A stretch of DNA of 64,000 nt from a virus. Under the pieces are notes generated by a model. That model was given only the letters and a program-made list of their open reading frames with translations, was not told where the DNA came from and made no database searches. The DNA lies in IMG/VR virus record IMGVR_UViG_3300023296_000874, positions 193,534 through 257,533 of that record; one strand, given 5' to 3'. The translations under genes and the position numbers were made by a program. Numbering within the stretch: the first letter of the stretch is position 1; each line of letters opens with the position of its first letter. Shown here piece after piece: positions 1 to 64,000 of the stretch.

Positions 1-1
1 C

Positions 2-217
2 CGTTACTCACTGCCCCACTACCAGGGCATCATCGTGATGAAGTACTGCCCCTGGTGCGCCGCTGACCGTGGCGACCGGATGGACCAGTGGTGGGCTCAG
101 ATTGAGAAGCTGCTCGGCGGCGACCCCGGTTTCGAGGAAGTGGCTGCCGCCAAGGCTGCTGGCAAGATCCCCGACAAGTTCCTCACTGACGAGTGGTGGC
201 GGAACCCAAGTGAGTAG
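2..217 (+). CDS. small CPWC-motif protein, 5' end outside window
   Basis: The reading frame is open from the window edge, so the N-terminus is missing; 71 residues are visible. Codons before the internal GTG-ATG at 35-40 read as protein (RYSLPHYQGIIV), so an internal start is unlikely. The visible part has a YCPWCAADRGD motif, one CxxC pair typical of small phage zinc-knuckle or rubredoxin-like proteins, then a helical, Trp-rich tail. It is followed by a gene overlapping it by 8 bp. No function can be assigned; whether a second Cys pair lies upstream cannot be seen. Confidence 0.6.
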   Translation, partial: RYSLPHYQGIIVMKYCPWCAADRGDRMDQWWAQIEKLLGGDPGFEEVAAAKAAGKIPDKFLTDEWWRNPSE

Positions 218-461
218 GCACAAGGTTCATTACCACTGCGGCGCTACGTCGGAGTGCGGTAAGAAGAGCTATCTGCTGTACACCTTCTACGCTCACAAGG
301 TGACCTGTAAGCCGTGCAAGGAAGGCGTGCGCGGACTCGAAGCCCGCAGCAGGCGTAGAGAGCGAGAAGATATTCACCGCCTCGAGCGTGAAATGGATCT
401 CAAGATGGGCATTGAAGAGCCCACCGTACCCCACGACTGGATGTACTGCCTCGCGGCTTAG
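210..461 (+). CDS. small Cys/His-rich hypothetical protein
   Basis: An 83-residue protein if started at GTG 210, which overlaps the stop of the preceding gene by 8 bp; the frame extends upstream but those codons are the shadow of the previous gene. The N-terminal half has HYHCG, SECGKK and CKPCK, enough ligands for one zinc site. The C-terminal half is a charged, Arg/Glu-rich helix. It sits in a tight + strand cluster of three small genes. Not recognised; a small zinc-binding phage protein is the most that can be said. The start is uncertain. Confidence 0.55.
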   Translation: MSRHKVHYHCGATSECGKKSYLLYTFYAHKVTCKPCKEGVRGLEARSRRREREDIHRLEREMDLKMGIEEPTVPHDWMYCLAA

Positions 462-469
462 GAAGAACC

Positions 470-718
470 ATGCGAATCAAAGACCTGAGCCCCACCGAAG
501 AGAATACAGGAGATGAGCGCACCTGCCGCAGGTACATCTGGTGGCCGATCAAGCTGGGAGATGAAACCCGGTGGCTTGAGTACGCCGAGGTGCTGCAGCG
601 TGTGGTCAAGTTTGATGTAGGCGGCTCCGGGCAGTGGGGTTGCTACGCCTACCGATGGGTAGATGTAGCTTGGCAGCCTGAGCCTGTGTCCCGTGCGGAG
701 ATCCTCTTCGAGGATTAG
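470..718 (+). CDS. hypothetical protein, 82 aa
   Basis: Starts at ATG 470 behind an AGGAAG ribosome site, 8 bp after the preceding stop. The protein is rich in Trp and Tyr (RRYIWWPIKLG, WGCYAYRWVDVAWQPEP) and looks like a small compact beta protein. No signal peptide, membrane segment or known motif is seen. It is the last gene of the + cluster and is closed by the perfect hairpin at 726-770. Function unknown. Confidence 0.6.
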   Translation: MRIKDLSPTEENTGDERTCRRYIWWPIKLGDETRWLEYAEVLQRVVKFDVGGSGQWGCYAYRWVDVAWQPEPVSRAEILFED

Positions 719-725
719 GGCGTCC

Positions 726-770
726 AAGACCAACGAAGGCGGGACACAAGTTCCCGCCTTCGTTGGTCTT
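726..770. terminator. 19-bp perfect hairpin between convergent genes
   Basis: Left arm 726-744 and right arm 752-770 are exact inverse complements (AAGACCAACGAAGGCGGGA), loop CACAAGT. It lies between a + gene ending at 718 and a - gene ending at 782, the place for a bidirectional terminator. Neither side has a T-tract, so classic intrinsic termination is not certain; it may also stabilise mRNA 3' ends. Confidence 0.6.
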
Positions 771-781
771 GCTCAGAGGGT

Positions 782-1006
782 CTACTGAGCGCTGTCGTCG
801 TCATCCGCCGCAGCCGAATCGTCGTCGTCAGCCGAATCGTCGTCGTCCACGGCGTCGTCATCATCGGCAACCGCCGAATCGTCGTCGTCCGCAACAACGG
901 CGGAATCGTCGTCGTCGGTAACCGCGCTGTCGTCGTCATCGCCTGAGGGGCAACCAACGAGGGCGAGGGAAAGGATGGCGAGCAGCAAGAGAAGGGAACG
1001 TGTCAT
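782..1006 (-). CDS. acidic repeat lipoprotein (DDDDSA repeats)
   Basis: A 74-residue predicted lipoprotein. Residues 1-19 form a signal peptide (MTRSLLLLLAILSLALVGC) ending in an LVGC lipobox, so Cys19 would be lipidated. The rest is almost only DDDD-SA repeats with short A/V spacers and no folded domain. Start ATG 1006 follows AAGGAGTTCCT. Acidic DDDDS linkers after a lipobox are, as I recall, common in Myxococcota-like secreted proteins; here there is only linker. It could mark a host-derived moron gene, for example one altering the host envelope, but the function is unknown. Confidence 0.75.
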   Translation of the reverse strand: MTRSLLLLLAILSLALVGCPSGDDDDSAVTDDDDSAVVADDDDSAVADDDDAVDDDDSADDDDSAAADDDDSAQ

Positions 1007-1087
1007 AGGAACTCCTTGGGGTAAGCTCGTAGGACACTCCCGTCAACGGATAGTTGGCTTTCGAATACCGCTATACACTATTCTGCC

Positions 1088-1672
1088 CTACGGATGCTCA
1101 GCGAGTTCTCCGGGTACCACGCCTGACGCCAGCACAATCTTGCAGATGTGCTCGACGCGCTCAATGTGCTCAAAGGCTTCCCACGGGTCAGCTCCAGTTG
1201 CTGTGACGCCGTGGTTCTTCTGACCCACGATGTCACACCTGCCCAAGAAGGACTCGTAGGTGGCGTCCCCAAGCGCGGCAGAGATGGCCGGTAGGAAGGG
1301 CACTGTCGCCCCAATGCGCGTGTAGCGGAACAGCTCAGGGAAGTGGTTCTGCAACACGCGGAGGTCAAAACCCCGGAACATTGCGGCCACTGTGTACGTC
1401 GGGTGTGCGTGGACAACCGCTGTAGCCCCGCCACGGTGTTGCAGGAGGAAGTGCATGTGCAACTCCCCTGAAGGCTTCCCGGTAGCGACAACGGGCGCGT
1501 CAGCTTCCACAAGCACCGGGACAAGGTCGCCCTCCAAGATGAACTGCTTCCGCACGCCTGATGGAGTGATCAGGAAGCCTTCATCGGACGTGATTGAGAC
1601 ATTCCCATCCCGTGTAGATATCCAACCGAGTCGGTATAGTTCGGCCATCACTTCGCAAGTAGCTGCCTTCAT
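1088..1672 (-). CDS. class II aldolase/adducin family protein
   Basis: 194 residues from ATG 1672, chosen because GGAGG lies just upstream and the longer frame has none. Family features: N-terminal GWISTRDGNVSI, LITPSGVRKQ, the metal-binding HAHPTYTVAAM, and NHGVTATGADPWEAFEHIE, in the order seen in fuculose-phosphate aldolase, ribulose-phosphate epimerase and MtnB-type dehydratases. These bind a divalent metal and act on small sugar phosphates. Substrate is not determinable. A second member, clearly MtnB-like, is at 45791-46438. A late-promoter motif lies 32 bp upstream, unusual for a metabolic gene. Confidence 0.8.
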   Translation of the reverse strand: MKAATCEVMAELYRLGWISTRDGNVSITSDEGFLITPSGVRKQFILEGDLVPVLVEADAPVVATGKPSGELHMHFLLQHRGGATAVVHAHPTYTVAAMFRGFDLRVLQNHFPELFRYTRIGATVPFLPAISAALGDATYESFLGRCDIVGQKNHGVTATGADPWEAFEHIERVEHICKIVLASGVVPGELAEHP

Positions 1673-1703
1673 TTCGGTTCCCTCCAGAATGCTATTCGAG
1701 ACG

Positions 1704-1718
1704 CACAAACGGATCATG
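1704..1718 (-). promoter_or_regulatory. late-promoter motif copy (aldolase unit)
   Basis: Sense CATGATCCGTTTGTG, three mismatches to the consensus CATAATCCNTTTGTA being at most moderate; it ends 32 bp before the aldolase start at 1672 and no gene separates them. Confidence 0.6.
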
Positions 1719-1759
1719 AAACGTGTTGAAGAGTGGGAACCCCTTACGCGAGGAGCTGA

Positions 1760-2056
1760 ATGCTTCCCACCCTACCGCTGACCGCCCAGCACTCCATCTT
1801 CAACTGGCGCAGGTACTCGTCCCCGGTCCGAACCCACAGGTGTCAGAAGTGTGGTCACGGCTACCCGCCCGGCCCCAACGAGAACTGGACGACCAACGAG
1901 CCCGGCGTGCTTCCTACCGGACTCATGACGCTTTGCAAGAAGTGTGGTCACCACGGCTTCAGCCACTACCTCGGAAGGAAGCTCCCTTGGTACCATGTGG
2001 CTCGGTGGTGGCACAACGACACATACGAGTGGTCAGACCAGCAATGGACTCCCTGA
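1760..2056 (+). CDS. zinc-finger-like hypothetical protein
   Basis: 98 residues from ATG 1760 behind GAGGAGCTGA. Two Cys pairs, HRCQKCGHGYPPG near residue 26 and LCKKCGHHGFSHY near 58, give a four-Cys zinc-ribbon pattern with extra His. The C-terminus is Trp/Tyr rich. The gene is alone on the + strand between the aldolase and a lipoprotein gene, with which it converges leaving 31 bp. Function unknown. Confidence 0.6.
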   Translation: MLPTLPLTAQHSIFNWRRYSSPVRTHRCQKCGHGYPPGPNENWTTNEPGVLPTGLMTLCKKCGHHGFSHYLGRKLPWYHVARWWHNDTYEWSDQQWTP

Positions 2057-2087
2057 GGAGCCCATCACATACCGCCGCAGTAGAGGT

Positions 2088-2510
2088 TCACTCTGCTGCG
2101 GAAGCGTCCTCACACACCTGCCACGAAGCAGTCACGGAGTAGAACTCCCAGGTGGCGGTCGCGGCACCAAGGTCGCAGAGCTCCGGGGTGAGGCAGAGCT
2201 CACCCGCGTCGGAACGCTCGAACAGGGAGGTCACGTCCTCGGTCACGAGGCCCTGAGGCTCGACGCAGGGCTCAGCGGTGTAGACGGAGGCATCGCCCTC
2301 GCCCTCAACGCAGCGGCTACGTGCAACGCTCCAGTCATCAGTCACGGCGAGCGTGAAGGACGTTGCGTCCTCGCCAGCGGGAGTCCAGGTGGACGTCTCG
2401 GTGGTGCATTCGACAGCCGGTGTGTCGGTGGCATCAGTGTCGCCGCTGTCGGCCTTGTCACCGTTGCAGGCCAAGAGAAAAGCGAGAGGAATCAGGATCA
2501 TGGTACGCAT
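2088..2510 (-). CDS. predicted lipoprotein with host-like linker
   Basis: 140 residues from ATG 2510, behind AAAGGAGCG; the frame runs further upstream but lacks support. Residues 1-15 form a signal peptide with lipobox LLAC, then CNGDKADSGDTDATDT, a linker of the kind seen in Myxococcota-like lipoproteins. The mature domain, about 110 residues, has several Cys (ECTTE, RCVEGE, EPCVE, LCLTPELC, VCEDAS) that could form disulfides in the periplasm or at the surface. No homology recognised. A phage-encoded envelope protein such as a superinfection-exclusion factor is possible, not shown. Confidence 0.7.
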   Translation of the reverse strand: MRTMILIPLAFLLACNGDKADSGDTDATDTPAVECTTETSTWTPAGEDATSFTLAVTDDWSVARSRCVEGEGDASVYTAEPCVEPQGLVTEDVTSLFERSDAGELCLTPELCDLGAATATWEFYSVTASWQVCEDASAAE

Positions 2511-2645
2511 AGTGTCGCGCTCCTTTGTTTGGTTAGGGGCTATTGAACACCCCCAATACGCAGGAGTTAGAATGCGAAGATGTGCAGTGTGCATTTTCTC
2601 TGACTTACTCGTGGTTCGGAGCGTTGTACCCATATGGAGACGAAC

Positions 2646-3074
2646 ATGCCCACCGTAGAAGCCGGACTCGAAGTGCTCGACGCTACCCCACTGCCTGACA
2701 GTGATGGTGGCGCTCAGGACTACGATGCCTTCGACATCGCGCTCAACGCTGCCATGGCTGCCGTTGGTTGGGTGACCGAGGACTTCTGGAAGGCCTTCTA
2801 CGCCTCCGACCTGTGGTTCACCCGCAGCACCGCCGAGTGGATCGACCAGCACTGCACGACCGAGATGGCCGTGAGCGCTGACCGCCTCGAGATCCTCAAG
2901 CCCTTGCTCAACGCTCAGAACCTCCTGCTCGCATCCCACGGTGCCCGCTGGATGGCTCAACACTGCGACACCTGCGTCGGACACACCGACGGAACCCGCC
3001 CGATCCACCTCAGCATCGAGCAGTACCACTGGGCACCCTACGACGCTGACCGTAGCTTCGACGTGCCCGCGTGA
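2646..3074 (+). CDS. hypothetical protein, 142 aa
   Basis: The frame opens at ATG 2634, but that codon is part of a GGAG ribosome site for ATG 2646 (MPTVEAGLEV), which I prefer. The protein is acidic with Trp-rich helices (VGWVTEDFWKAFYASDLWF) and a CDTCVGH segment. No known motif. A GTGA overlap links it to the next short frame. A possible promoter (TTGAAC 2543-2548, TAGAAT 2568-2573, spacer 19) lies upstream but is weak. Function unknown. Confidence 0.6.
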   Translation: MPTVEAGLEVLDATPLPDSDGGAQDYDAFDIALNAAMAAVGWVTEDFWKAFYASDLWFTRSTAEWIDQHCTTEMAVSADRLEILKPLLNAQNLLLASHGARWMAQHCDTCVGHTDGTRPIHLSIEQYHWAPYDADRSFDVPA

Positions 3075-3355
3075 AGTTCAGGGTACAGATACCCGAGGGC
3101 CACTTCCTCCGCATCACCGCCCTCTTCGGGGGCCGATCAAGGATAGAGGTGACGGACGGACAGTTCAATACCGACTTCTGGTGACTGCCTGACCATGAAA
3201 GCGCCGTGCGCGCTCTTGCAGTTATTGAAGAAACGGGCGAGGCTGATTTCCCCTGCATACGGTTCTACGAGTCCGGGTTCGGCTACCGATACGGTGTGCA
3301 GTACCCGCGCAATCCCCATTTCGACACTTGGAAGGTGGGTGACCGTCAGCAGTAG
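3071..3355 (+). pseudogene. ORF split by in-frame TGA at 3182-3184
   Basis: GTG 3071 overlaps the previous stop (GTGA) and opens a 37-codon frame (KFRVQIPEGHFLRITALFGG...NTDFW) ending at TGA 3182-3184. The same frame continues at once for 56 more codons (LPDHESAVRALAVIEETGEA...WKVGDRQQ) to TAG 3353-3355, with no good start or ribosome site for the second part. Together they read like one 93-residue protein. It may be a nonsense mutation, a base-call error or stop read-through. TGA is used normally as a stop elsewhere, so general recoding is not supported. Confidence 0.5.
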
Positions 3356-3425
3356 TTTTGGCTCGGTAGCCGTGAACGGGCGAAGACGCGAGTCTGATAG
3401 GGGAACCCCAAGTAGGGATGCCCTC

Positions 3426-4013
3426 ATGATTTTGACCCTCGAAAACATTGCTACCCACTCTGACTACCGTGCCTTGCACGGTATCAATGTCAGTCTCCGC
3501 TACAACAACGAGCCGCGCGGGTTCCACGCTACCCGCTGGGCAATGGTTCCGAACATTGCCATCTCCCATATGCACCAGTGGGGTCTGGATGATTTCTGGG
3601 ACCGCCGCCCCGCGTCTCCGCGCAAGCTCAAGCTGGACCCCAACGCACTCGGCGATGTGATGGTCTCACAGGACCCTACAGAGTTGGTCTCAAACTCAAG
3701 TGACACCAGGCAGCCCCTGCGCATTGTTCAATACCAGGAGAGCCCGTTGATGTACGCGAGTTCGGAGTCGAGCTTGGACTGGTTGATGCGCACACAGGGA
3801 ACAAATCCAGGTGGACACGCACGCAGCCTCTTTCGGATCTGCCTGAGGAACCGTGTGGAGATCTCGGTAGAGTTTGAGATGTTGCTCCCAACCTCCAAGC
3901 AAGATCCTCGGTCCAAGCGTCAGCGGGATGCCAAGGGAGATGATCGTCACCTCCACATGTTCGGTGAGCAGCCCAAGCTGTCTGAGGTTCCCACCATCCC
4001 CTCGCTATACTGA
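3426..4013 (+). CDS. hypothetical protein, 195 aa
   Basis: Start ATG 3426 follows AGTAGGGATG; the frame is open back to 3195 but that part is out-of-frame shadow of the split ORF. The protein begins MILTLENIATHSDYRALHG and has a basic, low-complexity C-terminal third (KQDPRSKRQRDAKGDD). No recognised domain. The stop overlaps the next start (TGATG), so the two are probably translationally coupled. Function unknown. Confidence 0.5.
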   Translation: MILTLENIATHSDYRALHGINVSLRYNNEPRGFHATRWAMVPNIAISHMHQWGLDDFWDRRPASPRKLKLDPNALGDVMVSQDPTELVSNSSDTRQPLRIVQYQESPLMYASSESSLDWLMRTQGTNPGGHARSLFRICLRNRVEISVEFEMLLPTSKQDPRSKRQRDAKGDDRHLHMFGEQPKLSEVPTIPSLY

Positions 4014-4336
4014 TGGAAATCACCTGTACCGCTGAGATCACCATCACTTCTGACGCGACGCACCTCAAAGCTCATGAGGCTTGGGACACCCTCCTGAATG
4101 TGTGGGTCATGTTGTGCGGCGAGGGACACGAGCCTACCGAGGTCATCATGCCCGTCACAGTGTTTGAGCTACTCAAACACTGTCCGACAGCCTTCGAGGC
4201 TGGGTGTGTTGGAGACTCCCTGTGGGGAGTGGATATCACCTTTGATTACCAAGGAACTGACACCCTCATTTACGTTTGCACGGATCCTGTCACCGGCACC
4301 ATGCTCACGGATGCGACCTTCGCTGTAGGAGTGTAG
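4013..4336 (+). CDS. hypothetical protein, 107 aa
   Basis: ATG 4013 overlaps the preceding TGA (TGATG). A 107-residue beta-rich protein (MEITCTAEITITSDATHLKA at the N-terminus) with four Cys and no signal peptide. It is the second last gene of the + cluster and is followed by a 10-bp hairpin. No known family recognised. Confidence 0.55.
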   Translation: MEITCTAEITITSDATHLKAHEAWDTLLNVWVMLCGEGHEPTEVIMPVTVFELLKHCPTAFEAGCVGDSLWGVDITFDYQGTDTLIYVCTDPVTGTMLTDATFAVGV

Positions 4337-4356
4337 CTCGTACCGTTTTGTTGCTC

Positions 4357-4381
4357 GCCGCGCTGGGAATGCCAGCGCGGC
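4357..4381. terminator. 10-bp perfect stem-loop
   Basis: GCCGCGCTGG (4357-4366) pairs with CCAGCGCGGC (4372-4381), 5-nt loop GAATG. It lies 21 bp after the stop at 4336 and 26 bp before the start at 4407. No T-tract follows, so it may be a weak terminator, a processing site or an mRNA structure between two + genes. Confidence 0.4.
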
Positions 4382-4406
4382 CATAATCGGAGCAGGAGGT
4401 GTCCTA

Positions 4407-4973
4407 ATGAATAGGCCCGAGCTGCTACCAATTCCAGAGAACCTGTCCATCATCGTCGTACCTGAGGAGGCAGAACCCGTCATCAAGGGTCTGTACCTTG
4501 CGCGCGTGGTGGTGCGCCTCTCTCGAACCCAGGCCCTGTCGCACCTTCGCTGGGACCGCGTCCATGTGCGCCTCAAGACCGAAGAGACGGAAGGTCGGAA
4601 GCTCGGTTGGGCAGTCGACAATGCAGACGGCGACAAGGACGGAGTGAAGCTACCAGGTGAGAAGTTGGTGGTGATTGCCAACCGCCCGCGTGCAACCAAG
4701 GCCAGCGTCTTCGGGACCACGATCCACGAGTTCGGACATCTCATCTCTAATGGGCACGGCAAGAAGCACGTCGACGCCTGCCTGACTATTGCGTGGCAGG
4801 CTGGCATCCTGACGAGCGAGGAGTACGAGCATGGCTTGGACACCATCACCGACTCTCAGGTTGGGGACGGGTACATCCAGCGCATTGCCCGTGACACCGG
4901 GCTGCTCGACCTACTGTCTACGCCACCCGGTGAGAAGCCTGACGCTCCCTACGTTGTGGACAACCGCCCGTAG
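4407..4973 (+). CDS. HEFGH putative zinc metalloprotease-like protein
   Basis: 188 residues from ATG 4407, behind AGGAGGTG. Around residue 110 the sequence TTIHEFGHLISNGHGKKH contains the HExxH zinc-protease signature, with a further His seven residues after it that could be the third ligand (HExxHxxxxxH is not exact). The N-terminal region has no signal peptide, so it would act in the cytosol or within the virion. It is the last + gene and converges with the structural operon, 2 bp apart. Substrate unknown; it could also be an inactive member. Confidence 0.6.
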   Translation: MNRPELLPIPENLSIIVVPEEAEPVIKGLYLARVVVRLSRTQALSHLRWDRVHVRLKTEETEGRKLGWAVDNADGDKDGVKLPGEKLVVIANRPRATKASVFGTTIHEFGHLISNGHGKKHVDACLTIAWQAGILTSEEYEHGLDTITDSQVGDGYIQRIARDTGLLDLLSTPPGEKPDAPYVVDNRP

Positions 4974-4975
4974 GA

Positions 4976-5860
4976 TCAGAACCGCGTGAAGTTCCGGACG
5001 CTCGATGTGCCGGAGCCCAGGTGGGGGCCAAAGGCGCTCCGCACACCCACTCCGAACCGGGGCTGCTGGAGCCCGCGCGTGAACTTGATGGTGAGGTGAG
5101 CGTTCTCGATCATCTGTTCCAACCTACTTTGTAGGCTTTCCATGAGTCCCTGGTACTTGCTTGACTTGTCAATACTCAGGCTAACTCCACCAATCGAATA
5201 ATCGAATTCTTCTCCCACCCAGTTTATTGAGAGTGCCGTGAGAGCGTGTACAGCGGCGGCTGTGAGCGTGATCGTTGTCCAGTTTCTCGGTAGCGTTCCG
5301 ATGGTGTATCCGGTCTGAGGCGGGAACAGGTTCACAACATCCAACCCACGTTCAATACTCTCCAACATTTCGGCATCTTCCCAGATGTAGCCGAACACTC
5401 TGGTCTGCTGGGAGAGAGCGTCCTGACTGCTGGGCGGTCGGAAGTGGTAGTTGCGATCTGGGTTGTTGTCCCGCAGCATCATGCGGAGCGAGTGCATCAG
5501 GCCCCACTGGTTCGTCGTGTAGGCAGAGGAGGCGGTAACCTGTGTGCCCTCGGGTACGACTCCAAACTCCTGCGCCACTTGATGATCAGGCCCGCCTGCA
5601 AACTGCTTGAACGTCCAACGCACGACGTAGTTGCCGTAGGGCGCGAAGTCAGGGATGCGGAAGTTGGCGTAGTACTCTCCGATCTCAGGGTTCTCAGGAA
5701 CCCGAGCGGCGGCACCAATCAGAAGCTCTGATCCCGACGTGTTGTCGAAGATGGCGTAGCTGATGGAGTAGGAATCCTGACGCTGCCCGTCCGAGTTGGT
5801 CAGGATGATGCTCAGTTCGTTCCGGCCCGTGGTTTGGCCGGGGCAGAATACAACAGACAC
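4976..5860 (-). CDS. virion protein with N-terminal Ig-like domain
   Basis: 294 residues from GTG 5860, directly after the previous stop. The first ~110 residues form an all-beta, Ig-like unit (GEYYANFRIPDFAPYGNYVVRW) that aligns by eye with the 130-residue protein at 7290-7682 (GKYWVDWVIPGGQPAGCYQIRW). The remaining ~180 residues are mixed helical and unrecognised. It is the last gene of the fibre/appendage operon. A minor virion component such as a tail appendage or head-tail protein is likely; no specific role can be given. Confidence 0.6.
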   Translation of the reverse strand: MSVVFCPGQTTGRNELSIILTNSDGQRQDSYSISYAIFDNTSGSELLIGAAARVPENPEIGEYYANFRIPDFAPYGNYVVRWTFKQFAGGPDHQVAQEFGVVPEGTQVTASSAYTTNQWGLMHSLRMMLRDNNPDRNYHFRPPSSQDALSQQTRVFGYIWEDAEMLESIERGLDVVNLFPPQTGYTIGTLPRNWTTITLTAAAVHALTALSINWVGEEFDYSIGGVSLSIDKSSKYQGLMESLQSRLEQMIENAHLTIKFTRGLQQPRFGVGVRSAFGPHLGSGTSSVRNFTRF

Positions 5861-6043
5861 TCAGCCCTCCTTCGGTGCCTTGCCGGTGAAGAGCTTCTTG
5901 ATGGTGGGTAGCGTCTCACCGGGAGCGGGTAGCTCCAAGGGGGCCGCGACGTCATCAGTCGAAGTCTCACGAGGCTTGTGGTACCGGTTGACGTAGTCGT
6001 CGGCCAGCTTGATTGCCAACGAAGCGATGCGATCTGTATCCAT
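5861..6043 (-). CDS. hypothetical protein, 60 aa
   Basis: Small protein starting at ATG 6043 behind GGAGGTACA. N-terminal helix (MDTDRIASLAIKLADDYVNR) then a Pro-rich tail. It is the first gene of a two-gene unit under a late-promoter motif 22 bp upstream. Function unknown. Confidence 0.55.
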   Translation of the reverse strand: MDTDRIASLAIKLADDYVNRYHKPRETSTDDVAAPLELPAPGETLPTIKKLFTGKAPKEG

Positions 6044-6064
6044 TGTACCTCCGTCTGAGGGAGC

Positions 6065-6079
6065 TACAAAAGCATCATG
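6065..6079 (-). promoter_or_regulatory. late-promoter motif copy
   Basis: Sense CATGATGCTTTTGTA, 22 bp upstream of the start at 6043. It overlaps the stop codon of the CCA-adding enzyme (6075-6077). Confidence 0.6.
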
Positions 6080-7277
6080 AAAGCATCTTGCTCACTGCCA
6101 GGTCCAGCTTGCGAGCCGAGATGTCCGGCTCTTGCAGGATGAGCCCACGCGCGTACGTCACGGGGAGGGATCGGTCCCGCCCTTGGAGGCTGTTCTCGTT
6201 GATGTGGCGCATGTTGTCCACCGGGGGCTTCGTGAGCTTCTTGAGGAAGTCCTGTGCGTCATCCCTTTGCATCGGCGTGGTCAGCTCCCGCAGGCGCTTC
6301 TGCTGGTCACGGTCAAGGAAGGTGATGGGGCTCTTGACGCTCAGGCCCAAGTCCATCAGGTCGAGCAGTAGCGCAACATCGCGGTCCTTGAGCTGGCGGC
6401 TCAGGTACGTGGCGAAGGGGCGCTGCTCCTGAACCATCTCAGCGATCACGTCGAGCAGTCCGAGCTTCTTCATCAGCTTGAGCGCATCCCGCGCCGTTGC
6501 TTCGTTCAGCACGTTCTCAACCAGGATCGTAGCGATTGCCTCCCACGGAGCCCGCTTCATGGCGGGTGCGTTGCGCTTGATGCTGGCAGCGAGGTCCTTG
6601 GGGATCTTGAAGCCGTACTTCGCAACGAACTTGATGGCGCGGAGCAGTCGTGTGGGGTCGTCGCTGAAGACGACGTCAGGGTCACGGGGGCAAGCCATCG
6701 TGCGGCTCTCCAGGTCGCGGATGCCGCAACCCGTGAGGTCGATCACTTCAGCCTTCTCCGGTCCGTTCGTCAGGTCCATCAGCCGCCAGAGCAGCGTGTT
6801 GAACGTGAACTCGCGGCGGTAGATGTCCTCCTCAACCGTGGCGTCTTCAACCATGTGAGGCTTGTACCCCTGGCCTCCGGCTCCACCGTAGGATTCCTTT
6901 CGGGAGTTGGCGATCTCGATCACCTCCCCCTTCATCTCCACCCCGTCCAGAGTCCACTCACCCTTCACCGTGATGATGGCGACGTTGTACTGGTTGGTCG
7001 TCAGGTCGGTCTGAGTGGGGATCGCCCGCTCAACTTCCTTGGCGAACCACTCGGAGTTCTTCTTGCCGCCCAAGGCCACGGAGTCGACTACGACGTCGAT
7101 GTCCTTGATGGGCATGTCGATCAGGAAGTTCCGCACTGCACCACCGACAACGTACACGTGTCGGCCTACACCCAGCCGGGTGGACAGGCGGGCAAGGAAC
7201 TTCATCAATGCGTGAGAACGCTTGACAGCGTTTGCTGTCACGAGCTCTGCGGCGAGTTTGTCTGCGATGTCTGTCAT
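6075..7277 (-). CDS. CCA tRNA nucleotidyltransferase / poly(A) polymerase family
   Basis: 400 residues from ATG 7277, preceded by GAGGTACACC; a GTG at 7289 is less well placed. Class II nucleotidyltransferase features: VYVVGGAVRNFL (residues ~41-52), catalytic DID (59-61), ERREF-type motif EDIYRREFTFNTLLW, and DDPTRLLRAIKFVAKYGF. The family adds CCA to tRNA 3' ends or A-tails to RNA with ATP/CTP, in the cytosol. Length fits the bacterial enzymes. No tRNA gene is in the window, so it may maintain host tRNAs damaged in infection. Unusual place: inside the virion operon. Confidence 0.85.
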   Translation of the reverse strand: MTDIADKLAAELVTANAVKRSHALMKFLARLSTRLGVGRHVYVVGGAVRNFLIDMPIKDIDVVVDSVALGGKKNSEWFAKEVERAIPTQTDLTTNQYNVAIITVKGEWTLDGVEMKGEVIEIANSRKESYGGAGGQGYKPHMVEDATVEEDIYRREFTFNTLLWRLMDLTNGPEKAEVIDLTGCGIRDLESRTMACPRDPDVVFSDDPTRLLRAIKFVAKYGFKIPKDLAASIKRNAPAMKRAPWEAIATILVENVLNEATARDALKLMKKLGLLDVIAEMVQEQRPFATYLSRQLKDRDVALLLDLMDLGLSVKSPITFLDRDQQKRLRELTTPMQRDDAQDFLKKLTKPPVDNMRHINENSLQGRDRSLPVTYARGLILQEPDISARKLDLAVSKMLS

Positions 7278-7289
7278 GGTGTACCTCAC

Positions 7290-7682
7290 CTATGTCACGA
7301 TAACGATAGGAGTATCAGACAAGTCAGAGAGCAAAGCTGTGCGAACCGCAGTTGTAGGATACTTGACAATCTGGAAGTTGAGGCGTCGCTGGCCCCATGG
7401 ATCCGTAGCGGAAGCGCGGTAGTCCCACCGGATCTGATAGCATCCAGCGGGCTGTCCTCCGGGAATCACCCAGTCCACCCAGTACTTCCCAGCCGTGGAG
7501 CTTGCCTCGGGTGTCTGCCGGTTCAGCGTGGAGCCGAGAGACGTGAAGGTTCCGTCCCCGTTGACCAAGTAGATGGAGTACCTGATGGTGTAGGTGGTGA
7601 CTGGGGTTCCGGTGCGGTCAGTGAAGATCGCACGTAGGTCGCTCTCACCGAGCTCCTGCCCTTTCTGATATACTACGCCCAT
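7290..7682 (-). CDS. small Ig-like virion protein
   Basis: 130 residues from ATG 7682. All-beta sequence with the pattern GKYWVDWVIPGGQPAGCYQIRWDY shared with the N-terminal domain of the protein at 4976-5860 and, more loosely, that at 8465-9028. No signal peptide. Such small beta-sandwich proteins are commonly capsid or tail decorations; here this is inference from neighbours. Confidence 0.55.
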   Translation of the reverse strand: MGVVYQKGQELGESDLRAIFTDRTGTPVTTYTIRYSIYLVNGDGTFTSLGSTLNRQTPEASSTAGKYWVDWVIPGGQPAGCYQIRWDYRASATDPWGQRRLNFQIVKYPTTAVRTALLSDLSDTPIVIVT

Positions 7683-7686
7683 TTGC

Positions 7687-8457
7687 TCACTCCGCTGTGT
7701 AGGGATCGTTCCAGTCGATGACGCCCTTTTCCATCAGCCCAACGGCCTTGGGGACGTTGCCTGGGTCGATCACTGGCATGTCGCGGCGGTCAGGAGCCCA
7801 GCTCGGAACCGTCTTGGTCACCAGCTTGGCGTTGCCTGAAATCTCCGCAATGCCGTCTTCCACGCTGCCAAAGGAGCTCTCGAGTACTTCTTTCACGTCG
7901 TCCGCGCTCCATGGGAACTCGCCACGGATGCCTGATACGGTCATCTCCAGCAGCATCTTCCGCACCTTGGTCTCAGTGAAGCTACCGAGGTTGCCCTTGC
8001 CGGGCTTGCCGTTCCTGATGTGGAACACTCCCACGGTGAGGAGGTTCAGAACCCTCAGTAGCTCTGCTCCTTTGAGGGCCGCTCCGTAGCCTCCAACCTT
8101 GCCGCTCTTGCCTGACGCCAGGATGGTTGCCGCCCAACGGTGGTGTCCATCCATGATGTGACGGTCCTTGGATACGAGCGCACCCAGATCACCGCCTACC
8201 TTGCCGGTCTTGAGCATGAACAGGGCCATGCCCACAGCCTTCTCAAGCACCATCGACGTCTGCGAAGGCTTCAGTGCGGCTGCCGCCCAGGAACCCTTGG
8301 ACACCTGGATCTTGTCGTCCCTCTTGTCCCCATCTTCCCAGCCGCTCTGGACGAGCAGTTTGGCGATGGAAGGGTCGATGGAACTCAGCTCGGAGGCATC
8401 TTCGTACTGCTGTTCGAAGCCGCGTGCCAAACGGGCGATCTCTTGGGATAGTCTCAT
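7687..8457 (-). CDS. ParB/sulfiredoxin-like domain protein
   Basis: 256 residues from ATG 8457. The central segment ALVSKDRHIMDGHHRWAATI is the I-x-D-G-H-H-R motif of ParB-like nuclease/NTP-binding folds common in phage genomes. It is flanked by a helical C-terminal region. ParB N-terminal folds bind CTP or act as nucleases or adaptors; which applies here is unknown. No HTH is evident, so a partition role is not supported. It lies in a unit with small virion proteins and the CCA-adding enzyme. Confidence 0.6.
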   Translation of the reverse strand: MRLSQEIARLARGFEQQYEDASELSSIDPSIAKLLVQSGWEDGDKRDDKIQVSKGSWAAAALKPSQTSMVLEKAVGMALFMLKTGKVGGDLGALVSKDRHIMDGHHRWAATILASGKSGKVGGYGAALKGAELLRVLNLLTVGVFHIRNGKPGKGNLGSFTETKVRKMLLEMTVSGIRGEFPWSADDVKEVLESSFGSVEDGIAEISGNAKLVTKTVPSWAPDRRDMPVIDPGNVPKAVGLMEKGVIDWNDPYTAE

Positions 8458-8464
8458 TGAGCTC

Positions 8465-9028
8465 TCAGTCTACGAAGCTGACACTGATGCCGTCACCCTG
8501 TGCCGCCTCAATGTCATCGACGGTGCCCTGAACCGCGCCGAGCGTGTTGGTCAGGTCCGTCAAGGTGGATTGGATGGCGGTCAGGTCGACAGTGTTGTCG
8601 TCGAACCCGTCCGTGAGATCTGATTGTAGTGTGGTGACCTTGGTGTCGACGGCAGCAACGGCAACCGTGACGTCCGTGTCAGGAACAATGTCAACCTGTT
8701 GAGTCCACTGCACGAAGTCCTGGTCGTCAGGGTCTTCGGGGATCACTACCCAGGTGAAAGTCTCAGCGGTGTCCAACTCGTCGGCGCTGAACAGGACTGC
8801 GTAGACGCCGAAGCCTACCTCAGCGAAGTTCTCGCCCGCTTGGGGGTCAGCCGTGTCCGCCACATTGACGAGTGGTGTCAGCCGTGTGAATGTCAGAGCG
8901 CCGTGCTTCTTGTAGAAGACCCTGACCTGAGCTGCGGTGATCAGAGCGATCGGATCGCGTGTGGTAGCGTCGAGGACTTGTAGCTCAAGCCACGATGCGA
9001 CGCTCTGTTCGACCTGTACTGTAGCCAT
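8465..9028 (-). CDS. virion protein, beta domain plus coiled coil
   Basis: 187 residues from ATG 9028. Residues ~1-115 form a beta domain (GFGVYAVLFSADELDTAETF) resembling the Ig-like units of the two genes downstream. Residues ~120-175 have heptad-like repeats (TKVTTLQSDLTDGFDDNTVD, LTDLTNTLGAVQGTVDDIEA), suggesting a trimeric coiled-coil stalk. It is the first gene after a late-promoter motif. Probably a tail or capsid appendage. Confidence 0.6.
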   Translation of the reverse strand: MATVQVEQSVASWLELQVLDATTRDPIALITAAQVRVFYKKHGALTFTRLTPLVNVADTADPQAGENFAEVGFGVYAVLFSADELDTAETFTWVVIPEDPDDQDFVQWTQQVDIVPDTDVTVAVAAVDTKVTTLQSDLTDGFDDNTVDLTAIQSTLTDLTNTLGAVQGTVDDIEAAQGDGISVSFVD

Positions 9029-9057
9029 GTAGATACCTCACTCGTTGAGTCCACGGC

Positions 9058-9072
9058 TACAAAAGGATTAGG
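9058..9072 (-). promoter_or_regulatory. late-promoter motif copy
   Basis: Sense CCTAATCCTTTTGTA, one mismatch to consensus, 30 bp upstream of the start at 9028 and 1 bp after the preceding stop. Confidence 0.75.
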
Positions 9073-9073
9073 G

Positions 9074-9406
9074 CTACCTGTCCTTCTTGCCCTTGCCCTT
9101 GCCTTTACCGCCGTCGCCTTTGTCCTTGCCCGGTCGCGGCGTCTCAACCGGAGCGGGTGCCCAGCTCTTAGCCTCAATCGCGTCTGCGATTGTCGTAGCC
9201 CGAGCAGCGTGGTGCGCAGTCATTGGATCTGCACTCATTGTTAGAGCTCGTCCCCGAAGGTGTGCAACTGCCTCACCCTCGGTTCGTAGTGTCCCGTCTT
9301 CTGACCTTTTGGCCTCTACACACAGCGACGCCATCAAGTCGTCACCGTATGATTCGGCCTTGTTTCGAGCGTCTGAAATCCAGTCAACAAAGTCAGACAC
9401 AACCAT
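9074..9406 (-). CDS. hypothetical protein, 110 aa
   Basis: ATG 9406 overlaps the fibre gene stop (TGATG), so it is translationally coupled. Helical N-terminal 90 residues, then a Gly/Lys-rich basic tail (GKDKGDGGKGKGKGKKDR). Position directly after a fibre gene is where chaperones and small tail proteins often lie, but no motif supports either role. Confidence 0.5.
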   Translation of the reverse strand: MVVSDFVDWISDARNKAESYGDDLMASLCVEAKRSEDGTLRTEGEAVAHLRGRALTMSADPMTAHHAARATTIADAIEAKSWAPAPVETPRPGKDKGDGGKGKGKGKKDR

Positions 9407-10602
9407 CAACCCGCCTTCACGAGGCTAAACCATGAGCCCGTGTCCATTTTGCTATCAGATACACCCTGCGTCTGCTGCGACCACTTGAGTGAGAATCTAC
9501 CCGGCGTTGTCACCTGGATGAACCCTTGGAAGTGAATGGAGTTGAAGCTGCTCTCGCCCGTTGTGCTCGGCGTCTGGACGGTGCCGAGGTTGATGAACGC
9601 TCCCTGCTGCGAGTCCAAGTCCATCGTATAGTTCCCCGTGGCAACACCTCCGTCGTCCACAAGCCACTGCACCTTCTGGTCTGCCGCAGCGAGCCCTGCT
9701 CGAATCAGCCGGGCCTGGAAGATGTACGTCCCGTTCTCGACGTCATCCACAAACAGGTGAGGGTCAATCGCTGGGGTGTTGGTGTTGTTCCGTACCGTCT
9801 GCGAGGGCTTGATGGCATAGAACGCATCACTTCCGCCGCCGCCACCCAGATTGCCGAGCTTCACCTTCATCTTGGCGTTACCATTCGCCGAGTCCTCAAC
9901 GATGACGAGGTCGTCATGGTCGGGCGCAACCTTCTCGGAGAGCTGGTTGATTTCACCGCTGATTGTGCGGTGAATAGCGGTACCATCACCGCCAGCGGGG
10001 ATCCAACCAGCATCCAGCTCGTTACCGCCGCCACCGGACCGAGGGATGGAGTTGGTCGCGGGTACGTTGGTCGCTATGGAGTCTGAGCCGTTGTACTGAT
10101 GAGAGGCTTCGTGTCCGTGTGGGTTCCGATCGTCGGTGAAGCGGGCGTCACCCGTATCAACCAACGTGGCATCACTCACCTTCGCGTTGAGATTCGCAAG
10201 CGTGTCCGCAGTGTGGCTTCCGAGGGTGTGTGCCGTAGGTGTCCGAGCGTCAGAGAACCGAGAGTCCGTCGTGTCTACCAACGTGGCATCACTCACCAGC
10301 GTGTTCAGATTCGCCAAGGTGTCAGCGGAGTGACGCGCCCCGGCAAAGACGTGGGAAACCGCACCACGGTCGTTGGTGTTCCGAGAGTCGCTGTCGGTGA
10401 CGTACTTGTTGCCACCTGCCGGATTGCCGTCAGTGCCCGCCAGTGCAGCCTTCTCATCTGACGTCGGAGCGAGTGCGGCGATGTCAGCACCGCCAACGTC
10501 GATAGTTGCGGCAGTCATCTTCTTGACCGTGATGTCGTCGGCGGCTCCATCGACCATTGCCCACACACCGGCAACCAGCTTCAGGATTTTTACTTCAGCC
10601 AT
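9406..10602 (-). CDS. fibre/appendage protein with ADTLANLN repeats
   Basis: 398 residues from ATG 10602. Residues ~85-170 contain two copies of the repeat SADTLANLNTLVSDATLVDT and SHTADTLANLNAKVSDATLV, followed by D-x-R-x-P-x-x-H turns, a pattern common in phage tail-fibre shafts. A Gly-rich stretch (GNLGGGGGS) separates it from a ~130-residue C-terminal beta domain, perhaps the tip. The same repeats occur in the adjacent 1140-residue protein. Likely an adsorption appendage. Confidence 0.75.
   Translation of the reverse strand: MAEVKILKLVAGVWAMVDGAADDITVKKMTAATIDVGGADIAALAPTSDEKAALAGTDGNPAGGNKYVTDSDSRNTNDRGAVSHVFAGARHSADTLANLNTLVSDATLVDTTDSRFSDARTPTAHTLGSHTADTLANLNAKVSDATLVDTGDARFTDDRNPHGHEASHQYNGSDSIATNVPATNSIPRSGGGGNELDAGWIPAGGDGTAIHRTISGEINQLSEKVAPDHDDLVIVEDSANGNAKMKVKLGNLGGGGGSDAFYAIKPSQTVRNNTNTPAIDPHLFVDDVENGTYIFQARLIRAGLAAADQKVQWLVDDGGVATGNYTMDLDSQQGAFINLGTVQTPSTTGESSFNSIHFQGFIQVTTPGRFSLKWSQQTQGVSDSKMDTGSWFSLVKAG
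10090..10345 (-). repeat. fibre shaft repeat units (2 copies)
   Basis: Two DNA-level repeats of about 60 bp (near 10155-10215 and 10275-10333, plus-strand sense AACGTGGCATCACTCACC), 120 bp apart. They encode the SDATLVDT units and match three further copies at 12863-13390. Confidence 0.65.
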
Positions 10603-10614
10603 GATGGGCTCCTA

Positions 10615-13600
10615 TCAATCGTAGAACGTTGCATCGCCTTCAAGGTCGACGATGTAGATGCTGCCCGCAAAGGTGTCCGCTCCGTCCCCTCCGAGCCTGC
10701 GCAGAGCGAAGATCACCGTATCACCGGGGAGGTAGGAGCTGACATTGAGTTCTACGGATGTTTCCTGGATGGAGCTTACAGTCCCACTCACCGCCGCTGC
10801 GGGTACAGAGAGGATTTCTTCCGTCTGTCCGCCATTGAGAAGGGTTCCGATAGTAATCCTACCGAACCTGAAGTCAAAGCGAATGTCTCCGACACCCGCG
10901 TCAACCTGAGCCCACCGCCACCGAACATAGAGCGGGCGTGATGTGTCAGTTGCACTCGGGATGCGGAACTTCAGCCCGAATCCGTCGGTGACGGAGTTTT
11001 CGAACTTGTTCTTCTTGACGGCGAGGTTGATCACTTCGCCGTAGTCGATGTTTTGGTTCTTTCCGGCAGCGCCAGAAAGGTCAGTGGCGAGGGCCAGGGC
11101 GATCCCGTCAATCGATAGGATCCTTTCAGAACCCCCGAATCGGTTGGTGCCGGAGTCTTTCTCCTCAATGTAGGAGTGCCCACCCTTGATACGTTCGATG
11201 GTAGGTGCCGTGGTGATGGCACCCTTGTTCCTGAACCTGATGTAGTACAGATCGTCGCCGTCAGACGGTGGATCGTTTGCTGTCCAGTTGGCCCATGCGT
11301 CGCCGGAGATGTTCAGCCGAAGGTTCTCGTCACCGGCAGCTCGTTCGAACAGTTTCTGAGCGAACTGTTTCCCTGGGTCAGATGTAGCAGCCATGCAGTG
11401 AATGAACTCCCACTCGGCTCCTGTCCACACTTCAACGTCGAGCGCTCCGTCCAGCGCTCCTACGATCTCGGTGTCGAACATACAAGGCTTGTACGGGAAT
11501 CCGACGTAGAGCCCATCATCCGCATCCTTGTTCCAGGTGGCTGTGCTGCCTGCCTGAGAGCTAAGGGCGGCAGTCACCTCGGTGAACTGCGTCAAGGAGT
11601 CATCGTAGCCCCATGCCCGCATTCCAAGCACGCTCGAGTCTCCAGTACCCACCGACAGTGAGGAGGGGAATTGAATCGTGCCTGCATCTACGGCACCGAT
11701 GAACTTGATGCCGGGGTTGTCACCTCCCGAACCCTGGTCGATGAAGCTGACAAGCAGCAGATCAGGGTTCCATGTAGATGGGAACTTGCTCAGTGCCTTC
11801 TCAAAGGCGCAAGCATCCATCACGAGGCGGGATCCTGATCCGGTCAGAGCATCATCTACCAAGAAGTCCAAGGCTGAACCATGGAAGGAGGCATTGCTGA
11901 TGTCCAAGTCGACCGCATTTCCGCTGATGTGGAGCCCGTTGGTGCAGGGCGAGGAGGTGTGGGGAATTGTGATGTTCTGTGCAGTGAGTTCGCCACCACT
12001 CACGTTGACTGCGTCCGTGCATGAGTAGAGCGCCGAGTTCTGAAACTGCAGGTTCTGGAGTCGGAGGATGCCGCCTGAGACGTCAATGAAGGAGTCACAC
12101 ACGCCCACGTTCGCAATCCAGTCCAATCCAATGCACACGCCTCCCGTGCATTCGAAGAAGTTGCCGCTTGTGGTCCCGCCATTGTGGTAGAGCCCCTGAA
12201 TGGCGGCAAGGATGCCGGATCCAGCGCCACGCACCAAAGGTCCCGTGTGTCCCGCACCACCGCCCTGCACAATGCAGTTGAACATAACTGCCAGATTGCC
12301 GCCTGGCAGTCCGCTGCAATCGATGGCCGGGTTCGTACCCGAACTCGGGCCAACTACGGTGAGCTCGCGAAGGGTTCCTGTCTTGTTGAGGATCACACGA
12401 GAGCTTGTAGTATCGGCACCCGCGATGATGACGTTCTGTCCGTTCGGGGTGCCGGTCACACGTACCGAAGATTCCACGGCGGTAAAGTCCAAGCTCTCTG
12501 CATAGGTTCCGGGGTACACGAGTACGGTCTGCCCCGCTACGGCGGCGTCCATAGCCGTCTGGATACTGGTGTAGTCTGCTCCCGTGGCACCTACTGTGAC
12601 GACGCCCACCGGAGATACGAGCATGTTGGCGAGCTTGACGCGCTTCTTGGCGAAGCTGGCGGCTGAGTCCTCAATGAGGAGGAAGTCATCGCTGACCGGG
12701 TTCGTCTTCTCCGTAACGCCGCTGATCTCGCCGGTCTGGTCGGTGTGGAAAGCCGTACCGTCCGCACCGTCATCTACGGTCGGGTTGGGGTAGGATCCTC
12801 CGAGATCGCCGCCAGCCGTCCCCGAAGGTGCTCGAGAGTCTGATAGTCTGGAGTCACCTGTGTCAATCAAGGTGGCGTCACTGATCTTCGAGTTCAGGTT
12901 CGCCAGGGAGTCTGCATTGTGAGATGCACCGCCCAGGTCGTGAGCGGTAGGCGCTACACCGGGCAGGTTCCCGATTTGAATCTTCTTCTTGATCTTCGCG
13001 GCTGCGGAGTCTTCGATGATCAGGTAGTCACCGCTGACGGGTGTTGCCTTCTCTGGAACCGTGTCCAGCTCAGCCGCTACGTTCCGGTGAATGGCTGAGC
13101 CATCCGCACCGTCGTTCACCGTTGGGCTTGGGTAGCTACCGCCGAGGTCTCCACTCGCTGAACCGTTGGGGGGCCTGGAGTCGGTGAAGCGTGCATCACC
13201 CTCGTCAACGAGCGTGGCGTCATCGATCTTCGTGTTGAGCTGAGAGAGCGTAGTGGTGCCGTGTGTTGACCCACCCAGATCGTGCGTCAGCGCCTTCCTA
13301 TCATCCGAAAGCCTGGCATCTGTAGTGTCGATGAGCGTTGCATCGCTCACCTTCGAGTTCAGGTTGGCGAGCGTATCCGCAAGGTGGTCTCCACCGCCCA
13401 GGAGGTGATTCGCTCCGACCTCGCCACCCACGGCAGAGAAGGACATGTTGGAGTTGGTACCGGATGCAACTTCGAAGTTGCCCGCTGCGGCGCTTCTCAA
13501 GGCTGACACGCGCGTCTTGTAGACGGTGCCCACGGCACCAAGGCCGTGAGCTGAAGTGCGGCAGAAGGCGTGACGTGGCGCGGTGAGCCCGCACTTCAGG

Positions 13601-14037
13601 ACGATGTCGTCCTGGCTGGCGGACAGTACCTCGTACAGCCCGTCGTTGAGGCCCGTACCCTTCACCATCGCGTAGTCACCAGCGGCCCAGGGATCTTTCC
13701 CGCCGAGGTCGATGTTGAGCGAAGCGTCGGTGAAGCCCTTGGTGGAGCCACCCCAGCCCTCAATCGCGTAGCCCGGAGATACGGGATCATCTACGACAGC
13801 CAGACCGCCGTACCGCCCGGCGTCTTCCGAGTAGAGATTGTTGAGCAACAGATAGGCTTCGCTTGAGTAGAAGCCCTCCTTGCGGCCCGACTGCGCCCCG
13901 GTCTGATCGCCAATGACAATCTGACCGCTGGCTACGGTGTGGCTACCGTAGGAGGTGACGGCTTTGATCTCTCCAGAGACAGTATCTTGGAGAATCCACG
14001 TACCGTCCTCGAGCTGTAGTAGTCGAATCTGAGACAT
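10615..14037 (-). CDS. large tail-fibre protein, repeats plus beta-helix
   Basis: 1140 residues from ATG 14037. Residues 1-215: N-terminal domain, probably virion attachment (MSQIRLLQLEDGTWILQD). Residues ~218-475: shaft with ADTLANLN/DATL repeats alternating with GDLGGSYPSPTVNDGADG modules. Residues ~478-740: right-handed beta-helix region starting VVTVGATGADYTSIQTAMDA, a pectate-lyase-like opening typical of phage depolymerases or fibres. Residues ~750-1140: further beta domains. It is the largest protein seen and the main receptor-binding candidate; enzymatic activity cannot be read from sequence. Confidence 0.8.
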   Translation of the reverse strand: MSQIRLLQLEDGTWILQDTVSGEIKAVTSYGSHTVASGQIVIGDQTGAQSGRKEGFYSSEAYLLLNNLYSEDAGRYGGLAVVDDPVSPGYAIEGWGGSTKGFTDASLNIDLGGKDPWAAGDYAMVKGTGLNDGLYEVLSASQDDIVLKCGLTAPRHAFCRTSAHGLGAVGTVYKTRVSALRSAAAGNFEVASGTNSNMSFSAVGGEVGANHLLGGGDHLADTLANLNSKVSDATLIDTTDARLSDDRKALTHDLGGSTHGTTTLSQLNTKIDDATLVDEGDARFTDSRPPNGSASGDLGGSYPSPTVNDGADGSAIHRNVAAELDTVPEKATPVSGDYLIIEDSAAAKIKKKIQIGNLPGVAPTAHDLGGASHNADSLANLNSKISDATLIDTGDSRLSDSRAPSGTAGGDLGGSYPNPTVDDGADGTAFHTDQTGEISGVTEKTNPVSDDFLLIEDSAASFAKKRVKLANMLVSPVGVVTVGATGADYTSIQTAMDAAVAGQTVLVYPGTYAESLDFTAVESSVRVTGTPNGQNVIIAGADTTSSRVILNKTGTLRELTVVGPSSGTNPAIDCSGLPGGNLAVMFNCIVQGGGAGHTGPLVRGAGSGILAAIQGLYHNGGTTSGNFFECTGGVCIGLDWIANVGVCDSFIDVSGGILRLQNLQFQNSALYSCTDAVNVSGGELTAQNITIPHTSSPCTNGLHISGNAVDLDISNASFHGSALDFLVDDALTGSGSRLVMDACAFEKALSKFPSTWNPDLLLVSFIDQGSGGDNPGIKFIGAVDAGTIQFPSSLSVGTGDSSVLGMRAWGYDDSLTQFTEVTAALSSQAGSTATWNKDADDGLYVGFPYKPCMFDTEIVGALDGALDVEVWTGAEWEFIHCMAATSDPGKQFAQKLFERAAGDENLRLNISGDAWANWTANDPPSDGDDLYYIRFRNKGAITTAPTIERIKGGHSYIEEKDSGTNRFGGSERILSIDGIALALATDLSGAAGKNQNIDYGEVINLAVKKNKFENSVTDGFGLKFRIPSATDTSRPLYVRWRWAQVDAGVGDIRFDFRFGRITIGTLLNGGQTEEILSVPAAAVSGTVSSIQETSVELNVSSYLPGDTVIFALRRLGGDGADTFAGSIYIVDLEGDATFYD
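12590..13395 (-). repeat. fibre shaft repeats (3 DATL units, 2 GDLGGSYP units)
   Basis: DATL units near 12863-12922, 13207-13261 and 13331-13390, interleaved with GGDLGGSYP[SN]PTV units (near 12770 and 13130). They share clear DNA similarity with 10155-10333 in the neighbouring gene, so recombination between the two genes is possible. Confidence 0.65.
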
Positions 14038-14044
14038 TGGTCCC

Positions 14045-14266
14045 TCAGTAGGTAAGGCTCTTCATCCGGTTCAGGCGGTCAACGAAGGCCGCTTCAGGGC
14101 TGTTGTTCCACTCGCACCGAACCTCGTTGAGCTGGTCGGCTGAGATGTCGAAGTAGAACTCGCCCTTGCCGGGACGCTCTACCTTGAGGGATGCGAGCTT
14201 GTAGCCTCGCTGCTCGAGGTATGCGGCGAAGGAGACGTTGGTACACTTGTAGGGCTTGTTTTCCAT
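14045..14266 (-). CDS. DUF5659-like small protein
   Basis: 73 residues from ATG 14266. MENKPYKCTNVSFAAYLEQR followed by a KVERPGKGEFYFDI strand and a C-terminal helix (AAFVDRLNRMKSLTY) fits the DUF5659 pattern of small phage proteins (x-T-x-D-h-x-h-A-A-Y-L). A related protein lies at 16365-16622, on the other side of the intervening fibre gene. Function of the family is unknown. Confidence 0.6.
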   Translation of the reverse strand: MENKPYKCTNVSFAAYLEQRGYKLASLKVERPGKGEFYFDISADQLNEVRCEWNNSPEAAFVDRLNRMKSLTY

Positions 14267-14276
14267 GATTGTTTTC

Positions 14277-16298
14277 CTATGTGATTTCGATCTCAGGGAA
14301 TACCTGGATCACTACTGAGCCGTCCCCGACACCTATGCCGAGCGGTGCAACTACCTCACCCGTGCTTGATGGGGCAGTGTTTGTGATGTTTCCCGCTGCG
14401 GAGGCTGAAAGATAAGCTCTATCCCCCGCACCTACGGAGCCTGAGAAGGGGGCGTTACCGCTCAACTGAACGAAACAGGTTGTGTCACCTTTCTTCTCTT
14501 TCACGAAGCCGATGACACGCGATGTAGCCATAGAGGTAGCGATGGCTTGCTGGATCTTGCCCGTACCGTCCAGGTAGCAAGCATCCGCGACTGCAACTCC
14601 GGAGTCACAGGTAAACTCGCGGTAGGTCCCTGACGGTCGGATGAGATCGTGGTGATCACCCGATGTCTGCGTCCAGTAGGCATGTCCATCCCACCAATCG
14701 CCGCCACCATCCGACGTCCAGATCTCGTACTCATTTCCGGGCGCACTACTTAGTCGCCCAATCATCGCACCCTTCTTGAGTGTGATGTCCTGTTGGACGT
14801 CCGTATCAGATTCCAGGGCGATTTTGGTGCCCCGAATCTCAACATCCCCCTCAACACCACCGCCGTCGGGCTGGCCTCCTCTCAGATAGAGAGTGCCGCC
14901 ATCACCTGTACCCGCTGATTTGCCTCCCATTACCTTCAGGGAGCCGCCGTCGGCGTCTCCTGACGGCTGTCTACCCTCAATGCCGCTGACACTGATTACC
15001 TGTCCATCCTCGCCAACGTGACCGGAGGTCAGAACGCTTGACAGAGGCGGTACCACATCGAACTCATCGTCGATGGATTGGAGCACCTCTTGGATGTTGT
15101 CGCCATCGATGTTGTTGAAAGAGTCGCGTTGGACGCTGATTTTCTCAGCCGGTACTATGGGTCCAATACCGTTCGGGGCGTCCCCCAAGAATCGTGGCAG
15201 GTCACCCGCTTGTGGGTCTGCAATTCCCGAGGTTGCGTCGTAGTTGCCTCCGAAGGTTGAACCCGCCTCGGAAGCGAGGCTGTTAGGTGCGATTTCTGTG
15301 CCCGATCGCATAGCGATCGTCAGGTTGGCAGGGCTCCGAATCATGATGGGCTCAAGCCCCGTCAAACCCTTGATGGTAGAGCCAATCATCAATACGGCTA
15401 CGTCAGAGTCCGCACCACTCACTTCGAAGAGTTCAGGAGCGCCACTTACTACGCTGTAGACGTACACCTCACGGATGACGGCGAGTTGACGGCCACCGGG
15501 GTTCCACTGAATCGGTGCATCGCCGCTTACCGGAGGGAGCAGAGTCAGACCCTCAATGCTGTAGAGGTTGGTGATCGTCACCCCGGCCTCAAAGGTCAAG
15601 GGCGTGGTCGAGCCACCGTAGATCTTCCCCAGGCCTTCGATCTCCAAAGCGGCCTGGGTGTAAACCCTCGCACCCCCGTCGGATAGCTTGGCGTTCTTGA
15701 AGTCGTACTCGCCCGCTGGGATGGTCGGGTGCTCGAACTCATCGAGCCCCGACGCATCGATGATCACTTCACGGAAGACGTCCGAGCCGATCTCGTCGAA
15801 GTCAGCGTAGAGGTTAGCCCAATCGCTGTATACGTTACCGCTCGGCTCGGATTCGTTGGGGTCGAACACGAACTTGGGTGGGTCGACGGCAGTATCATCG
15901 AGGCTCTCGAGCGCCTTGTGCAGGTGGTCGCCCCAATCTCGCTGTCCAACGGCAGGAATTATCATGCCCTTGTTCGCGGTAGGGACAGACACATTGCTGA
16001 AGGCGCTGCTTGGGGCCTTGCCTTGAGTGGTCTCCGAGGTCTTGTTTCCGGTAGCCGTGACCACCAGGAAGAACCTGTACGTGCCTACGACGTCCGGGGT
16101 GAACTTCGCGCTGACGGAGTTGGGGGTCGTGAGGGCGGCAGAGCTACCGGGTGGCTTGGCTGCGAGCGTCCATGCGTAGGACGTAATCGTACCGCCATCC
16201 GGGTCGTTGCTCTCACTACCGTCAAGCGTCCACTCAACACCACTGACGGCATTGACGGCATCACCGGCTGTAACTGCAATGGGAAGGACTACTGGCAC
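14277..16298 (-). CDS. appendage protein with N-terminal PKD domain
   Basis: 673 residues from GTG 16298 with GAGGATTCGCA upstream. Residues ~5-90 match a PKD domain (WTLDGSESNDPDGGTITSYA, FTPDVVGTYRFFLVVTA), a surface/adhesion Ig fold. Residues ~130-350 are repetitive beta strands compatible with a beta-helix. The C-terminal ~200 residues are Gly-rich with VKEKKGDTTCFVQLSG, resembling DUF2190-type or tip domains. First gene of a late unit. Likely a tail spike or capsid fibre. Confidence 0.7.
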   Translation of the reverse strand: MPVVLPIAVTAGDAVNAVSGVEWTLDGSESNDPDGGTITSYAWTLAAKPPGSSAALTTPNSVSAKFTPDVVGTYRFFLVVTATGNKTSETTQGKAPSSAFSNVSVPTANKGMIIPAVGQRDWGDHLHKALESLDDTAVDPPKFVFDPNESEPSGNVYSDWANLYADFDEIGSDVFREVIIDASGLDEFEHPTIPAGEYDFKNAKLSDGGARVYTQAALEIEGLGKIYGGSTTPLTFEAGVTITNLYSIEGLTLLPPVSGDAPIQWNPGGRQLAVIREVYVYSVVSGAPELFEVSGADSDVAVLMIGSTIKGLTGLEPIMIRSPANLTIAMRSGTEIAPNSLASEAGSTFGGNYDATSGIADPQAGDLPRFLGDAPNGIGPIVPAEKISVQRDSFNNIDGDNIQEVLQSIDDEFDVVPPLSSVLTSGHVGEDGQVISVSGIEGRQPSGDADGGSLKVMGGKSAGTGDGGTLYLRGGQPDGGGVEGDVEIRGTKIALESDTDVQQDITLKKGAMIGRLSSAPGNEYEIWTSDGGGDWWDGHAYWTQTSGDHHDLIRPSGTYREFTCDSGVAVADACYLDGTGKIQQAIATSMATSRVIGFVKEKKGDTTCFVQLSGNAPFSGSVGAGDRAYLSASAAGNITNTAPSSTGEVVAPLGIGVGDGSVVIQVFPEIEIT

Positions 16299-16340
16299 TG
16301 CGAATCCTCAAGTCTGGATTTGATCTCTGTCGACCCGTCG

Positions 16341-16355
16341 TACAAACGGATTATG
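16341..16355 (-). promoter_or_regulatory. late-promoter motif copy (fibre operon)
   Basis: Sense CATAATCCGTTTGTA, exact consensus, 43 bp upstream of the GTG at 16298 and 9 bp after the preceding stop. Confidence 0.85.
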
Positions 16356-16364
16356 TCGCCGCGA

Positions 16365-16622
16365 TCAAATGTGGCAGAGGCTCTTGAGGGCCTTGATGGT
16401 GTCCGCATAGCACCGAGCGGCGATCTTGGCATCGTCGTTGATGTATTCGAGCTGTAGTCGCGCAATGGTACCGGAGCCATCGTCAATGAAGACGAAGTTG
16501 CAGCGTCGGCGGCGCTCATCAAGCCAGCGAGGAGGCTTCATCGTGATCCGAGCAGCCTTGAGGAAGGCCGCGAAGTACAGATCAGGAGTCTCGAAATCGC
16601 GCTTGGTAGGTAGGGTCGGCAT
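16365..16622 (-). CDS. DUF5659-like small protein
   Basis: 85 residues from ATG 16622. FETPDLYFAAFLKAARIT, then a basic RRRRCNFVFIDDGSG strand and the helix ARCYADTIKALKSLCHI, the same layout as DUF5659 proteins. Weakly similar to the 73-residue protein at 14045-14266. Function unknown; it precedes the PKD appendage operon. Confidence 0.6.
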   Translation of the reverse strand: MPTLPTKRDFETPDLYFAAFLKAARITMKPPRWLDERRRRCNFVFIDDGSGTIARLQLEYINDDAKIAARCYADTIKALKSLCHI

Positions 16623-16637
16623 CTGTATGTTCCTTGT

Positions 16638-17069
16638 TTAGTCCAGCAGGTTCACTGGGTTCTGTTTTTGTGTTTTCTTCGGTGGTAGGGACCGAACGAT
16701 TTGGCCCGTGAGGGTCAACCGTCGTAGTCTCTCAAAGATGGTTCGCGATCCCACCAGAACCGCGTTCGCAGAATCCAGAAACCGCATGTGGTCTTTTACC
16801 TGCCATCTCTCACAGAGACGTAGGTCCAACCACATGCGGTATCGCGCTTTGATGAGCTGTGCTTCGCCGGGCAAGCCCGTGAAGTCTACCGACTCAAAGT
16901 CCGCATAGAGCGTCTTGAGGCGGTTCAGGATGTGTACAATCCGCTTTCGCTGAAAGAAGTTCGCTGGCATCCAGTCGGCACCAGCGAACTCTTTCTTATG
17001 CGAATCGAGCAGTTGGTACACCGCGTCAGAAGTGATGGAAGCCCTCAGCAGTCGGCCCGAAACACCCAT
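16638..17069 (-). CDS. hypothetical protein, 143 aa
   Basis: I prefer ATG 17069 (MGVSGRLLRASITSDAVYQL), which has GAGGTACGTG upstream; the frame is open to TTG 17129. Helical and basic (FFQRKRIVHILNRLKTLYAD), with a Lys-rich tail PPKKTQKQNP. No known motif. It may be nucleic-acid binding or a structural helper; not recognised. Confidence 0.5.
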   Translation of the reverse strand: MGVSGRLLRASITSDAVYQLLDSHKKEFAGADWMPANFFQRKRIVHILNRLKTLYADFESVDFTGLPGEAQLIKARYRMWLDLRLCERWQVKDHMRFLDSANAVLVGSRTIFERLRRLTLTGQIVRSLPPKKTQKQNPVNLLD

Positions 17070-17141
17070 CACGTACCTCGCAGTGATACCTCCAGTCCTC
17101 GTTATCACGTGGTAGTCAAGCAGGATCAACCTGCTCGGCTA

Positions 17142-17816
17142 TCAGGCGAAGACGGGGAGGATCTCGAGGTGTACGTTGAACTTGCCAGCGGTCAGCGTGG
17201 CGGCAGCCAGCGTGAACACCATCGTCTCGAGGGTGGCGTTCTTGGTGGAAGCCTGCGCCAACTGGGTCGTAACGGCCACATCGATGAGGCCGTTGCTCAC
17301 CTCTGCACCGTCAAACGCGATGACGTCGCCTGCGCTCCAGCCCGTGATGTCGGCCACAACCAGCTTCATGCCGTTGGTGTCCGCAGAGCGTCCGAGCATA
17401 CCGGTCGGGGTACCACCGGAGGTAGGGGCGACGATCACTTCAATCCAGCCACGGAGCATCAGGCATACCGGAAGCTCCTTGGTTGCGGCGTCAAGGCCGG
17501 TGAGCTCGTAAGCTCCGGCAGTCGCGCCGTCCACGGAGAAGTCGTACTGCCAGGTGTGTACCTGGATAGCACCACCAATCTGGGAGACGGTGAGGTTGCC
17601 TGCATCCACCTGCTTGCGGATTGCGCCAACTTCGTAGCTGAGAAGCACGTCAGAGCTGAGCGCGAGCTCAACGGAACTGGATGCTGGGACGTAAACCGGG
17701 CCAGGCCGACGCGCACGGTAGGCTCCCTCGCGACCAAGACCGAAGTCAACATCGTCGAGAAGAATGGAGCCTGTGGTGGCGTTGGTCACCCGGATGTAGA
17801 GACTTTCGAGGGCCAT
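17142..17816 (-). CDS. probable abundant virion protein (224 aa)
   Basis: 224 residues from ATG 17816. All-beta character (VYVPASSSVELALSSDVLLS) with no signal peptide or catalytic motif. It is the only gene preceded by two late-promoter motifs (17863 and 17940), which suggests high expression as for a tail-tube or other major virion protein. Identity as a tube or baseplate subunit cannot be shown from sequence alone. Confidence 0.6.
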   Translation of the reverse strand: MALESLYIRVTNATTGSILLDDVDFGLGREGAYRARRPGPVYVPASSSVELALSSDVLLSYEVGAIRKQVDAGNLTVSQIGGAIQVHTWQYDFSVDGATAGAYELTGLDAATKELPVCLMLRGWIEVIVAPTSGGTPTGMLGRSADTNGMKLVVADITGWSAGDVIAFDGAEVSNGLIDVAVTTQLAQASTKNATLETMVFTLAAATLTAGKFNVHLEILPVFA

Positions 17817-17862
17817 GGTATTCTACTCCTGCGAGGGGGGTTGAGTTTCTTTGAGCGCGATC

Positions 17863-17877
17863 TACAAAAGGATTATG
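17863..17877 (-). promoter_or_regulatory. late-promoter motif copy (proximal of tandem pair)
   Basis: Sense CATAATCCTTTTGTA, exact consensus, 47 bp upstream of the start at 17816. A second copy lies 77 bp further upstream. Confidence 0.9.
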
Positions 17878-17939
17878 AGCAGTGCTCTCAAGAGTGATCA
17901 CGACACAGGGAAAGCCCGTTTCGCTCGTCTTGACTGCGC

Positions 17940-17954
17940 TACAAATGGATTATG
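17940..17954 (-). promoter_or_regulatory. late-promoter motif copy (distal of tandem pair)
   Basis: Sense CATAATCCATTTGTA, exact consensus, 3 bp beyond the stop of the 194-residue gene and 124 bp upstream of the start at 17816. Confidence 0.85.
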
Positions 17955-17957
17955 AAC

Positions 17958-18542
17958 TCAGTATTGAGCTGAGATCCGAAGTTCAAAGTCGGTCGCACCG
18001 CCGACACCGCGCAGCCAGATCTTCTGGACGCGTCCTTCAATGCCGAGCTCGGCACCTGCGGCGAGGCTCTTCTCTGGTCCGTTCTCGCTGAACGCTACCA
18101 TCAGTGCCTCAGTGCTGTCCACGTTCTGAACAGCAAACTCGGTGGATGCGGGAATGTTGACGGCGATGGAGTTCGCCAAGGCGGCTCCTTGAGGCACCGT
18201 GCCGGTCATCATCCAGAAGTGGTATGATCCGCGCGCCGATTCCATCAGGAGGTGAACGTCGGACGTGGTGACGGCTACGGTAGCGTCAATGTCCTGGAAC
18301 CTCACGTACAGAGGTACGGTCAGCGAGTACTCGCTGAGCACGAGCTTGTGGAACACCTTCCCGCGCCAGTTCTGTCCGAGCCCGTTGCTCGGAGGCGACT
18401 GCTTCGCGGGAATGTCCACAAGGGTGCTCCATGTGGTGAGATCCGGGCTGGTTTGCACTCGAATTGACTGCGTGGAGCTGCCCCTCTGGTCGAGGAGTAG
18501 CTCCATGATGTCGTCAGTGCGCCTAATGAGTCCATCGGCCAT
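17958..18542 (-). CDS. virion structural protein, 194 aa
   Basis: 194 residues from ATG 18542. Beta-rich with discoidin/jelly-roll-like strand pattern (SYHFWMMTGTVPQGAALANS, FAVQNVDSTEALMVAFSENG), typical of small virion proteins. Last gene of the unit that begins at 21902. No specific role recognised. Confidence 0.55.
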   Translation of the reverse strand: MADGLIRRTDDIMELLLDQRGSSTQSIRVQTSPDLTTWSTLVDIPAKQSPPSNGLGQNWRGKVFHKLVLSEYSLTVPLYVRFQDIDATVAVTTSDVHLLMESARGSYHFWMMTGTVPQGAALANSIAVNIPASTEFAVQNVDSTEALMVAFSENGPEKSLAAGAELGIEGRVQKIWLRGVGGATDFELRISAQY

Positions 18543-18551
18543 GAGTAGCTC

Positions 18552-18950
18552 CTACAGGTTCTTCTTGCCGGAGAGGTTGTTCACCTTCCGGTCAAAGTCG
18601 GTAACGTCCCCACCGCGCTCCTTTACGATCTTCTTGGCGTCTCCCCACGTCTCAACCTGCTCACCGCCCACGTTGGGTGCCAGGGTGGGTAGGGTGTGAG
18701 CGTAGCGCTCGCGCTGACGTCGATCCATCACAGCGGTTCTATTCGCACGGTACCTCTTCTCCTTGAGAGTCTTCCCAGGCCACTCACCCTTCATCTGAAC
18801 CTGCCCCCGCCAGTTGGCAGCGATGAAGGTCTTGCTCATTGAGCCGTCACACTCCGTACACGGAGGTTGAACGGTCTTGGCATCAGAAACTGAGTAGGTG
18901 AGCTCGGTGGTGTAGTCACACGAGGAGCATCGGTAGCTGTACTGGGGCAT
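18552..18950 (-). CDS. FmdB-like zinc-ribbon protein
   Basis: 132 residues from ATG 18950. The N-terminus MPQYSYRCSSCDYTTELTYS with a second pair CTECDGSMSKTF at ~31 is the FmdB/CxxC_CxxC_SSSS putative regulatory zinc ribbon. The rest is basic and helical (KRYRANRTAVMDRRQRERYA). Such proteins are frequent in phage late operons with unknown role; a nucleic-acid or assembly function is possible. Confidence 0.7.
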   Translation of the reverse strand: MPQYSYRCSSCDYTTELTYSVSDAKTVQPPCTECDGSMSKTFIAANWRGQVQMKGEWPGKTLKEKRYRANRTAVMDRRQRERYAHTLPTLAPNVGGEQVETWGDAKKIVKERGGDVTDFDRKVNNLSGKKNL

Positions 18951-18953
18951 TGC

Positions 18954-20045
18954 TTATCCTGTATGTGTAAGTGCTTCGGCAATCGCGAAGATCTCATCTA
19001 CGAGTCCTACGTGGTTGTCGAGCTGTAGTCCCATGGCCTTGAGGCGGCGGGACGGTCCATCTCTCTTCACAATCTGAGCACCCGCACTTGCCGCACGGTT
19101 GTAGAACGTGTCTGAGGATGCTTTCTTGCGCTGAAGAGCGTAGTTCAGAAACAGGTCAGAGCAGGCGTATACATGCTTGCAGACACGGTTCTGATTGCCA
19201 GGGTCCTTCACGGTAGGAGCAGCTCCGTTGGAGCGCGGCTTCCTGTCGAGGTACCCATGTCGTGCGGCGTGGTGGTCAGGTCCCTGCCACTTCCAGAAGT
19301 TGCACGAGCAGCCCATCTTGAGATCGAGCTTCGGAACGTACTGAGCAGAGCTACCCTTGGGCTTCGCAGCCTTGAGGTGAACCGTGTGGGAGTCACTGGA
19401 CCCGGAGCTCTGTACCTTGAAGGTCCAGCGCCCCTGAGCCGGGTTGGCCTTTATGAGCCGAACCTTACAGTCACGAGAGGATTGTACGATGGTGCTCTTG
19501 AGTCCCGCGATGATCCCGTCCCACCGCATCGCTACCTTTCCAGCCCGGCGAGCTTGGTAACTCATCAGAACTGGGTCGTAGTCTGCCATGAGCATCGCGG
19601 CACGAGCATCGCGTCGGTTCGATTGGTTGGCGAGGTCCCGCTCGTATTCGTCACTGGTCAAGGGCACACGCAACCGGGGCTGGTGTTCGATGGGGTCGTC
19701 TTGGTAGTTCTTCTGAGTGATCTCAGTCTCATCCTTACCTGACATACCCTGGTCTTTCCCAATGTCGTTCGCGTTGTCAATCCGCCAGATGGACTCGTCC
19801 TCGTTGTGAGGCTCCTCCTTCTGGTTTGGGTGCGTGAATGTTTGTGTCTCGGGCGACATGAACAGATGTGCGTCGCTTGCAAGAGGCCGGAACCCCTCCA
19901 CCTGCGAAGCGATCTCCGCAGGCAGGAGGTGAACCGAACGTGTTGCAGGCGGCATGGCCTCCATGAACTCGTCCATTGTCCCGAAGACGTCTTGTCTTTG
20001 GAACTCGGTCCATGCGGACTCAGAGATGTGAAGGTCGTCTGCCAT
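18954..20045 (-). CDS. SWIM-like zinc-finger protein, 363 aa
   Basis: 363 residues from ATG 20045. The C-terminal half contains MGCSCNFWKWQGPDHHAARH and, after a Pro-rich insertion, RVCKHVYACSDLF: the CxC...CxH layout of SWIM domains, with a long insert. The central part (VRLIKANPAQGRWTFKVQSS) resembles the beta strands that precede SWIM fingers. SWIM fingers bind DNA or proteins. A second, shorter SWIM protein is at 53471-53911. Role in the virion operon is unknown. Confidence 0.65.
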   Translation of the reverse strand: MADDLHISESAWTEFQRQDVFGTMDEFMEAMPPATRSVHLLPAEIASQVEGFRPLASDAHLFMSPETQTFTHPNQKEEPHNEDESIWRIDNANDIGKDQGMSGKDETEITQKNYQDDPIEHQPRLRVPLTSDEYERDLANQSNRRDARAAMLMADYDPVLMSYQARRAGKVAMRWDGIIAGLKSTIVQSSRDCKVRLIKANPAQGRWTFKVQSSGSSDSHTVHLKAAKPKGSSAQYVPKLDLKMGCSCNFWKWQGPDHHAARHGYLDRKPRSNGAAPTVKDPGNQNRVCKHVYACSDLFLNYALQRKKASSDTFYNRAASAGAQIVKRDGPSRRLKAMGLQLDNHVGLVDEIFAIAEALTHTG

Positions 20046-20060
20046 GCTCTCTACCCCAAC

Positions 20061-20228
20061 TCAGTCGGTGCTGATCTTCTTCTCGGGGCGACCCTTGTCC
20101 TTGGTGTTCGCTGCCGTGTCGGAGTTGGGGGTGACGAAGCGTCCAGCGGTGTGACCGTTCTGAACGCGAACAGGCTTGGCCTGGCCGGGCGTGTTGCTTG
20201 CCAGTCCCATGCAGTTTGTACGTGCCAT
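20061..20228 (-). CDS. small protein, 55 aa
   Basis: ATG 20228 follows GAGAGGATACTATC and reads MARTNCMGLASNTPGQAKPV, ending KKISTD before TGA at 20061-20063. Basic and probably unstructured. It fills an otherwise empty 220-bp gap between a virion gene and the SWIM-like gene, and its ribosome site supports it being real. Function unknown. Confidence 0.55.
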   Translation of the reverse strand: MARTNCMGLASNTPGQAKPVRVQNGHTAGRFVTPNSDTAANTKDKGRPEKKISTD

Positions 20229-20267
20229 GATAGTATCCTCTCAGGTGGTGTTGAAGCTACTGGTGTA

Positions 20268-20867
20268 TCAGCTTGTTGTTGCGGTCATGGAGGGGAACCC
20301 GTTGGTGTCTTCAGCGAACAAGCCGCCTTCAAGCACGGTGCGTCCACCCCAGTTTCCATTGGCGATTGTAGTTGAGATCGCGTAGGAGTTTGCATCCGAA
20401 CCCTTGAGGTCACCCTCAACGAGCATGGTGTCCCCCGCTCCCGCAGTAGCAATCACCTCGCCGGGTGTGGTCGTCAGAGCTGCATACACAGCACCCGCGC
20501 CAGCACCCAACCGAATCGCAGCGATCAGGTTGTCCAAAGAGTCCGAAGCAGAAGCTCCGATCAGGACGTTGCCGTCTACGTTCGTGAGTGACGTCTGGAA
20601 GGTCCACGTCTTCGAAGCCACGGTGATGGTCTGCGTGTCAGCAGGCTGTCCCGTGAGTGTGAAGGTCGCGGCGGCATCTACCACAACAGAGCCAGCAGTC
20701 TCACGGGCAGTCACCGCATCTGATGCGGAATCCCCCGATAGCTCCTGGCTGATGCTCCCCGTCTGAGTAGGCACGCCATTGGAGGAGTTGAACTCCTTCC
20801 GCTGACTGACATAGACCGACCCAGAGAAGGTCAGAAGCTGTACTCTCTGTCCAGTTGGCTGGCCCAT
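20268..20867 (-). CDS. virion protein with SKTWTFQTSLTNVDGNV domain
   Basis: 199 residues from ATG 20867. Residues ~75-185 hold the pattern TITVASKTWTFQTSLTNVDG, SLDNLIAAIRLG and ANGNWGGRTVLEGG, a beta domain that recurs in tailed-phage structural proteins, often within fibres or tail-associated proteins. No enzyme motif. It is probably a virion component of unassigned position. Confidence 0.65.
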   Translation of the reverse strand: MGQPTGQRVQLLTFSGSVYVSQRKEFNSSNGVPTQTGSISQELSGDSASDAVTARETAGSVVVDAAATFTLTGQPADTQTITVASKTWTFQTSLTNVDGNVLIGASASDSLDNLIAAIRLGAGAGAVYAALTTTPGEVIATAGAGDTMLVEGDLKGSDANSYAISTTIANGNWGGRTVLEGGLFAEDTNGFPSMTATTS

Positions 20868-20876
20868 GTCTCACTC

Positions 20877-21902
20877 CTACTTGAAGGTCACATCCGGAAA
20901 GTTCTTCTCGAGCTGAGTCTGGAAGCTCTCCGTGCTCTTGGCGTACACGGCAGTCAGGCGGGTCGGGTTGGTGCTGTTTGCCTTGCACCAATCGAGCCGC
21001 TTGCGCCAGTGCGCCTCATGCGGGAAGCCGTCAGGGTATCCGAACTCGTTCAAACCATCGGAATCAGGTTCACCTTCCGTGGCTACGGAAGCTGTGCGCG
21101 CCTTGGAAGCCGCAGTAGGAGCTTGGCCTGCTCTCTTGGCGAGAGCAAGACGGATGTCATCAGCAAGTGCTGCGGCATCCTCCTCAGTGTGCTCTTCGTT
21201 GACGCGGCTGTCCGCAATCGCCCTACGCTCCTCAACTGCCGCCGTCTTGAGACGTGCCTTGCGGTCATCCAGGCTCTCGATCTTCGCCACAACCACGCCT
21301 TCGCTCTGGTCGCTGATGATCGCCATGCCACCACCGGTCACCTTGGGGCCAAAGCCCTCAGCCTTCATGGCTTGGTCGATGGCGGTCTTCATCTTGTCAC
21401 CCGCAACGGCTACCTTCTCGGTCTCCTGCTGCGCCTTCAGTGCCTCGGCCTCTTCGGCGGCTACTACTGAGCGTCGTACCGGGATCGTGCGGATGTTGGC
21501 CTTGCCTACAACCCTCTGCTCCTCGGTGATGATGCGGGGCTTGGTGGTTGCTGCCGTCGTCTTGGCAGTCTCTTCAGTGCTCTTGCGGTTGCGGCCATTC
21601 ACCTTCTCGGGGAGGCGGATGGTGGCTACGATCATGTCGTCGTGGTCTTCTACGATCACGGGCATGGTCGGCTGCTGGGGTGCCTTGGGGGCCGAGGCAG
21701 CGGGTACGAAGTCCTGCGTGCCGTCATCCTCAACGATGAGCCCTGCGCGGTTGAGCATCGAGAAGCCGGACACCTGATGGGTGGTTCCGTCCTTGAGTCG
21801 CGTCATGGACCCACCGTCGAAGGTGAGTCGCTCGCCCGCTGTGAGGTTCTGGACGATCTCGCCCATGTGGAAGTTCCTCATTACCACGTATTCATTCTGC
21901 AT
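20877..21902 (-). CDS. hypothetical virion-operon protein, 341 aa
   Basis: 341 residues from ATG 21902, with AGGAGACACAC upstream; the frame extends to 21941 without support. N-terminal ~60 residues fold as a beta unit (FHMGEIVQNLTAGERLTFDG). The middle is long, charged and helical (AAEEAEALKAQQETEKVAVA), probably coiled coil. The C-terminus (GYPDGFPHEAHWRKRLDWCK) looks like a compact domain. First gene of a late unit. Function unknown. Confidence 0.55.
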   Translation of the reverse strand: MQNEYVVMRNFHMGEIVQNLTAGERLTFDGGSMTRLKDGTTHQVSGFSMLNRAGLIVEDDGTQDFVPAASAPKAPQQPTMPVIVEDHDDMIVATIRLPEKVNGRNRKSTEETAKTTAATTKPRIITEEQRVVGKANIRTIPVRRSVVAAEEAEALKAQQETEKVAVAGDKMKTAIDQAMKAEGFGPKVTGGGMAIISDQSEGVVVAKIESLDDRKARLKTAAVEERRAIADSRVNEEHTEEDAAALADDIRLALAKRAGQAPTAASKARTASVATEGEPDSDGLNEFGYPDGFPHEAHWRKRLDWCKANSTNPTRLTAVYAKSTESFQTQLEKNFPDVTFK

Positions 21903-21960
21903 GTGTGTCTCCTGGTTGGTTGGGAGGACCGGTGCGTACACCTTCTCTCTCCAGGAGAGC

Positions 21961-21975
21961 TACAAGTGGATTATG
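21961..21975 (-). promoter_or_regulatory. late-promoter motif copy
   Basis: Sense CATAATCCACTTGTA, one mismatch, 59 bp upstream of the start at 21902. Its TAA (21971-21973) is also the stop codon of the preceding gene. Confidence 0.8.
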
Positions 21976-22195
21976 AGTCCCTCTGCTCGGACGGCAGGAG
22001 TTTCAGCGGAGAATGCGCAAAAACTGGAGTCTCGGCGGTTCTATCCGCTCTGACTTGCCGGAGCTGATCTGGCGTCAAGTGGCTGTCTTCGGTCACCAGA
22101 AAGAGCGGTGCCGGTGTGGTGTCGTAGGCTGAACAGATGCTCAAAACCTCATCCACGTCAGCGTCACTGAGCACTACAAGTTCAAAACGGTCCAT
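21971..22195 (-). CDS. hypothetical protein, 74 aa
   Basis: 74 residues from ATG 22195 (MDRFELVVLSDADVDEVLSI). Acidic, alternating strand and helix. It is flanked by two late-promoter motifs: one 27 bp upstream and one overlapping its stop codon. Function unknown. Confidence 0.5.
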   Translation of the reverse strand: MDRFELVVLSDADVDEVLSICSAYDTTPAPLFLVTEDSHLTPDQLRQVRADRTAETPVFAHSPLKLLPSEQRDS

Positions 22196-22221
22196 GCAGG
22201 CCTCCTTCCCTTGAAGTACCC

Positions 22222-22236
22222 TACAAACAGACCATG
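22222..22236 (-). promoter_or_regulatory. late-promoter motif copy (weak)
   Basis: Sense CATGGTCTGTTTGTA, three mismatches, 27 bp upstream of the start at 22195 and 4 bp after the preceding stop. Position supports it; sequence is the poorest of the set. Confidence 0.5.
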
Positions 22237-22240
22237 AGAA

Positions 22241-22687
22241 CTACTCGACGGTCATGGGGACCATGTCTTCCACAGCCTCAAGTCCGAAGTTCGGGCTGGG
22301 GATGGTGCCGATCATGCGCAGGAAGTCGTCGTCCACGTTCATGAGCACAACCATCGCAATCCCGTTGGCCGGGTCGTAGGAAGCCTGGATGCATGGTACG
22401 AACCCTACGCCCTGAGCCTCTACCTGTCCGCTCTCGTGAATGGCAGCGAAGAGCTTGTCAGCCTCCGCGATCATCAGAGAAGGATCCTCTACACGGATTG
22501 CAACATTGGGGAAGGGTAGGGCACAGCCATCGTCCTCATCCAAGTCAGGGAGCTCAGGGGCCAGGAAGTTGTTCGGGTCGTCATCGAACTTCGTCGCTCC
22601 GTCTCCCGAGTCGCAGGTGGTGAAACCCAGGCTGGTCAGCCAGCGGACAGTCTCACGGATTCCGGGGTCAAGTTCGTCGTAGTTCAT
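22241..22687 (-). CDS. hypothetical protein, 148 aa
   Basis: Start ATG 22687 overlaps the Nudix gene stop (ATGA); the longer frame to 22762 lies inside that gene. The protein begins MNYDELDPGIRETVRWLTSL and includes FTTCDSGDGATKF, a pattern reminiscent of small phage proteins with a 'GFxTxDSGDG' core, then an acidic loop. Co-translation with the Nudix hydrolase suggests linked function, but none is known. Confidence 0.6.
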   Translation of the reverse strand: MNYDELDPGIRETVRWLTSLGFTTCDSGDGATKFDDDPNNFLAPELPDLDEDDGCALPFPNVAIRVEDPSLMIAEADKLFAAIHESGQVEAQGVGFVPCIQASYDPANGIAMVVLMNVDDDFLRMIGTIPSPNFGLEAVEDMVPMTVE

Positions 22688-23079
22688 AGCAGTTCCTTCA
22701 GGCGCGGCAGTTGTAGAGAGGGCATACGAGTCAGGCACCCAAGCGCACGCGGGTACATCCATCGGTATTGCTTGTGAACGCTAAGGACGGGCGTGACAGG
22801 CGTTGAGACCTCCACCCTGTAGGTGCGTGCAAGGAAGGGAATGCCGTCCTCCTCGAGAGTGAACTCGTCCTCCCACAACAGCTCGTGAACCGTTGGTGTG
22901 AGTTCGAGTTCTTCTTGCCACTCGCGGATGAGAGCGTCTTGGTCTGTTTCACCACGCTCAACCTTTCCGCCTGGGAACTCCCATTTGCCAGCATGAACCC
23001 CATAGCCGCGCTCGGCTACAAAGAACTTGCCGGAACGGTCCCACATGGCTCCGATGACGACTACGATTGGATCACTCAT
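22684..23079 (-). CDS. Nudix (MutT-like) hydrolase
   Basis: 131 residues from ATG 23079. Nudix box at residues 38-60: GGKVERGETDQDALIREWQE then ELEL, matching Gx5Ex7REUxEExGU except that the Gly near the end is Glu59. KWEFPGG precedes it, as in MutT. Nudix enzymes cleave nucleoside diphosphate-X bonds; MutT-type substrates include oxidised dGTP. Substrate not determinable. It is the middle gene of a three-gene late unit. Confidence 0.85.
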   Translation of the reverse strand: MSDPIVVVIGAMWDRSGKFFVAERGYGVHAGKWEFPGGKVERGETDQDALIREWQEELELTPTVHELLWEDEFTLEEDGIPFLARTYRVEVSTPVTPVLSVHKQYRWMYPRALGCLTRMPSLQLPRLKELL

Positions 23080-23130
23080 GTGTCCTGTAACGTGTAGGTC
23101 CCTTGAATAAGGGCTTTCACCCTTCTCGAG

Positions 23131-23793
23131 CTACCTGACGTCGGCAGCCCGGCTGATCACCTTGACGATGGCAGCAGCGTCGAGCCAGCGGGAGCTGCGG
23201 TCAGAGGGACGCCGTGCGCGCAATCCGTGGTAGTAGCTCATGAGATCGGCAGTCTCCTTCCGAGCTTCGATGCGGTCGAGGTACTGCTGCTTCCCACGCT
23301 CGTTACCCTTGAAGCGGTCGATGCCTACCTTGCCTGTCCTGTAGTTGGTACCCGTCACGATTTCGTGGGCGGTAGTGCTGCGGTAGCGGTAGGCAATCAC
23401 GTCCCCAACCTTGATGTCGAAGTGGTCGAGTGCGGCTACACCGTCAGCCACACGCTCCGCAGCCTTCTCTTCGCGAGCAAGCTCACGGGCCTTGGATTCG
23501 TCCTGCTTCTTCTTGGTGCCCTTGCCGCCCCGGCCTCGGCTTACCAGCTCAAGGAAGCGGAGCTCGCTGTACTTGCCCTTCTTGAAGCTCCCAGAGTAGT
23601 CTCCTCCATCATCGGTGGTCATCTTGATGATGTGGGGCTTGGTACGAGCGCGGTAGCTGAACTCGTAGGAGACAATGACGCCCGGCTTCCAACCCTTGCG
23701 CGTCTGGATCTTGACCTTGTCGCCTGGCTTGATGGTTTCAACGTCGCGTGCGGACGTCTTGCTCAGGTCCTTGATCTCGTTGGAGACGGGCAT
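23131..23793 (-). CDS. hypothetical basic protein, 220 aa
   Basis: Start ATG 23793 has GAGGTACAC upstream. Two SH3-like beta segments are suggested: IKPGDKVKIQTRKGWKPGVI (residues ~21-40) and FDIKVGDVIAYRYRSTTAHE (~125-145), separated by a highly charged linker (KGTKKKQDESKARELAREEK). Such folds can bind nucleic acid or protein. No known family recognised. It lies directly downstream of the major capsid gene. Confidence 0.55.
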   Translation of the reverse strand: MPVSNEIKDLSKTSARDVETIKPGDKVKIQTRKGWKPGVIVSYEFSYRARTKPHIIKMTTDDGGDYSGSFKKGKYSELRFLELVSRGRGGKGTKKKQDESKARELAREEKAAERVADGVAALDHFDIKVGDVIAYRYRSTTAHEIVTGTNYRTGKVGIDRFKGNERGKQQYLDRIEARKETADLMSYYHGLRARRPSDRSSRWLDAAAIVKVISRAADVR

Positions 23794-23849
23794 GTGTACC
23801 TCGAATGGGGAGTGCGCTGGAGTGAGTTCCGTGTTCCAACAACGCATCT

Positions 23850-23864
23850 TACAAACGGATTATT
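23850..23864 (-). promoter_or_regulatory. late-promoter motif copy
   Basis: Sense AATAATCCGTTTGTA, one mismatch, 57 bp upstream of the start at 23793. The 170 bp between this motif and the capsid stop at 24034 hold no gene, only hairpins. Confidence 0.75.
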
Positions 23865-24014
23865 AGATACGAAATCGCACGAATTGACGCTCGGACACGT
23901 TACAAGACTTGTAGCTGTGCTCTTTGACATACACGCAGGGATCAGGAACAACTCAACCCGGCCATGTTGCCATAGCCGGGCGAAGTGTCGAGCAGCCCGC
24001 AGGCTACCCACTGC

Positions 24015-24028
24015 CGCCCCGAAGGGCG
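24015..24028 (-). terminator. UUCG-tetraloop hairpin after capsid gene
   Basis: On the minus strand CGCCC-TTCG-GGGCG, starting 6 bp after the capsid stop codon. UUCG loops are very stable. No T-tract follows, so it may protect the mRNA 3' end or attenuate transcription into the next unit, which has its own promoter. A weaker stem (CCCGGC/GCCGGG, 23957-23980) follows. Confidence 0.4.
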
Positions 24029-24033
24029 CTTGA

Positions 24034-24927
24034 TCAGCGGGTGATGCTCAGGCGGGTGAGGCCACGGGGGTTGAAAGCACCGATGCCGAGGTTCTCGAAG
24101 ACGCTGAACCCGATGGTCCGGTTCTTCGGGTCGTCAGCACTGAGCACCGTGAGCTCGGTACGCACCGGGATGCGTCCGAAGTACTCAGGCTCGCAACACA
24201 CGTACACGGTACCTGCGCTCACGAGTCGAGTCACGATGATCTGGGCTCCCCAGAGGTTCGCCTGGAGTCCGGTGCGCAGCAGTGCTGCCTGGCTCTCCAT
24301 GTCGAGTACATCTCGGCCCCACTTACGGATGTCCGTGAAGTCGCGGGCGTTGATGAACACTCGAGCAACGCGAAGGTCGTGTGCTTCGATCAGCGAGAAG
24401 GCGTCAGCCATCACGCTTGGAGTGATCGGAGCGGTGACGGTCACGTCAGCGTTCGTCTGGCCAGCCAGGTCGTCGAAGCCGGATACCGCAATGGCATCGA
24501 GCACCTGGAAGACGCGGGTGTCTTCCTCAACCTGAATGGCAACCTTCGCCAGGTCCTGGGCGCGTTCGATCAGATCGAAACGACGCTCCTTGATCTGGGT
24601 CAGGGGGATCTCGGGGTTGGTGGCGATCTCAAAGAGGGGGAAGATCACACGGCGCGGCTTGGTGATCGCGAGAATGTTCTCGCCTTCCTCACCAATGACG
24701 TACGCGGTCACGTCCGGGTCCTTGTCGTAGATCGGCAGTGCGCCGTCGGGGAGCTGCTCCACCAGGAAGGTCTTGCGGCCTACCGAGGTGTAGTCGCGCC
24801 GAGTACGGAGCGGCTGGATCATGGAAGCTGCCAGACGCTGCCTTCCGGCAGCAGTCTTGAGAAGCTCCGAGATCACCTGCTGCTTGGTAGCGTTGCTGAT
24901 CTCTGGGTTCTGGGTGTTCACAGGCAT
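24034..24927 (-). CDS. major capsid protein candidate (HK97-like)
   Basis: 297 residues from ATG 24927. Helical N-terminus, then RRDYTSVGRKTFLVEQLPDG, VIGEEGENILAITKPRRVIF, an E-loop/spine-helix like stretch and a C-terminal LGIGAFNPRGLTRLSITR. The pattern matches a group of phage HK97-fold coat proteins (P-domain with VARVFINARDF). Position downstream of portal, protease, scaffold and decoration genes is the canonical one. The unit is bounded by a hairpin and followed by a fresh late promoter. Mass spectrometry of virions would settle it. Confidence 0.8.
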   Translation of the reverse strand: MPVNTQNPEISNATKQQVISELLKTAAGRQRLAASMIQPLRTRRDYTSVGRKTFLVEQLPDGALPIYDKDPDVTAYVIGEEGENILAITKPRRVIFPLFEIATNPEIPLTQIKERRFDLIERAQDLAKVAIQVEEDTRVFQVLDAIAVSGFDDLAGQTNADVTVTAPITPSVMADAFSLIEAHDLRVARVFINARDFTDIRKWGRDVLDMESQAALLRTGLQANLWGAQIIVTRLVSAGTVYVCCEPEYFGRIPVRTELTVLSADDPKNRTIGFSVFENLGIGAFNPRGLTRLSITR

Positions 24928-24936
24928 GTCATCTCC

Positions 24937-25557
24937 TCAGATGCGAAGGTCGATCACCATGAAGGCGTCGGCCGAAGAAGGGGCCTGGAGCACAACGCCA
25001 ATGACGGTGGCTTCGAGCACGGAGAATCCACCACTTACGTTCTCGTAAGTGTCTTCTGGAATTCCGGTCAGGATGCCGTTGTCAGATGCGTAGAGCCTCA
25101 TGCCAGCGGTGTAGGTGATGGTGGCGTCGATCGCGACGGCAGTACCGTCGCTCAAAGTTCCACCGAGGGTCGAGACGTCCTCGTAGAGGTCCACCTTGTA
25201 GGTGCCTCCGCTGCAGACGTATGGTCCCTTCCCGCTGGCAATACCTGGAGTGTTCTCGTAGGCGTTGCCGACCGCGTCATTGATGAACAGTCCGAGCGGT
25301 ACGTTTGCACCTGCCTCAGTCACAGCGGCACCTGCGGATGTGTATCCGGGTCCTCCGATGTAGTTCGATCCGACGTCGGGTCGCGTGAAGGCTACAGATC
25401 CCCCGAGAACGCCGCTTGTGTTCACCTGGTTGGCCCAGGTAGTAGCGGTGTTCGCGGTATCAGCAGTAGGGCTCGAAGGGTTACTCTGAGTAAACGAATC
25501 CTCAGTAAGTACGCCCCAGGAGTTCCGGTGACCTGGGTATCTAATGTCCAGTGCCAT
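24937..25557 (-). CDS. capsid decoration/stabilisation protein candidate
   Basis: 206 residues from ATG 25557 behind CGGAGCAAT. All-beta, Gly/Thr-rich, with AGMRLYASDNGILTGIPEDT resembling the HK97-phage decoration pattern (G-L-x-T...) also seen in the 197-residue protein at 34592-35185 (ALSYSLNDAVYVSDRGYLTT). It lies between scaffold and capsid genes, the usual place for head-decoration proteins. No perfect late motif precedes it; a degenerate one may lie at 25596-25611. Confidence 0.6.
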   Translation of the reverse strand: MALDIRYPGHRNSWGVLTEDSFTQSNPSSPTADTANTATTWANQVNTSGVLGGSVAFTRPDVGSNYIGGPGYTSAGAAVTEAGANVPLGLFINDAVGNAYENTPGIASGKGPYVCSGGTYKVDLYEDVSTLGGTLSDGTAVAIDATITYTAGMRLYASDNGILTGIPEDTYENVSGGFSVLEATVIGVVLQAPSSADAFMVIDLRI

Positions 25558-25655
25558 GTTATTGCTCCGAATGGGTTGAAAGCCTTTATAGGTTTTACGA
25601 AAACACTTATGTGTCGTGCCCTGCTTGCGCGGGGCAAAGTCTGATCAGCTCAGGA

Positions 25656-26882
25656 TCAGCGGAAGTCCCCACTCACGTCGGGATCGCTCTTCCAGAGCTT
25701 GCTGAGGTCGCCAAGTCCGTTCTCGGATGCTGTCTTGGAAACGCCACCCAGCTTGGCTACGCCGCGCTTGGGTGCGGAAGCAGTCTTGCCTGCCTCAGCG
25801 GATGCGAAGATGTCGTTCAGCATGTCGCCCTCGGGGAGGGTGTCCATTGCCGGAGGAGTCAGCTCAATCTCGAGGCCGGAGTCCAGAAGCGGGGTGGCAA
25901 CCACCTCGGCGGCGAGGGCGTCGGCAGTGGCGTCGGCAGCTACGGAAGCTTCCTTGTCCTCACCCTTGTCCTCTTCCTTCTCGTCCTTGTCGTCGTCCTT
26001 GTCATCCTTGTCGTCGTCCTCGTCATCGGAGGCAACGGTCAGGGTGTCAAGTCCAGCGGTCAGGGCGGCAAGGCGGTCCTCTACGGATGCCTCCTTGCTC
26101 TCTTCCTCTTCCTTCTCGTCCTCGTCGTCGCCAGCACCCTTCTCGAGGGTCGCAAGGCGAGCCTCAAGAGCGGCAATCACGTCGCCGTGTGCAGAGGCGT
26201 CAGAGGCGCTCTTGATGGAGTCGAGCTCGGTACGGAGGGTGTTCAGGGCGGAAGCTTCCTTGCCGTCCTCTTCCTTCTCGTCCTTCTCGTCGTCGGTGGC
26301 TACAACGGCAGAAGCTTCCTTCTTGTCGTCGCCCTCGTCCTCATCCTTCTTGCCCTTCTGGTGCTTCTTGAAGGCATCGGGCACTTCACCCGCACCAACG
26401 ATGCGAGCAATGGTAGCGTCGAGGCTACCGGGTCCCATGTTCATGAAGTCGCGAGCCTGGTTCTGGATGAACCCTTCGTCGCCTTCGGGGAACATGGCGT
26501 GTGCCAGGTGGAGAGCCTTGTGGGCCAGCTTGCGGGCACCCTCAAAAGCTGCCTGCCGGTCGGCAGAAGCCTGCTTGAGCGCCTCGTCTGCTGCAGCCTT
26601 GTCATAGGAGGGCGGGATCTGCTCCCGGTCCTTCCATGTGCTGTCCAGGAAGTTGCCAAGGCCAACCTCGTTCCGTCCCTTCTCGTACTCCTGCTTCCAG
26701 GTGTCGACGGGCTGAACATCTTCTGCCCAGGAACTCGGGTTGCCATTCTCGTAGTGCGTCACAGAGGGCTCAGATCCAGGGCGTCGCTCCTGATTCATGA
26801 GGTAAGGGTCAGCCGACTTCCCAAAAGAGCCGGTCTTGGGGTTGTAGCCCCGCTCCGTGAGCCGCGTGCGTGTGTCGGCCAT
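25656..26882 (-). CDS. scaffold / prohead core protein candidate
   Basis: 408 residues from ATG 26882 with GGAGG upstream. The N-terminal ~190 residues are mixed; the rest is extremely acidic and Lys-rich with repeated blocks (KDEDEGDDKKEASAVVATDD, EEEESKEASVEDRL, DKGEDKEASVAADAT), each ending in K/D-EAS. Between blocks are coiled-coil segments (LNTLRTELDSIKSASDAS). Charge, length and place between protease and capsid genes fit a scaffold. EAS motifs may be protease sites. It has its own late promoter. Confidence 0.65.
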   Translation of the reverse strand: MADTRTRLTERGYNPKTGSFGKSADPYLMNQERRPGSEPSVTHYENGNPSSWAEDVQPVDTWKQEYEKGRNEVGLGNFLDSTWKDREQIPPSYDKAAADEALKQASADRQAAFEGARKLAHKALHLAHAMFPEGDEGFIQNQARDFMNMGPGSLDATIARIVGAGEVPDAFKKHQKGKKDEDEGDDKKEASAVVATDDEKDEKEEDGKEASALNTLRTELDSIKSASDASAHGDVIAALEARLATLEKGAGDDEDEKEEEESKEASVEDRLAALTAGLDTLTVASDDEDDDKDDKDDDKDEKEEDKGEDKEASVAADATADALAAEVVATPLLDSGLEIELTPPAMDTLPEGDMLNDIFASAEAGKTASAPKRGVAKLGGVSKTASENGLGDLSKLWKSDPDVSGDFR

Positions 26883-26925
26883 GATATTTGCCTCCGAAAG
26901 GTTGTCCAACTCGGACGATAGGGGC

Positions 26926-26940
26926 TACAAAAGGATTATG
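26926..26940 (-). promoter_or_regulatory. late-promoter motif copy (scaffold)
   Basis: Sense CATAATCCTTTTGTA, exact consensus, 44 bp upstream of the scaffold start at 26882. This would allow high scaffold and capsid expression independent of the protease. Confidence 0.9.
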
Positions 26941-26976
26941 AGAGTCTCGAGAGGAGATGGAGTGCAGCCCAGTACT

Positions 26977-27306
26977 TCATCTCTTCTTCATCCACGGGTA
27001 CTTTCTATGTACCCCTCTGCTGCGCTGTCGCTTTCTGTATCTCTTAGTCGAAGGCTTGCGCTCAATACGCTCCCGCCTACGCTTGTACTTCTTGCCCGCT
27101 GGTGTACGCGTCCATCGCCTGCGCTTTCTGCGCTCGTTCGACGGCTTGCGACGCCAGCGTGTCTTCCTCCGAATGCCACGGCGCTTGCCTGCATCGGATC
27201 GAGGTTTCTTTGCCGTCACATCGCTCGCCAACTCCATCATTTCCGTGCCCAGCTCGATGCTGTGCATGGCAAGACGGATGGCGAGGCTGGTCAGGCATAC
27301 TTTCAC
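26977..27306 (-). CDS. Arg/Lys-rich basic protein
   Basis: 109 residues from GTG 27306, which overlaps the protease stop (GTGA); no other ribosome site is seen, so coupling is likely. After ~30 residues of helix, the protein is almost pure basic sequence (RRKTRWRRKPSNERRKRRRW, KKYKRRRERIERKPSTKRYR) with regular Pro/Thr breaks. It resembles protamine-like or core proteins that neutralise DNA. An internal head protein or DNA-condensing factor is a reasonable guess; there is no family match. Confidence 0.6.
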   Translation of the reverse strand: MKVCLTSLAIRLAMHSIELGTEMMELASDVTAKKPRSDAGKRRGIRRKTRWRRKPSNERRKRRRWTRTPAGKKYKRRRERIERKPSTKRYRKRQRSRGVHRKYPWMKKR

Positions 27307-28790
27307 TCAGGGGAGCCGTAGCTGAAGAGGTTTCCCTTGTAGATGAGCTGTCGGGCTACATCCATGGGGATCTTCCGGATTCCCGCTGCCTTGCCAATGG
27401 CATTGAGGTAGTCGAGTGGTGATTCAAAAGGTCCGGTGCCGCCTACCTTCGAGATGGCCTCGTTGGCTCTACGGCTAAGGGTCTCACCGCCGCGCTCGGC
27501 GTCAATGAAGTGGCTCAGGGCCAGGATCTCACGTCCGGAGAAGCCCTTGTCGGAAAGGCTCTTCCAACCGGCAGTCTTGACACTCACCAACCCCTCGTAG
27601 AGGCGGTAGAGCATCAGGTCGCCACCGTAGCCAGCGTATCGGCTCTTGAAAGCGGAGAAGGCAAAGGTGCTGCGCACCAAGTTCTCGTTTCCGTTTTCCT
27701 TGCCGGTGTCTTGCTTGCCCTTCTCAACTCCACGCATCTCGTCACGGAGCTGGTTCCGTACCTGATCGCGGATCACCTGCTTCATGTCGTCGGTGATGTC
27801 GTCAATGGGGCTCTTGTCCGGTGTCGCGGGCGCTGCGGGCTTGTCCTCGCCGCCTTCCCCGTCTCCACCATCGCCGCCCGCATCGTCGAAGTTAAAGCCA
27901 CCCTGGCGGTGTACGAAGCTCTCAACCTTGTTGAGCGCTGCCTGTACCTCCGTGAGGTCAGAAGCGGCACGCTGCATAGCGTCTGCGTCCACAACGTTCA
28001 CGGTCTCGAACGCAGCCTTGATGGTCTCAGCACTCACATCAGCGGCTTCCAGGATGTTCCGCATGACGGCACCCTTGAAGGCTGGGTTGCCTACCCACGA
28101 GGCCTCAATGAATGTGACGCTGTCCTCATCATCCTTGTGGCCGCAGAGCTCGGCAATCTTGCGACGCTTACCCTTCTTGTCGAAGAAGTGGTTGCCCTTC
28201 ATGTACTTGATGTGCTCGCACATCTGAGTATCGTCTTCAGCTACGTTTCCACACTTCGTGCAGACGGTGTAGTCAACCGTGCAACCCATGGAGAGGGTCG
28301 TGATCTCGCCACTCTTGATGTCCCGTACCAGGTCCTTGTGCTTGCGGTCCGTGGCTACGAGGATGTCAACGTAGACGGTCTCGCCAAGGTCGCGGGCTAC
28401 TGCGTCAACAATCTTGCCCTTGCTCAGCTCGGGAATTTGAATGTGCTCAACGTAGTTCTCTGCACCACGGAAGGTTCCGTAGGTGGCGAGGAGCAGGTCA
28501 CGCTCCCAGGCATCTTCGTTGTTGTTGACGTACTTCTCAGTCTTCGCGGTGATCACGAAGGGCCAACCACGGTCGTTGACGGGAGAAGCTTCTACGTCAA
28601 CAGAGGCGATGATCGTGCAGTGCGTGAGAAGGAACTTCTCTGGGTTGTACTTGCTGGCGATCATGTCCGCGCCAGCCTGTCGGCTCATCTTGGAGCTGCC
28701 CGTCATGCCGTCCTTGCGAACAGCGGTCCAGTCATCAGCCTCGAGAGAGTGCCGAACAATCTTCGCCTTTGCGTATCGAAGCATTGACAT
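27303..28790 (-). CDS. prohead (head-maturation) protease
   Basis: 495 residues from ATG 28790 behind GGAGTAGCTA. Residues 1-~240 form the protease: His57 in LLTHCTIIASVDVEAS, GEITTLSMGCTVDYTVCTKC with the likely nucleophile Ser167, then CEHIKYMKG and SFIEASWVGNPAF-type VTFIEASWVGNPAF. This is the herpesvirus-assemblin-like fold with a zinc insertion (two CxxC pairs) as in Bacillus-type phages. The C-terminal ~250 residues are acidic linker and helix, perhaps a scaffold domain. It processes scaffold and capsid precursors in the prohead. Confidence 0.8.
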   Translation of the reverse strand: MSMLRYAKAKIVRHSLEADDWTAVRKDGMTGSSKMSRQAGADMIASKYNPEKFLLTHCTIIASVDVEASPVNDRGWPFVITAKTEKYVNNNEDAWERDLLLATYGTFRGAENYVEHIQIPELSKGKIVDAVARDLGETVYVDILVATDRKHKDLVRDIKSGEITTLSMGCTVDYTVCTKCGNVAEDDTQMCEHIKYMKGNHFFDKKGKRRKIAELCGHKDDEDSVTFIEASWVGNPAFKGAVMRNILEAADVSAETIKAAFETVNVVDADAMQRAASDLTEVQAALNKVESFVHRQGGFNFDDAGGDGGDGEGGEDKPAAPATPDKSPIDDITDDMKQVIRDQVRNQLRDEMRGVEKGKQDTGKENGNENLVRSTFAFSAFKSRYAGYGGDLMLYRLYEGLVSVKTAGWKSLSDKGFSGREILALSHFIDAERGGETLSRRANEAISKVGGTGPFESPLDYLNAIGKAAGIRKIPMDVARQLIYKGNLFSYGSPE

Positions 28791-30292
28791 TAGCTACTCC
28801 TCGGAGTGCGGAGGTGGTCAAGTACATCCACGAGGCGGTTGTACGCTTCGCGGTTGAAGAGCCCGTCAGCGGTGTTGGCGCTGAGCAGGAAGAGTGCATC
28901 CCCGAAACCGTGGGTCTCAAGGTCATGGTGGAACTGGTCTGCCAAAACAGGCGAGGCGGTTCCGTCACGTACCTCTTCATATAGAAGGTTCATGCCATCT
29001 GAACCGAGTACCTCTCGAAGCTCAATGGCTGAGGGGTTCATGCTGGCAACTACGCGCTGGAAGCCTACTGCGTAGCGGGCATGTCGGTCAGCGTCGATGT
29101 CCTTCTGTACGCCAATCAGCCGTCCAATCTCCCTATCATCCACATCGAGCAGCTCACTTACCGAAAGGTCGGCAACGTAGGAGTAGATGCCCTCAATGGC
29201 TTCATCCGTGTAGTGGAACTGGTCTGCCTCGTCCATCACAGCCTTTCGGATGCGGACGCCAAGGCTTCCCTTGTGGCGGTTGAAGACGGAGCCATGTCCA
29301 ACCAAGGAGTCGCGGAGCAGCTCGTAGAGCTCTTCGTCCGCTTCCTTCTTGAGCTGTCGCGTGGGTAGCTCATCCTCGTGAACGTGCATGTCACCCGAGT
29401 GGAGTCCCACTACGCCGGTTGCAGCGTCATTGTGGTAGATCTCGTGGTCCGGATGGTTCTTCTTCAGGTACGCAAGCACCTGGTTCTTCAGCGCGTCCCA
29501 CTTCGAGTTCTTCTGAGTCGCAGCCGCAGTCTTCAGCGCCGCAAGGAGCATGTCGTCTTCGGCACCCGGAGGCACTCCGAACCCACTCTCCTCCACGTAC
29601 CCAGGAAGCCCCTCGATGTCTGAGGGCTTGATACAGAACAGGCATTCGGGACACACGAAGAGGCGGGTGTGCTTCTTGTAGTTGGTCTTCTGGAGGTTCG
29701 CCCCACACTTGGGGCAGTCGGGCAGGCCGTCATCGAGCTCCCGCCGATTCATGCGGTACCTGCGTCCGGGGGCTGTCCAGTAGATTGCTTGGCGTACACT
29801 GTGGTCCGGGGCCTTGCACACGGAGGTGATGGCTCGGAAGCTGTCGACGCGGCTCAGGCCCTTGAAGGCACACTGCTGGGCCATTACCTGGAGCTTGGCT
29901 TGGGCGTCGAAGTAGTGAGCAGCGAGATGCTCTGCGCGGTCTACAAAAGGAGCCGCTGAGGCTCTCTTGGGCCAGGCGTAGCTGTATCCAACGGCGGTGC
30001 CGTCTTCAATGTGGCTCTGCGCAATGTCGTAGCTGCTGTAGGAGGTGTCGTACTGCGGCGGGATCGTGCGAACGTAGTTCGGGTTCGCGATCACCAGCTC
30101 ATCCGCACTCACACGCTCATTGCCCCATGGGAACTCAGCGTCAACGAATCCGATTCCGGGGTGTACGGCGGTCACCGTCCCACTCACATCGGAAGCCCCC
30201 CCGTCGAGGCTGTTCCTTCGGTAAACGACGTCGCCTCTTGCGAAGTTCTTCGCCAAGAGCCAGTAGTCAACGAATGCTTTCTTGTCAGCCAT
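28790..30292 (-). CDS. head-operon protein with zinc ribbon, 500 aa
   Basis: 500 residues from ATG 30292, which overlaps the upstream stop (ATGA). N-terminal beta region (NFARGDVVYRRNSLDGGASD), then a four-Cys zinc ribbon at ~185-220 (DCPKCGANLQKTNY ... FVCPECLFCI), then a long helical region. The ribbon is of the DNA/RNA-binding kind, but its role in the head operon is unknown. The stop overlaps the protease start (TAATG). Confidence 0.6.
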   Translation of the reverse strand: MADKKAFVDYWLLAKNFARGDVVYRRNSLDGGASDVSGTVTAVHPGIGFVDAEFPWGNERVSADELVIANPNYVRTIPPQYDTSYSSYDIAQSHIEDGTAVGYSYAWPKRASAAPFVDRAEHLAAHYFDAQAKLQVMAQQCAFKGLSRVDSFRAITSVCKAPDHSVRQAIYWTAPGRRYRMNRRELDDGLPDCPKCGANLQKTNYKKHTRLFVCPECLFCIKPSDIEGLPGYVEESGFGVPPGAEDDMLLAALKTAAATQKNSKWDALKNQVLAYLKKNHPDHEIYHNDAATGVVGLHSGDMHVHEDELPTRQLKKEADEELYELLRDSLVGHGSVFNRHKGSLGVRIRKAVMDEADQFHYTDEAIEGIYSYVADLSVSELLDVDDREIGRLIGVQKDIDADRHARYAVGFQRVVASMNPSAIELREVLGSDGMNLLYEEVRDGTASPVLADQFHHDLETHGFGDALFLLSANTADGLFNREAYNRLVDVLDHLRTPRSS

Positions 30293-31068
30293 CAGGAGGC
30301 CCCTCCGTCTGAGTCCGCATCAGTAATGGCAGCCGCGAGGCTCCACTTCAAAATGCGAAGGGTGCTGGTGGAGGAGTCTTCTACGAAGCCCTTGCCCACC
30401 TGTGCTTTCGCCTTGCTTTGAGCAAAGGCTTCTGCCCGCTGGTAGCTGTCGAAGAGGTGTCCGGTTTCCCAGTAGCGTGGGTAGATGCGGCCAAAGTTGC
30501 GGAGCACGCCGTAGTCGATCTTCACAACCCAGTTGAAGTCGTCAGCGAATACGGCACATGCCCAGAACTTGTCCTTGGCTCCACCCTTGTCGAGCTTGTA
30601 GGCTTTCGCCCACGGCTCGTGAGATCCAACGGTTGAGCTCCGAATGCGGTCCAGGCTTGCAACAGCCTTCTTGCCTTCGGCTTCCGCCTTGTCTACCAAC
30701 CCTTCGTAGTCATCGAAGGAGTACCAAGTGTCCCGGTAGCCGGAACCCTTCATATCCACCTTCATCGCGTCATAGTCCTTGGCAGGATCCATACACGCGA
30801 GAAACCACGACCACTTCTTGTGCGTTACCCGGCGTACGTCACGATTCCAGAAGTCTCTGGCTGAGCAACGGGCGGAAACCACCCGAAGCTCAATCATGTC
30901 GTAGTCATCCCGGCTCCCGAGGGAGCCTTCGGGCTCGTCATGTGTTTGGTACACAATCACCGTGAATCCATTGTCAGCATGACGCCAAAGCGTCGTACCA
31001 CCACGCCCCAACTCGTCACGAGCTGCGGTGTGGATCACTGATGATGGTTCCGGTGTTGCGTACCTCAT
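30292..31068 (-). CDS. hypothetical protein, 258 aa
   Basis: 258 residues from ATG 31068. Mixed alpha/beta, rich in Trp and Asp (KKWSWFLACMDPAKDYDAMK). No motif or signal recognised. It sits within the head operon and overlaps the next gene by 1 bp. Likely a structural or assembly protein by context only. Confidence 0.5.
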   Translation of the reverse strand: MRYATPEPSSVIHTAARDELGRGGTTLWRHADNGFTVIVYQTHDEPEGSLGSRDDYDMIELRVVSARCSARDFWNRDVRRVTHKKWSWFLACMDPAKDYDAMKVDMKGSGYRDTWYSFDDYEGLVDKAEAEGKKAVASLDRIRSSTVGSHEPWAKAYKLDKGGAKDKFWACAVFADDFNWVVKIDYGVLRNFGRIYPRYWETGHLFDSYQRAEAFAQSKAKAQVGKGFVEDSSTSTLRILKWSLAAAITDADSDGGAS

Positions 31069-31087
31069 ACTGACAGGCCCTCATCGC

Positions 31088-31609
31088 TCAGGAGCGCTTG
31101 GGAGCCTGACGGACGTACCGAGCGCCAGTGGAAGCCTTGCGGCCAACCTCAGCGTGCGGGCTGCCACCAACGTAGGGCTGCGAAGGCTGCTTCTTGAATC
31201 CGTCAGAGTACTGGCTGAGCTCCTGAATGGGGCTCTCAGTACGCTCCGTCACTACAGAACCGGAGCCCTGGGTGGGGTGTACGCCACCGCCCTGGTACTC
31301 GAAGGTCTGCATGTACGTCTCGTCGGGGTTCGTCTTCTGGCCTTCGATGTAGCCGGGGCTGTCACCGAAGTTGTCCGCCATGTACTTCTCGGGGTCCTGG
31401 GGATCACCCTGAAGCAGCTTGGCCTGCTTCTGAGCAGTAGCGATGGAGGTACGCTCGATCTCGTCGCAGATGGAGTCCACCTCAAAGGCGAAGTCCAGAG
31501 CCTGCTTCTGAGAAAGACCGAGGCCTTCGTAGTTGGCTTCGAGGGTCTTGGCGATGCTGGAAAGACGGCCAACGTAGCGTCCGGCCTCGCGTGCAGTAAG
31601 AGTTCTCAT
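31088..31609 (-). CDS. hypothetical protein, 173 aa
   Basis: Start ATG 31609 behind AAGGAGCTCAACC; the frame extends to 31723 within the previous gene. A helical N-terminal half (MRTLTAREAGRYVGRLSSIA, QKQALDFAFEVDSICDEIER) is followed by a Gly/Pro/Gln-rich tail. No known family. Head-operon context only. Confidence 0.5.
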   Translation of the reverse strand: MRTLTAREAGRYVGRLSSIAKTLEANYEGLGLSQKQALDFAFEVDSICDEIERTSIATAQKQAKLLQGDPQDPEKYMADNFGDSPGYIEGQKTNPDETYMQTFEYQGGGVHPTQGSGSVVTERTESPIQELSQYSDGFKKQPSQPYVGGSPHAEVGRKASTGARYVRQAPKRS

Positions 31610-31628
31610 GGTTGAGCTCCTTGGGGGA

Positions 31629-32549
31629 TCAAATGGTCGGGTTGCGGAAGTTGTCGAGGTAGTCGTCGTCAGGATCTCGCTGAATGACGCCACCGTCTTC
31701 AAACAGCTTGCGCCACCGTTCATCCTTAGTCACACCGGGGTCGATGTGGGAGTCGGCAGGCCTGCCGTAGTACTGTGACGGGTCAAAAAACTGGTCTTTC
31801 TTGTCGGCCCGCTTCTGCTCATTCACTTCGGACGGAACATAAACCTCATGGTGAAGGTCGTAGTCCAAGCCGCCGAGCCTGTTCAGAAGAGTCAGATAGG
31901 TAGGCGCGTCGATTTTGCCCGCGTACTTCCCACCATCAAGGCTCCAGATTGTTTCATCCAGGGCCTTCCGGAACGCCGCGTCCCGGTTATCAGCGAGGAC
32001 GCGAGCGTCCACTGAAGTCTTTGCAGTCGTCACGAGCCTGTCGTGGTCGTCTGCTGTGATCATTGAAGGGTTGAAAGGCTCCACTCGGTTCCACACCGGC
32101 CACGTTGCCGTGTTGGTCTGGCGCTCAGGTAGAGGCTCACCCTGAATGAACTTGGTGCCGCAAGGAGAGCGTGTGACGCGGGTGTACCGTGCCTGCTTGT
32201 ACCGGCTATCCAGCCGGGCAAAGGTAGCGGCAGCCAGAGTCGGCCACGAGCGGGGATCGTTGATGTCAACGTCCACACTGGCGTGAATCGCGCGTACGTC
32301 GCCAAGGTCCGGGTTTACACCTCGGAACTGCAAAGCAAGCCGGATGGCTGCTTCCTCAATGGCTACATGGCTCTTCATGCTCAAGTCCTTCTTCTCCTTC
32401 TTCCTCTGCAAGTCACTATCGTCCTCGCGGTAGCGTTCCTTCCGCTTGTCGTAGCGGGGCGGCTTCTCTTTAGGGGCAGGCTTAATCTGCCCCTTGGAGT
32501 ACTCGTCCTGCTTCTCAGCTTCGGATTTTGTCGCTACGCGATGACCCAT
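31629..32549 (-). CDS. hypothetical head-operon protein, 306 aa
   Basis: 306 residues from ATG 32549. The first ~60 residues are very highly charged (EKPPRYDKRKERYREDDSDL), then a folded domain with DVRAIHASVDVDINDPRSWP. No known motif. First gene of the late unit that runs through the protease. Possibly an internal head or head-completion protein. Confidence 0.5.
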   Translation of the reverse strand: MGHRVATKSEAEKQDEYSKGQIKPAPKEKPPRYDKRKERYREDDSDLQRKKEKKDLSMKSHVAIEEAAIRLALQFRGVNPDLGDVRAIHASVDVDINDPRSWPTLAAATFARLDSRYKQARYTRVTRSPCGTKFIQGEPLPERQTNTATWPVWNRVEPFNPSMITADDHDRLVTTAKTSVDARVLADNRDAAFRKALDETIWSLDGGKYAGKIDAPTYLTLLNRLGGLDYDLHHEVYVPSEVNEQKRADKKDQFFDPSQYYGRPADSHIDPGVTKDERWRKLFEDGGVIQRDPDDDYLDNFRNPTI

Positions 32550-32590
32550 TGATGTGTGACCCGGTAGAGGTGAGCTCGGGACCCCCCGTC

Positions 32591-32605
32591 TACAAAAGGA
32601 TTATG
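32591..32605 (-). promoter_or_regulatory. late-promoter motif copy
   Basis: Sense CATAATCCTTTTGTA, exact consensus, 42 bp upstream of the start at 32549 and 9 bp after the portal stop. Confidence 0.9.
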
Positions 32606-32614
32606 AGCCGAAGA

Positions 32615-34219
32615 TCAGAAGCGCTCTTCCCCCGCGCTCTCCTTGATTTTCAGTCCAAGGTGCTCAACGACGATATCCAGAAGGTTGGATTTCTCCGCGA
32701 GCTGTCCGCCAATGTCACCCAAGGCGTTTCGAATCGCCTCGTTGAAGTTGGCGTCATTGAGCGTGAATGCATCGCGCTGGAGCTTCTCTTCCACGTCAGC
32801 AGCGTCGATGTTGAAGAGGTCGAGGATGAAGCTCACGGGCAAGCTTCCCTTCTGGTACAGGTCGAACAGGGCGCTGAAGACGTCCTGGTTGTCGGCCAGT
32901 GCCATACGGTTGAAGCTCAGGCGCGGGTAGATGGGCTTGTCGTATCCCCACGCATCCTTCTCCACGAATCCCATCTTGATTGCTACGGGCTTGAAGAGGA
33001 AGTCCTCAACGTACTCCTGAACCATCATGCGGTAGTTCATGAAGCGCTCGTTCATGACGTGCAGGCTCAACCGGTTGCCGGTGAACGTACCTTCGCCAGT
33101 GAGCAGCTCGAGCGTCACGCCAAGGCCAACCATGAGCTGACGGTCCGTGATGTCGTACTCGTTGCTCAGGTCAAGCAGGCGGTCGTTGCTACCGTACTCT
33201 TCCCAGTTCACCTGGTAGTTGGCAACAATGGAGAAGTCAGGGTCCATCAGGGCAAGGTCCACCATCTCGCGGAGCTCATCAACCTGCATTTCGTCAAGCC
33301 CCTCTCCCCACACGACGCGCTTCGGGGTCATGTTGCGGCTTGCGATACTTGTCTGAGCCTGACGTAGCTTGTCGCGGTACAGCAACACGCGCAGGCACCG
33401 TTCCAAAATGGAGGAGCCAAACTTGCTGCGAGGCCTACGCCTACGAGCAAGGTGGTAGCAGAAAGAGCCCTGCATGGGATCGGAGTCCAGGGGGAGGTTC
33501 TCTCCCATCTGGATGTACTCCACGATCTCGGGCGGCATCTTCTCAACCTTGCGCATGGCAAGGGGGTCAACCTGGGCGTCACGCACGGCGCGACGGTCTT
33601 CTTCCGAGGGTACGAACTCGATGTCTACTTCGTCGGAGAAGCTGTAGCCCTTGACGTCAACCTGATCGGTCTCAAGGATGGTGAGCTTGCGCCACCCACG
33701 GTAGTCTTCGCCTTCCTTGTCATCGTCCTCAGCGAAGATGAAGACGTTGCCGTCCAACCAGTAGAGGTGCGTGATCTCGTGCAGGCGTCGTGTGAGCCTG
33801 AGATCATCCACCATCTTCTGAAAGTAGGCCATCACCTTGTCAGCGGTCTCCTTGTCCTCACATTTCGGCTTGGAGAGGCGGACCTTGCTCAAGGGGATCT
33901 CGGTCAGGATGTCGAGTGCCTGCCCAACCATGGGGTCAGTCTCGTAGTAGTGCCTGAACCACTCGTGCTTCTCACGGTCACTCTGAGGCAGCTCGAGGAA
34001 GTCCGTGCTGAGCTGAGGGCTGAAGAAGTTGAATCCAGAGCTCTGGATTACACCACCACCCGGAGCACCAACACGAGTGTTGAACTGTACGCCATTGGTG
34101 GAGCGGGCAACACGCTTCAGACGTCGAGCGATGACTTGATCATTGCCACGTCGGGAGATTGTGGGTCCGGGTGCCGGAGCACCAGATCCACTACTTTCGT
34201 TGTTGTTGTCGTCAGGCAT
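32615..34219 (-). CDS. portal protein
   Basis: 534 residues from ATG 34219. Characteristic portal segments: EWFRHYYETDPMVGQALDIL near the N-terminus, EITHLYWLDGNVFIFAEDDD, SSILERCLRVLLYRDKLRQA and MTPKRVVWGEG in the stem/crown region, and ITDRQLMVGLGVTLELLTGE. This matches portals of large myovirus-like phages. It forms the dodecameric ring at the capsid vertex through which terminase packages DNA. The terminase is two genes away. The start overlaps the previous stop by 8 bp. Confidence 0.85.
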   Translation of the reverse strand: MPDDNNNESSGSGAPAPGPTISRRGNDQVIARRLKRVARSTNGVQFNTRVGAPGGGVIQSSGFNFFSPQLSTDFLELPQSDREKHEWFRHYYETDPMVGQALDILTEIPLSKVRLSKPKCEDKETADKVMAYFQKMVDDLRLTRRLHEITHLYWLDGNVFIFAEDDDKEGEDYRGWRKLTILETDQVDVKGYSFSDEVDIEFVPSEEDRRAVRDAQVDPLAMRKVEKMPPEIVEYIQMGENLPLDSDPMQGSFCYHLARRRRPRSKFGSSILERCLRVLLYRDKLRQAQTSIASRNMTPKRVVWGEGLDEMQVDELREMVDLALMDPDFSIVANYQVNWEEYGSNDRLLDLSNEYDITDRQLMVGLGVTLELLTGEGTFTGNRLSLHVMNERFMNYRMMVQEYVEDFLFKPVAIKMGFVEKDAWGYDKPIYPRLSFNRMALADNQDVFSALFDLYQKGSLPVSFILDLFNIDAADVEEKLQRDAFTLNDANFNEAIRNALGDIGGQLAEKSNLLDIVVEHLGLKIKESAGEERF

Positions 34220-34592
34220 TCATATTCTCCTGCTGGGCGGCGATTGCGGCGCGTCGAGCAGCTTGCTGCTCTCTGCGTGCGGCGACCCGTTCTATTTCTT
34301 TGTTTCGTGCGGCTATCTGATCTTCGGGCCTTGTGTAGTCAGGGACCGAAACAGATTGCAGAGCTCCCAAGGCAGAGCTCACAGCCCGCTTGGTTCTCCG
34401 CAACCTAATGATGAAGCCGCTGTGGGCGGTGGTCATCTTCCTGTATAGAGGGTCCTGCCGTGCGGCCCTGTCGTCAGCTACTGCCAACTGCTCAATCTGA
34501 GCGTGAATCTCAGAGAGCCTGGATGCTGCCGCCACCGCGTCTGCGCGTGCGGATGCCTCTTGAGCAATCAGTTCCAGAACACCATCGGCCAT
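34212..34592 (-). CDS. coiled-coil protein, 126 aa
   Basis: ATG 34592 overlaps the previous stop (ATGA). Nearly all helix with Ala/Arg/Glu-rich heptads (ADAVAAASRLSEIHAQIEQL, RREQQAARRAAIAAQQENMN). Directly upstream of the portal, with 8 bp overlap, so co-translated. Possibly a portal-associated or assembly helper; not recognised. Confidence 0.55.
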   Translation of the reverse strand: MADGVLELIAQEASARADAVAAASRLSEIHAQIEQLAVADDRAARQDPLYRKMTTAHSGFIIRLRRTKRAVSSALGALQSVSVPDYTRPEDQIAARNKEIERVAARREQQAARRAAIAAQQENMNA

Positions 34593-35185
34593 CAGAACAA
34601 CCGGATATCGACACCGAGCGTATTGTCGTTGTCAGTAGAGGGAATCATCCACACCGTTCCAACCTGGATCGGTGTGCCAATCCCTGCCGCTGTAGCATCG
34701 GCAAGGGTGGTTAGGTATCCCCTGTCACTGACGTAAACCGCGTCATTCAGTGAATAGGAAAGTGCGATTCCTGAGGAGGTCCGATCTCCAAAGGTGTACT
34801 TCTCGAACATCTTGAAGACGAAGGTCCCATCGAACATCATGGTAACGACGCGCGTGCTCGACGGCTTGTAGGAAGAGTAGTTGTACTCCGTGCTCCGGAG
34901 GTCAAAACTGCCCGGCGTCTGAACTTGAGGGTGAAAGTCAGATCCACGAATGAGGAACCCAGTGGCGGCAGTGCCATCACTCTGTCCCACCACTCGGATG
35001 TTCTTGACGTTGTTGGCCGGTCCGAAGGAGTTGGAGGTGTACATCACCCACTGCCCTCCGCGCCAGCCATCAGCACCATCACCACCACTCGACGCAAGCG
35101 TGTCATTCACGTACACGGGGACGTTCATCCCCTTGTACTGAATTACAACGTCATGATTCTGCTGATGGTTGTCTCTTACTCCCAC
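34592..35185 (-). CDS. decoration-like virion protein, 197 aa
   Basis: 197 residues from GTG 35185 with GGAGCTACC upstream. All-beta protein; the C-terminal third (LNDAVYVSDRGYLTTLADAT, IQVGTVWMIPSTDNDNTLGV) has the pattern of phage head decoration or structural proteins with a 'VGxVWxxPS' end. It resembles the 206-residue protein at 24937-25557 in strand layout. Likely a virion protein. Confidence 0.55.
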   Translation of the reverse strand: MGVRDNHQQNHDVVIQYKGMNVPVYVNDTLASSGGDGADGWRGGQWVMYTSNSFGPANNVKNIRVVGQSDGTAATGFLIRGSDFHPQVQTPGSFDLRSTEYNYSSYKPSSTRVVTMMFDGTFVFKMFEKYTFGDRTSSGIALSYSLNDAVYVSDRGYLTTLADATAAGIGTPIQVGTVWMIPSTDNDNTLGVDIRLF

Positions 35186-35211
35186 GGTAGCTCCTCGTCA
35201 GCCAGTTGGGT

Positions 35212-36051
35212 CTACTCGCCCTCTTCTTCTGTCGCTGCAGCCATCACCCACTCATCGTACTCCTTCTCCCAACCGGAGGGGCGCTTGCGCAGACGTCCGA
35301 GGTAGAGCACCTGGCCCGTAGTCGGGTTCATGGAGCGTGGGTAGGTTGCACGCTGCTGCGGGAAGAGGCTGAAGTACCAGTCCTTCACCGCGCCACTCTT
35401 GGCGTCCTGGGTCTTGAGTACGAGTCCGGTGTAGTAGATGCGCGAGCGCTCTTCGCCCTTGTCGGAACCACGGTCCACGTAGTCCTGCACCAGCTTGAGG
35501 TTGTCTGCACTCGGAGGAGGTCCGCCCTTCTTCGAGAAGTACACCACTTCGAAGATCTTGGAAGCGCGGCTTCGGTCTCCGTCCTCACCGGGCTCGCCGT
35601 TGCTTGTAGCTGCGGCTGCGGGCGTGTGGCGGTAGAGGCCAACCTTGGAGCCCTTGGTACCACCCTCAACCCGAAGGATGTTGGGCAGGCGGGGATCCTC
35701 GAAGTTCAGGATCACGTCCTCACCATCAACCTCGTCGATAGTGGCAACAGCGTCGTGAAGAGGGCCGAGGAGGTCCTGAAGGTGTCCGGGCACCTTGCGC
35801 TTGTCGATGCGAACCATCTCACCGCGCGCCAGTGGCTGTCCACGCTTCGAGGGCTTGTACTCCTTGTGGGGCACACCCTGACGCTCAAGGAATGTGGCGC
35901 ACTCACGCTGAGATACGCGGTCGTTCTTCATGATGCACCATTCCACGAACTTCTCAGTCTCGGGCTTGATGGCGACCTTGTCGTGGGCTTCTACGTCGGT
36001 AGAACCCAGCACTTCCAGTGCAAGGCTCTGGGCGAGCTTATCATAGTTCAT
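35212..36051 (-). CDS. hypothetical protein next to terminase, 279 aa
   Basis: 279 residues from ATG 36051. N-terminal helices, then a beta-rich region with Gly/Pro-rich loops (YRHTPAAAATSNGEPGEDGD, YFSKKGGPPPSADNLKLVQD) and SMNPTTGQVLYLGRLRKRPS near the C-terminus. Not recognised. First gene of the portal unit, 48 bp after a late-promoter motif. Confidence 0.5.
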   Translation of the reverse strand: MNYDKLAQSLALEVLGSTDVEAHDKVAIKPETEKFVEWCIMKNDRVSQRECATFLERQGVPHKEYKPSKRGQPLARGEMVRIDKRKVPGHLQDLLGPLHDAVATIDEVDGEDVILNFEDPRLPNILRVEGGTKGSKVGLYRHTPAAAATSNGEPGEDGDRSRASKIFEVVYFSKKGGPPPSADNLKLVQDYVDRGSDKGEERSRIYYTGLVLKTQDAKSGAVKDWYFSLFPQQRATYPRSMNPTTGQVLYLGRLRKRPSGWEKEYDEWVMAAATEEEGE

Positions 36052-36098
36052 GTTGGGATCTCCCGAAAGGGGGTAGTAGGTGTCTCATCTCAGCCCGG

Positions 36099-36113
36099 TA
36101 CAAAAGGAATATG
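36099..36113 (-). promoter_or_regulatory. late-promoter motif copy (portal unit)
   Basis: Sense CATATTCCTTTTGTA, one mismatch, 48 bp upstream of the start at 36051 and 12 bp after the terminase stop. Confidence 0.8.
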
Positions 36114-36125
36114 TCCGGTCTGGGA

Positions 36126-37937
36126 TCAAAAGAACTTGCGCTTGCGCACGTACATGTTCTTGCGTGCTTTCTTGAGCTGGTGCGAACGGTGTGTGGAGTA
36201 GCCCTTGCCGTTCCCACGTAGTCCGGGGTTCCGGTTGCTCATGCCGTGAACCACTCGAGCGAACTTCTTGTCGCCAATGCGTTCCTGAGCGAGCCAAATG
36301 GCGCGGGCCAGGGCGTCAGCCTGATCGTCGAACCTGCCAGGCAGGTTGGGAGCAGCCACCTCAATCTGGTACTTGCTGAGGCGCTTCTCCTGAAGGCTGA
36401 GCAGCTCTTTGATGTAGTCGCAGTGCTCGTCCCCCTCTTCAATGGGCCAATCGAACAGGCGGATCTTCTTGTCGAGCATCAGGAGCTTGAAGGCTTGGTA
36501 CTTCTTGGAGTTCTTGTCGCGGCTGGCGTACTCCATCTCAAACTGCTGGAGTCCGCGCTTGCGGAGTGCCTGCTCAAGAGGAAGGCCTTCTCGCTGGTCA
36601 AAGGAGCCGCGCCAGATGTAGAACTTCTTGCTCAGATCGAAGATCCACTGCGCAATACTCTCGAAGTCAAGCTGGTCCATGTCCTTGTAGGGGCCAACGC
36701 CAGCGTACCGAACGTCCATGTAGTCGAGTACGATCTGGTCGCCCTCAAGATGTACGATGGAGATCGCCGTACCGTTGTTGACAAGCCCGATGTCAACGCC
36801 CATGAAGTGAGGTACGCGAGTAGCGCCGCCACCACGGGGTCGGAGGTCAGGGTCGATGCACTGGAGCAGGTCGTCTTCCCTGCGGATCCAACCGTGGAGT
36901 CGGTCGGAGAACTCAGCTCCGAACTCAACGAGGAAGTTGGCGGGGTCTTCCTTGTACTTCTTGCGGAGGTACTTACCTGCAATCGTGGGGTTGATCTCCC
37001 ACGAAGGTGCCTGGATGCAGAGGCGTCCTTCAGAGCGGCCCTCCATTCCCTGCGTGAACAGCTTGTAGAACTTCCCGGCCTTGTTGAGCGGCGAGGAGAT
37101 GCAGATCACCTTTCCCTCAGGCTCGCCCGTTTTGGGGTCCTTGAAGGTAGCCGTCGAAGGCGTTGCGGCCTCGTAGCACTCTTCAGCGGAGCTCTGGCCC
37201 TCTGCCACGAAGTGAGCAAACTCGTCGAACACGCATACGATGTTGGCGGGTCCACGGAGGCCTCGTCCAATAGCCGGACGGAACAGGAGCTCGATGGATC
37301 CCTTGGCGTCCGGGCCGTAGCGGTCAATGTCGGCCTGGGTACGGAACACCATGCCTTCAGCGGTGTCACTGGCAATGAACGGCTCGAAATAGCGGCACTT
37401 CGTCAGGTAGCCGCGCGCCACGTTGTAGAGCATGGAAGCCTGGCGGGCGCTGGTTGCTACAGCACTGATGCTGATGCGGCCCACTTCGAGCATCTTGTAG
37501 TGGTCGTGCGGATTCACGCGGGCAAGGAGCTTGTAGATCTCGTAGGCGCAGATCATCGAGGTCATTGCTGACTTAGAGCCACGGCGTCCAACCGACAGGA
37601 GGAGGTCGGTGTAGATCTCGCCCTGCTCCTTGACGTTGCAGCGCCCCTCGTTGTGAAGGTAGCGGAGGAACTCCTTCTCGCTGAGCTCGTACTTCAGTTC
37701 CATCATGAACTGGTCGTGTACGGGAATGCCGTGGAAGAGCTTTCCGTCGAGCATCACCTCAGGCTTCTCAATGCTGAGAGGTACGCCGTAGAACAGCTTG
37801 AGTAGCCAACGCTGAGCGGGCCAGAGTCGAGTGTTGAGTCCCCAGGTTGACTCGCAGAACGTGACGATGTCAACGAAGTCCTCGTTGTCCTTGTCAGGCT
37901 TGCTGAACTCCTGGAGGATGGAGGTAACTGTGTTCAT
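36126..37937 (-). CDS. terL: terminase large subunit
   Basis: 603 residues from ATG 37937, overlapping the previous stop (ATGA). ATPase: Walker-A-like SVGRRGSKSAM (residues 115-125), Walker B IVCVFDEF (233-240), coupling motif CISSPLNKAGK (279-289). Nuclease: MGVDIGLVNNGTA (Asp382) and GRFDDQADALARA (Asp537/541), the metal-binding acids of the RNase-H fold. It cuts concatemers and drives DNA into the prohead through the portal. The P-loop ends in K-S-A rather than G-K-T/S, a known terminase variation. Basic C-terminal tail (KKARKNMYVRKRKFF). Confidence 0.92.
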   Translation of the reverse strand: MNTVTSILQEFSKPDKDNEDFVDIVTFCESTWGLNTRLWPAQRWLLKLFYGVPLSIEKPEVMLDGKLFHGIPVHDQFMMELKYELSEKEFLRYLHNEGRCNVKEQGEIYTDLLLSVGRRGSKSAMTSMICAYEIYKLLARVNPHDHYKMLEVGRISISAVATSARQASMLYNVARGYLTKCRYFEPFIASDTAEGMVFRTQADIDRYGPDAKGSIELLFRPAIGRGLRGPANIVCVFDEFAHFVAEGQSSAEECYEAATPSTATFKDPKTGEPEGKVICISSPLNKAGKFYKLFTQGMEGRSEGRLCIQAPSWEINPTIAGKYLRKKYKEDPANFLVEFGAEFSDRLHGWIRREDDLLQCIDPDLRPRGGGATRVPHFMGVDIGLVNNGTAISIVHLEGDQIVLDYMDVRYAGVGPYKDMDQLDFESIAQWIFDLSKKFYIWRGSFDQREGLPLEQALRKRGLQQFEMEYASRDKNSKKYQAFKLLMLDKKIRLFDWPIEEGDEHCDYIKELLSLQEKRLSKYQIEVAAPNLPGRFDDQADALARAIWLAQERIGDKKFARVVHGMSNRNPGLRGNGKGYSTHRSHQLKKARKNMYVRKRKFF

Positions 37938-38659
37938 CAGAACCCCTGTGCGCGATCTTCTGCCTCACTCACGGCGTCCACGAAAACCTGAGTAGGTCCC
38001 GAGAGGTCGTCGAGCTCTGCGTGCTCGAGGTGAGAAGAAACGAGCTTGTCAACGGCACGCTCAAAGGCACGCTCGTCCACGGAGAGCTTCTCGCTGCTCT
38101 TCTTGCGGCCCTTGCCCTTCACCCAGCCGCCCTTGACGTCGCCAAAGAAGGCTGCGAGTGCTTCGGGGCTACCGCCTGCGATGCTCTTCAGTCCGTGCTG
38201 CTCCATGAGCTCGCGGAAGTAGGTCTGGTACTCCTCTTGTAGCGGGCTGAGTGCCAGCTTGTCAGCGCGAGCCATGCGAACGATGTCAAGCACTTCAGAG
38301 CTGAGGCGGTCACCGGAGTTTCCGGCCTCGTGGAGGCTGGCTACGATGGGCATCAGAGTGGAGAACAAGTCAAAGTTGAGCAGGTTCGATTCGAGCTTGA
38401 GGTCCATGTTCCACTTCCTCTTGAATGTCAGGGAGAGCACCTTGTCGTAGAAGCCGTCTTCAGCCGGGTGCTTAGGGGCTGGGGAGCGCAGTGCTTGCAG
38501 CACGTCTCGCCAGAGGCGGTCAGGGATTTCAACTCCCGCCGTGTCACCCAAGGTGGTCCGGATGGTTGCCTCGTTGCGGAGGAAATGCCGGAACACCACC
38601 TTGTTCCGGAAGTCGGCAAGGGTGTCATCTTCCTTGCTGATGTAGTAAGTCAGTGGCAT
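37937..38659 (-). CDS. hypothetical protein upstream of terL, 240 aa
   Basis: 240 residues from ATG 38659; its stop overlaps the terL start. Helical with a Lys-rich loop (GGWVKGKGRKKSSEKLSVDE). No HTH can be pointed to. By position it could act with the terminase. Not recognised. Confidence 0.5.
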   Translation of the reverse strand: MPLTYYISKEDDTLADFRNKVVFRHFLRNEATIRTTLGDTAGVEIPDRLWRDVLQALRSPAPKHPAEDGFYDKVLSLTFKRKWNMDLKLESNLLNFDLFSTLMPIVASLHEAGNSGDRLSSEVLDIVRMARADKLALSPLQEEYQTYFRELMEQHGLKSIAGGSPEALAAFFGDVKGGWVKGKGRKKSSEKLSVDERAFERAVDKLVSSHLEHAELDDLSGPTQVFVDAVSEAEDRAQGF

Positions 38660-38660
38660 G

Positions 38661-39296
38661 TCAGCTCCGGTGCAGTTCTTGGTCGATTGTGCGCTGAGCC
38701 TCTACCTGGAAGGTCTCCATGTTCGCTTGGAACACTTGGAAGAAGGCTTGGATGTCGTTCTTCTTGTACCCAGCGGTGTCAAGGCTCTCGCGGATCTTGC
38801 CGAACAGGAGCCGCATGATCACCTGCATCTGGGTCGAGTTGAAGTCCACCGGCTCTTCAGCGGTGAGCTCCTTGAGCTTCAGTGCGGTGTCAATCAGAGC
38901 CTTCAGTGCCGTCACGCGCCGCCCGGAGGCGTTCGTGATGTCGCGGCCAGCAGTCTCAAGACGCTCACGCTCAAACTTGAGAGCGTAGATCTCCTCAGCC
39001 AGCTCCTCAGCGGCGGTGCTGAGTACGTGAGGATCGCCCACGTTGCCCTGCATGGTGCGGAGCAGCTTGTCGTCCACCCGGCCACTCTCCTTCTCCATAC
39101 GGCGACGGGTCTCGTCATCAATGGGGATGGCCTCAGTGTCAACCGCGCGTACACGGCTTGGGCTCTTGGTAGCTGCGGCGCGAACCACTACAAGCTCACT
39201 TCCGCGATCCTCGATCTCGTCTTCGGCATCCATGTCCAAAGTCTCGATGATGGAGTCAAGCTCCTCGTCGGAAAGGTCGTTCTTGTTGGTCGGCAT
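38661..39296 (-). CDS. terminase small subunit candidate, 211 aa
   Basis: 211 residues from ATG 39296. Acidic N-terminus, then helices and ALKALIDTALKLKELTAEEP followed by FNSTQMQVIMRLLFGKIRES, a region that resembles proteins annotated beside terL in large phages. Oligomerising helical architecture and location one gene from terL suggest the packaging recognition subunit, but no HTH was identified, so the call is tentative. Confidence 0.4.
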   Translation of the reverse strand: MPTNKNDLSDEELDSIIETLDMDAEDEIEDRGSELVVVRAAATKSPSRVRAVDTEAIPIDDETRRRMEKESGRVDDKLLRTMQGNVGDPHVLSTAAEELAEEIYALKFERERLETAGRDITNASGRRVTALKALIDTALKLKELTAEEPVDFNSTQMQVIMRLLFGKIRESLDTAGYKKNDIQAFFQVFQANMETFQVEAQRTIDQELHRS

Positions 39297-39305
39297 GGCA
39301 GTCTC

Positions 39306-39641
39306 CTACTGAGTGGGTTCTACGCCGCCCGTTGATTGCTCAGCGGAGGGTCCGGGGGGAGGTGTACCTGTCTGGTACTCGCTCGGGATGTTGTATCGGG
39401 CAAGGTTGGAGATGTCATCGTAGAGGGGATGGTCTTCAATCTCACTGAGGCGCTTGTCCTCGTGATCCTCCCCCTCAATACCGTCCCGAGAGTCCTCAAG
39501 CATCTTCTGTACTTGCTTGCCTTCCGATTGGAACAGCTCACGCTCATGCTGGGGAATGTCAGAATCGTCGACGAGTCCGTCGCCGTACTCGGGCGCGGCC
39601 TGAATCAAACGGGCGAGGCGGTGTAGGCGGTCAGAGATCAA
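39306..39641 (-). CDS. hypothetical protein, 111 aa
   Basis: Starts at TTG 39641, which overlaps the preceding stop and has GGGAGAG six bases upstream; no ATG is available near the 5' end. N-terminal helix MISDRLHRLARLIQAAPEYG, then an acidic, probably disordered chain with a Pro/Gly tail. Function unknown. Confidence 0.5.
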   Translation of the reverse strand: MISDRLHRLARLIQAAPEYGDGLVDDSDIPQHERELFQSEGKQVQKMLEDSRDGIEGEDHEDKRLSEIEDHPLYDDISNLARYNIPSEYQTGTPPPGPSAEQSTGGVEPTQ

Positions 39642-42277
39642 AAGAGCTCTCCCATGGGATCGTCGAACCCAACGTCAAGGTCAACGGCTTCCGCTTCAGC
39701 GTTGTAGTCCACGTCGAGGTAGCCTCCGAGGCCGTACTCCAACGAGGGGTCAATACCTACGGGAGTAGGGTTGCTGAGCTCCTGTGTCACGGTAGGCATC
39801 TCAGGTACCTCTGCCACAACCTGTCGGTCGTACACCTGGCACCTGTTGTTCGCGCTCTTGAACACACATCCGCTGCACTTACCCATCGCCTTCACGTAGG
39901 GAGCGGGGCTGTCTGCAACCTGCTTGGCACCCTGGTCACATGCGTTGTAGGGGCGGGGGTCGATGTAGTGCGCGCCAATGCCTCGGCCATCATCAACCAG
40001 CGCCTGCCGGAGGAAGTTGGCCTCGCTGTTGTAGAGCTCGGGGCTGAAGCTGTTCCGAATCCAGCTCTGAAGTCCGGAGCCCGTAACGCCACGGTTCATC
40101 GCCATCACAACACGCTTCCTGAAGGAAGTACGCTGGGTGGAGCTGATGCGGGCGGGGCGACTCTTCCGAACCACGCTGGCATCCACGGTGGGTACATCAA
40201 CGTCGCCGGGTGCGCGTACATTCACCTTCAGGTCAGCCATGGAGGCCACGAACTTGCGGTCGGCTTCAGCCTTCTTGTACCGAGCGTAGCGCTCCTGCTC
40301 CTGAGCGAGGTCACGGAGTACCTGCTGGCGAGTGCTTGTGCGCTCCTCAACCTGCTGCTTCGCTTCCGCAGCCTTCTCGGTGGAGATCGTGTCGGCCTCT
40401 ACCTCACGGTCGATCAGAGCCATCAACGCGGAAGCGATGCGGGCTTCCTCTCTCTGCGCGGCGGTGCGGAACTGGTCCTGTACCTGCTTCTTGGTCACCT
40501 GCGGGGTGGATACACGGGCAACACGCTCAGGTCCTGCAATAGCAGCCGGGCGCGGGCTCATGTAGGCAGCCTGAACGATGTCCCAGGAGTTGGTCGATCC
40601 AACCAAAGTACGCAGTTCGAGTGCGCGTTCCGAGCTGATTCGCTCATTCATCTCGAGCTTGTCAACCGCCTCACTCGCCTCAATCTCAAACTGGCCGATG
40701 CTGCCGTAGTTGATGAGGGTCAGTGCCGGGAAGTCGCGTGCGGGGTCGGGAGCAGAGCTCGGCCCGCCACATGCGCCGCCACAGCCTTCCTTGAGGAGGA
40801 ACTGAGGGTGGAGCCGGTTGTCGGTGAGGAAGTTCTTGGCCTCGCTGGCGCTACGGAACCCACGCACATCGAGCACCACGTTTCCGAGCAGTCCGGCCAT
40901 CCGAACAATCGGTCGGATGTGGCTACCCGCTGCAACCACAGCAGGGGCACCGAAGCGCTCTACCAAGTGGTTCTGGAGTGCGCTGCCGTGAACACCCTTG
41001 TACGCCGCCTGGTAGGCAGAGCGCACGACGCTGGCGTGCTTCTGAGGGATGGCATGTGAGATGGTCGCAGCCTTGGCATCTACTACCTGCTGCTGGGTCT
41101 GCATCTGCTGAGCGTCATACTTCGGCTGGTAGTCAGCTACCTCAACCGGAGCAAGTACGCCGTGAGCCTCTGCGAGGAGGTCCCGAACATCCACAGAGCC
41201 AATGCGGCTCAGGATACCTTCGGCTGTTTTGGCGTCGAGCGTCCCTGCGTCACGGAGCTGAGCCACCTCAGCGGCGAGCACCTCTTCGGTGTAGGGAATG
41301 TCCTTCACCACCTGCTTCCCAATGAGGGAGCAGCCGCCTTCGCGGTTGAAGTGGCAGCCACTGCACTTGTCCATCTCAAGGATGAACTCAGCGGCGTTGT
41401 GGTGACGGCGGAAGAAGTCGTTGGCGTCGTGGCATGTGCGGAACTGGTCCGGGCGCACGTAGACGCTACCCAGGAGGTTCTGCTCAGAAGCGAGGGTAGT
41501 GATGGCATCGCTGTCCGCGCGGGCAAACCGACGCTCAAGGGAGGCACTCAGACGTCCCTTCGCAGCCATCATCTTCTGGCTGAGGTCCCTGTAGAGGGAA
41601 CGCTCAACGGCGCTCTGGAAGTCAGCGCTCGGCGGCTCGTACTTGCCGGAGGCACGTCGGTCACGCGCTACCTGGGCATTCGCATCTTCCGTCACGTGCG
41701 TGCGGAGGTCACTCGAGTTGTAGTCGCGGTGCGTGCGGATGGGCTGAGCGAGGAAGGCATTGAGTTGGTCGTTCTCTTCCGGCACGGCAGGCAGGTCAAG
41801 GCGAGCGTGATACTCGTCAATCGCACTACCGTCCTGCACCTCGAAAGTCACGTCGCGCTGCATCTGTCCGAGCATGGCGTGCTCGTTGGCAACGCTCTGT
41901 AGCGTCGGTACCAGCATAGCAATGTGGTCTGGGTGAACGTTCTCACGTACCCACGCGGCAAGCTTCGGTGCGTCCCAACCGGCGTGAAGGCGGTCCTTCA
42001 CAGCGCTCGATACGAGGTTGCGTAGCTCAGCATCCTCCATGTGCTCTGTCGATGCCCACTTGTGCTCGCGCACGGTGTCGGGATCAAGAGCAGGAACACG
42101 GTGGACCGTGCCCATGTCGTGATGCGTCCAGGCATCTACGAGGTCAGGGACAGCGTCAAGGTTCTGCCGGGGCAGTCTCTCAACATGGCGGTAAGCCTCT
42201 TCATCTACGTCAAGCCAGTCCAGGTTCGGGACGGGGTTTTCGAAGATGTGGGAGAGATCTCCGGGCTGCTTGGGCAT
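39638..42277 (-). CDS. 879-aa protein with three repeated modules and Cys clusters
   Basis: ATG 42277 with GAGGAGACTGAA upstream. Three internal repeats are visible by eye: around residues 240-320, 415-520 and 735-820, each with a helix (LERRF / LVERF / IRNSF), a LLG-x-VY/HY strand and a Cys-rich end. Repeats 1 and 3 end in C-x22/20-CSGC-x7/8-C (Cys282, 305, 308, 316; Cys780, 801, 804, 813), repeat 2 in EGCGGACGG. Four Cys per module fit zinc or Fe-S binding. A coiled coil (residues ~610-680) lies between. Head-operon context; function unknown. Confidence 0.6.
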   Translation of the reverse strand: MPKQPGDLSHIFENPVPNLDWLDVDEEAYRHVERLPRQNLDAVPDLVDAWTHHDMGTVHRVPALDPDTVREHKWASTEHMEDAELRNLVSSAVKDRLHAGWDAPKLAAWVRENVHPDHIAMLVPTLQSVANEHAMLGQMQRDVTFEVQDGSAIDEYHARLDLPAVPEENDQLNAFLAQPIRTHRDYNSSDLRTHVTEDANAQVARDRRASGKYEPPSADFQSAVERSLYRDLSQKMMAAKGRLSASLERRFARADSDAITTLASEQNLLGSVYVRPDQFRTCHDANDFFRRHHNAAEFILEMDKCSGCHFNREGGCSLIGKQVVKDIPYTEEVLAAEVAQLRDAGTLDAKTAEGILSRIGSVDVRDLLAEAHGVLAPVEVADYQPKYDAQQMQTQQQVVDAKAATISHAIPQKHASVVRSAYQAAYKGVHGSALQNHLVERFGAPAVVAAGSHIRPIVRMAGLLGNVVLDVRGFRSASEAKNFLTDNRLHPQFLLKEGCGGACGGPSSAPDPARDFPALTLINYGSIGQFEIEASEAVDKLEMNERISSERALELRTLVGSTNSWDIVQAAYMSPRPAAIAGPERVARVSTPQVTKKQVQDQFRTAAQREEARIASALMALIDREVEADTISTEKAAEAKQQVEERTSTRQQVLRDLAQEQERYARYKKAEADRKFVASMADLKVNVRAPGDVDVPTVDASVVRKSRPARISSTQRTSFRKRVVMAMNRGVTGSGLQSWIRNSFSPELYNSEANFLRQALVDDGRGIGAHYIDPRPYNACDQGAKQVADSPAPYVKAMGKCSGCVFKSANNRCQVYDRQVVAEVPEMPTVTQELSNPTPVGIDPSLEYGLGGYLDVDYNAEAEAVDLDVGFDDPMGELF

Positions 42278-42278
42278 T

Positions 42279-42470
42279 TCAGTCTCCTCGGATGGCGGAA
42301 GCCAGCACACGGATGCGGTTTGAAGTTGACTTGTAGATGAAGTCTGCGCTGGGGGTTGTAGGCCACACGACGCGGGCTTGGGATTTGTCTTCGAACACCT
42401 TCGTGTTGAGCGGATTTCCGTGCCCAACCTCGGAGGTTTCCTCTACACGTCTCTTGTCTTTGCGCTTCAT
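42279..42470 (-). CDS. small basic protein, 63 aa
   Basis: ATG 42470 overlaps the previous stop (TGATG-type overlap). 63 residues, basic (MKRKDKRRVEETSEVGHGNP). No family. It is flanked by co-oriented genes with minimal spacing, which supports it being real. Function unknown. Confidence 0.5.
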   Translation of the reverse strand: MKRKDKRRVEETSEVGHGNPLNTKVFEDKSQARVVWPTTPSADFIYKSTSNRIRVLASAIRGD

Positions 42471-43015
42471 CAGAGCTCACCATCACGTGCTTCGAGGTAC
42501 TCGTTGTACCCTTCGATGAGCCTTCGTGCTGTCCCATCCACAAGGGATTCGGTACCGGTCAGAAGGTGGTCCATCAGCTTGGTCAAACCGCGTGGCGATA
42601 GCGCCCCTGTACCAAGGATACTGAGTTCAAGTGCGGATGCGTGAACTGCGTCTTCTACTACCTCAAGCGCCAGTGCTGGTGCATGTACGGCGAAGAAGTC
42701 TCTACTCTGATTCTTTCGGATGGTCTGTGTGAGCGCTCTATTGAGGTGCGCGTTCAATCTTGAAGTTGCAAGTACGAGCACGCTGCTTCTGAGCTCTGCG
42801 TCGAACAGAGTATCGAACTGGTCATCAGCACCCGTGAGGTTGCGCTTCAGGATTGCTCCCTCGTCGTCCTCGATGTCACCCCGACCCTCGTCCTCGTTCC
42901 AGGAGCCGTAGGGGCCTGGGCCGTAGCCACGCTCACGAACGGCGGGTCCGGACTGCGGCTGTGTGCCGAAGCTCCGTTCCGAAACCATTCCGCCCCATGC
43001 CTTACGATCCTTCAT
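42470..43015 (-). CDS. hypothetical protein, 181 aa
   Basis: ATG 43015 has AGGAGATCGTCA upstream, the same leader as the sulfotransferase gene at 56508. N-terminal ~60 residues are Gly/Pro-rich; the rest is helical (FAVHAPALALEVVEDAVHAS). No motif recognised. Its start lies inside the end of the preceding gene. Confidence 0.5.
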   Translation of the reverse strand: MKDRKAWGGMVSERSFGTQPQSGPAVRERGYGPGPYGSWNEDEGRGDIEDDEGAILKRNLTGADDQFDTLFDAELRSSVLVLATSRLNAHLNRALTQTIRKNQSRDFFAVHAPALALEVVEDAVHASALELSILGTGALSPRGLTKLMDHLLTGTESLVDGTARRLIEGYNEYLEARDGEL

Positions 43016-43556
43016 TGACGATCTCCTCAATGAACTCGTCTTCGGCGTAGCCCTCGGGGTCTTCCTTGATCTCCTCTACGTCCTCGATGATCTCCTCAAC
43101 CTGCTCCTTCTGCTTCTTGGGTAGGTTGTCCTTGATCTCACGCCAGTGCGGGGCGTTCACCTCGTCGAACAGGGTGTCCTGCACTCCGCTCAAGGTGTTC
43201 AATGCGTTGGTCAGCTCCGCACGCATGTCGGTGACGCTCTTGTTGTAGCCCATGCCCCCGAGCTTGCCGTCAGGGGAGAGGTTGAAGCTCTTGATCCGGC
43301 TGAAGGTGTCAACCACGGAGCTTGTGTGGCCGAGTGCAACTGATACCTGCCAGAGCAGCTTGGTCAAGGTGACATAGTCTTCCTTGCGGAAGTTGTGGTT
43401 CTCAAGGAAGTCTCGGCCTGCGCTGAGGTTGTCCTTGATGTGGCGAATTTCACCTGCGGTTCGCATCAGCGAAGCACTGCGCTCCAGCGGAGTCTCAATG
43501 AACTCTGCTGCCAACTTCTCTGCCGCCGCGATGTCGTCGAAATCAGACACATCCAC
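43002..43556 (-). CDS. hypothetical helical protein, about 184 aa
   Basis: The start is uncertain: GTG 43556 or GTG 43550, just after the TGA of the Dps-like gene with GAGGTGG close by; the open frame to 43616 lies in that gene. The protein is helical with an acidic C-terminus (EQVEEIIEDVEEIKEDPEGY), suggesting a four-helix bundle. It is co-transcribed with the Dps-like protein. Function unknown. Confidence 0.5.
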   Translation of the reverse strand: MDVSDFDDIAAAEKLAAEFIETPLERSASLMRTAGEIRHIKDNLSAGRDFLENHNFRKEDYVTLTKLLWQVSVALGHTSSVVDTFSRIKSFNLSPDGKLGGMGYNKSVTDMRAELTNALNTLSGVQDTLFDEVNAPHWREIKDNLPKKQKEQVEEIIEDVEEIKEDPEGYAEDEFIEEIVNEGS

Positions 43557-43557
43557 C

Positions 43558-44382
43558 TCAGTAGTTGAGTACGTCGCCCTCGTAGAGGCGCTCAATGACG
43601 TCCTGGCCGTCTGCATCCTTGGTGAGCTTCCAGAGGTCCCGGTCGCACTTGTGGATCAGCATGTCGTTCCCTACGCGAAGGAACTGAGTCAGATCGCCGA
43701 AGGCCACCTTGCGCATCGAGCCGGTCCGTACCTTGCTGCTCGCCTGCTTCTTGATCTCAACCGCGCGCCGCCCAATGTTGCTCTCCTTGAACTCAAGCTT
43801 CTGCTGGAGCAGGTACGTGTGGGAGTCGTGGCTGTTGGCAAGAGCCTGGATGAAGTCGTCCAGTCCGAGAGGCATCACGCCGGAGGTCTTCAGGCTGTCG
43901 TACACCGTCTGAGCGGCCTTCTGGAAGTCCTCTTCGGCCTGTAGGGCGCGGCGGAAGGGGCATTCGATCTGCTCCCAACGGGAAACCCAATCCATAGCCA
44001 CTCGGAGCAGAAGCACCGGCTCGAGTACTTGTGCGCCAAGGTAGCCAGCAGTCTTCTCGGCAAGGCCATCAATCTCAAGCGTTGTGTTCTCGTAGAGGCG
44101 CTGGAACATCAGATGGTCGCCGTAGAAGCCATCCGATCCAACCTGCCAGTGTGCGTGGCGGTAGATCCAGTCCTGGGCACGTAGTAGGCCCAAAAGTCCA
44201 ATCATGCTGGAGCCGAGTACACGGAGCTGATCCTCCGAGCCGCTGATGTAGGCAGTCTTCCCCTCGGTCTTGCCGCCAAGGAAGGTGTCGAATGCGGGAT
44301 TGGAGAATGCGTCGTGGATACCCGTGGCGTCCGTCTTCATCTCAGCAATCGCCGCCTGTAGGTCGCGATAGATGTCGTTCAT
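43558..44382 (-). CDS. Dps/ferritin-like domain protein, 274 aa
   Basis: ATG 44382 with GTGGAGCC upstream. Residues ~60-115 show a ferritin-like helix pair: GLLRAQDWIYRHAHWQVGSD, then GFYGDHLMFQRLYENTTLEI and DGLAEKTAGYLG, matching the H..HW...G...GDH...Y..EID..AEK pattern of Dps-like proteins. The remaining two thirds are further helices and a basic segment, longer than Dps (~170). Dps proteins oxidise iron and bind DNA; here a head or DNA-protection role is possible. First gene of a late unit ending with terL. Confidence 0.65.
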   Translation of the reverse strand: MNDIYRDLQAAIAEMKTDATGIHDAFSNPAFDTFLGGKTEGKTAYISGSEDQLRVLGSSMIGLLGLLRAQDWIYRHAHWQVGSDGFYGDHLMFQRLYENTTLEIDGLAEKTAGYLGAQVLEPVLLLRVAMDWVSRWEQIECPFRRALQAEEDFQKAAQTVYDSLKTSGVMPLGLDDFIQALANSHDSHTYLLQQKLEFKESNIGRRAVEIKKQASSKVRTGSMRKVAFGDLTQFLRVGNDMLIHKCDRDLWKLTKDADGQDVIERLYEGDVLNY

Positions 44383-44422
44383 GAATGGCTCCACGAGAGG
44401 TGATACGTCAGAGGTGCAGGTC

Positions 44423-44437
44423 TACAAATGGAATATG
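44423..44437 (-). promoter_or_regulatory. late-promoter motif copy (terminase unit)
   Basis: Sense CATATTCCATTTGTA, one mismatch, 41 bp upstream of the start at 44382. It lies in the 107-bp divergent gap shared with the + gene at 44490. Confidence 0.8.
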
Positions 44438-44489
44438 ACGGCTTGACTTCTCTGAGTATCTGGTTGTTTGAGGCGTTAGGGAGAGCAGA

Positions 44490-45113
44490 ATGTACGACCT
44501 TGTATTCGCCATGCTGTTCGAGGAGGAGCCCACGCTCGAGTGGAAGAGCGGACCGGATTTCGTGAATGGATGGTGGTTCCAAGGCTGGCCTCCTACAGAG
44601 AGCCCGGCCATACGACGTCACGGCTGGCACTTCGCAGACCCCGTACAGGGACATGCTGCTTGTGGCAGTAGCGGAGGGGTGAGGCACAGCGCACCCTTCC
44701 CCGGCGTAGAGCACAGCTCAGGGCTCTTCGGCTTTGGGGTACGCGAGCGACACCTCGCGTTATGCGACATGTGTGAGGCATCTGCTAAAGGATGGATGTC
44801 AGAAATCCCCATCATGGACATGCCGGACCAAGCGAAGCTCCTGAAGCCTTCAAGGGCTTACTGGATGGTGCAATCAAACCTGTGTCGTGCCGCCTACATC
44901 CTCAACCGGATAGAGGTAACTGACATCTGGTACCCTTCGGTGCGTGATCATCTGCGAGCCGTCCTCGAGCCGATTTCGGAAGACCTTTTCAGAGACGCCT
45001 CCTCCGATAGAAAGGCGTCTAACGGGTATCACGGATACGACAGCGAGATGAAAATAGACCGCGACCATCAGCGCCTGTGGAACCTCATCACCCAGCGCCT
45101 GGAGAACTCATGA
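44490..45113 (+). CDS. hypothetical protein, 207 aa
   Basis: ATG 44490 with AGGGAGAG upstream. Trp/His-rich N-terminal half with Gly loops (GWWFQGWPPTESPAIRRHGW, GHAACGSSGGVRH) and CDMCEAS near residue 90; the C-terminal half is helical. First gene of the + island; its stop overlaps the next start (ATGA), so it is coupled to the NadD-like gene. Not recognised. Confidence 0.55.
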   Translation: MYDLVFAMLFEEEPTLEWKSGPDFVNGWWFQGWPPTESPAIRRHGWHFADPVQGHAACGSSGGVRHSAPFPGVEHSSGLFGFGVRERHLALCDMCEASAKGWMSEIPIMDMPDQAKLLKPSRAYWMVQSNLCRAAYILNRIEVTDIWYPSVRDHLRAVLEPISEDLFRDASSDRKASNGYHGYDSEMKIDRDHQRLWNLITQRLENS

Positions 45114-45745
45114 GTACCGCCCTTGACGCCCGCACCGATCCAGCTACCAAGAAGCGCGTAGCTCTGATTGGGGGCTCCTTCCACCCGCCCACTCTGGACC
45201 ACGGCAACGTCGGACAGGAGCTGCTGCGGTTGGGCCTCGTGGATGAGGTGTGGTACGTCCCTTCAGCCAACCACCCCTTCGCCGCTACTCAGGACAAGAA
45301 GAAGAACATGCTGCCGATTGAGGATCGCGGTGAGATGTTGTGGAGTATGATCTCCAAGTTCCCTGAGAAGGACCAGATGAGCGTCACGTTCATCGAGCAG
45401 ACGGCAGACCTCAGCGGCTACACCTGGGAAACCGTCGCGGCCTTGAAGGCGCAGTACGGACATGACTTCTACTGGGTGATGGGTACCGACTGCGTAGATG
45501 ACTTGTCCAAGTGGAGCAAGGTGCCCTGGTTGCTTGAGAACGTGACCTTCATCGTGTACCCGCGTGGTGGCTACCCTGATGGCATCGGCGGGTACTGGAC
45601 CCCGCTCAGGGCCGAGCATGTGGTGATTGCACGCGAAGACGTGAAGGAGACCTCCGGCAGCAGCTCGGAGGCTCGCGAGAACCCTGATGGTGGACTGCTT
45701 GACGTTGACGTCGCTACCTTCTGGAAGGGGAAGCACTCCGTTTAG
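45110..45745 (+). CDS. NadD-like nucleotidyltransferase
   Basis: 211 residues from ATG 45110, overlapping the previous stop. Cytidylyltransferase fold: RVALIGGSFHPPTLDHGNVG (residues 16-35) is the GGxFxPxHxGH motif with the first His replaced by Thr and only His31 kept. WVMGTDCVDDLSKW matches the GxD strand, and SGSSSEAR near the C-terminus resembles the ISSTxIR motif. The family transfers adenylate to nicotinate or nicotinamide mononucleotide. The altered first His could mean lower activity or another substrate. Neighbours are methionine-salvage genes. Confidence 0.75.
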   Translation: MSTALDARTDPATKKRVALIGGSFHPPTLDHGNVGQELLRLGLVDEVWYVPSANHPFAATQDKKKNMLPIEDRGEMLWSMISKFPEKDQMSVTFIEQTADLSGYTWETVAALKAQYGHDFYWVMGTDCVDDLSKWSKVPWLLENVTFIVYPRGGYPDGIGGYWTPLRAEHVVIAREDVKETSGSSSEARENPDGGLLDVDVATFWKGKHSV

Positions 45746-45790
45746 CCCTCGCTGCCAAATTCCGGTGTCCATCGAGGCATCGGAGGCAGC

Positions 45791-46438
45791 ATGGATTACT
45801 TGGCAATCGACCACCCCACACGCGAGCTCATCTGCGGGTTGTGTAGGCAGTTCTACACGTTGGGTTGGGCATCGGGTACGGGCGGCGGCATTGCCATCAA
45901 GCACCCGACCCTCGACCAGATTCTTGTAGCTCCGTCCGGAGTTCAGAAGGAGCGGCTCCACCGCTCTGACCTGTTCGTGGTCAACCTTGAGGGCGAGGTT
46001 CTTCAATCTCCCCTGAACCCTACGCTGACGTTGAGCCAGTGCTGGCCCCTGTTCCAGCACGCCTTCGTGAAGCGCGGTGCGGGTGCCATCATCCACTCGC
46101 ACCAGCAGAGTGCCGTACTGGCAAGCCTCTACACGGGCGTCGGGCGGTTTGAGCTCCGGGGTGATTTCTGTGAGATGGTGAAGGGCTTGCGTGGCAAAGG
46201 CTACCATGACTCCGTCGTCATCCCGGTCATCAACAACACGGCCCACGAATGTGACCTTGCAGACAGCCTCGGTGACGCCATGGATAGGCACCCGGACGTG
46301 GATGCGGTCCTTGTGCGGAGCCACGGCATCTATGTCTGGGGTTCTTCTTGGCAACAGGCAAAAACGCAGGCAGAGTGCTTTGACTACCTCTTCAAACTTT
46401 ACGACAGGCTGAACAGCCGCGATTGGAATGGAATATGA
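45791..46438 (+). CDS. mtnB: methylthioribulose-1-phosphate dehydratase
   Basis: 215 residues from ATG 45791 behind GGAGGCAGC. Strong match to the MtnB/APIP pattern: FYTLGWASGTGGGIAIKH, LVAPSGVQKERL, LSQCWPLFQHAF (Cys84), HSHQQSAVLAS (zinc His102, His104), CEMVKG (Glu128) and VLVRSHGIYVWGSSW (His178). The enzyme dehydrates methylthioribulose-1-phosphate in methionine salvage, in the cytosol, with Zn. Length is normal (~210). The stop overlaps mtnD (ATGA). mtnA, mtnC and mtnK are not in the window, so the phage would feed into the host pathway. Confidence 0.9.
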   Translation: MDYLAIDHPTRELICGLCRQFYTLGWASGTGGGIAIKHPTLDQILVAPSGVQKERLHRSDLFVVNLEGEVLQSPLNPTLTLSQCWPLFQHAFVKRGAGAIIHSHQQSAVLASLYTGVGRFELRGDFCEMVKGLRGKGYHDSVVIPVINNTAHECDLADSLGDAMDRHPDVDAVLVRSHGIYVWGSSWQQAKTQAECFDYLFKLYDRLNSRDWNGI

Positions 46439-46899
46439 GAGACCTACAGTGGATTGAATGCAACCGAGGCGAGCTGACTGCTGGCGTGGTTGTGGCGAAC
46501 GGAATCGGATACCAGTACGTTGAGGACGAGTTCGACTCGGCCTTGGACAAGGTGGCGTCCGACAACGGGTACATCCAGCGTGACATGGTGGCACTGAACT
46601 CCAGCACCGACGGGCTTGACCCCTTGCTGCAGAAGTTCTTCGAAGAGCATCGCCATGACGAGGACGAGGTACGCTTCGTGGTGGAAGGTGAGGGCACCTT
46701 TGACATCCGAGATGCAGACAACAGTACTGACGGATGGATGCGAGTCACCGTAGAGAAGGGTGACCTGGTTGTGGTTCCTGCTGGGCGCTACCACCGCTTC
46801 GCACTGACGGAGAGTCAGGACATCAAGGCAGTCCGCTTGTTCAAGCGTGCTGAGGGCTGGAAGGCTGAGTTTCGTCAAGTCGAACTGCCCTTCTCGTAA
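46435..46899 (+). CDS. mtnD: acireductone dioxygenase
   Basis: 154 residues from ATG 46435, inside the mtnB stop. Cupin metal site: EEHRHDEDEVRFVVEGEGTF gives His72, His74 and Glu78; AGRYHRFAL gives His120. Flanking WMRVTVEKGDLVVVPAG and IKAVRLFKRAEGW are family hallmarks. The enzyme oxidises acireductone; with Fe it yields the methionine precursor 2-keto-4-methylthiobutyrate, with Ni an off-pathway product that releases CO. Slightly short (usual ~180). Translational coupling to mtnB makes joint function likely, although MtnC lies between them in the pathway and is absent here. Confidence 0.9.
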   Translation: MRDLQWIECNRGELTAGVVVANGIGYQYVEDEFDSALDKVASDNGYIQRDMVALNSSTDGLDPLLQKFFEEHRHDEDEVRFVVEGEGTFDIRDADNSTDGWMRVTVEKGDLVVVPAGRYHRFALTESQDIKAVRLFKRAEGWKAEFRQVELPFS

Positions 46900-46935
46900 G
46901 TTCAGAGTGTCTCTCTTCCCAAAGGGAGCCACGTC

Positions 46936-47274
46936 ATGAGTTTGAGCATCAGTACCGAAGTCCGCACCACCCACTCCATTGACGAAGAGGAAATGGAGAG
47001 AGTGCTCAAGGAGTACTTCGGCAAGGACGTGTCCTACGACTCTTCGGACGTTGGCGGCGACGAAAGCGGCGGCACCCTTGAGGTTGACCTCAACGAGGAC
47101 ACCCTCTCCAAGAGCTACGCCGCCTCGCTCGAGAGCGTCAAGCGTGACCTCGAGGCGCACCGAGAGTCCAAATGGGGCATCCAGTTCAGCGCGATTGATG
47201 AGTACCTCCAGGTGGAGGTGCAAGAGGGGCGTTTGCCCTACGGCTACTACCGGATCGAATTCTGCTGGGGATAG
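46936..47274 (+). CDS. hypothetical protein, 112 aa
   Basis: ATG 46936 with AAAGGGAGCC upstream. Acidic alpha/beta protein (SIDEEEMERVLKEYFGKDVS, EVDLNEDTLSKSYAASLESV), C-terminal beta strand (YGYYRIEFCWG). No motif. Part of the + island after mtnD. Function unknown. Confidence 0.55.
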   Translation: MSLSISTEVRTTHSIDEEEMERVLKEYFGKDVSYDSSDVGGDESGGTLEVDLNEDTLSKSYAASLESVKRDLEAHRESKWGIQFSAIDEYLQVEVQEGRLPYGYYRIEFCWG

Positions 47275-47332
47275 CCTCTGAGTCTGTGCCGCCCTCACCG
47301 CGTTGAGGTAGTACAGCAAGGAGGCTCAGACA

Positions 47333-47518
47333 GTGACCAAACGACCCGATCCAGACCTAACCGTTGAAGTTGACGCGCGGGAACCCGCACCACGAGAAGA
47401 CATCGAAGTCAACATGGCGGGAAGCCTGATTGATGAGTTGGTGAGGAACCCGCCGCCCAAGACTCCCTCTGAGGATCCGGGTGATGATCTCGTTGTACTC
47501 CTGAAGCCCAAGGAGTAG
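47333..47518 (+). CDS. small acidic protein, 61 aa
   Basis: GTG 47333 with AAGGAGGCTCAGACA upstream, a near-perfect ribosome site. Acidic, Pro-rich, likely unstructured (TVEVDAREPAPREDIEVNMA). It ends 4 bp before the next gene. Function unknown. Confidence 0.55.
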   Translation: MTKRPDPDLTVEVDAREPAPREDIEVNMAGSLIDELVRNPPPKTPSEDPGDDLVVLLKPKE

Positions 47519-47522
47519 CATC

Positions 47523-48767
47523 ATGGCAAAAACCGGCAGAACCCGTGGAGCACGCAGCGGACGCACCGTCAAGGTGGTTGGCGTCTGGGAATGCGACTCG
47601 TGCGGCAACAAGTACCCAGGCACAACTCGCGAGTGTCCCCGTGGTTGCGGGAGCCCCCGTGAGTTGGAGGAGCTCCAGAAGCTCGCTCTGCCTGATGGAC
47701 CTCTCAAGGCGGCTTCAGCAGCAGACACAGCGGACTTGAGCCACGGACAGGACAAGCACTGCCCCTACTGCGGACGCGGAATGCGTGCCGACAACACCAA
47801 CTGCGGTTCATGTGTGGGTAGCCTCGAGGAGGCTTCAACCTCACGGCCCGAGAGCGCGCCTGTGCGTAGCGCCTCTCCTCCACCCCCACGCCGGGCCACT
47901 ACTCCTCCCCCCGTACCGACTCCGCGCCACAGCGCACCGAGAGCCGGTGGTGGCAAGCGCCACCTCTCCTACATCCAGCGCCCCGGTGGACCTGATCCGA
48001 GCAGTGGTGGAGGTGATGACGGAGGCTTCGGACGCATCTTCGCGGGCCTCGGAATTGTGATGGCGATCATCGCCTTCATTGGCCTGCTTGTGTGGGGCTT
48101 CACGGCTCACGAGGTGGACGGACAGGTTGCATCTTTGACCGGCACCTCCACGGCTCAGGAGTACAACTGGACGCAACGTAGCGACTCGGATTGGGCGCGC
48201 AACCTCCGTGACTCGAGCAGCTACTCCCCTTCCAACGGGAAGAACTCCGGCGAGCGTGCGGGTGAGGACGTCGGCTACTGCCGCATGAAGGAAGACCCGA
48301 GCGACACCTACGTGTGTGGCACGACCACTCAAACGGTGCCCGACGTGTGCGTGTGGGTAGACACCACGAGCATCGACCAGAGCTCCTGTACAGATGACGG
48401 TGCTGGGGGGTTCAACTGCGGCTACATCCAAGCGGAGGATTGCACGGCTCAGCCTGACATCATCGTGGATGTGATGTGCAACCGAGAGCATCGGTACTGC
48501 GACTACACGTACTACGCCTGGGCAAGCGGGACCAACCACAGAGTGACCTTCACCGGCCACACCATCAACGATCCGACCGCCCGGACCAGCGGCACGCGCC
48601 ATGTGGACTCCCCGCGCCGGATTTACACGGTGGGCGTGAGCTACATGGATGGTGCCGAGGTTGGATCAGGCTCCATCAACGTAGAACGCGCCGACTACCT
48701 GAACAGGAACGTTGGAGACACCGTACCTGTGATGCTCAACAACTTCGGCAGCGTTAGCTTCCAGTAG
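47523..48767 (+). CDS. zinc-ribbon membrane protein with ectodomain
   Basis: 414 residues from ATG 47523. Order: basic N-terminus; zinc ribbon (WECDSCGNKYPG...CPRGCG, 23-43); second CxxC pair cluster (HCPYCGRGM...NCGSC, 79-97); Pro-rich linker (~108-165); one membrane helix (RIFAGLGIVMAIIAFIGLLV, 171-193); and a ~220-residue domain rich in Cys (CRMKEDPSDTYVCG, CVWVDTTSIDQSSC). Cytosolic ribbons with an exported, disulfide-capable domain are expected. Ribbon-linker-TM layout resembles host bacterial membrane proteins. Role unknown; exclusion or envelope modulation is possible. Confidence 0.7.
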   Translation: MAKTGRTRGARSGRTVKVVGVWECDSCGNKYPGTTRECPRGCGSPRELEELQKLALPDGPLKAASAADTADLSHGQDKHCPYCGRGMRADNTNCGSCVGSLEEASTSRPESAPVRSASPPPPRRATTPPPVPTPRHSAPRAGGGKRHLSYIQRPGGPDPSSGGGDDGGFGRIFAGLGIVMAIIAFIGLLVWGFTAHEVDGQVASLTGTSTAQEYNWTQRSDSDWARNLRDSSSYSPSNGKNSGERAGEDVGYCRMKEDPSDTYVCGTTTQTVPDVCVWVDTTSIDQSSCTDDGAGGFNCGYIQAEDCTAQPDIIVDVMCNREHRYCDYTYYAWASGTNHRVTFTGHTINDPTARTSGTRHVDSPRRIYTVGVSYMDGAEVGSGSINVERADYLNRNVGDTVPVMLNNFGSVSFQ

Positions 48768-48774
48768 GACAGAC

Positions 48775-49902
48775 ATGGAACCCGTAACGATCATCCTTCT
48801 CACCATCGGCGGCATCGGCTCCCTCCTCGCGGCGGGAGCGGGTGGTGTAGCGGTGGGCGTAGCTGGGGCAAAAGCCTCAATGCCCGAGCCCGAGCCCGTG
48901 GACTCTGACCCGGTTGGGGCCATCCGTCTTCAGGAAGACCTCGACTACGCCCAGCGTCGGTTGGCGGATGCTCATGAAGACCTGGCGCGTGCCGGGGGTG
49001 ACCGGGACCGCTACAGGACGATGGCTGAATCTCACGACATTCACATGCCGGAGGTAGCCGAGACTCAGATGGTGGAACGGAGCGTGTGGAAAGACCGCCG
49101 CTACCGTGCCCACCCACGAGACATCCTCACCAACCTCGCAACGGACCTGGAGGAGTACGCAGGATCTGACCTCACGCTCACCATCTCCATCTCAGGCAAG
49201 GGTGGCTGGGCAGACCATCTCAAGGAGCGATGGTTCAAGACCGAGAGCCAGCGTGATCGCTACGGGCACTACAAGGAAGTGAAGGTGCCCATCAAGGAGA
49301 TCAAGGGATTCACCTTCGAGGGACCGCCAGACCGAGTGATCGACCACCTCCGCACCCTCCTCACGGATGACGACACGGGCCTCGTGACCGTTGCGGCGGT
49401 TGACTGTATGGACACTGCGTCAGGCTCCGACCGATTCGTAGGCCCGACCGACAAGATTGCCCTCGCGGGCAAGCCTTCCGCCAGGAAGGCGACCGTGGTG
49501 CCTCAGGCGAAGTTCTGGAGGGACTCCGACTCCCCGCTCCTCGTGAAGGCGAAGCTCACCGTGCGCGAAGAGGTGAAATCCCCACCCGCGCCGGAGGTGC
49601 AGATCGTTGAGGTGCTGGTGGTTCAGGAGCGCATTGTGGAGCGCATCGTTGAGAAGCCGGTGATTGTGGCCGTGCCCTCCGGTACGGAGCAGGACTTGTG
49701 CGGCCACACCCGCGAGGAGATCTCAGACCTCATCTCCGTAGAGCTTGAGCTTGCTCAGCTTGAGGGCGGACTCAAGCGAGTAGCGACGGCCTCACTCGCA
49801 AGAGCGGAGGCCGAAGTAGAGGCGGCACGCCCGGCTGATGATGTAGACGAGAGGCTCAGGAGGGCTCGGGCAGCGTCCCTTGCTCGGCAGCCTGGATCCT
49901 GA
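48775..49902 (+). CDS. membrane-anchored coiled-coil protein, 375 aa
   Basis: 375 residues from ATG 48775, 7 bp after the previous stop. Residues 5-33 form one membrane helix, Gly/Ala-rich (IILLTIGGIGSLLAAGAGGV). Then charged coiled coil (QEDLDYAQRRLADAHEDLAR), a folded middle domain, a Val/Glu/Arg strand repeat (VQERIVERIVEKPVIVAVPS) and a C-terminal helix. The 3' end overlaps a convergent - gene by 47 bp. Forms a pair with the preceding membrane protein. Not recognised. Confidence 0.6.
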   Translation: MEPVTIILLTIGGIGSLLAAGAGGVAVGVAGAKASMPEPEPVDSDPVGAIRLQEDLDYAQRRLADAHEDLARAGGDRDRYRTMAESHDIHMPEVAETQMVERSVWKDRRYRAHPRDILTNLATDLEEYAGSDLTLTISISGKGGWADHLKERWFKTESQRDRYGHYKEVKVPIKEIKGFTFEGPPDRVIDHLRTLLTDDDTGLVTVAAVDCMDTASGSDRFVGPTDKIALAGKPSARKATVVPQAKFWRDSDSPLLVKAKLTVREEVKSPPAPEVQIVEVLVVQERIVERIVEKPVIVAVPSGTEQDLCGHTREEISDLISVELELAQLEGGLKRVATASLARAEAEVEAARPADDVDERLRRARAASLARQPGS

Positions 49903-50482
49903 TGAGTAGATCCGGCGTGTAGCGATCCGCCAACAGCAAGGAGGCGGAAGGCAACGCGCGGGTTTCAGCCTGGAGCTGCTCCTCATCATCCATGAGGATC
50001 GCGGCACGGCTGTGAACCGTAGGCCCGGATTCCACAACTGGGGGCTCGAGGTACGGCTCCGGGTTCGTGTTGGCGAGGCTCTGCCAGTGCGCCATGACTC
50101 CGGGGTGTACGCCGCTACGGGACTCGTCGATGAGTTCCTGAGCGCGCTCCTTCATCCACGGTGCCCACGAGGCCTCGTACTCAGTCACCTTCTCCGCAGC
50201 AGTTCCGTACTGCGGATACATGAACTGGTCAGCGGAGAGGATGGCGAAAGGTCCCTTCAGGGAGCGGACGCCACGCATGAAGCTCAGCCCGGCCCAACCC
50301 GCCTGGAAGCCGCTGTTACCCATCTGGCCCGCGCCGTAGTTGAACGCTGCCTGGGCAATGAGACCCAAGGCCGCTGCCGAGGTGTTGTAGTCGTGAGGGT
50401 GCTCGATGGCGCTCTTGACGTAGGCGAGGAATTCAGCCTCCGTCTCGGGCCACGGTGCAGGAGCTTCTGGGTCAAACGGCAT
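49856..50482 (-). CDS. conserved phage protein of unknown function, 208 aa
   Basis: ATG 50482 with CGGAGAACC upstream. The centre (ALGLIAQAAFNYGAGQMGNS, GFQAGWAGLSFMRGVRSLKG, PFAILSADQFMYPQYG) matches a conserved protein found in many tailed phages (AxxAFNYxxxxxGxTGFQASxAxLxFxRxxRxxKGPFxxLxxxDxLYPQY). Its role has not been described to my knowledge. The C-terminal ~90 residues are variable. It converges with and overlaps the + membrane-protein gene by 47 bp. Confidence 0.7.
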   Translation of the reverse strand: MPFDPEAPAPWPETEAEFLAYVKSAIEHPHDYNTSAAALGLIAQAAFNYGAGQMGNSGFQAGWAGLSFMRGVRSLKGPFAILSADQFMYPQYGTAAEKVTEYEASWAPWMKERAQELIDESRSGVHPGVMAHWQSLANTNPEPYLEPPVVESGPTVHSRAAILMDDEEQLQAETRALPSASLLLADRYTPDLLIRIQAAEQGTLPEPS

Positions 50483-50532
50483 CAAGGTTCTCCGGGTAGG
50501 AAGGTACCCATCAAACACCAAGAACCATCAAG

Positions 50533-51099
50533 TCACCTTTCGAGAGCTACCTTCTTGCCGTGGTTGCGCTCATCCTTCACCCAACGCCAGAAGCGTCCGA
50601 TGGGGAACGCTTTGTGCTCACCCTCGCGGTAGAAGCCCGGTCGAGGGTAGTGCTTCTTGTAGGCCCCGATGGCTTCCTCTACAGAGTCGAAGCCGATCAT
50701 CACCTTGTCCTCATCGAACCCGCCGTCAGGCATGTGCTGGTGAATGACAAGCACGAGTGAGCTGTCGTGGTTGGGGCCAACGTACACGTCAAGCAGGTCG
50801 CCGTCTGTGGCCTCTGTCCCCCTGATCTCGCCGTAGTGGTGGTGCATGTAGCGCCTCCACTTCTTGCCTTCAGGGTTGGTCTTCTCGCGGTACTGTCCGG
50901 CCTTGACCTCAATGTCAATCTCAAGCCCTTGGAAGTCCACGTAGCCAACGAACGGCTTCTTCTTGGCTGGCTCGACCTTCACCTTGTGGAACGAGTGCGG
51001 CACCTCAACGATGCCATCGTCAGAGGCTACACGCGCGGGACTCAGACGCATCCGAGCCGCCACGTTCGCAAGGTGGTTGATTGTGTCCTGGGTTACCAT
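50533..51099 (-). CDS. InPase (inorganic pyrophosphatase-like) domain protein
   Basis: 188 residues from ATG 51099. Residues ~45-165 fit the InPase domain of phage polyvalent proteins: GLEIDIEVKAGQYREKTNPE, YMHHHYGEIRGTEATDGDLL, DVYVGPNHDSSLVLVIHQHM, GGFDEDKVMIGFDSVEEAIG. The DGDxLDVxVGP acidic motif would bind metal and phosphate. Predicted to hydrolyse pyrophosphate or a related bond. The start overlaps the end of the nucleotidyltransferase gene upstream by 7 bp, so pyrophosphate removal after nucleotidyl transfer is a natural idea. Confidence 0.75.
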   Translation of the reverse strand: MVTQDTINHLANVAARMRLSPARVASDDGIVEVPHSFHKVKVEPAKKKPFVGYVDFQGLEIDIEVKAGQYREKTNPEGKKWRRYMHHHYGEIRGTEATDGDLLDVYVGPNHDSSLVLVIHQHMPDGGFDEDKVMIGFDSVEEAIGAYKKHYPRPGFYREGEHKAFPIGRFWRWVKDERNHGKKVALER

Positions 51100-53474
51100 T
51101 CGTCCACCTCGATCTCATCCTCATCGTCAAATTCATCATCCTCATCGTCGTAGCCGTCGTCATTGACGTGGTACTCAACGCGGTAGGCGCTCTCTGCTGA
51201 GGCGCTCCAATGCGCAATGCTGTTGCCAGCCTCTTGTGAGGACTCACGGTAGGCGAGTTCATTGTGTCGCTCGCTCCGCACGTCAGGGAACACCATGTCT
51301 GCCATGTGCCGGTCCCTTTCACTGTCGACGCCATGTACCTGGCCGTAGGTCGGTGGAGCCTTCTTGGGGAGTGCGGCTTGTACCTCGCGCCAGTTGTCCT
51401 TCACCCACTGCATGATCATGCTGCCGGGGATTTCCTTCTTGGTCCGCTTGCGGAGTTGAAGGTTGATGCGTGAGCTGAAGCTCTTGCCGTCAACATACTC
51501 GTACTCCACGGTAGCGCTCAACACCTTGCGGATCACATCGTCGGGGCTGATCTTCCCGAGCATCAGCTCCTTGACGTAGGGGTCAAGAGCGCGCAAGCCC
51601 TTGTTCATCATCCGTCGCAGGTACTTGTCCAGCAGGCTCACCATCCCGCGCGGGGTCTTGGCAAAGTCGTCCTGGCCGAGGGTGCTCACGGTGTACTTCT
51701 TGTCCTCGAAGCTCACCTTCACCTCAAGCATCTTCAGGGCCTTCCACGAGTCCTCGCCACCGTCAGGGTCAAACTCGCCCTGGAGAGTGTACTCACCGCT
51801 GGCAATGGACCCCCACTCATTCCAGGTGATGTCAGCGCCGGGCAGGATGTTGATCACGGAGTGCTTCGCAGCTTTCACAGCCACCGCAATCGCGGCCATA
51901 TGCGCCGGGTCAGGCTTGCCCCGTGATCCAGAAATAGTCGCAATGCCCTCCGGAGTAAGTAGTGCGAGAACCTGCTTGAACACCTTGCGGCCATCAGGCA
52001 TGTCCTTCTGTCTCCGGAACAGGTCCTTCATTCCGCGTGTTCCAGCAACGTTCGGGTACACAAGGCAGTCTCGAGTCTTGCTCGCGTTTGACCACCCGCC
52101 CACTTCCATCTTCACGATGGTGTACTTGCCTACCTTGAGCCGGTGGTCCACTACGGACCCCATGGAGATGCTGCTGTCAATGTGGATGTTCGCCCGCCTC
52201 CACTTCTTCTGGAACAGGTTCTCCAGCTCAATCATCCAAGGCTCTGGAGTGGTGGATACCTGACTCCCGTAGTACGTGGCGAGCTTGGCAATCTTGGCAG
52301 AGGCAACGCGGGGATTCTTGAACCGGAAGGGACGTCCCTTCCACTTGGCAGCCATGAGGCGGCGGATGGCGACGTAGTTGGGTCCGAGGAACGCCCGGAT
52401 CTCAGCCTTCACCTGGCCGAAGTTGCGCTGCACGTACCGGATGTTGCCCCATGTCCTCTTCTTGCGGAGGATCTCCTTGATCAGCTTCTTCCCGTCCTTG
52501 GGGCCAGTGCTCTCAAGGAGCTTCACGCCGATGTTGTTCGGGAACCAGTCCGGGTGGCCGTAGGTCTCGCCGTTCACGGTCACTGAGTAGAGGCCAGGGT
52601 TTTTGGCCCAGGCGCGGTAGCCCTCGGTGCGTCCCTTCATGAACTCGGAGAAGCGCCGTCCAAGCACCTCCATTCCCTTGACGATGTCCTTCGGGCTGCT
52701 TGGATCGTAGAGGAAGTCGAACGGCATGGTCACGCCGCGCAACGAGCCTATGCCCTTCTGGTAGAGCTCAGGGGCGTCCTTCTCGAGGTTGAAGCCCGTG
52801 GGAGGCTTCTTGATCTCGTTCATCCAGACGGTGTCGTCCTTGCCCCGTCCCTTCTCATCACGCTGACGCTTGGTGGGGAGATCAACGAGGTAGGAGCTCA
52901 GGTTCGAGGCGTCCACAATGGGAGGCTGTCCGTCGAACCTCATGTCGCCGTGGTGTAGCCCGCGCTGGATGCTGTAGTCGATTGGGTGTGTGGGAGCAAG
53001 CTGCTTGAGGACGGCCTTGTTCCGGATGCCCTTTCCCTGCCATACACCACGCCCGGAGATGCACTGCTCAAGCTTCCGCTTCACATGCCGTCCAGATACC
53101 CTTCCACCTCGAGCAACGAAGACGTGCTGCTCAGCCAGGTCAACGGCGGTGAATTGAGCCAGGGTCCACTTCCCCATCTCTGCGAACAGCTTGAGCCAGT
53201 CGAGTACCACCATGACGTCAACGTCCGAGGTGTCGTTCCACTGGTAGGAGGCCGCACCGCCCTGAATGCCCATTGCAAGCACCCAATCACTGACTGGTCC
53301 GGGCCATCCCTGCTGCTCAAGGTACTCGTAGAACTCGCCCTCAAGGCGGTCAAGGACTTCCTCTTTGACGTAGGCGAGCTTCCGACGATCGTCCCAAGCC
53401 CACAGCCAATCCATGCGGTTGTCCAATACCGGGTCAAACACTCCGGCAGTACGGAACAGGTGGTCAATGCTCAT
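51093..53474 (-). CDS. 793-aa protein with Pol-beta-type nucleotidyltransferase domain
   Basis: 793 residues from ATG 53474. Residues ~64-92 read DWVLAMGIQGGAASYQWNDT then SDVDVMVVLDW: the GG/GS...D-x-D signature (Gly72-73, Asp84, Asp86) of nucleotidyltransferases. The next ~150 residues carry HPIDYSIQRG, a possible third acidic site. The C-terminal ~450 residues hold basic domains and an acidic tail (DDGYDDEDDEFDDEDEIEVD). Substrate unknown: RNA, protein or small molecule. Overlap with the InPase gene supports a joint function. Confidence 0.65.
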   Translation of the reverse strand: MSIDHLFRTAGVFDPVLDNRMDWLWAWDDRRKLAYVKEEVLDRLEGEFYEYLEQQGWPGPVSDWVLAMGIQGGAASYQWNDTSDVDVMVVLDWLKLFAEMGKWTLAQFTAVDLAEQHVFVARGGRVSGRHVKRKLEQCISGRGVWQGKGIRNKAVLKQLAPTHPIDYSIQRGLHHGDMRFDGQPPIVDASNLSSYLVDLPTKRQRDEKGRGKDDTVWMNEIKKPPTGFNLEKDAPELYQKGIGSLRGVTMPFDFLYDPSSPKDIVKGMEVLGRRFSEFMKGRTEGYRAWAKNPGLYSVTVNGETYGHPDWFPNNIGVKLLESTGPKDGKKLIKEILRKKRTWGNIRYVQRNFGQVKAEIRAFLGPNYVAIRRLMAAKWKGRPFRFKNPRVASAKIAKLATYYGSQVSTTPEPWMIELENLFQKKWRRANIHIDSSISMGSVVDHRLKVGKYTIVKMEVGGWSNASKTRDCLVYPNVAGTRGMKDLFRRQKDMPDGRKVFKQVLALLTPEGIATISGSRGKPDPAHMAAIAVAVKAAKHSVINILPGADITWNEWGSIASGEYTLQGEFDPDGGEDSWKALKMLEVKVSFEDKKYTVSTLGQDDFAKTPRGMVSLLDKYLRRMMNKGLRALDPYVKELMLGKISPDDVIRKVLSATVEYEYVDGKSFSSRINLQLRKRTKKEIPGSMIMQWVKDNWREVQAALPKKAPPTYGQVHGVDSERDRHMADMVFPDVRSERHNELAYRESSQEAGNSIAHWSASAESAYRVEYHVNDDGYDDEDDEFDDEDEIEVDEW

Positions 53475-53911
53475 CGGTTCTCTCCGAAGTGTGCGCCGCC
53501 GAGGGTCTGCTGTAGGAGCCGCTCGATGGCGTCAAGCTGTCGGCTCAGATGGAGCGCGGCAGGCTCCATCCTCTCATCGCGTGCGTGAATGCCCAAGGCC
53601 AGTACGTGCTTGCACGGTCCAACACGGCGTCCATTCCTCTGCCAATCTTCACAGGTGCAGAGGTGTCCGCGTCGGGGGCGTAGGGTGATGTGAGGAGTGT
53701 AGATGTCGCCCTGGGAGCCTACGATGTCTCCCCAGATGCGGTCGTCATCGTACTGTAGGTTCCGGATGCGGATCTGATCCACCCGGCCCAACCGACGCTT
53801 CTCTCCAACCTCAATGAGGCGGTCGAGGGTCTCACGATGAACGCTAACGAGTCCTGCCCACTCTCGTACTTGCTCGAGTAGCTGCGGGATGGTGTCCTGA
53901 AGCTCTGGCAT
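53471..53911 (-). CDS. SWIM zinc-finger protein, 146 aa
   Basis: ATG 53911 behind AGGAGGTCCC. Residues 1-45 helical; beta strands (IRIRNLQYDDDRIWGDIVGS) lead into HLCTCEDWQRNGRRVGPCKH, with Cys85, Cys87, Cys100 and His102 giving a full CxC...CxH SWIM finger. These bind DNA or partner proteins. It is the first gene of the late unit that includes the nucleotidyltransferase, whose start it overlaps by 4 bp. Possible adaptor for that enzyme. Confidence 0.75.
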   Translation of the reverse strand: MPELQDTIPQLLEQVREWAGLVSVHRETLDRLIEVGEKRRLGRVDQIRIRNLQYDDDRIWGDIVGSQGDIYTPHITLRPRRGHLCTCEDWQRNGRRVGPCKHVLALGIHARDERMEPAALHLSRQLDAIERLLQQTLGGAHFGENR

Positions 53912-53937
53912 GGGACCTCCTTACGAGGGACAGCCCC

Positions 53938-53952
53938 CACAAAAGGATTATG
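53938..53952 (-). promoter_or_regulatory. late-promoter motif copy
   Basis: Sense CATAATCCTTTTGTG, one mismatch, 27 bp upstream of the start at 53911. Its TAA (53948-53950) is also the stop codon of the asparagine synthetase gene. Confidence 0.85.
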
Positions 53953-55711
53953 TCTGGTTTTCAAGCCACGCGGCGAACACAAACAGTGTCCAACAGAAGA
54001 GCGTGAGGTCCTTGTTGCCAGCGTAGTATTGATTGATGATGAGGTCGATGCGCCTCATGTCCAGGAACGCCCCGAGGTTGCGAAATCTCTGAGAGTGAAT
54101 CGCTCTTTTGAACCCTTCCTTGAAGGGTCCTCGGAGCAGTGCGTCAGTAGGTACGGTGAACCCCATCTTTGGGCGTCGGGTGATGTCGGATGACACTCCG
54201 AAGCTCTCTGCCACGTCCTTGAGGATGCGCTTGGTGGTGCCGTTGTACTTGAACTCGTCGGGAAGTCGAACCACGTACTCCATCAGATCACGGTCCAAGA
54301 ACGGCACCCGAGCCTCCACTGACGCTCCCATGGTCATCTTGTCCACCTTCATGAGCAGATCATCAGGAAGCCAGGTGAGCGTGTCCATTCGAGTGATCCT
54401 CGACTGGAGGGTCGTGTTCGCGTAGTCGTTCCAGATGGTCGGCATACGAGTCAGCGGGTTGTGATGGCGCGTCACGTCTGAGGTCACAATTCCCTTGCGG
54501 TCCAGGAAGTAGTTGGAGCGCTCCAAATGGTCAAGCATCGCGGGCATACCCACGTCGTTGACGTCCCGAGCCTTCAAGATGCTGTCGTACTGCCAGTAGC
54601 CCGCGAAGATCTCGTCAGCTCCCTCACCGCTGAGCATCACCGTGCATCCACGCTTCGCGATCCGGCTGAGGTGGAGCGTGGGGAAACAGGCCGCGTCTGA
54701 AAGCGGCTGGTCCATGTGATTGAGCACGTCAGGTAGGATGTTGACCATGTCGTCAAACGTCATGCCGCACTGGAAGTAGTTGAGGCCAAGCTCTCGGGCG
54801 ACTCCACCCGCGTAGCCGTACTCGTTGGCGTTGGGGTAGCCCACGTTGTAGACGTTGATGTCAGTGCCCAGCTCTTTGGCAGCAACGGCGCAGATTACAG
54901 AGCTGTCGACCCCACCACTCAGGAAGGCTCCGAGAGGTACCTCGCTCTGGAGGCGTCTACGCACTGCTTGAATGAGGAGCTCGCGCGTCCGGCCCACAGC
55001 GTTCTCGTAGGTGTCAGGGTGGACGGTCTGGTCCATGGTCCACCACCGGTCAATCTTGAGCTCGCGGGTCCGGAGGTCATAGACCATGTGGTGCCCTGGC
55101 GGGAGGGCGTGGATTCCTCTCCAGATGGTGTCAGGTCCGGGGATGTACCGGAAGGTGAAGTAGTCCGCAATCGCGTTGGGGTTGATGCCAAAGCCTGGGT
55201 AGGCGGACGTGATGGCCTTGATCTCAGAGCCGAAGGCGAAGCGGTTGCCGTCCAACGTGTAGTAGAGAGGCTTGATGCCAACGTGGTCCCTGGCCAGGAA
55301 CAGAAGCTTCGCCCTCTTGTCGAAGATGCTGAAAGCGAACATGCCTCGGAGCCTGTGAAGGAATCCGAAGCCGTGCTGTTCGTAGAGGTGGACCAGTACC
55401 TCGGTGTCGCTATTGGTCTTGAAGACGTGGCCCTGGCTCTCCAACTCAACCTTCAGACTGCCGTAGTTGTAGATCTCGCCGTTGAACACCACTTCAACGT
55501 TCCCGTCCTCGCTGGAGATGGGCTGCTTTCCTCCACTACGGTCGATGATCGCCAGCCGGTCAATGCCGTAGCCGATGGTCTGACCGAGGGACCTCCGGGT
55601 GACCCAGTTCTGATCATCAGGTCCACGGTGTGAGATGGACGTTGCCATCTTCGCGAGTTTGCCGTCGAGGGAGACGTTTCCGTTCTCGACCATTCCGAAA
55701 ATACCACACAT
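53948..55711 (-). CDS. asnB: asparagine synthase (glutamine-hydrolysing) family
   Basis: 587 residues from ATG 55711 with GGAGAGCTG upstream. Class II glutaminase domain with Cys2 (MCGIFGMVENG), SHRGPDDQNW and FNGEIYNYG; synthetase PP-loop SGGVDSS at ~264-270; EGADEIFAGY later. Both active sites look intact. The family makes asparagine or amidates sugar and peptide acids. In a glycan cassette, as here with glycosyltransferases and an epimerase, AsnB homologues often amidate uronic acids, so that is an alternative to asparagine supply. Last gene of the cassette. Confidence 0.92.
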   Translation of the reverse strand: MCGIFGMVENGNVSLDGKLAKMATSISHRGPDDQNWVTRRSLGQTIGYGIDRLAIIDRSGGKQPISSEDGNVEVVFNGEIYNYGSLKVELESQGHVFKTNSDTEVLVHLYEQHGFGFLHRLRGMFAFSIFDKRAKLLFLARDHVGIKPLYYTLDGNRFAFGSEIKAITSAYPGFGINPNAIADYFTFRYIPGPDTIWRGIHALPPGHHMVYDLRTRELKIDRWWTMDQTVHPDTYENAVGRTRELLIQAVRRRLQSEVPLGAFLSGGVDSSVICAVAAKELGTDINVYNVGYPNANEYGYAGGVARELGLNYFQCGMTFDDMVNILPDVLNHMDQPLSDAACFPTLHLSRIAKRGCTVMLSGEGADEIFAGYWQYDSILKARDVNDVGMPAMLDHLERSNYFLDRKGIVTSDVTRHHNPLTRMPTIWNDYANTTLQSRITRMDTLTWLPDDLLMKVDKMTMGASVEARVPFLDRDLMEYVVRLPDEFKYNGTTKRILKDVAESFGVSSDITRRPKMGFTVPTDALLRGPFKEGFKRAIHSQRFRNLGAFLDMRRIDLIINQYYAGNKDLTLFCWTLFVFAAWLENQT

Positions 55712-55716
55712 GGATT

Positions 55717-56508
55717 TCAGCTCTCCAAGTAGCGTTCATAGATGGATCCCTCAAGCACCTTTGCGACCGCATCGTAGTTGCGGATGGCGTCCTTCAGCGG
55801 CAGTCCAATCTTCTGGTACGCCGGTCGAGCCACGAATTCGCGCGGTACGTCAAGATGGTCAGCAAAGCTCTGGAGGGTGCTCTCAGGCACCTCACCATCT
55901 ACAAACAGGGTCTCGTAATGCACGGTCAAGGCGATGGGTTCAAGCACCGCCTCCCAGTGCTTCTGCTCGCGCCGTAGCTTACCGAGCTTGTCCAGCAGAT
56001 TGCCCAGAGGCAATTCCACTGTCCGGTCCTTCATCTTGTCCGGGTTGGGTGTCGCCCACACCTTCGTCCGGGTAGAAAGCTCCGCTGATACCAGCATCGC
56101 CAACACGTTGTCTCGCACCAGGTGGATGATCTTGAAATCGTGCCGGATCAGGAGGTCAAGCAGTGGGGAATGCTCCATGCGTACTGCGCCGGGCGTCATG
56201 GCTCCCCTCAGGAAGTCGTACTTGCAGTCGAACAGGATGAGATCTACGTCCCCGCTCAACCTACGCAGGTAGTTGAGGTACCCACCGAACAGTCCGGAGA
56301 CGTTGGCGAGGGTTGGAATGCACAGGCTCGGATTCTTCCGAACGCGCCCATGGAGATACTTGTAGTAGCCTCCGAGCTGCTCGTAGTCCTTGGGAATGAA
56401 TACCTCTCCGAAGGTCTGGATCTCTGGGTTGGTTGACATGACGGACCTCAGGACGGTTGTACCGCTCCTTTGCGTACCGACGATGACTGCGAATCGGGGC
56501 AAACCCAT
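55717..56508 (-). CDS. sulfotransferase
   Basis: 263 residues from ATG 56508 with AGGAGATCGTCA upstream. The PAPS 5'-phosphosulfate loop is VIVGTQRSGTTVLRSVM (residues 8-24). FKIIHLVRDNVLAMLVSAEL fits the 3'-phosphate-binding region (Arg-x6-Ser pattern), as in Stf0/Sulfotransfer_1 proteins. It would move sulfate from PAPS to a hydroxyl, here most likely of a glycan built by the neighbours. No membrane segment, so a soluble cytosolic enzyme. Sulfotransferases are uncommon in phage genomes. Confidence 0.85.
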   Translation of the reverse strand: MGLPRFAVIVGTQRSGTTVLRSVMSTNPEIQTFGEVFIPKDYEQLGGYYKYLHGRVRKNPSLCIPTLANVSGLFGGYLNYLRRLSGDVDLILFDCKYDFLRGAMTPGAVRMEHSPLLDLLIRHDFKIIHLVRDNVLAMLVSAELSTRTKVWATPNPDKMKDRTVELPLGNLLDKLGKLRREQKHWEAVLEPIALTVHYETLFVDGEVPESTLQSFADHLDVPREFVARPAYQKIGLPLKDAIRNYDAVAKVLEGSIYERYLES

Positions 56509-56518
56509 TGACGATCTC

Positions 56519-57055
56519 CTACTTTCGTACACTGAACTGGATGCGCATTTCCTTGACGGAGTTCATGTAGTGCCTGCGTGCGAAGTCCTTGTCCTTCTGC
56601 GGCAGATCCTTGAACTCGTCCTCATACGTGTAGTCGATGCTGATGGTCTTGAACAGGTCCTGGAACATGCCCCCTGAGAAGATGCGCTCGTTGAGCATGG
56701 TCACATGCCCCGGCACAATGGAGGTCTCGTGGGTCCAGTAGGGGAACCACCAATCCAGCTTCGTACCCGGAGCACACACGCGCCAAATCTCCCTGTAGAG
56801 CCCGCCGTAGGCTCCTTGAGGGATGTGTTCGATGGTGTGGTAGCTGTACACCTGAGTCACGGAGTTGTCCGGTAGAGGGATCAGCTTCGTAGCGTCGCAG
56901 ATGATGTCGACGTCCGGGTAGTCTCGAATGTCGATGCCGACGGAGCCCTTGTAGTGCTTGCGGTTGCCCACGCCCAGGTCCAGAAGGATGCCCTCTGTCC
57001 CGAACTCCGTGGTGATCTTGTCTCTGTACTTGGGGTTGGTCTTATCCGGTAGCAT
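56519..57055 (-). CDS. SAM-dependent methyltransferase (class I)
   Basis: 178 residues from ATG 57055 behind GGAGGCTGAG. GILLDLGVGNRKHYKGSVGI (motif I, residues ~22-41), DICDAT-type DVDIICDATKLIPL, VYSYHTIEHIPQGAYGGLYR and EIWRVCAPGTKLDWWFPYWT fit the methyltransf_11 layout found with glycosyltransferases in surface-glycan loci. It probably O-methylates a sugar or caps a chain. Spacing 1 bp from the upstream glycosyltransferase. Confidence 0.85.
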   Translation of the reverse strand: MLPDKTNPKYRDKITTEFGTEGILLDLGVGNRKHYKGSVGIDIRDYPDVDIICDATKLIPLPDNSVTQVYSYHTIEHIPQGAYGGLYREIWRVCAPGTKLDWWFPYWTHETSIVPGHVTMLNERIFSGGMFQDLFKTISIDYTYEDEFKDLPQKDKDFARRHYMNSVKEMRIQFSVRK

Positions 57056-57056
57056 C

Positions 57057-59381
57057 TCAGCCTCCTACAAGGTCGAATAGGGTTTCCTGCCACTCTTTGA
57101 GGTATCGTTGGTGCGTGAACAGGCGGCAGATGGTCTCCCGCCCTCGCATTCCCATACGCCGAGCAGCGTTCATGTTCTTCTGGCACCAAAGGAGATGCTC
57201 CGCGAGCTCCTCCTTGGTCTTGCCCGTGAATCCGTTGAGCCCGTTGGTGATGAACATGCTCTCATCGTGGTAGTCCATCGACACCAAACACGCGCCCTTG
57301 AGCATTGCCTCAGCTCTCGTCCTGGGCATGGGGCTACGGAGGGTAGTGTTGACGAACACGCTGTACCTGCCGAGCAGCTCTTGGTAGAGCCTGAACTGCT
57401 CCTTGGCTCGAGCCTGGGGAGGCAGCCTTGACGCGGCTTTCTGTACTTCGACCCTACTGAACTCACCGCCATCATCCCGTCCCAGATAGTCAATCTTGAA
57501 CAGGTCGTTGAGGTACTTGAACTCGTAGTAGCCACGATACCAGGGACGGTGACGGATGCTGTTTGCGGCGTAGATGAAGTCCCGGTCCCGGCGTCCGGGC
57601 GTGTACTCAGAGCTATCAAAACCCTGCCAGATGGTCCGGCTGTTCGGGAACTTCCACTGGCTCCATGCGTTGTAGGAGTTGCAGACGATGGGCATGTTGC
57701 CGACAAGGTTGCGGATACGATTCACCTCAACGTCCCACTCCTTCATGAGGTCGGGGCCGCGATAGTCAACGTCGAACATCCCGTGGAAGGGTGGCGTGCC
57801 GTGGCAGATCGCCACCCGAGGCATTCCCTTGGTCTCCTTGAGGAACCTGCGGAAGATTGCGCCCCACCCCTTCCCGAGTACGTCGTTGGATACACCCAGA
57901 GGGTTGGCGACGTTCTCATCGAAGTGGAGCAGTGCGAGGTCATAGTCCCGAGGGTCAATCTCGTCCATCTTCACGAACTGAGCGTTCTTGGGGAACGGTC
58001 GGTAGCTGTAGTCCCACGCCATCGTAGTGTCGTCCTCTGCGACGTAGAAGTCGTGAGGGAGCTTCCAGAGCTCGTACTGGTGTCCTACGTGCCAGCGGTA
58101 GGTGAGGATCTTGAGCCGCCGCTTGACGGTGCGGTTGGTATGGGAGAGTCGGGGCCGTAGGTCCTTGTGATAGAACGCTGTCGGGCTCTGGAACCCTCCG
58201 ATTTTCGGTCGCACGTCAATCCGAGAGAGGGTCTTGGAAGGCTGTGCTGGGGAGTACCTGTCCATCCTGCCGCGAGGGAGGATCATGTCGTCCGGAAGCA
58301 GGATGGTCACCTTTCGTGCGTGAGCGGTGTCAGGTACGCGGTCAACCGCCTTCACGTAGGAGTGCAGCGTTGCATAGTACCGAGCGAGTTGCCCGCCGCC
58401 TACAAGGTAGATCTCTACGCCAGTGCGCCACTGAGCGAGTGCCGACTCAATCACGAAGGGGTGCTGAGCCTCGTTGAAGGAAGTCAGCTCAATCGACACA
58501 ACGCCCCAAGGTCGTCCGGTGTGGCCGTCGGTGAACACCTCTTGCGTGGGGTTCGTGTTCTTGAACCACGAGTAGATCTTCCCGTAGGTCTCAACGATCC
58601 AGGGCAACGCCTCTGTGTAGACCACCGCTGGGTTGTGCATGAGGAACCGGCTGAAGTTCCTCATGGATCTCAAAGGCTTGATCATCGGGTCGGTCGTGGA
58701 CGGGTGGCTGAGGTGGACCGTGAACGCTTCGTTGGTGTAGCTGAAGTGCAGTCCGCTCTTGAACAGGTTCCACCCGGCCTCAACGTCCTCCCATCCGAAG
58801 CCTGAGTTCGGGTCGGTGCCCACGTAGGCGTAGTCCTCGTTGAACATCCCACCGGGCGGAACAGCGCCACGCTTGAACGACACGTTGCGGGTGATGAAGT
58901 TCAGGAAGTAGCCTGGGTTCGCGGGGTACTGAAGAGAGGTCTCTGCGTCCCTCTTGGCGGGGTTCCTCTGTAGCTGGTCAATAAGCCCCCAGATCTCCCT
59001 GCCGTTAGACTCGATGTTGTAGGCCCCGATGAGCACGTCCTTCACTTCGTGGTGTGTGAGCTCATGGATGTGAACCTCAGCGAACCGTGCGTTAGGGATG
59101 CAGTCCGAGTCCACGATGCAAATGAACTCGGCAGAGCTCTCACGCACGCCGATGTTCCGAGCCTTGCACTGGCCGCTGTTACGTCCCAGGCGGATGTACT
59201 CAATGCGGAAGTCCTTGCCGTACCGTTGGATGACACCTTGATAGTCCACATCGGAACAGTCGTCGACGAGGATCAGCTCAAACTCCTTGCTCGTCTGCCT
59301 CTTCAAGCCCTCAAAGAAGGTGGTCAAGGACTTGACGTCCTTGTTGTAGACGGTGGCTACGATGGAGAGTTTCGGGGTCAC
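57057..59381 (-). CDS. two-domain glycosyltransferase, GT2 plus GT-B
   Basis: 774 residues from GTG 59381, overlapping the upstream stop (GTGA), with GGGAGGGCT upstream. Residues 1-~290: GT2 (LSIVATVYNKD, ELILVDDCSD, GQCKARNIGV, DxD-type IVDSDC at 89-94, FGWEDVEAGWNLF). Residues ~400-774: a GT4-like GT-B domain ending YSVFVNTTLRSPMPRTRAEA and MLKGACLVSMDYHD. Two transferases in one chain would add two sugars in sequence. Soluble; nucleotide-sugar substrates unknown. Confidence 0.85.
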   Translation of the reverse strand: MTPKLSIVATVYNKDVKSLTTFFEGLKRQTSKEFELILVDDCSDVDYQGVIQRYGKDFRIEYIRLGRNSGQCKARNIGVRESSAEFICIVDSDCIPNARFAEVHIHELTHHEVKDVLIGAYNIESNGREIWGLIDQLQRNPAKRDAETSLQYPANPGYFLNFITRNVSFKRGAVPPGGMFNEDYAYVGTDPNSGFGWEDVEAGWNLFKSGLHFSYTNEAFTVHLSHPSTTDPMIKPLRSMRNFSRFLMHNPAVVYTEALPWIVETYGKIYSWFKNTNPTQEVFTDGHTGRPWGVVSIELTSFNEAQHPFVIESALAQWRTGVEIYLVGGGQLARYYATLHSYVKAVDRVPDTAHARKVTILLPDDMILPRGRMDRYSPAQPSKTLSRIDVRPKIGGFQSPTAFYHKDLRPRLSHTNRTVKRRLKILTYRWHVGHQYELWKLPHDFYVAEDDTTMAWDYSYRPFPKNAQFVKMDEIDPRDYDLALLHFDENVANPLGVSNDVLGKGWGAIFRRFLKETKGMPRVAICHGTPPFHGMFDVDYRGPDLMKEWDVEVNRIRNLVGNMPIVCNSYNAWSQWKFPNSRTIWQGFDSSEYTPGRRDRDFIYAANSIRHRPWYRGYYEFKYLNDLFKIDYLGRDDGGEFSRVEVQKAASRLPPQARAKEQFRLYQELLGRYSVFVNTTLRSPMPRTRAEAMLKGACLVSMDYHDESMFITNGLNGFTGKTKEELAEHLLWCQKNMNAARRMGMRGRETICRLFTHQRYLKEWQETLFDLVGG

Positions 59382-60415
59382 AGGAGCCCTCCCAGGTCAG
59401 GCGGCATCAGAACGGAGTGATGGTCGAGGACGTACTTCTGGAGGCTGTCCCCGTAGGATCGGCGCTCCTGAGGACGGTCAATGAGCCTCTGGATGTAGTG
59501 GTCCCATTCCTCCGGCGTCCGCGCCTTGTGAACCACTGAGGATGGAATGTCTCCGAGTGCGCCGGTTGGTGACACCACGCTCGGGATGCCAAACACTCCG
59601 GATTCGATCACCTTGACGATGCTCTTGCAGCGGTTGAACCTCGTGTCCTCAAGGGGTACAAGGTTGATGTCGAACAGGGAGTTCAGAGTCAGCGGTAGGA
59701 GCTGTGGGCGCACATGCTGCCACTTCCAAAGCCGGTACTTCGGGTACCACTTCTGCTCAAACTCCGGCGCAAGAGGCAGCTCGCCAATGATGTGCAGGTC
59801 CACGTAGTCCCTGCTCTCCATGATGCGGTCCAACACTGGAACGATCAGAGCGAAGTCCTTGCGGTGCGTCCGGGTGCCGGAGGCGTATCCGATGTTCACG
59901 CGGCTTGGGTCACGTAGAGCTCTTCCGGTCTGCGCCAGGCGGGCTACGTGCTGCTCAATCTTGTTCCGAACCACGTAGACGGTCTTCTCCGGCCAGCGTA
60001 GACGCACCTCCTCAGCGAGCCGGTCGGTAGACACGGTCACAAACTGAGCCCATTCAACAGCCGCCGCTACACCCTCACTCTTCTCCTGGTCGTAGACTGC
60101 CCCCTCAGGAACAGCGTCAACGTCCCACACCAGGTCGTCAAGGTCGTACCCGTAATGAGCAGCCTCTTCGGCCACCCTATCGAAGTGGTGTGCGTTGGCC
60201 TGAGTCAGCGGGATGCGCTGTACGATGGTGGTACTACCCGGAATGTCCGTCCAAGGCGTTGTCGGGGGCGACGTCACCCACCAGTGCGCTGGATCAAAGC
60301 CGATCCAGCAGACAGCTTGGTGCCCGTGGCTGATGAGGTGGCGATGCACGGTGAACGCGCGGTACCTCGAGCAGCCAACGAACTCATCATCTTCTGCAAC
60401 CCAAACGAACTTCAT
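59378..60415 (-). CDS. GT-B type glycosyltransferase, 345 aa
   Basis: ATG 60415 with GGAGAACCG upstream. N-terminal MKFVWVAEDDEFVGCSRYRA and mid DLDDLVWDVDAVPEGAVYDQ, then INIGYASGTRTHRKDFALIV and a C-terminal DINLVPLEDTRFNRCKSIVK with the donor-binding ESGVFGIPSVVSPTGALGDI. These fit GT1/GT4 fold enzymes found in phages. Both ends overlap neighbours by 4 bp, so the cassette is one co-translated unit. Confidence 0.8.
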   Translation of the reverse strand: MKFVWVAEDDEFVGCSRYRAFTVHRHLISHGHQAVCWIGFDPAHWWVTSPPTTPWTDIPGSTTIVQRIPLTQANAHHFDRVAEEAAHYGYDLDDLVWDVDAVPEGAVYDQEKSEGVAAAVEWAQFVTVSTDRLAEEVRLRWPEKTVYVVRNKIEQHVARLAQTGRALRDPSRVNIGYASGTRTHRKDFALIVPVLDRIMESRDYVDLHIIGELPLAPEFEQKWYPKYRLWKWQHVRPQLLPLTLNSLFDINLVPLEDTRFNRCKSIVKVIESGVFGIPSVVSPTGALGDIPSSVVHKARTPEEWDHYIQRLIDRPQERRSYGDSLQKYVLDHHSVLMPPDLGGLL

Positions 60416-61395
60416 CGGTTCTCCTTCATCCACTCAACGGTGCGTGTGAGGCCTCGTAGCAGGTGGAATTTCGGCGCGTAGCCGAAGTAGAACTGTGCTC
60501 TTGCGATGTCTGCGAGCGTGCCGGGCACATCTCCCTCTTGGTCACCGATGTGCTCGATGATGGGCTTCTTGCCTACAAGCTCGCCAATGAGCTCCACCGT
60601 GTAGCTGAGAGTGTTCGGCGTACCGAACCCCAGGTTGTAGATGTGGTGTCCCTTACGGGGCGTACCAGCGGCAGCCAGGATACCGTCAACGATGTCATCG
60701 ACGTAGGTGTAGTCCCTGAACGAGCTGCCGTCTCCGTAGAGCGTTATGGTCTCTCCGCGCTCTACCTTGCCGATAGTGTCACGAATGAACATGTCAGGTC
60801 GTCCGTGAGGTCCGTACACCGTGAAGAAGCGGAGGGATGCTCTGATCCGGTCGGTGCTCTGCGCGTAGTAGTCCATGAGCAGCTCGCACTGTCTCTTGGT
60901 CACGGCGTAGGGGCTGATCATCGCGGTGGGGCGGTCACTCTCTTTGAAGGGAGAGCGGAGGGTGCCGTAGATGGATGAGCTGCTGGCGAACACCACATCA
61001 GCGTCGTGGTTCTTGGCGAACTCCAGAACGGCCACGGTCCCTTCCACGTTGGTACGGGAGTAGCGCAGAGGATCAACCAGGCTGGGTCGCACGCCAGCAA
61101 GCCCCGCGAGGTGGAACACCGTGTCGACACCCTTGCGAGCCCAGATGGCAGCCGAGCTCTGAGCGCTGCTCAGGTTGCACACGTCTTCATCGACCCACCC
61201 CAGATCGTCGACGACATGGAAGTCAGCCGTCACGGGTCCTCCGAAAATGCGTGCGAGGTTTTTCCGCTTCACGTCCTCACCGTAGAGGGTCTCGTCGAGA
61301 CAGTCTACGATCAGAACGCTGTGGCCGAGCTCTCGCAGCCTGAGTACGAGGTTGGTGCCAATGAACCCGGCACCTCCGGTGACCAGAACTCTCAT
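60412..61395 (-). CDS. NAD-dependent sugar epimerase/dehydratase
   Basis: 327 residues from ATG 61395, with GGAGGATAGG upstream. Extended SDR: TGGAGFIG (6-13) binds NAD, VDCLDE follows strand 2, SSSSIYG and SPYAVTK give catalytic Tyr163 and Lys167, and FTVYGPHGRPDMFIRDTI and GDGSSFRDYTYVDDIV match UDP-glucuronate 4-epimerase/CapI-type enzymes. It would supply a nucleotide sugar (for example UDP-galacturonate, if the closest family holds) to the transferases. A uronic-acid product would fit with the AsnB-like amidase. Confidence 0.88.
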   Translation of the reverse strand: MRVLVTGGAGFIGTNLVLRLRELGHSVLIVDCLDETLYGEDVKRKNLARIFGGPVTADFHVVDDLGWVDEDVCNLSSAQSSAAIWARKGVDTVFHLAGLAGVRPSLVDPLRYSRTNVEGTVAVLEFAKNHDADVVFASSSSIYGTLRSPFKESDRPTAMISPYAVTKRQCELLMDYYAQSTDRIRASLRFFTVYGPHGRPDMFIRDTIGKVERGETITLYGDGSSFRDYTYVDDIVDGILAAAGTPRKGHHIYNLGFGTPNTLSYTVELIGELVGKKPIIEHIGDQEGDVPGTLADIARAQFYFGYAPKFHLLRGLTRTVEWMKENR

Positions 61396-61396
61396 C

Positions 61397-62461
61397 CTAT
61401 CCTCCATGTACGGTCTTGAATACGCCCGCCCAGGTGCCTACGACCTGGGCGATGTCGAACCGGGCTCGCACGTAACGAGCTCCGTTCTGCTTCACGTTCC
61501 CACGCAGCTCAGGATTGTCAACCAGCTTGCGCACGGTCTGAATCCATTCGGCAGGGTTGCGGCAGAGGAATCCATTGTCCCCGTCTCGGATGGTGGCGTT
61601 GTAGGTGATTAGGTTTGAGGCCACGGGCACGAAACCACACGCCATGTACTCGATGACCTTGAGATTGCTCTTCGAGTAGTTGAAGAGGTGGTCCGCTACG
61701 GGAGCCAGGCCAATGTCGATAGGTAGAGATGCCAGGTACCGGAGGTAGGTCCTCGGCGGCACCATCTCCAGGAACATGATCTGGTCGTGGGACGTAGCCT
61801 CAACGGTCTCCTTGTGAGCCGCCCCACCCATGACGATCATCACCTTGTTCCCGTACTGACGGGTGATGCGCTTCAGGCACGGGACAATGAGCTGGAGGTC
61901 CTTCTTGTGGGTAGGCGATCCGAGCCAGCCAATCACGGTGCGACCCTCGCACCTGGTGAAGAACTCGTCGGTGGAGATCTTGTTGCAGTTGCGGTCCAAC
62001 GCCGAGATCATCTGGGGGGCTGTGCCCATCCGGTCCAACTCTCCGAAGTCGAGCGAGTTGGGGCAGACGTAGACCGTCGGGTTGTGCTTGCGCATCTGCT
62101 GCGCCAAGAACGGAGTGGAACAGATCACAGCGTCCGCAGCCTTCAGGTAGCGGATGACGTTCTGTCGGATGCGCATGTAGAAAGCGTGCGCGGGGTTCCA
62201 AGAGGGTAGGCTGAAGACGTCATCGTCAAGCTCGTAGATGACCTTCTTGCCGCGCTTCTTGAAGCTCTCAACTCGCCGTAGGAAGGAGAGCTCATACTGC
62301 TTCTGAACCACAATCACATCGGCCCAGAGGATCTCTGCGTCGGTGCTTCCGATGTGGCCCAGGCGGGCTTCAATACCGTGTGTCGGCAGGTAGCGGATCG
62401 GGATCTCGGCCCGGTAAAGGCCACACCCGTTCGGCCCCTCAGAGACGAAGAAAACTTTCAT
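61397..62461 (-). CDS. GT4-like glycosyltransferase, 354 aa
   Basis: ATG 62461. MKVFFVSEGPNGCGLYRAEI at the N-terminus; KVIYELDDDVFSLP marks the phage/bacterial group with 'YELDDD'; RTVIGWLGSPTHKKDLQLIV and the donor site NLKVIEYMACGFVPVASNLI are GT-B features. First gene of the cassette. No ribosome site of normal strength precedes it; the 29-bp AT-rich gap upstream (62462-62490) may hold the cassette promoter. Acceptor unknown. Confidence 0.85.
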   Translation of the reverse strand: MKVFFVSEGPNGCGLYRAEIPIRYLPTHGIEARLGHIGSTDAEILWADVIVVQKQYELSFLRRVESFKKRGKKVIYELDDDVFSLPSWNPAHAFYMRIRQNVIRYLKAADAVICSTPFLAQQMRKHNPTVYVCPNSLDFGELDRMGTAPQMISALDRNCNKISTDEFFTRCEGRTVIGWLGSPTHKKDLQLIVPCLKRITRQYGNKVMIVMGGAAHKETVEATSHDQIMFLEMVPPRTYLRYLASLPIDIGLAPVADHLFNYSKSNLKVIEYMACGFVPVASNLITYNATIRDGDNGFLCRNPAEWIQTVRKLVDNPELRGNVKQNGARYVRARFDIAQVVGTWAGVFKTVHGG

Positions 62462-62490
62462 GTGTATAGATCTGCTTTGTGTTTATTCTA

Positions 62491-62727
62491 TCAGGTGGTT
62501 CCGGTAGAGCCCGATGAGATCCCTCCAGAAGACTGAAGGGCGTCAACGGAGTTGCTGAAATCGTCCACGACGCTCTCGGGGATGTCCAGTGCGGCAGCAG
62601 TCCCGAGAGGGGTGCTGATGATCCGCATGGAGATCGCACCGGTCGCTGAGATGAGAACCTTGTAGACCCACTGGTCAGCTCCAGAGCCGGAGGTGTAGGT
62701 GTACTCCTGCTGGAATAGTGTGGGCAT
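62491..62727 (-). CDS. small hypothetical protein, 78 aa
   Basis: ATG 62727 overlaps the preceding stop (ATGA). Beta-rich (MPTLFQQEYTYTSGSGADQW, YKVLISATGAISMRIISTPL) with a Ser/Gly tail. Resembles small virion proteins in style. Function unknown. Confidence 0.5.
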   Translation of the reverse strand: MPTLFQQEYTYTSGSGADQWVYKVLISATGAISMRIISTPLGTAAALDIPESVVDDFSNSVDALQSSGGISSGSTGTT

Positions 62728-63014
62728 CAGTCAAGGTCCCGGTTCTGACGTAGAAGCTGCTTGGTACGCTTGCGGTCACGTCGGCTGTGTCCCTTCTCGT
62801 ACTGGTCAGAGTGCGGGCCACCCTTGTTCCGTAGAGGTCCACCGGGGCGACGGTTGCGCTCGTTCCAATCCTTCTTCTTCTCGATGGCTCGCAGGTCCTC
62901 GGGAGTGAGGACCATGACGCCTTTCTCATTGGTGCGGGGCTTCTTGACCTTCCGCTTGGCAGACTTGCGAAGGTCTGACGCCACCGCGCTCAGCCGATTG
63001 CTTACATCACTCAT
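62727..63014 (-). CDS. basic hypothetical protein, 95 aa
   Basis: ATG 63014 with GGAGGATGTC upstream; the longer frame start at 63026 contains that ribosome site. Highly basic (KSAKRKVKKPRTNEKGVMVL, RRDRKRTKQLLRQNRDLD). May bind nucleic acid. Overlaps the HAD gene stop by 4 bp. Not recognised. Confidence 0.5.
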   Translation of the reverse strand: MSDVSNRLSAVASDLRKSAKRKVKKPRTNEKGVMVLTPEDLRAIEKKKDWNERNRRPGGPLRNKGGPHSDQYEKGHSRRDRKRTKQLLRQNRDLD

Positions 63015-64000
63015 GACATCCTCCAAATGGTGCCCAGGAAACCTACTGTCACCTTGTCACCGCCCATCACCCTCTGGTTCACGGCGCAGACAATGGGCAG
63101 GGACAGTCGGTCAAAGGTAGCTTCAATCTGTACGCCGAGGCTATGAACCGCACGTTCGATCTCAGGTCGGGTGGAGCGCGAGATTCCCTCCACCACCTCA
63201 TCGAAACGGAACTCAACCTCAACGTGCCGCCCCGCCTCAACCTGAGAGGCAATACCACTCAGGTCACCTCCCAAGCTGATGCGGGTTTGTGCCAGTTGAT
63301 GCACGACAAGCTCAAGCACTTCCAGCGTACTCAAGCCAGTCAGAATCCTATTCTGCAAGCTCTTCAAGGTGTCCAAAGTGGCCCTGAAAACCTCCGAATA
63401 GGTAGCATCTTCCGAGAGGTGTTCCATCTCACCGAGCGTTTTGATACTCTGGTAGATCACCTGCAAATCCTTGTCCACCCGTTCGGAGCTTACACGCTCC
63501 CACAGGTGGTGATCACCCTGGAACACCTCGCGGCCATCGCGAATGAGGTGGGTGATCAAGCCAAGCTCATCGAGCTCAGCCAGGTTTCGCTTGTTGTCGT
63601 CGTACACATGGACTTCAGCCCAGTTGCCTACGACGGTGTCCTGTACCCACTTCTTCTTCCGTGCCGCAGTGTCCTTGTGTCGGAACGGGCCACCGGAGGT
63701 GCTGTGGATGCGAGAGATCTTTCGAATGACGGGGCCGAGGTCTGGGTGTTGACGCCAGAGGTTCATCCACTCTTGAATGGCGCTCTTGTTCCGGCCTGAC
63801 AGAACCCAGTGCGTGCCGGGCGTCTTGTTCAGACGTGCCCACATCTCGAGCACGGGCATCGTCTCGAGCACTGCTTGAGTGCTCCAGTCGGCATCGTGCC
63901 ACCACCGGAAGCTTTCAACCTCCGGGTAGCGTCGTTTGAACTCCTCAACAGCCCTCACGCTCCACGCGAGGGTGTCATCAAAGTCCCAGATGTTGAGGCG
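63011..64000 (-). CDS. HAD-superfamily phosphatase, N-terminus outside window
   Basis: The frame runs to the window edge; an internal GTG at 63958 is not the start because the codons before it read RLNIWDFDDTLAWSV, HAD motif I (DxDxT, nucleophile Asp). WVLSGRNKSAIQEWMNLW fits motif II/cap, and HVYDDNKRN the motif IV acids. About 150 residues of HAD are followed by ~180 helical residues (SKTLGEMEHLSEDATYSEVF-like) of unknown fold. HAD proteins of this form are phosphatases, some acting on nucleic-acid ends in repair. Substrate unknown. Confidence 0.75.
   Translation of the reverse strand, partial: RLNIWDFDDTLAWSVRAVEEFKRRYPEVESFRWWHDADWSTQAVLETMPVLEMWARLNKTPGTHWVLSGRNKSAIQEWMNLWRQHPDLGPVIRKISRIHSTSGGPFRHKDTAARKKKWVQDTVVGNWAEVHVYDDNKRNLAELDELGLITHLIRDGREVFQGDHHLWERVSSERVDKDLQVIYQSIKTLGEMEHLSEDATYSEVFRATLDTLKSLQNRILTGLSTLEVLELVVHQLAQTRISLGGDLSGIASQVEAGRHVEVEFRFDEVVEGISRSTRPEIERAVHSLGVQIEATFDRLSLPIVCAVNQRVMGGDKVTVGFLGTIWRMS

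Follow-up and report, generated by a model that had tools for sequence, protein, structure and literature searches.

A seven-gene cassette of an uncultured jumbo myophage very probably builds and decorates a short glycan

Organization and integrity of the cassette

Seven intact genes forming a glycan cassette (positions 53948-62461, all on the minus strand) were identified in the window, i.e., the whole 64,000-nucleotide stretch that was analyzed; the window was the end of an incomplete contig of 257,533 bp from an uncultured tailed phage (a jumbo myophage), whose nearest named relative had 485 kb, compared with the 257 kb of the incomplete contig. The product of the cassette is very probably a short oligosaccharide that contains a uronic acid and bears methyl, sulfate, and perhaps amide groups, and this reading of the cassette as a glycan-building and glycan-decorating unit was well supported by the intact and packed genes, their families, and their motifs. 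Soluble assembly of the glycan on a virion protein was the best explanation, to which we assign about an even chance, and a change of the host surface was its main rival.

The seven genes, families, and coordinates of the preliminary description were all borne out by ORFs, domain matches, and motifs. Its wording "contiguous, mostly overlapping" also held: the junctions were +5, -14, +1, -4, -22, and -11 bp from the AsnB end, and thus four of the six gene pairs overlapped. The codon adaptation of the cassette equaled that of 179 other contig genes (z -1.1 to +0.5), and GC was uniform along the contig. Chance was no rival explanation, because seven consecutive full-length enzyme genes shared one theme and phage-type codon usage. 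That the cassette was recently captured from the O-antigen locus of a host, a case raised in the preliminary description, was rejected since the codon usage was the phage's own; both glycosyltransferase (GT) proteins of the GT4 type, moreover, had phage relatives. As claimed earlier, no flippase, polymerase, or membrane transferase, and likewise no polyprenyl-phosphate transferase, was found in the cassette by Pfam and hydrophobicity, and none of its proteins had a transmembrane-level hydrophobic stretch. Scans for promoters and terminators found sites at no more than chance level, and no terminator-like site was found on the minus strand across 50.8-64 kb. Flanking direct repeats, sought as a sign of an integrated or excisable element, were not found.

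Sugar supply and chain assembly

The SDR epimerase (60412-61407, minus strand, 331 aa; Pfam Epimerase, 3e-50) was a probable UDP-glucuronate 4-epimerase, as judged from homology and residues. Its closest solved structure was MoeE5 (6kv9; E 8e-51), itself a UDP-glucuronate 4-epimerase, and its residues were compared against PMC7984243 and PMC12338863. The SDR fold, GxxGFIG, and the Ser/Thr-Tyr-Lys triad were all present, and the motifs SSSSxYG, YxxxK, TVYGPxxRPDM, and GDVxxT were shared with MoeE5 and BcUGAepi. The stretches SSSSIYG and TVYGPHGR matched the MoeE5 pattern, and most carboxylate-binding residues were kept (Thr/Ser-Ser-Ser, Thr178, and Arg185, with no Glu at 128; BcUGAepi numbering), which strengthened the earlier idea of a uronic acid. 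The specificity positions Pro85, Gln211, and Thr280 corresponded, with equivalence set by eye, to Ala, Ser, and Thr in the phage enzyme; this set differed, again by eye, from the Lys/Gly/Tyr pattern of GALE, and its Ala and Ser distinguished the enzyme from MoeE5 and BcUGAepi. A scan of IMG/VR with the epimerase matched only two solitary epimerase genes, neither within a cassette. UDP-glucose dehydrogenase was not found in the incomplete contig, which counts against the best explanation.

The likeness to MoeE5, a moenomycin enzyme, also brought up a small soluble glycoconjugate acting on host or competitors, which would follow a moenomycin-like logic of UDP-GlcA 4-epimerase, AsnB-type amidotransferase, GTs, and methyltransferase; but the likeness concerned one enzyme, the cassette had no prenyltransferase or phosphoglycerate-linking enzyme, and we regard this product as highly improbable.

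Three GT proteins were encoded, all with GT motifs. The first cassette gene (61397-62461, minus strand) specified a 354-aa GT4 protein with a KSxxKxIE motif (Pfam Glyco_trans_1_4, 1.5e-12; PHROG 7162, 1.4e-43), and its paralogue (25.5% identity, E 1.6e-18) was a 351-aa GT4-like protein (59378-60433, minus strand; PHROG 7162, 1e-28; weak Pfam Glyco_trans_1_2). The pair grouped with phage families; the listed organism groups of the GT4 relatives included no mycobacteriophages, and the 354-aa protein as single query had no match in an IMG/VR scan. The third, a 774-aa GT2 and probable GT-B fusion (57057-59381, minus strand), had an N-terminal GT2 (GT-A) domain with DxD (Glycos_transf_2, 2.5e-23), a middle region without assigned domain, and a C-terminal GT-B match at residues 670-764 that lay under the Pfam cut-off (Glyco_trans_1_2, 4e-4). 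The "four GT domains" proposed earlier therefore stand only when this weak match is counted. No full-length relative of the 774-aa protein was found in phages or IMG/VR, and its AF2 single-sequence model (pLDDT 35.5) was too poor to inform.

Phapecoctavirus ESCO5 had two adjacent GTs, each about 25-27% related to both GT4 proteins of the cassette; this tandem pair adjoined primase and DNA polymerase genes, and among the annotations nearby there was no epimerase, sulfotransferase, or AsnB. Its position speaks for assembly of the glycan on a modified base in the phage DNA, as do a dNMP kinase family match on the contig and the glycan hypermodification of DNA in other phages (Pyle 2024, to the extent cited in PMC12619734). 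Against this, the cassette sat at a structural locus, and TET/JBP (PF12851), thymidylate synthase (PF00303), and C5-methyltransferase (PF00145) had no match on the incomplete contig, a weak test in that the TET control matched nowhere. DNA, one of three targets named in the preliminary description, thus became less likely, and we consider it improbable.

Decorating enzymes

The methyltransferase (56519-57055, minus strand, 178 aa) was a small class-I SAM enzyme with an LDLGxG motif (Methyltransf_11, 8e-6; PHROG 6636, 2e-9). The PAPS-dependent sulfotransferase (55717-56532, minus strand, 271 aa; Sulfotransfer_3, 6e-10) had a 5' PSB loop of the TxRSGTT type (TQRSGTT); its sole, weak solved relative was Stf0 (1tex; E 0.005), and its AlphaFold single-sequence model (pLDDT 33.7) was too poor for use.

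The AsnB-type glutamine-dependent amidotransferase (53948-55711, minus strand, 587 aa; Asn_synthase, 5e-81; GATase_7, 7e-45) displayed a Cys after the initiator Met, an SGGxDSS PPi loop, and KxD in the synthetase Lys region, and its catalytic columns were invariant in the alignment. As judged from its context, amidation of a uronic acid is plausible. The best-fitting curated model was the generic asparagine synthase (asn_synth_AEB, TIGR01536; 467 bits, cut-off 267), while TIGR03108 gave 436 bits, under its cut-off of 817; the enzyme could therefore make asparagine. AsnB may accordingly be a separate metabolic gene for asparagine supply beside a smaller GT-epimerase cassette, an arrangement compatible with any acceptor. 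AsnB-like genes were frequent among viral contigs (at least 474 matches), and the surrounding island also held methionine-salvage and NAD genes; but the gene was collinear with the sulfotransferase gene and 5 bp from it, and viral contigs L118, L125, and L160 also placed AsnB inside glycan clusters, so that we hold a separate role to be rather doubtful. AsnB as single query had no match in the IMG/VR scan; its phage-collection matches to "Listeria/Staphylococcus phage" records were set aside as short unannotated contigs, maybe bacterial.

Genomic neighborhood and the acceptor

About 30 related huge phages shared the gene order small gene, beta-helix gene, g435, g430, and TerL, with the small-gene and beta-helix families scored by two separate profiles. 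In the window, the small gene (62491-62727, minus strand; small-family profile, 1.7e-11) lay 29 bp upstream of the cassette and directly preceded it rather than a beta-helix gene, whose product in the relatives was weakly pectinesterase-like. On the other flank lay g435 (43558-44394, minus strand), conserved near TerL in the clade, and g430 (43002-43616, minus strand), conserved in 33 of 44 TerL loci. By synteny, an 18-kb island (44400-62490) replaced one beta-helix gene of LR745208.1, near the portal, TerL, and capsid genes of the myophage, and it was composed of the cassette, minus-strand genes at 50.5-53.9 kb, and a plus-strand block at 44.5-49.9 kb. This block parted the cassette from the capsid and terminase genes, which was counted against the best explanation with regard to shared transcription. 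The capsid gene was at 24034-24927, and a PKD-domain protein and a 1140-aa protein were encoded at 14277-16298 and 10615-14037, respectively. The 36 clade contigs searched yielded one TPR-sulfotransferase and no GT4 or AsnB relatives. The PF00733 match in one relative was not AsnB, its 504-aa ORF reading as GMP synthase. A chimeric contig was disfavored by the uniform GC and by clade genes at both island edges, the right edge resting on one small gene.

A soluble acceptor such as virion proteins was favored because the cassette had no membrane steps and sat at the structural-gene locus of the clade; its soluble phage-encoded GTs agree with a phage virion glycosylation system. UDP-glucuronate from the host would be converted by the epimerase into UDP-galacturonate, and the three soluble GT proteins would assemble a short oligosaccharide directly on the acceptor in the cytoplasm. 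The chain would then be O-methylated and sulfated from PAPS, with the AsnB homologue probably amidating the uronate carboxyl at the expense of glutamine. The acceptor would most likely be at least one virion surface protein, glycosylated late in infection. To our knowledge, no sulfated or amidated phage virion glycan has been described, and the full proposal, a virion with a sulfated, amidated galacturonic-acid glycan functionally replacing the beta-helix surface protein of the clade, is tentative and on balance unlikely.

The enzymes might instead act in the cytoplasm of the infected host on precursors of its LPS, O-antigen, or capsule, altering or extending them and so preventing superinfection or re-adsorption to debris. 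Sulfation, methylation, and uronamides are common on surface glycans; bacterial and archaeal AsnB relatives were often near polysaccharide genes, with epimerase or GT relatives at 11 of 33 loci, and the GT2 part of the 774-aa protein resembled exopolysaccharide GTs (EpsD model, 2.6e-25, under its cut-off). However, the cassette had none of the membrane functions of an O-antigen conversion (gtr) or capsule locus, and the GT4 pair pointed to phage families; we rate host-surface remodeling as a substantial possibility, though an unlikely one. As the contig was incomplete, little can be concluded from its lack of membrane or DNA-modification genes.

The cassette offers a compact intact enzyme set whose first steps (UDP-GlcA epimerase, sulfotransferase, and amidotransferase) can be assayed, and with it one can ask which targets are glycosylated by large phages and for what reason. 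Were the virion the target, a surface-type protein would have been swapped for a decorated glycan at one locus, a testable case of surface variation in huge phages.

Comparison with known systems

The major head protein of the phage belonged to the same family as that of Myrna (27.9% identity). Myrna is reportedly one of the phages in the Freeman 2023 study. Capsid and tail-tube proteins of mycobacteriophages are glycosylated (Freeman 2023, as cited in PMC12619734), and the phage resembled these systems, as far as that citation describes them, in its phage-encoded GTs and in having a major head protein of the family found in Myrna-type phages; unlike them, the cassette added an epimerase, a sulfotransferase, AsnB, and a methyltransferase.

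The protein O-glycosylation cluster of Tannerella forsythia comprises asnB, wecB/C, GTs, and methyltransferases, and its authors suggest that AsnB forms an acetamidino group on Pse (PMC6120980). It shared with the phage cassette an AsnB homologue together with GTs and methyltransferases, and its glycan is protein-linked and contains a uronamide; in contrast to the phage cassette, it is bacterial, operates with a flippase and an undecaprenyl carrier, and has no sulfotransferase among its listed genes (PMC6120980).

Mixtures of AsnB, epimerase, sulfotransferase, and GT genes also occurred in the unrelated viral contigs L160, L118, and L125, but in other gene order and with low identity (AsnB, 30-33%; epimerase, 24-28%); L160 additionally had a UDP-glucose dehydrogenase and a WecB-like gene, and its sulfotransferase/AsnB/epimerase cassette adjoined a tail sheath stabilizer gene. 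An epimerase-GT adjoined the terminase in Streptomyces phage Zuko, and a GT/methyltransferase cassette followed the capsid gene in ctQWt234; these two and L160, with cassettes adjoining structural genes, count in favor of a virion acceptor. AsnB and sulfotransferases recur in viral glycan cassettes, which suggests that phages may carry uronamide and sulfate decorations more widely than is recognized. Because similar cassettes occur in other phages, the present one adds a good new example to a known kind and does not represent a new type of system.

Genetic organization of the glycan cassette

The window formed the end (final 64,000 bases) of an IMG/VR virus record of 257,533 bp, which was probably a fragment because it lacked end repeats. 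The window encoded major head protein, portal, head protease, and terminase large subunit (TerL), and this phage was a jumbo myophage, since tail sheath and baseplate genes were located on the same contig outside the window. Also found beyond the window (loci L004–L008 and L012–L013) were IF-3, class I and class II aminoacyl-tRNA synthetases, peptide deformylase, PARP, Clp protease, volactin, ABC transporter ATPase, and permease.

The seven-gene glycan cassette of the preliminary description was borne out as intact, consecutive minus-strand genes at 53948–62461, encoding GT4 (354 aa), SDR epimerase (331 aa), GT4-like protein (351 aa), GT2/GT-B fusion (774 aa), SAM methyltransferase (178 aa), sulfotransferase (271 aa), and AsnB-type amidotransferase (587 aa), with successive junctions of -11, -22, -4, +1, -14, and +5 bp. 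All seven proteins could be assigned to families and contained catalytic or binding motifs, and none had a membrane-like segment. The 354-aa and 351-aa GT4 proteins were paralogues (25.5%, E 1.6e-18). Four GT domains had been claimed, the fourth of which corresponded only to a weak C-terminal match (4e-4); the earlier interpretation was upheld in part, its chemistry and acceptor being predictions throughout.

The 18-kb island and its location

The closest named record was LR745208.1, from an uncultured phage of 485 kb (80.6% for the major head protein; 43% for terminase). Scanning IMG/VR for TerL yielded 44 related loci, most of which displayed the order small gene (~142 aa), beta-helix gene (~394 aa; weak pectinesterase match), g435, and g430, with TerL some kb off. 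In the window, g435 (43558–44394) and g430 (43002–43616) were found at 43.0–44.4 kb, and the small gene (62491–62727; profile E 1.7e-11) was located upstream of the cassette at a distance of 29 bp. Relatives contained 31 copies of the beta-helix gene (some contigs being near-duplicates), whereas the recovered contig lacked it, apart from one weak partial match within a 1140-aa protein (10615–14037). Because the small gene and g435/g430 flanked the 18-kb island (44400–62490) and the beta-helix gene was absent, the island occupied the site of one structural-looking gene of relatives, and the cassette was the island part adjoining the small gene, with which it shared its orientation.

Cassette-protein relatives were found in none of the 44 TerL-flanking loci; likewise, neither GT4 protein relatives (a search run there without positive control) nor AsnB were found in 36 whole clade contigs, one of which (G035) carried a TPR-sulfotransferase (117606–119006) ~1.3 kb from g435. 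Recent capture of the cassette was rejected, because its codon usage equaled that of the phage.

The small gene–g435 site varied among huge phages: beta-helix gene, 671-aa gene (clade relative G035), and 18-kb island here (compared loci: L113 4574–8273 of G035 and LR745208.1 417717–419339). Elsewhere in the island, a NadD-like gene (45077–45745) adjoined overlapping plus-strand genes for two methionine salvage steps: MtnB (methylthioribulose-1-phosphate dehydratase; 45791–46438; TIGR03328 181 bits, above cut-off) and an acireductone dioxygenase family protein (MtnD; 46423–46899; PF03079 8e-36). The minus-strand gene (51093–53474) of a 793-aa protein, which had no family match but a nucleotidyltransferase-like GGxxS..SDxDxMV stretch, overlapped minus-strand SWIM zinc-finger (53471–53911) and pyrophosphatase (50533–51099) genes, and the pyrophosphatase had 56–64% relatives close to TerL in two clade members (L070 and L073). 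As read by eye, DnaX-like ATPase genes were split by an intein-like stretch starting CFTED (LR745208.1 420816–422702; G035 109036–109716), and two TnpB/OrfB-like ORFs (408400–409683 and 411851–413152) flanked the LR745208.1 terminase gene.

Predicted chemistry and acceptor

The best solved-structure match of the phage epimerase was MoeE5 (E 8e-51), a UDP-glucuronate 4-epimerase. In this enzyme class, the carboxylate is held by Thr126, Ser127, Ser128, and Thr178 main chain (PMC7984243) and also by Arg185 (PMC12338863). The phage epimerase displayed the MoeE5 pattern SSSSIYG plus TVYGPHGR, lacked the Glu typical of decarboxylases, and at three further specificity positions had Pro85 replaced by Ala, Gln211 by Ser, and Thr280 kept (equivalence read by eye); judged by sequence, it would likely supply UDP-galacturonate. 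UDP-GlcA would be provided by the host, since no UDP-glucose dehydrogenase was found in the incomplete contig; a glucose-1-phosphate thymidylyltransferase-like gene was located far from the cassette.

The AsnB homologue contained the glutaminase Cys, PPi loop, and synthetase motifs; its best curated model was generic asparagine synthase, and it fell under the cut-offs of specialised amidotransferase models. Its nearest cellular relatives found (33 loci, 29–40% identity) were mostly from archaeal and bacterial MAGs, and in 11 loci no more than 8 kb separated AsnB from a relative of the epimerase or of a GT. In Tannerella forsythia, AsnB lies within a protein O-glycosylation cluster whose glycan contains uronamide, but its authors gave it a different role (PMC6120980); given this assignment and the better fit of the generic model, the phage homologue is only a candidate for uronate amidation. 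The sulfotransferase had a PAPS loop, and the phage collection yielded no relative of it at E 1e-3.

A virion protein is the favoured acceptor, which the cassette would glycosylate, because the enzyme set is soluble and placed at a structural locus, other phages have structural-locus parallels, and mycobacteriophages are documented to glycosylate their virions (PMC12619734). Host surface is a possible acceptor, for which a membrane enzyme could be hidden in the unrecovered part of the genome or come from the host. DNA is less likely, because PF12851, PF00303, and PF00145 had no match in the recovered contig, with an empty TET control and perhaps half of the genome missing.

Comparison with cassettes of other viruses

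AsnB-like genes were common among viral contigs (at least 474 matches), and AsnB was found inside glycan clusters at three examined loci (L118, L125, and L160). The larger L160 cassette (107–11784) carried UDP-glucose dehydrogenase, PIG-L deacetylase, sulfotransferase, epimerase, AsnB, WecB-like epimerase, and a weak GT2 gene, after which came a gene for a tail sheath stabilizer. In Streptomyces phage Zuko, an epimerase–GT pair adjoins terminase, and in phage ctQWt234 the capsid gene is followed by a GT/methyltransferase cassette. The cassette therefore belongs to a recurring kind of phage cargo, for which its set of decorations is unusually complete.
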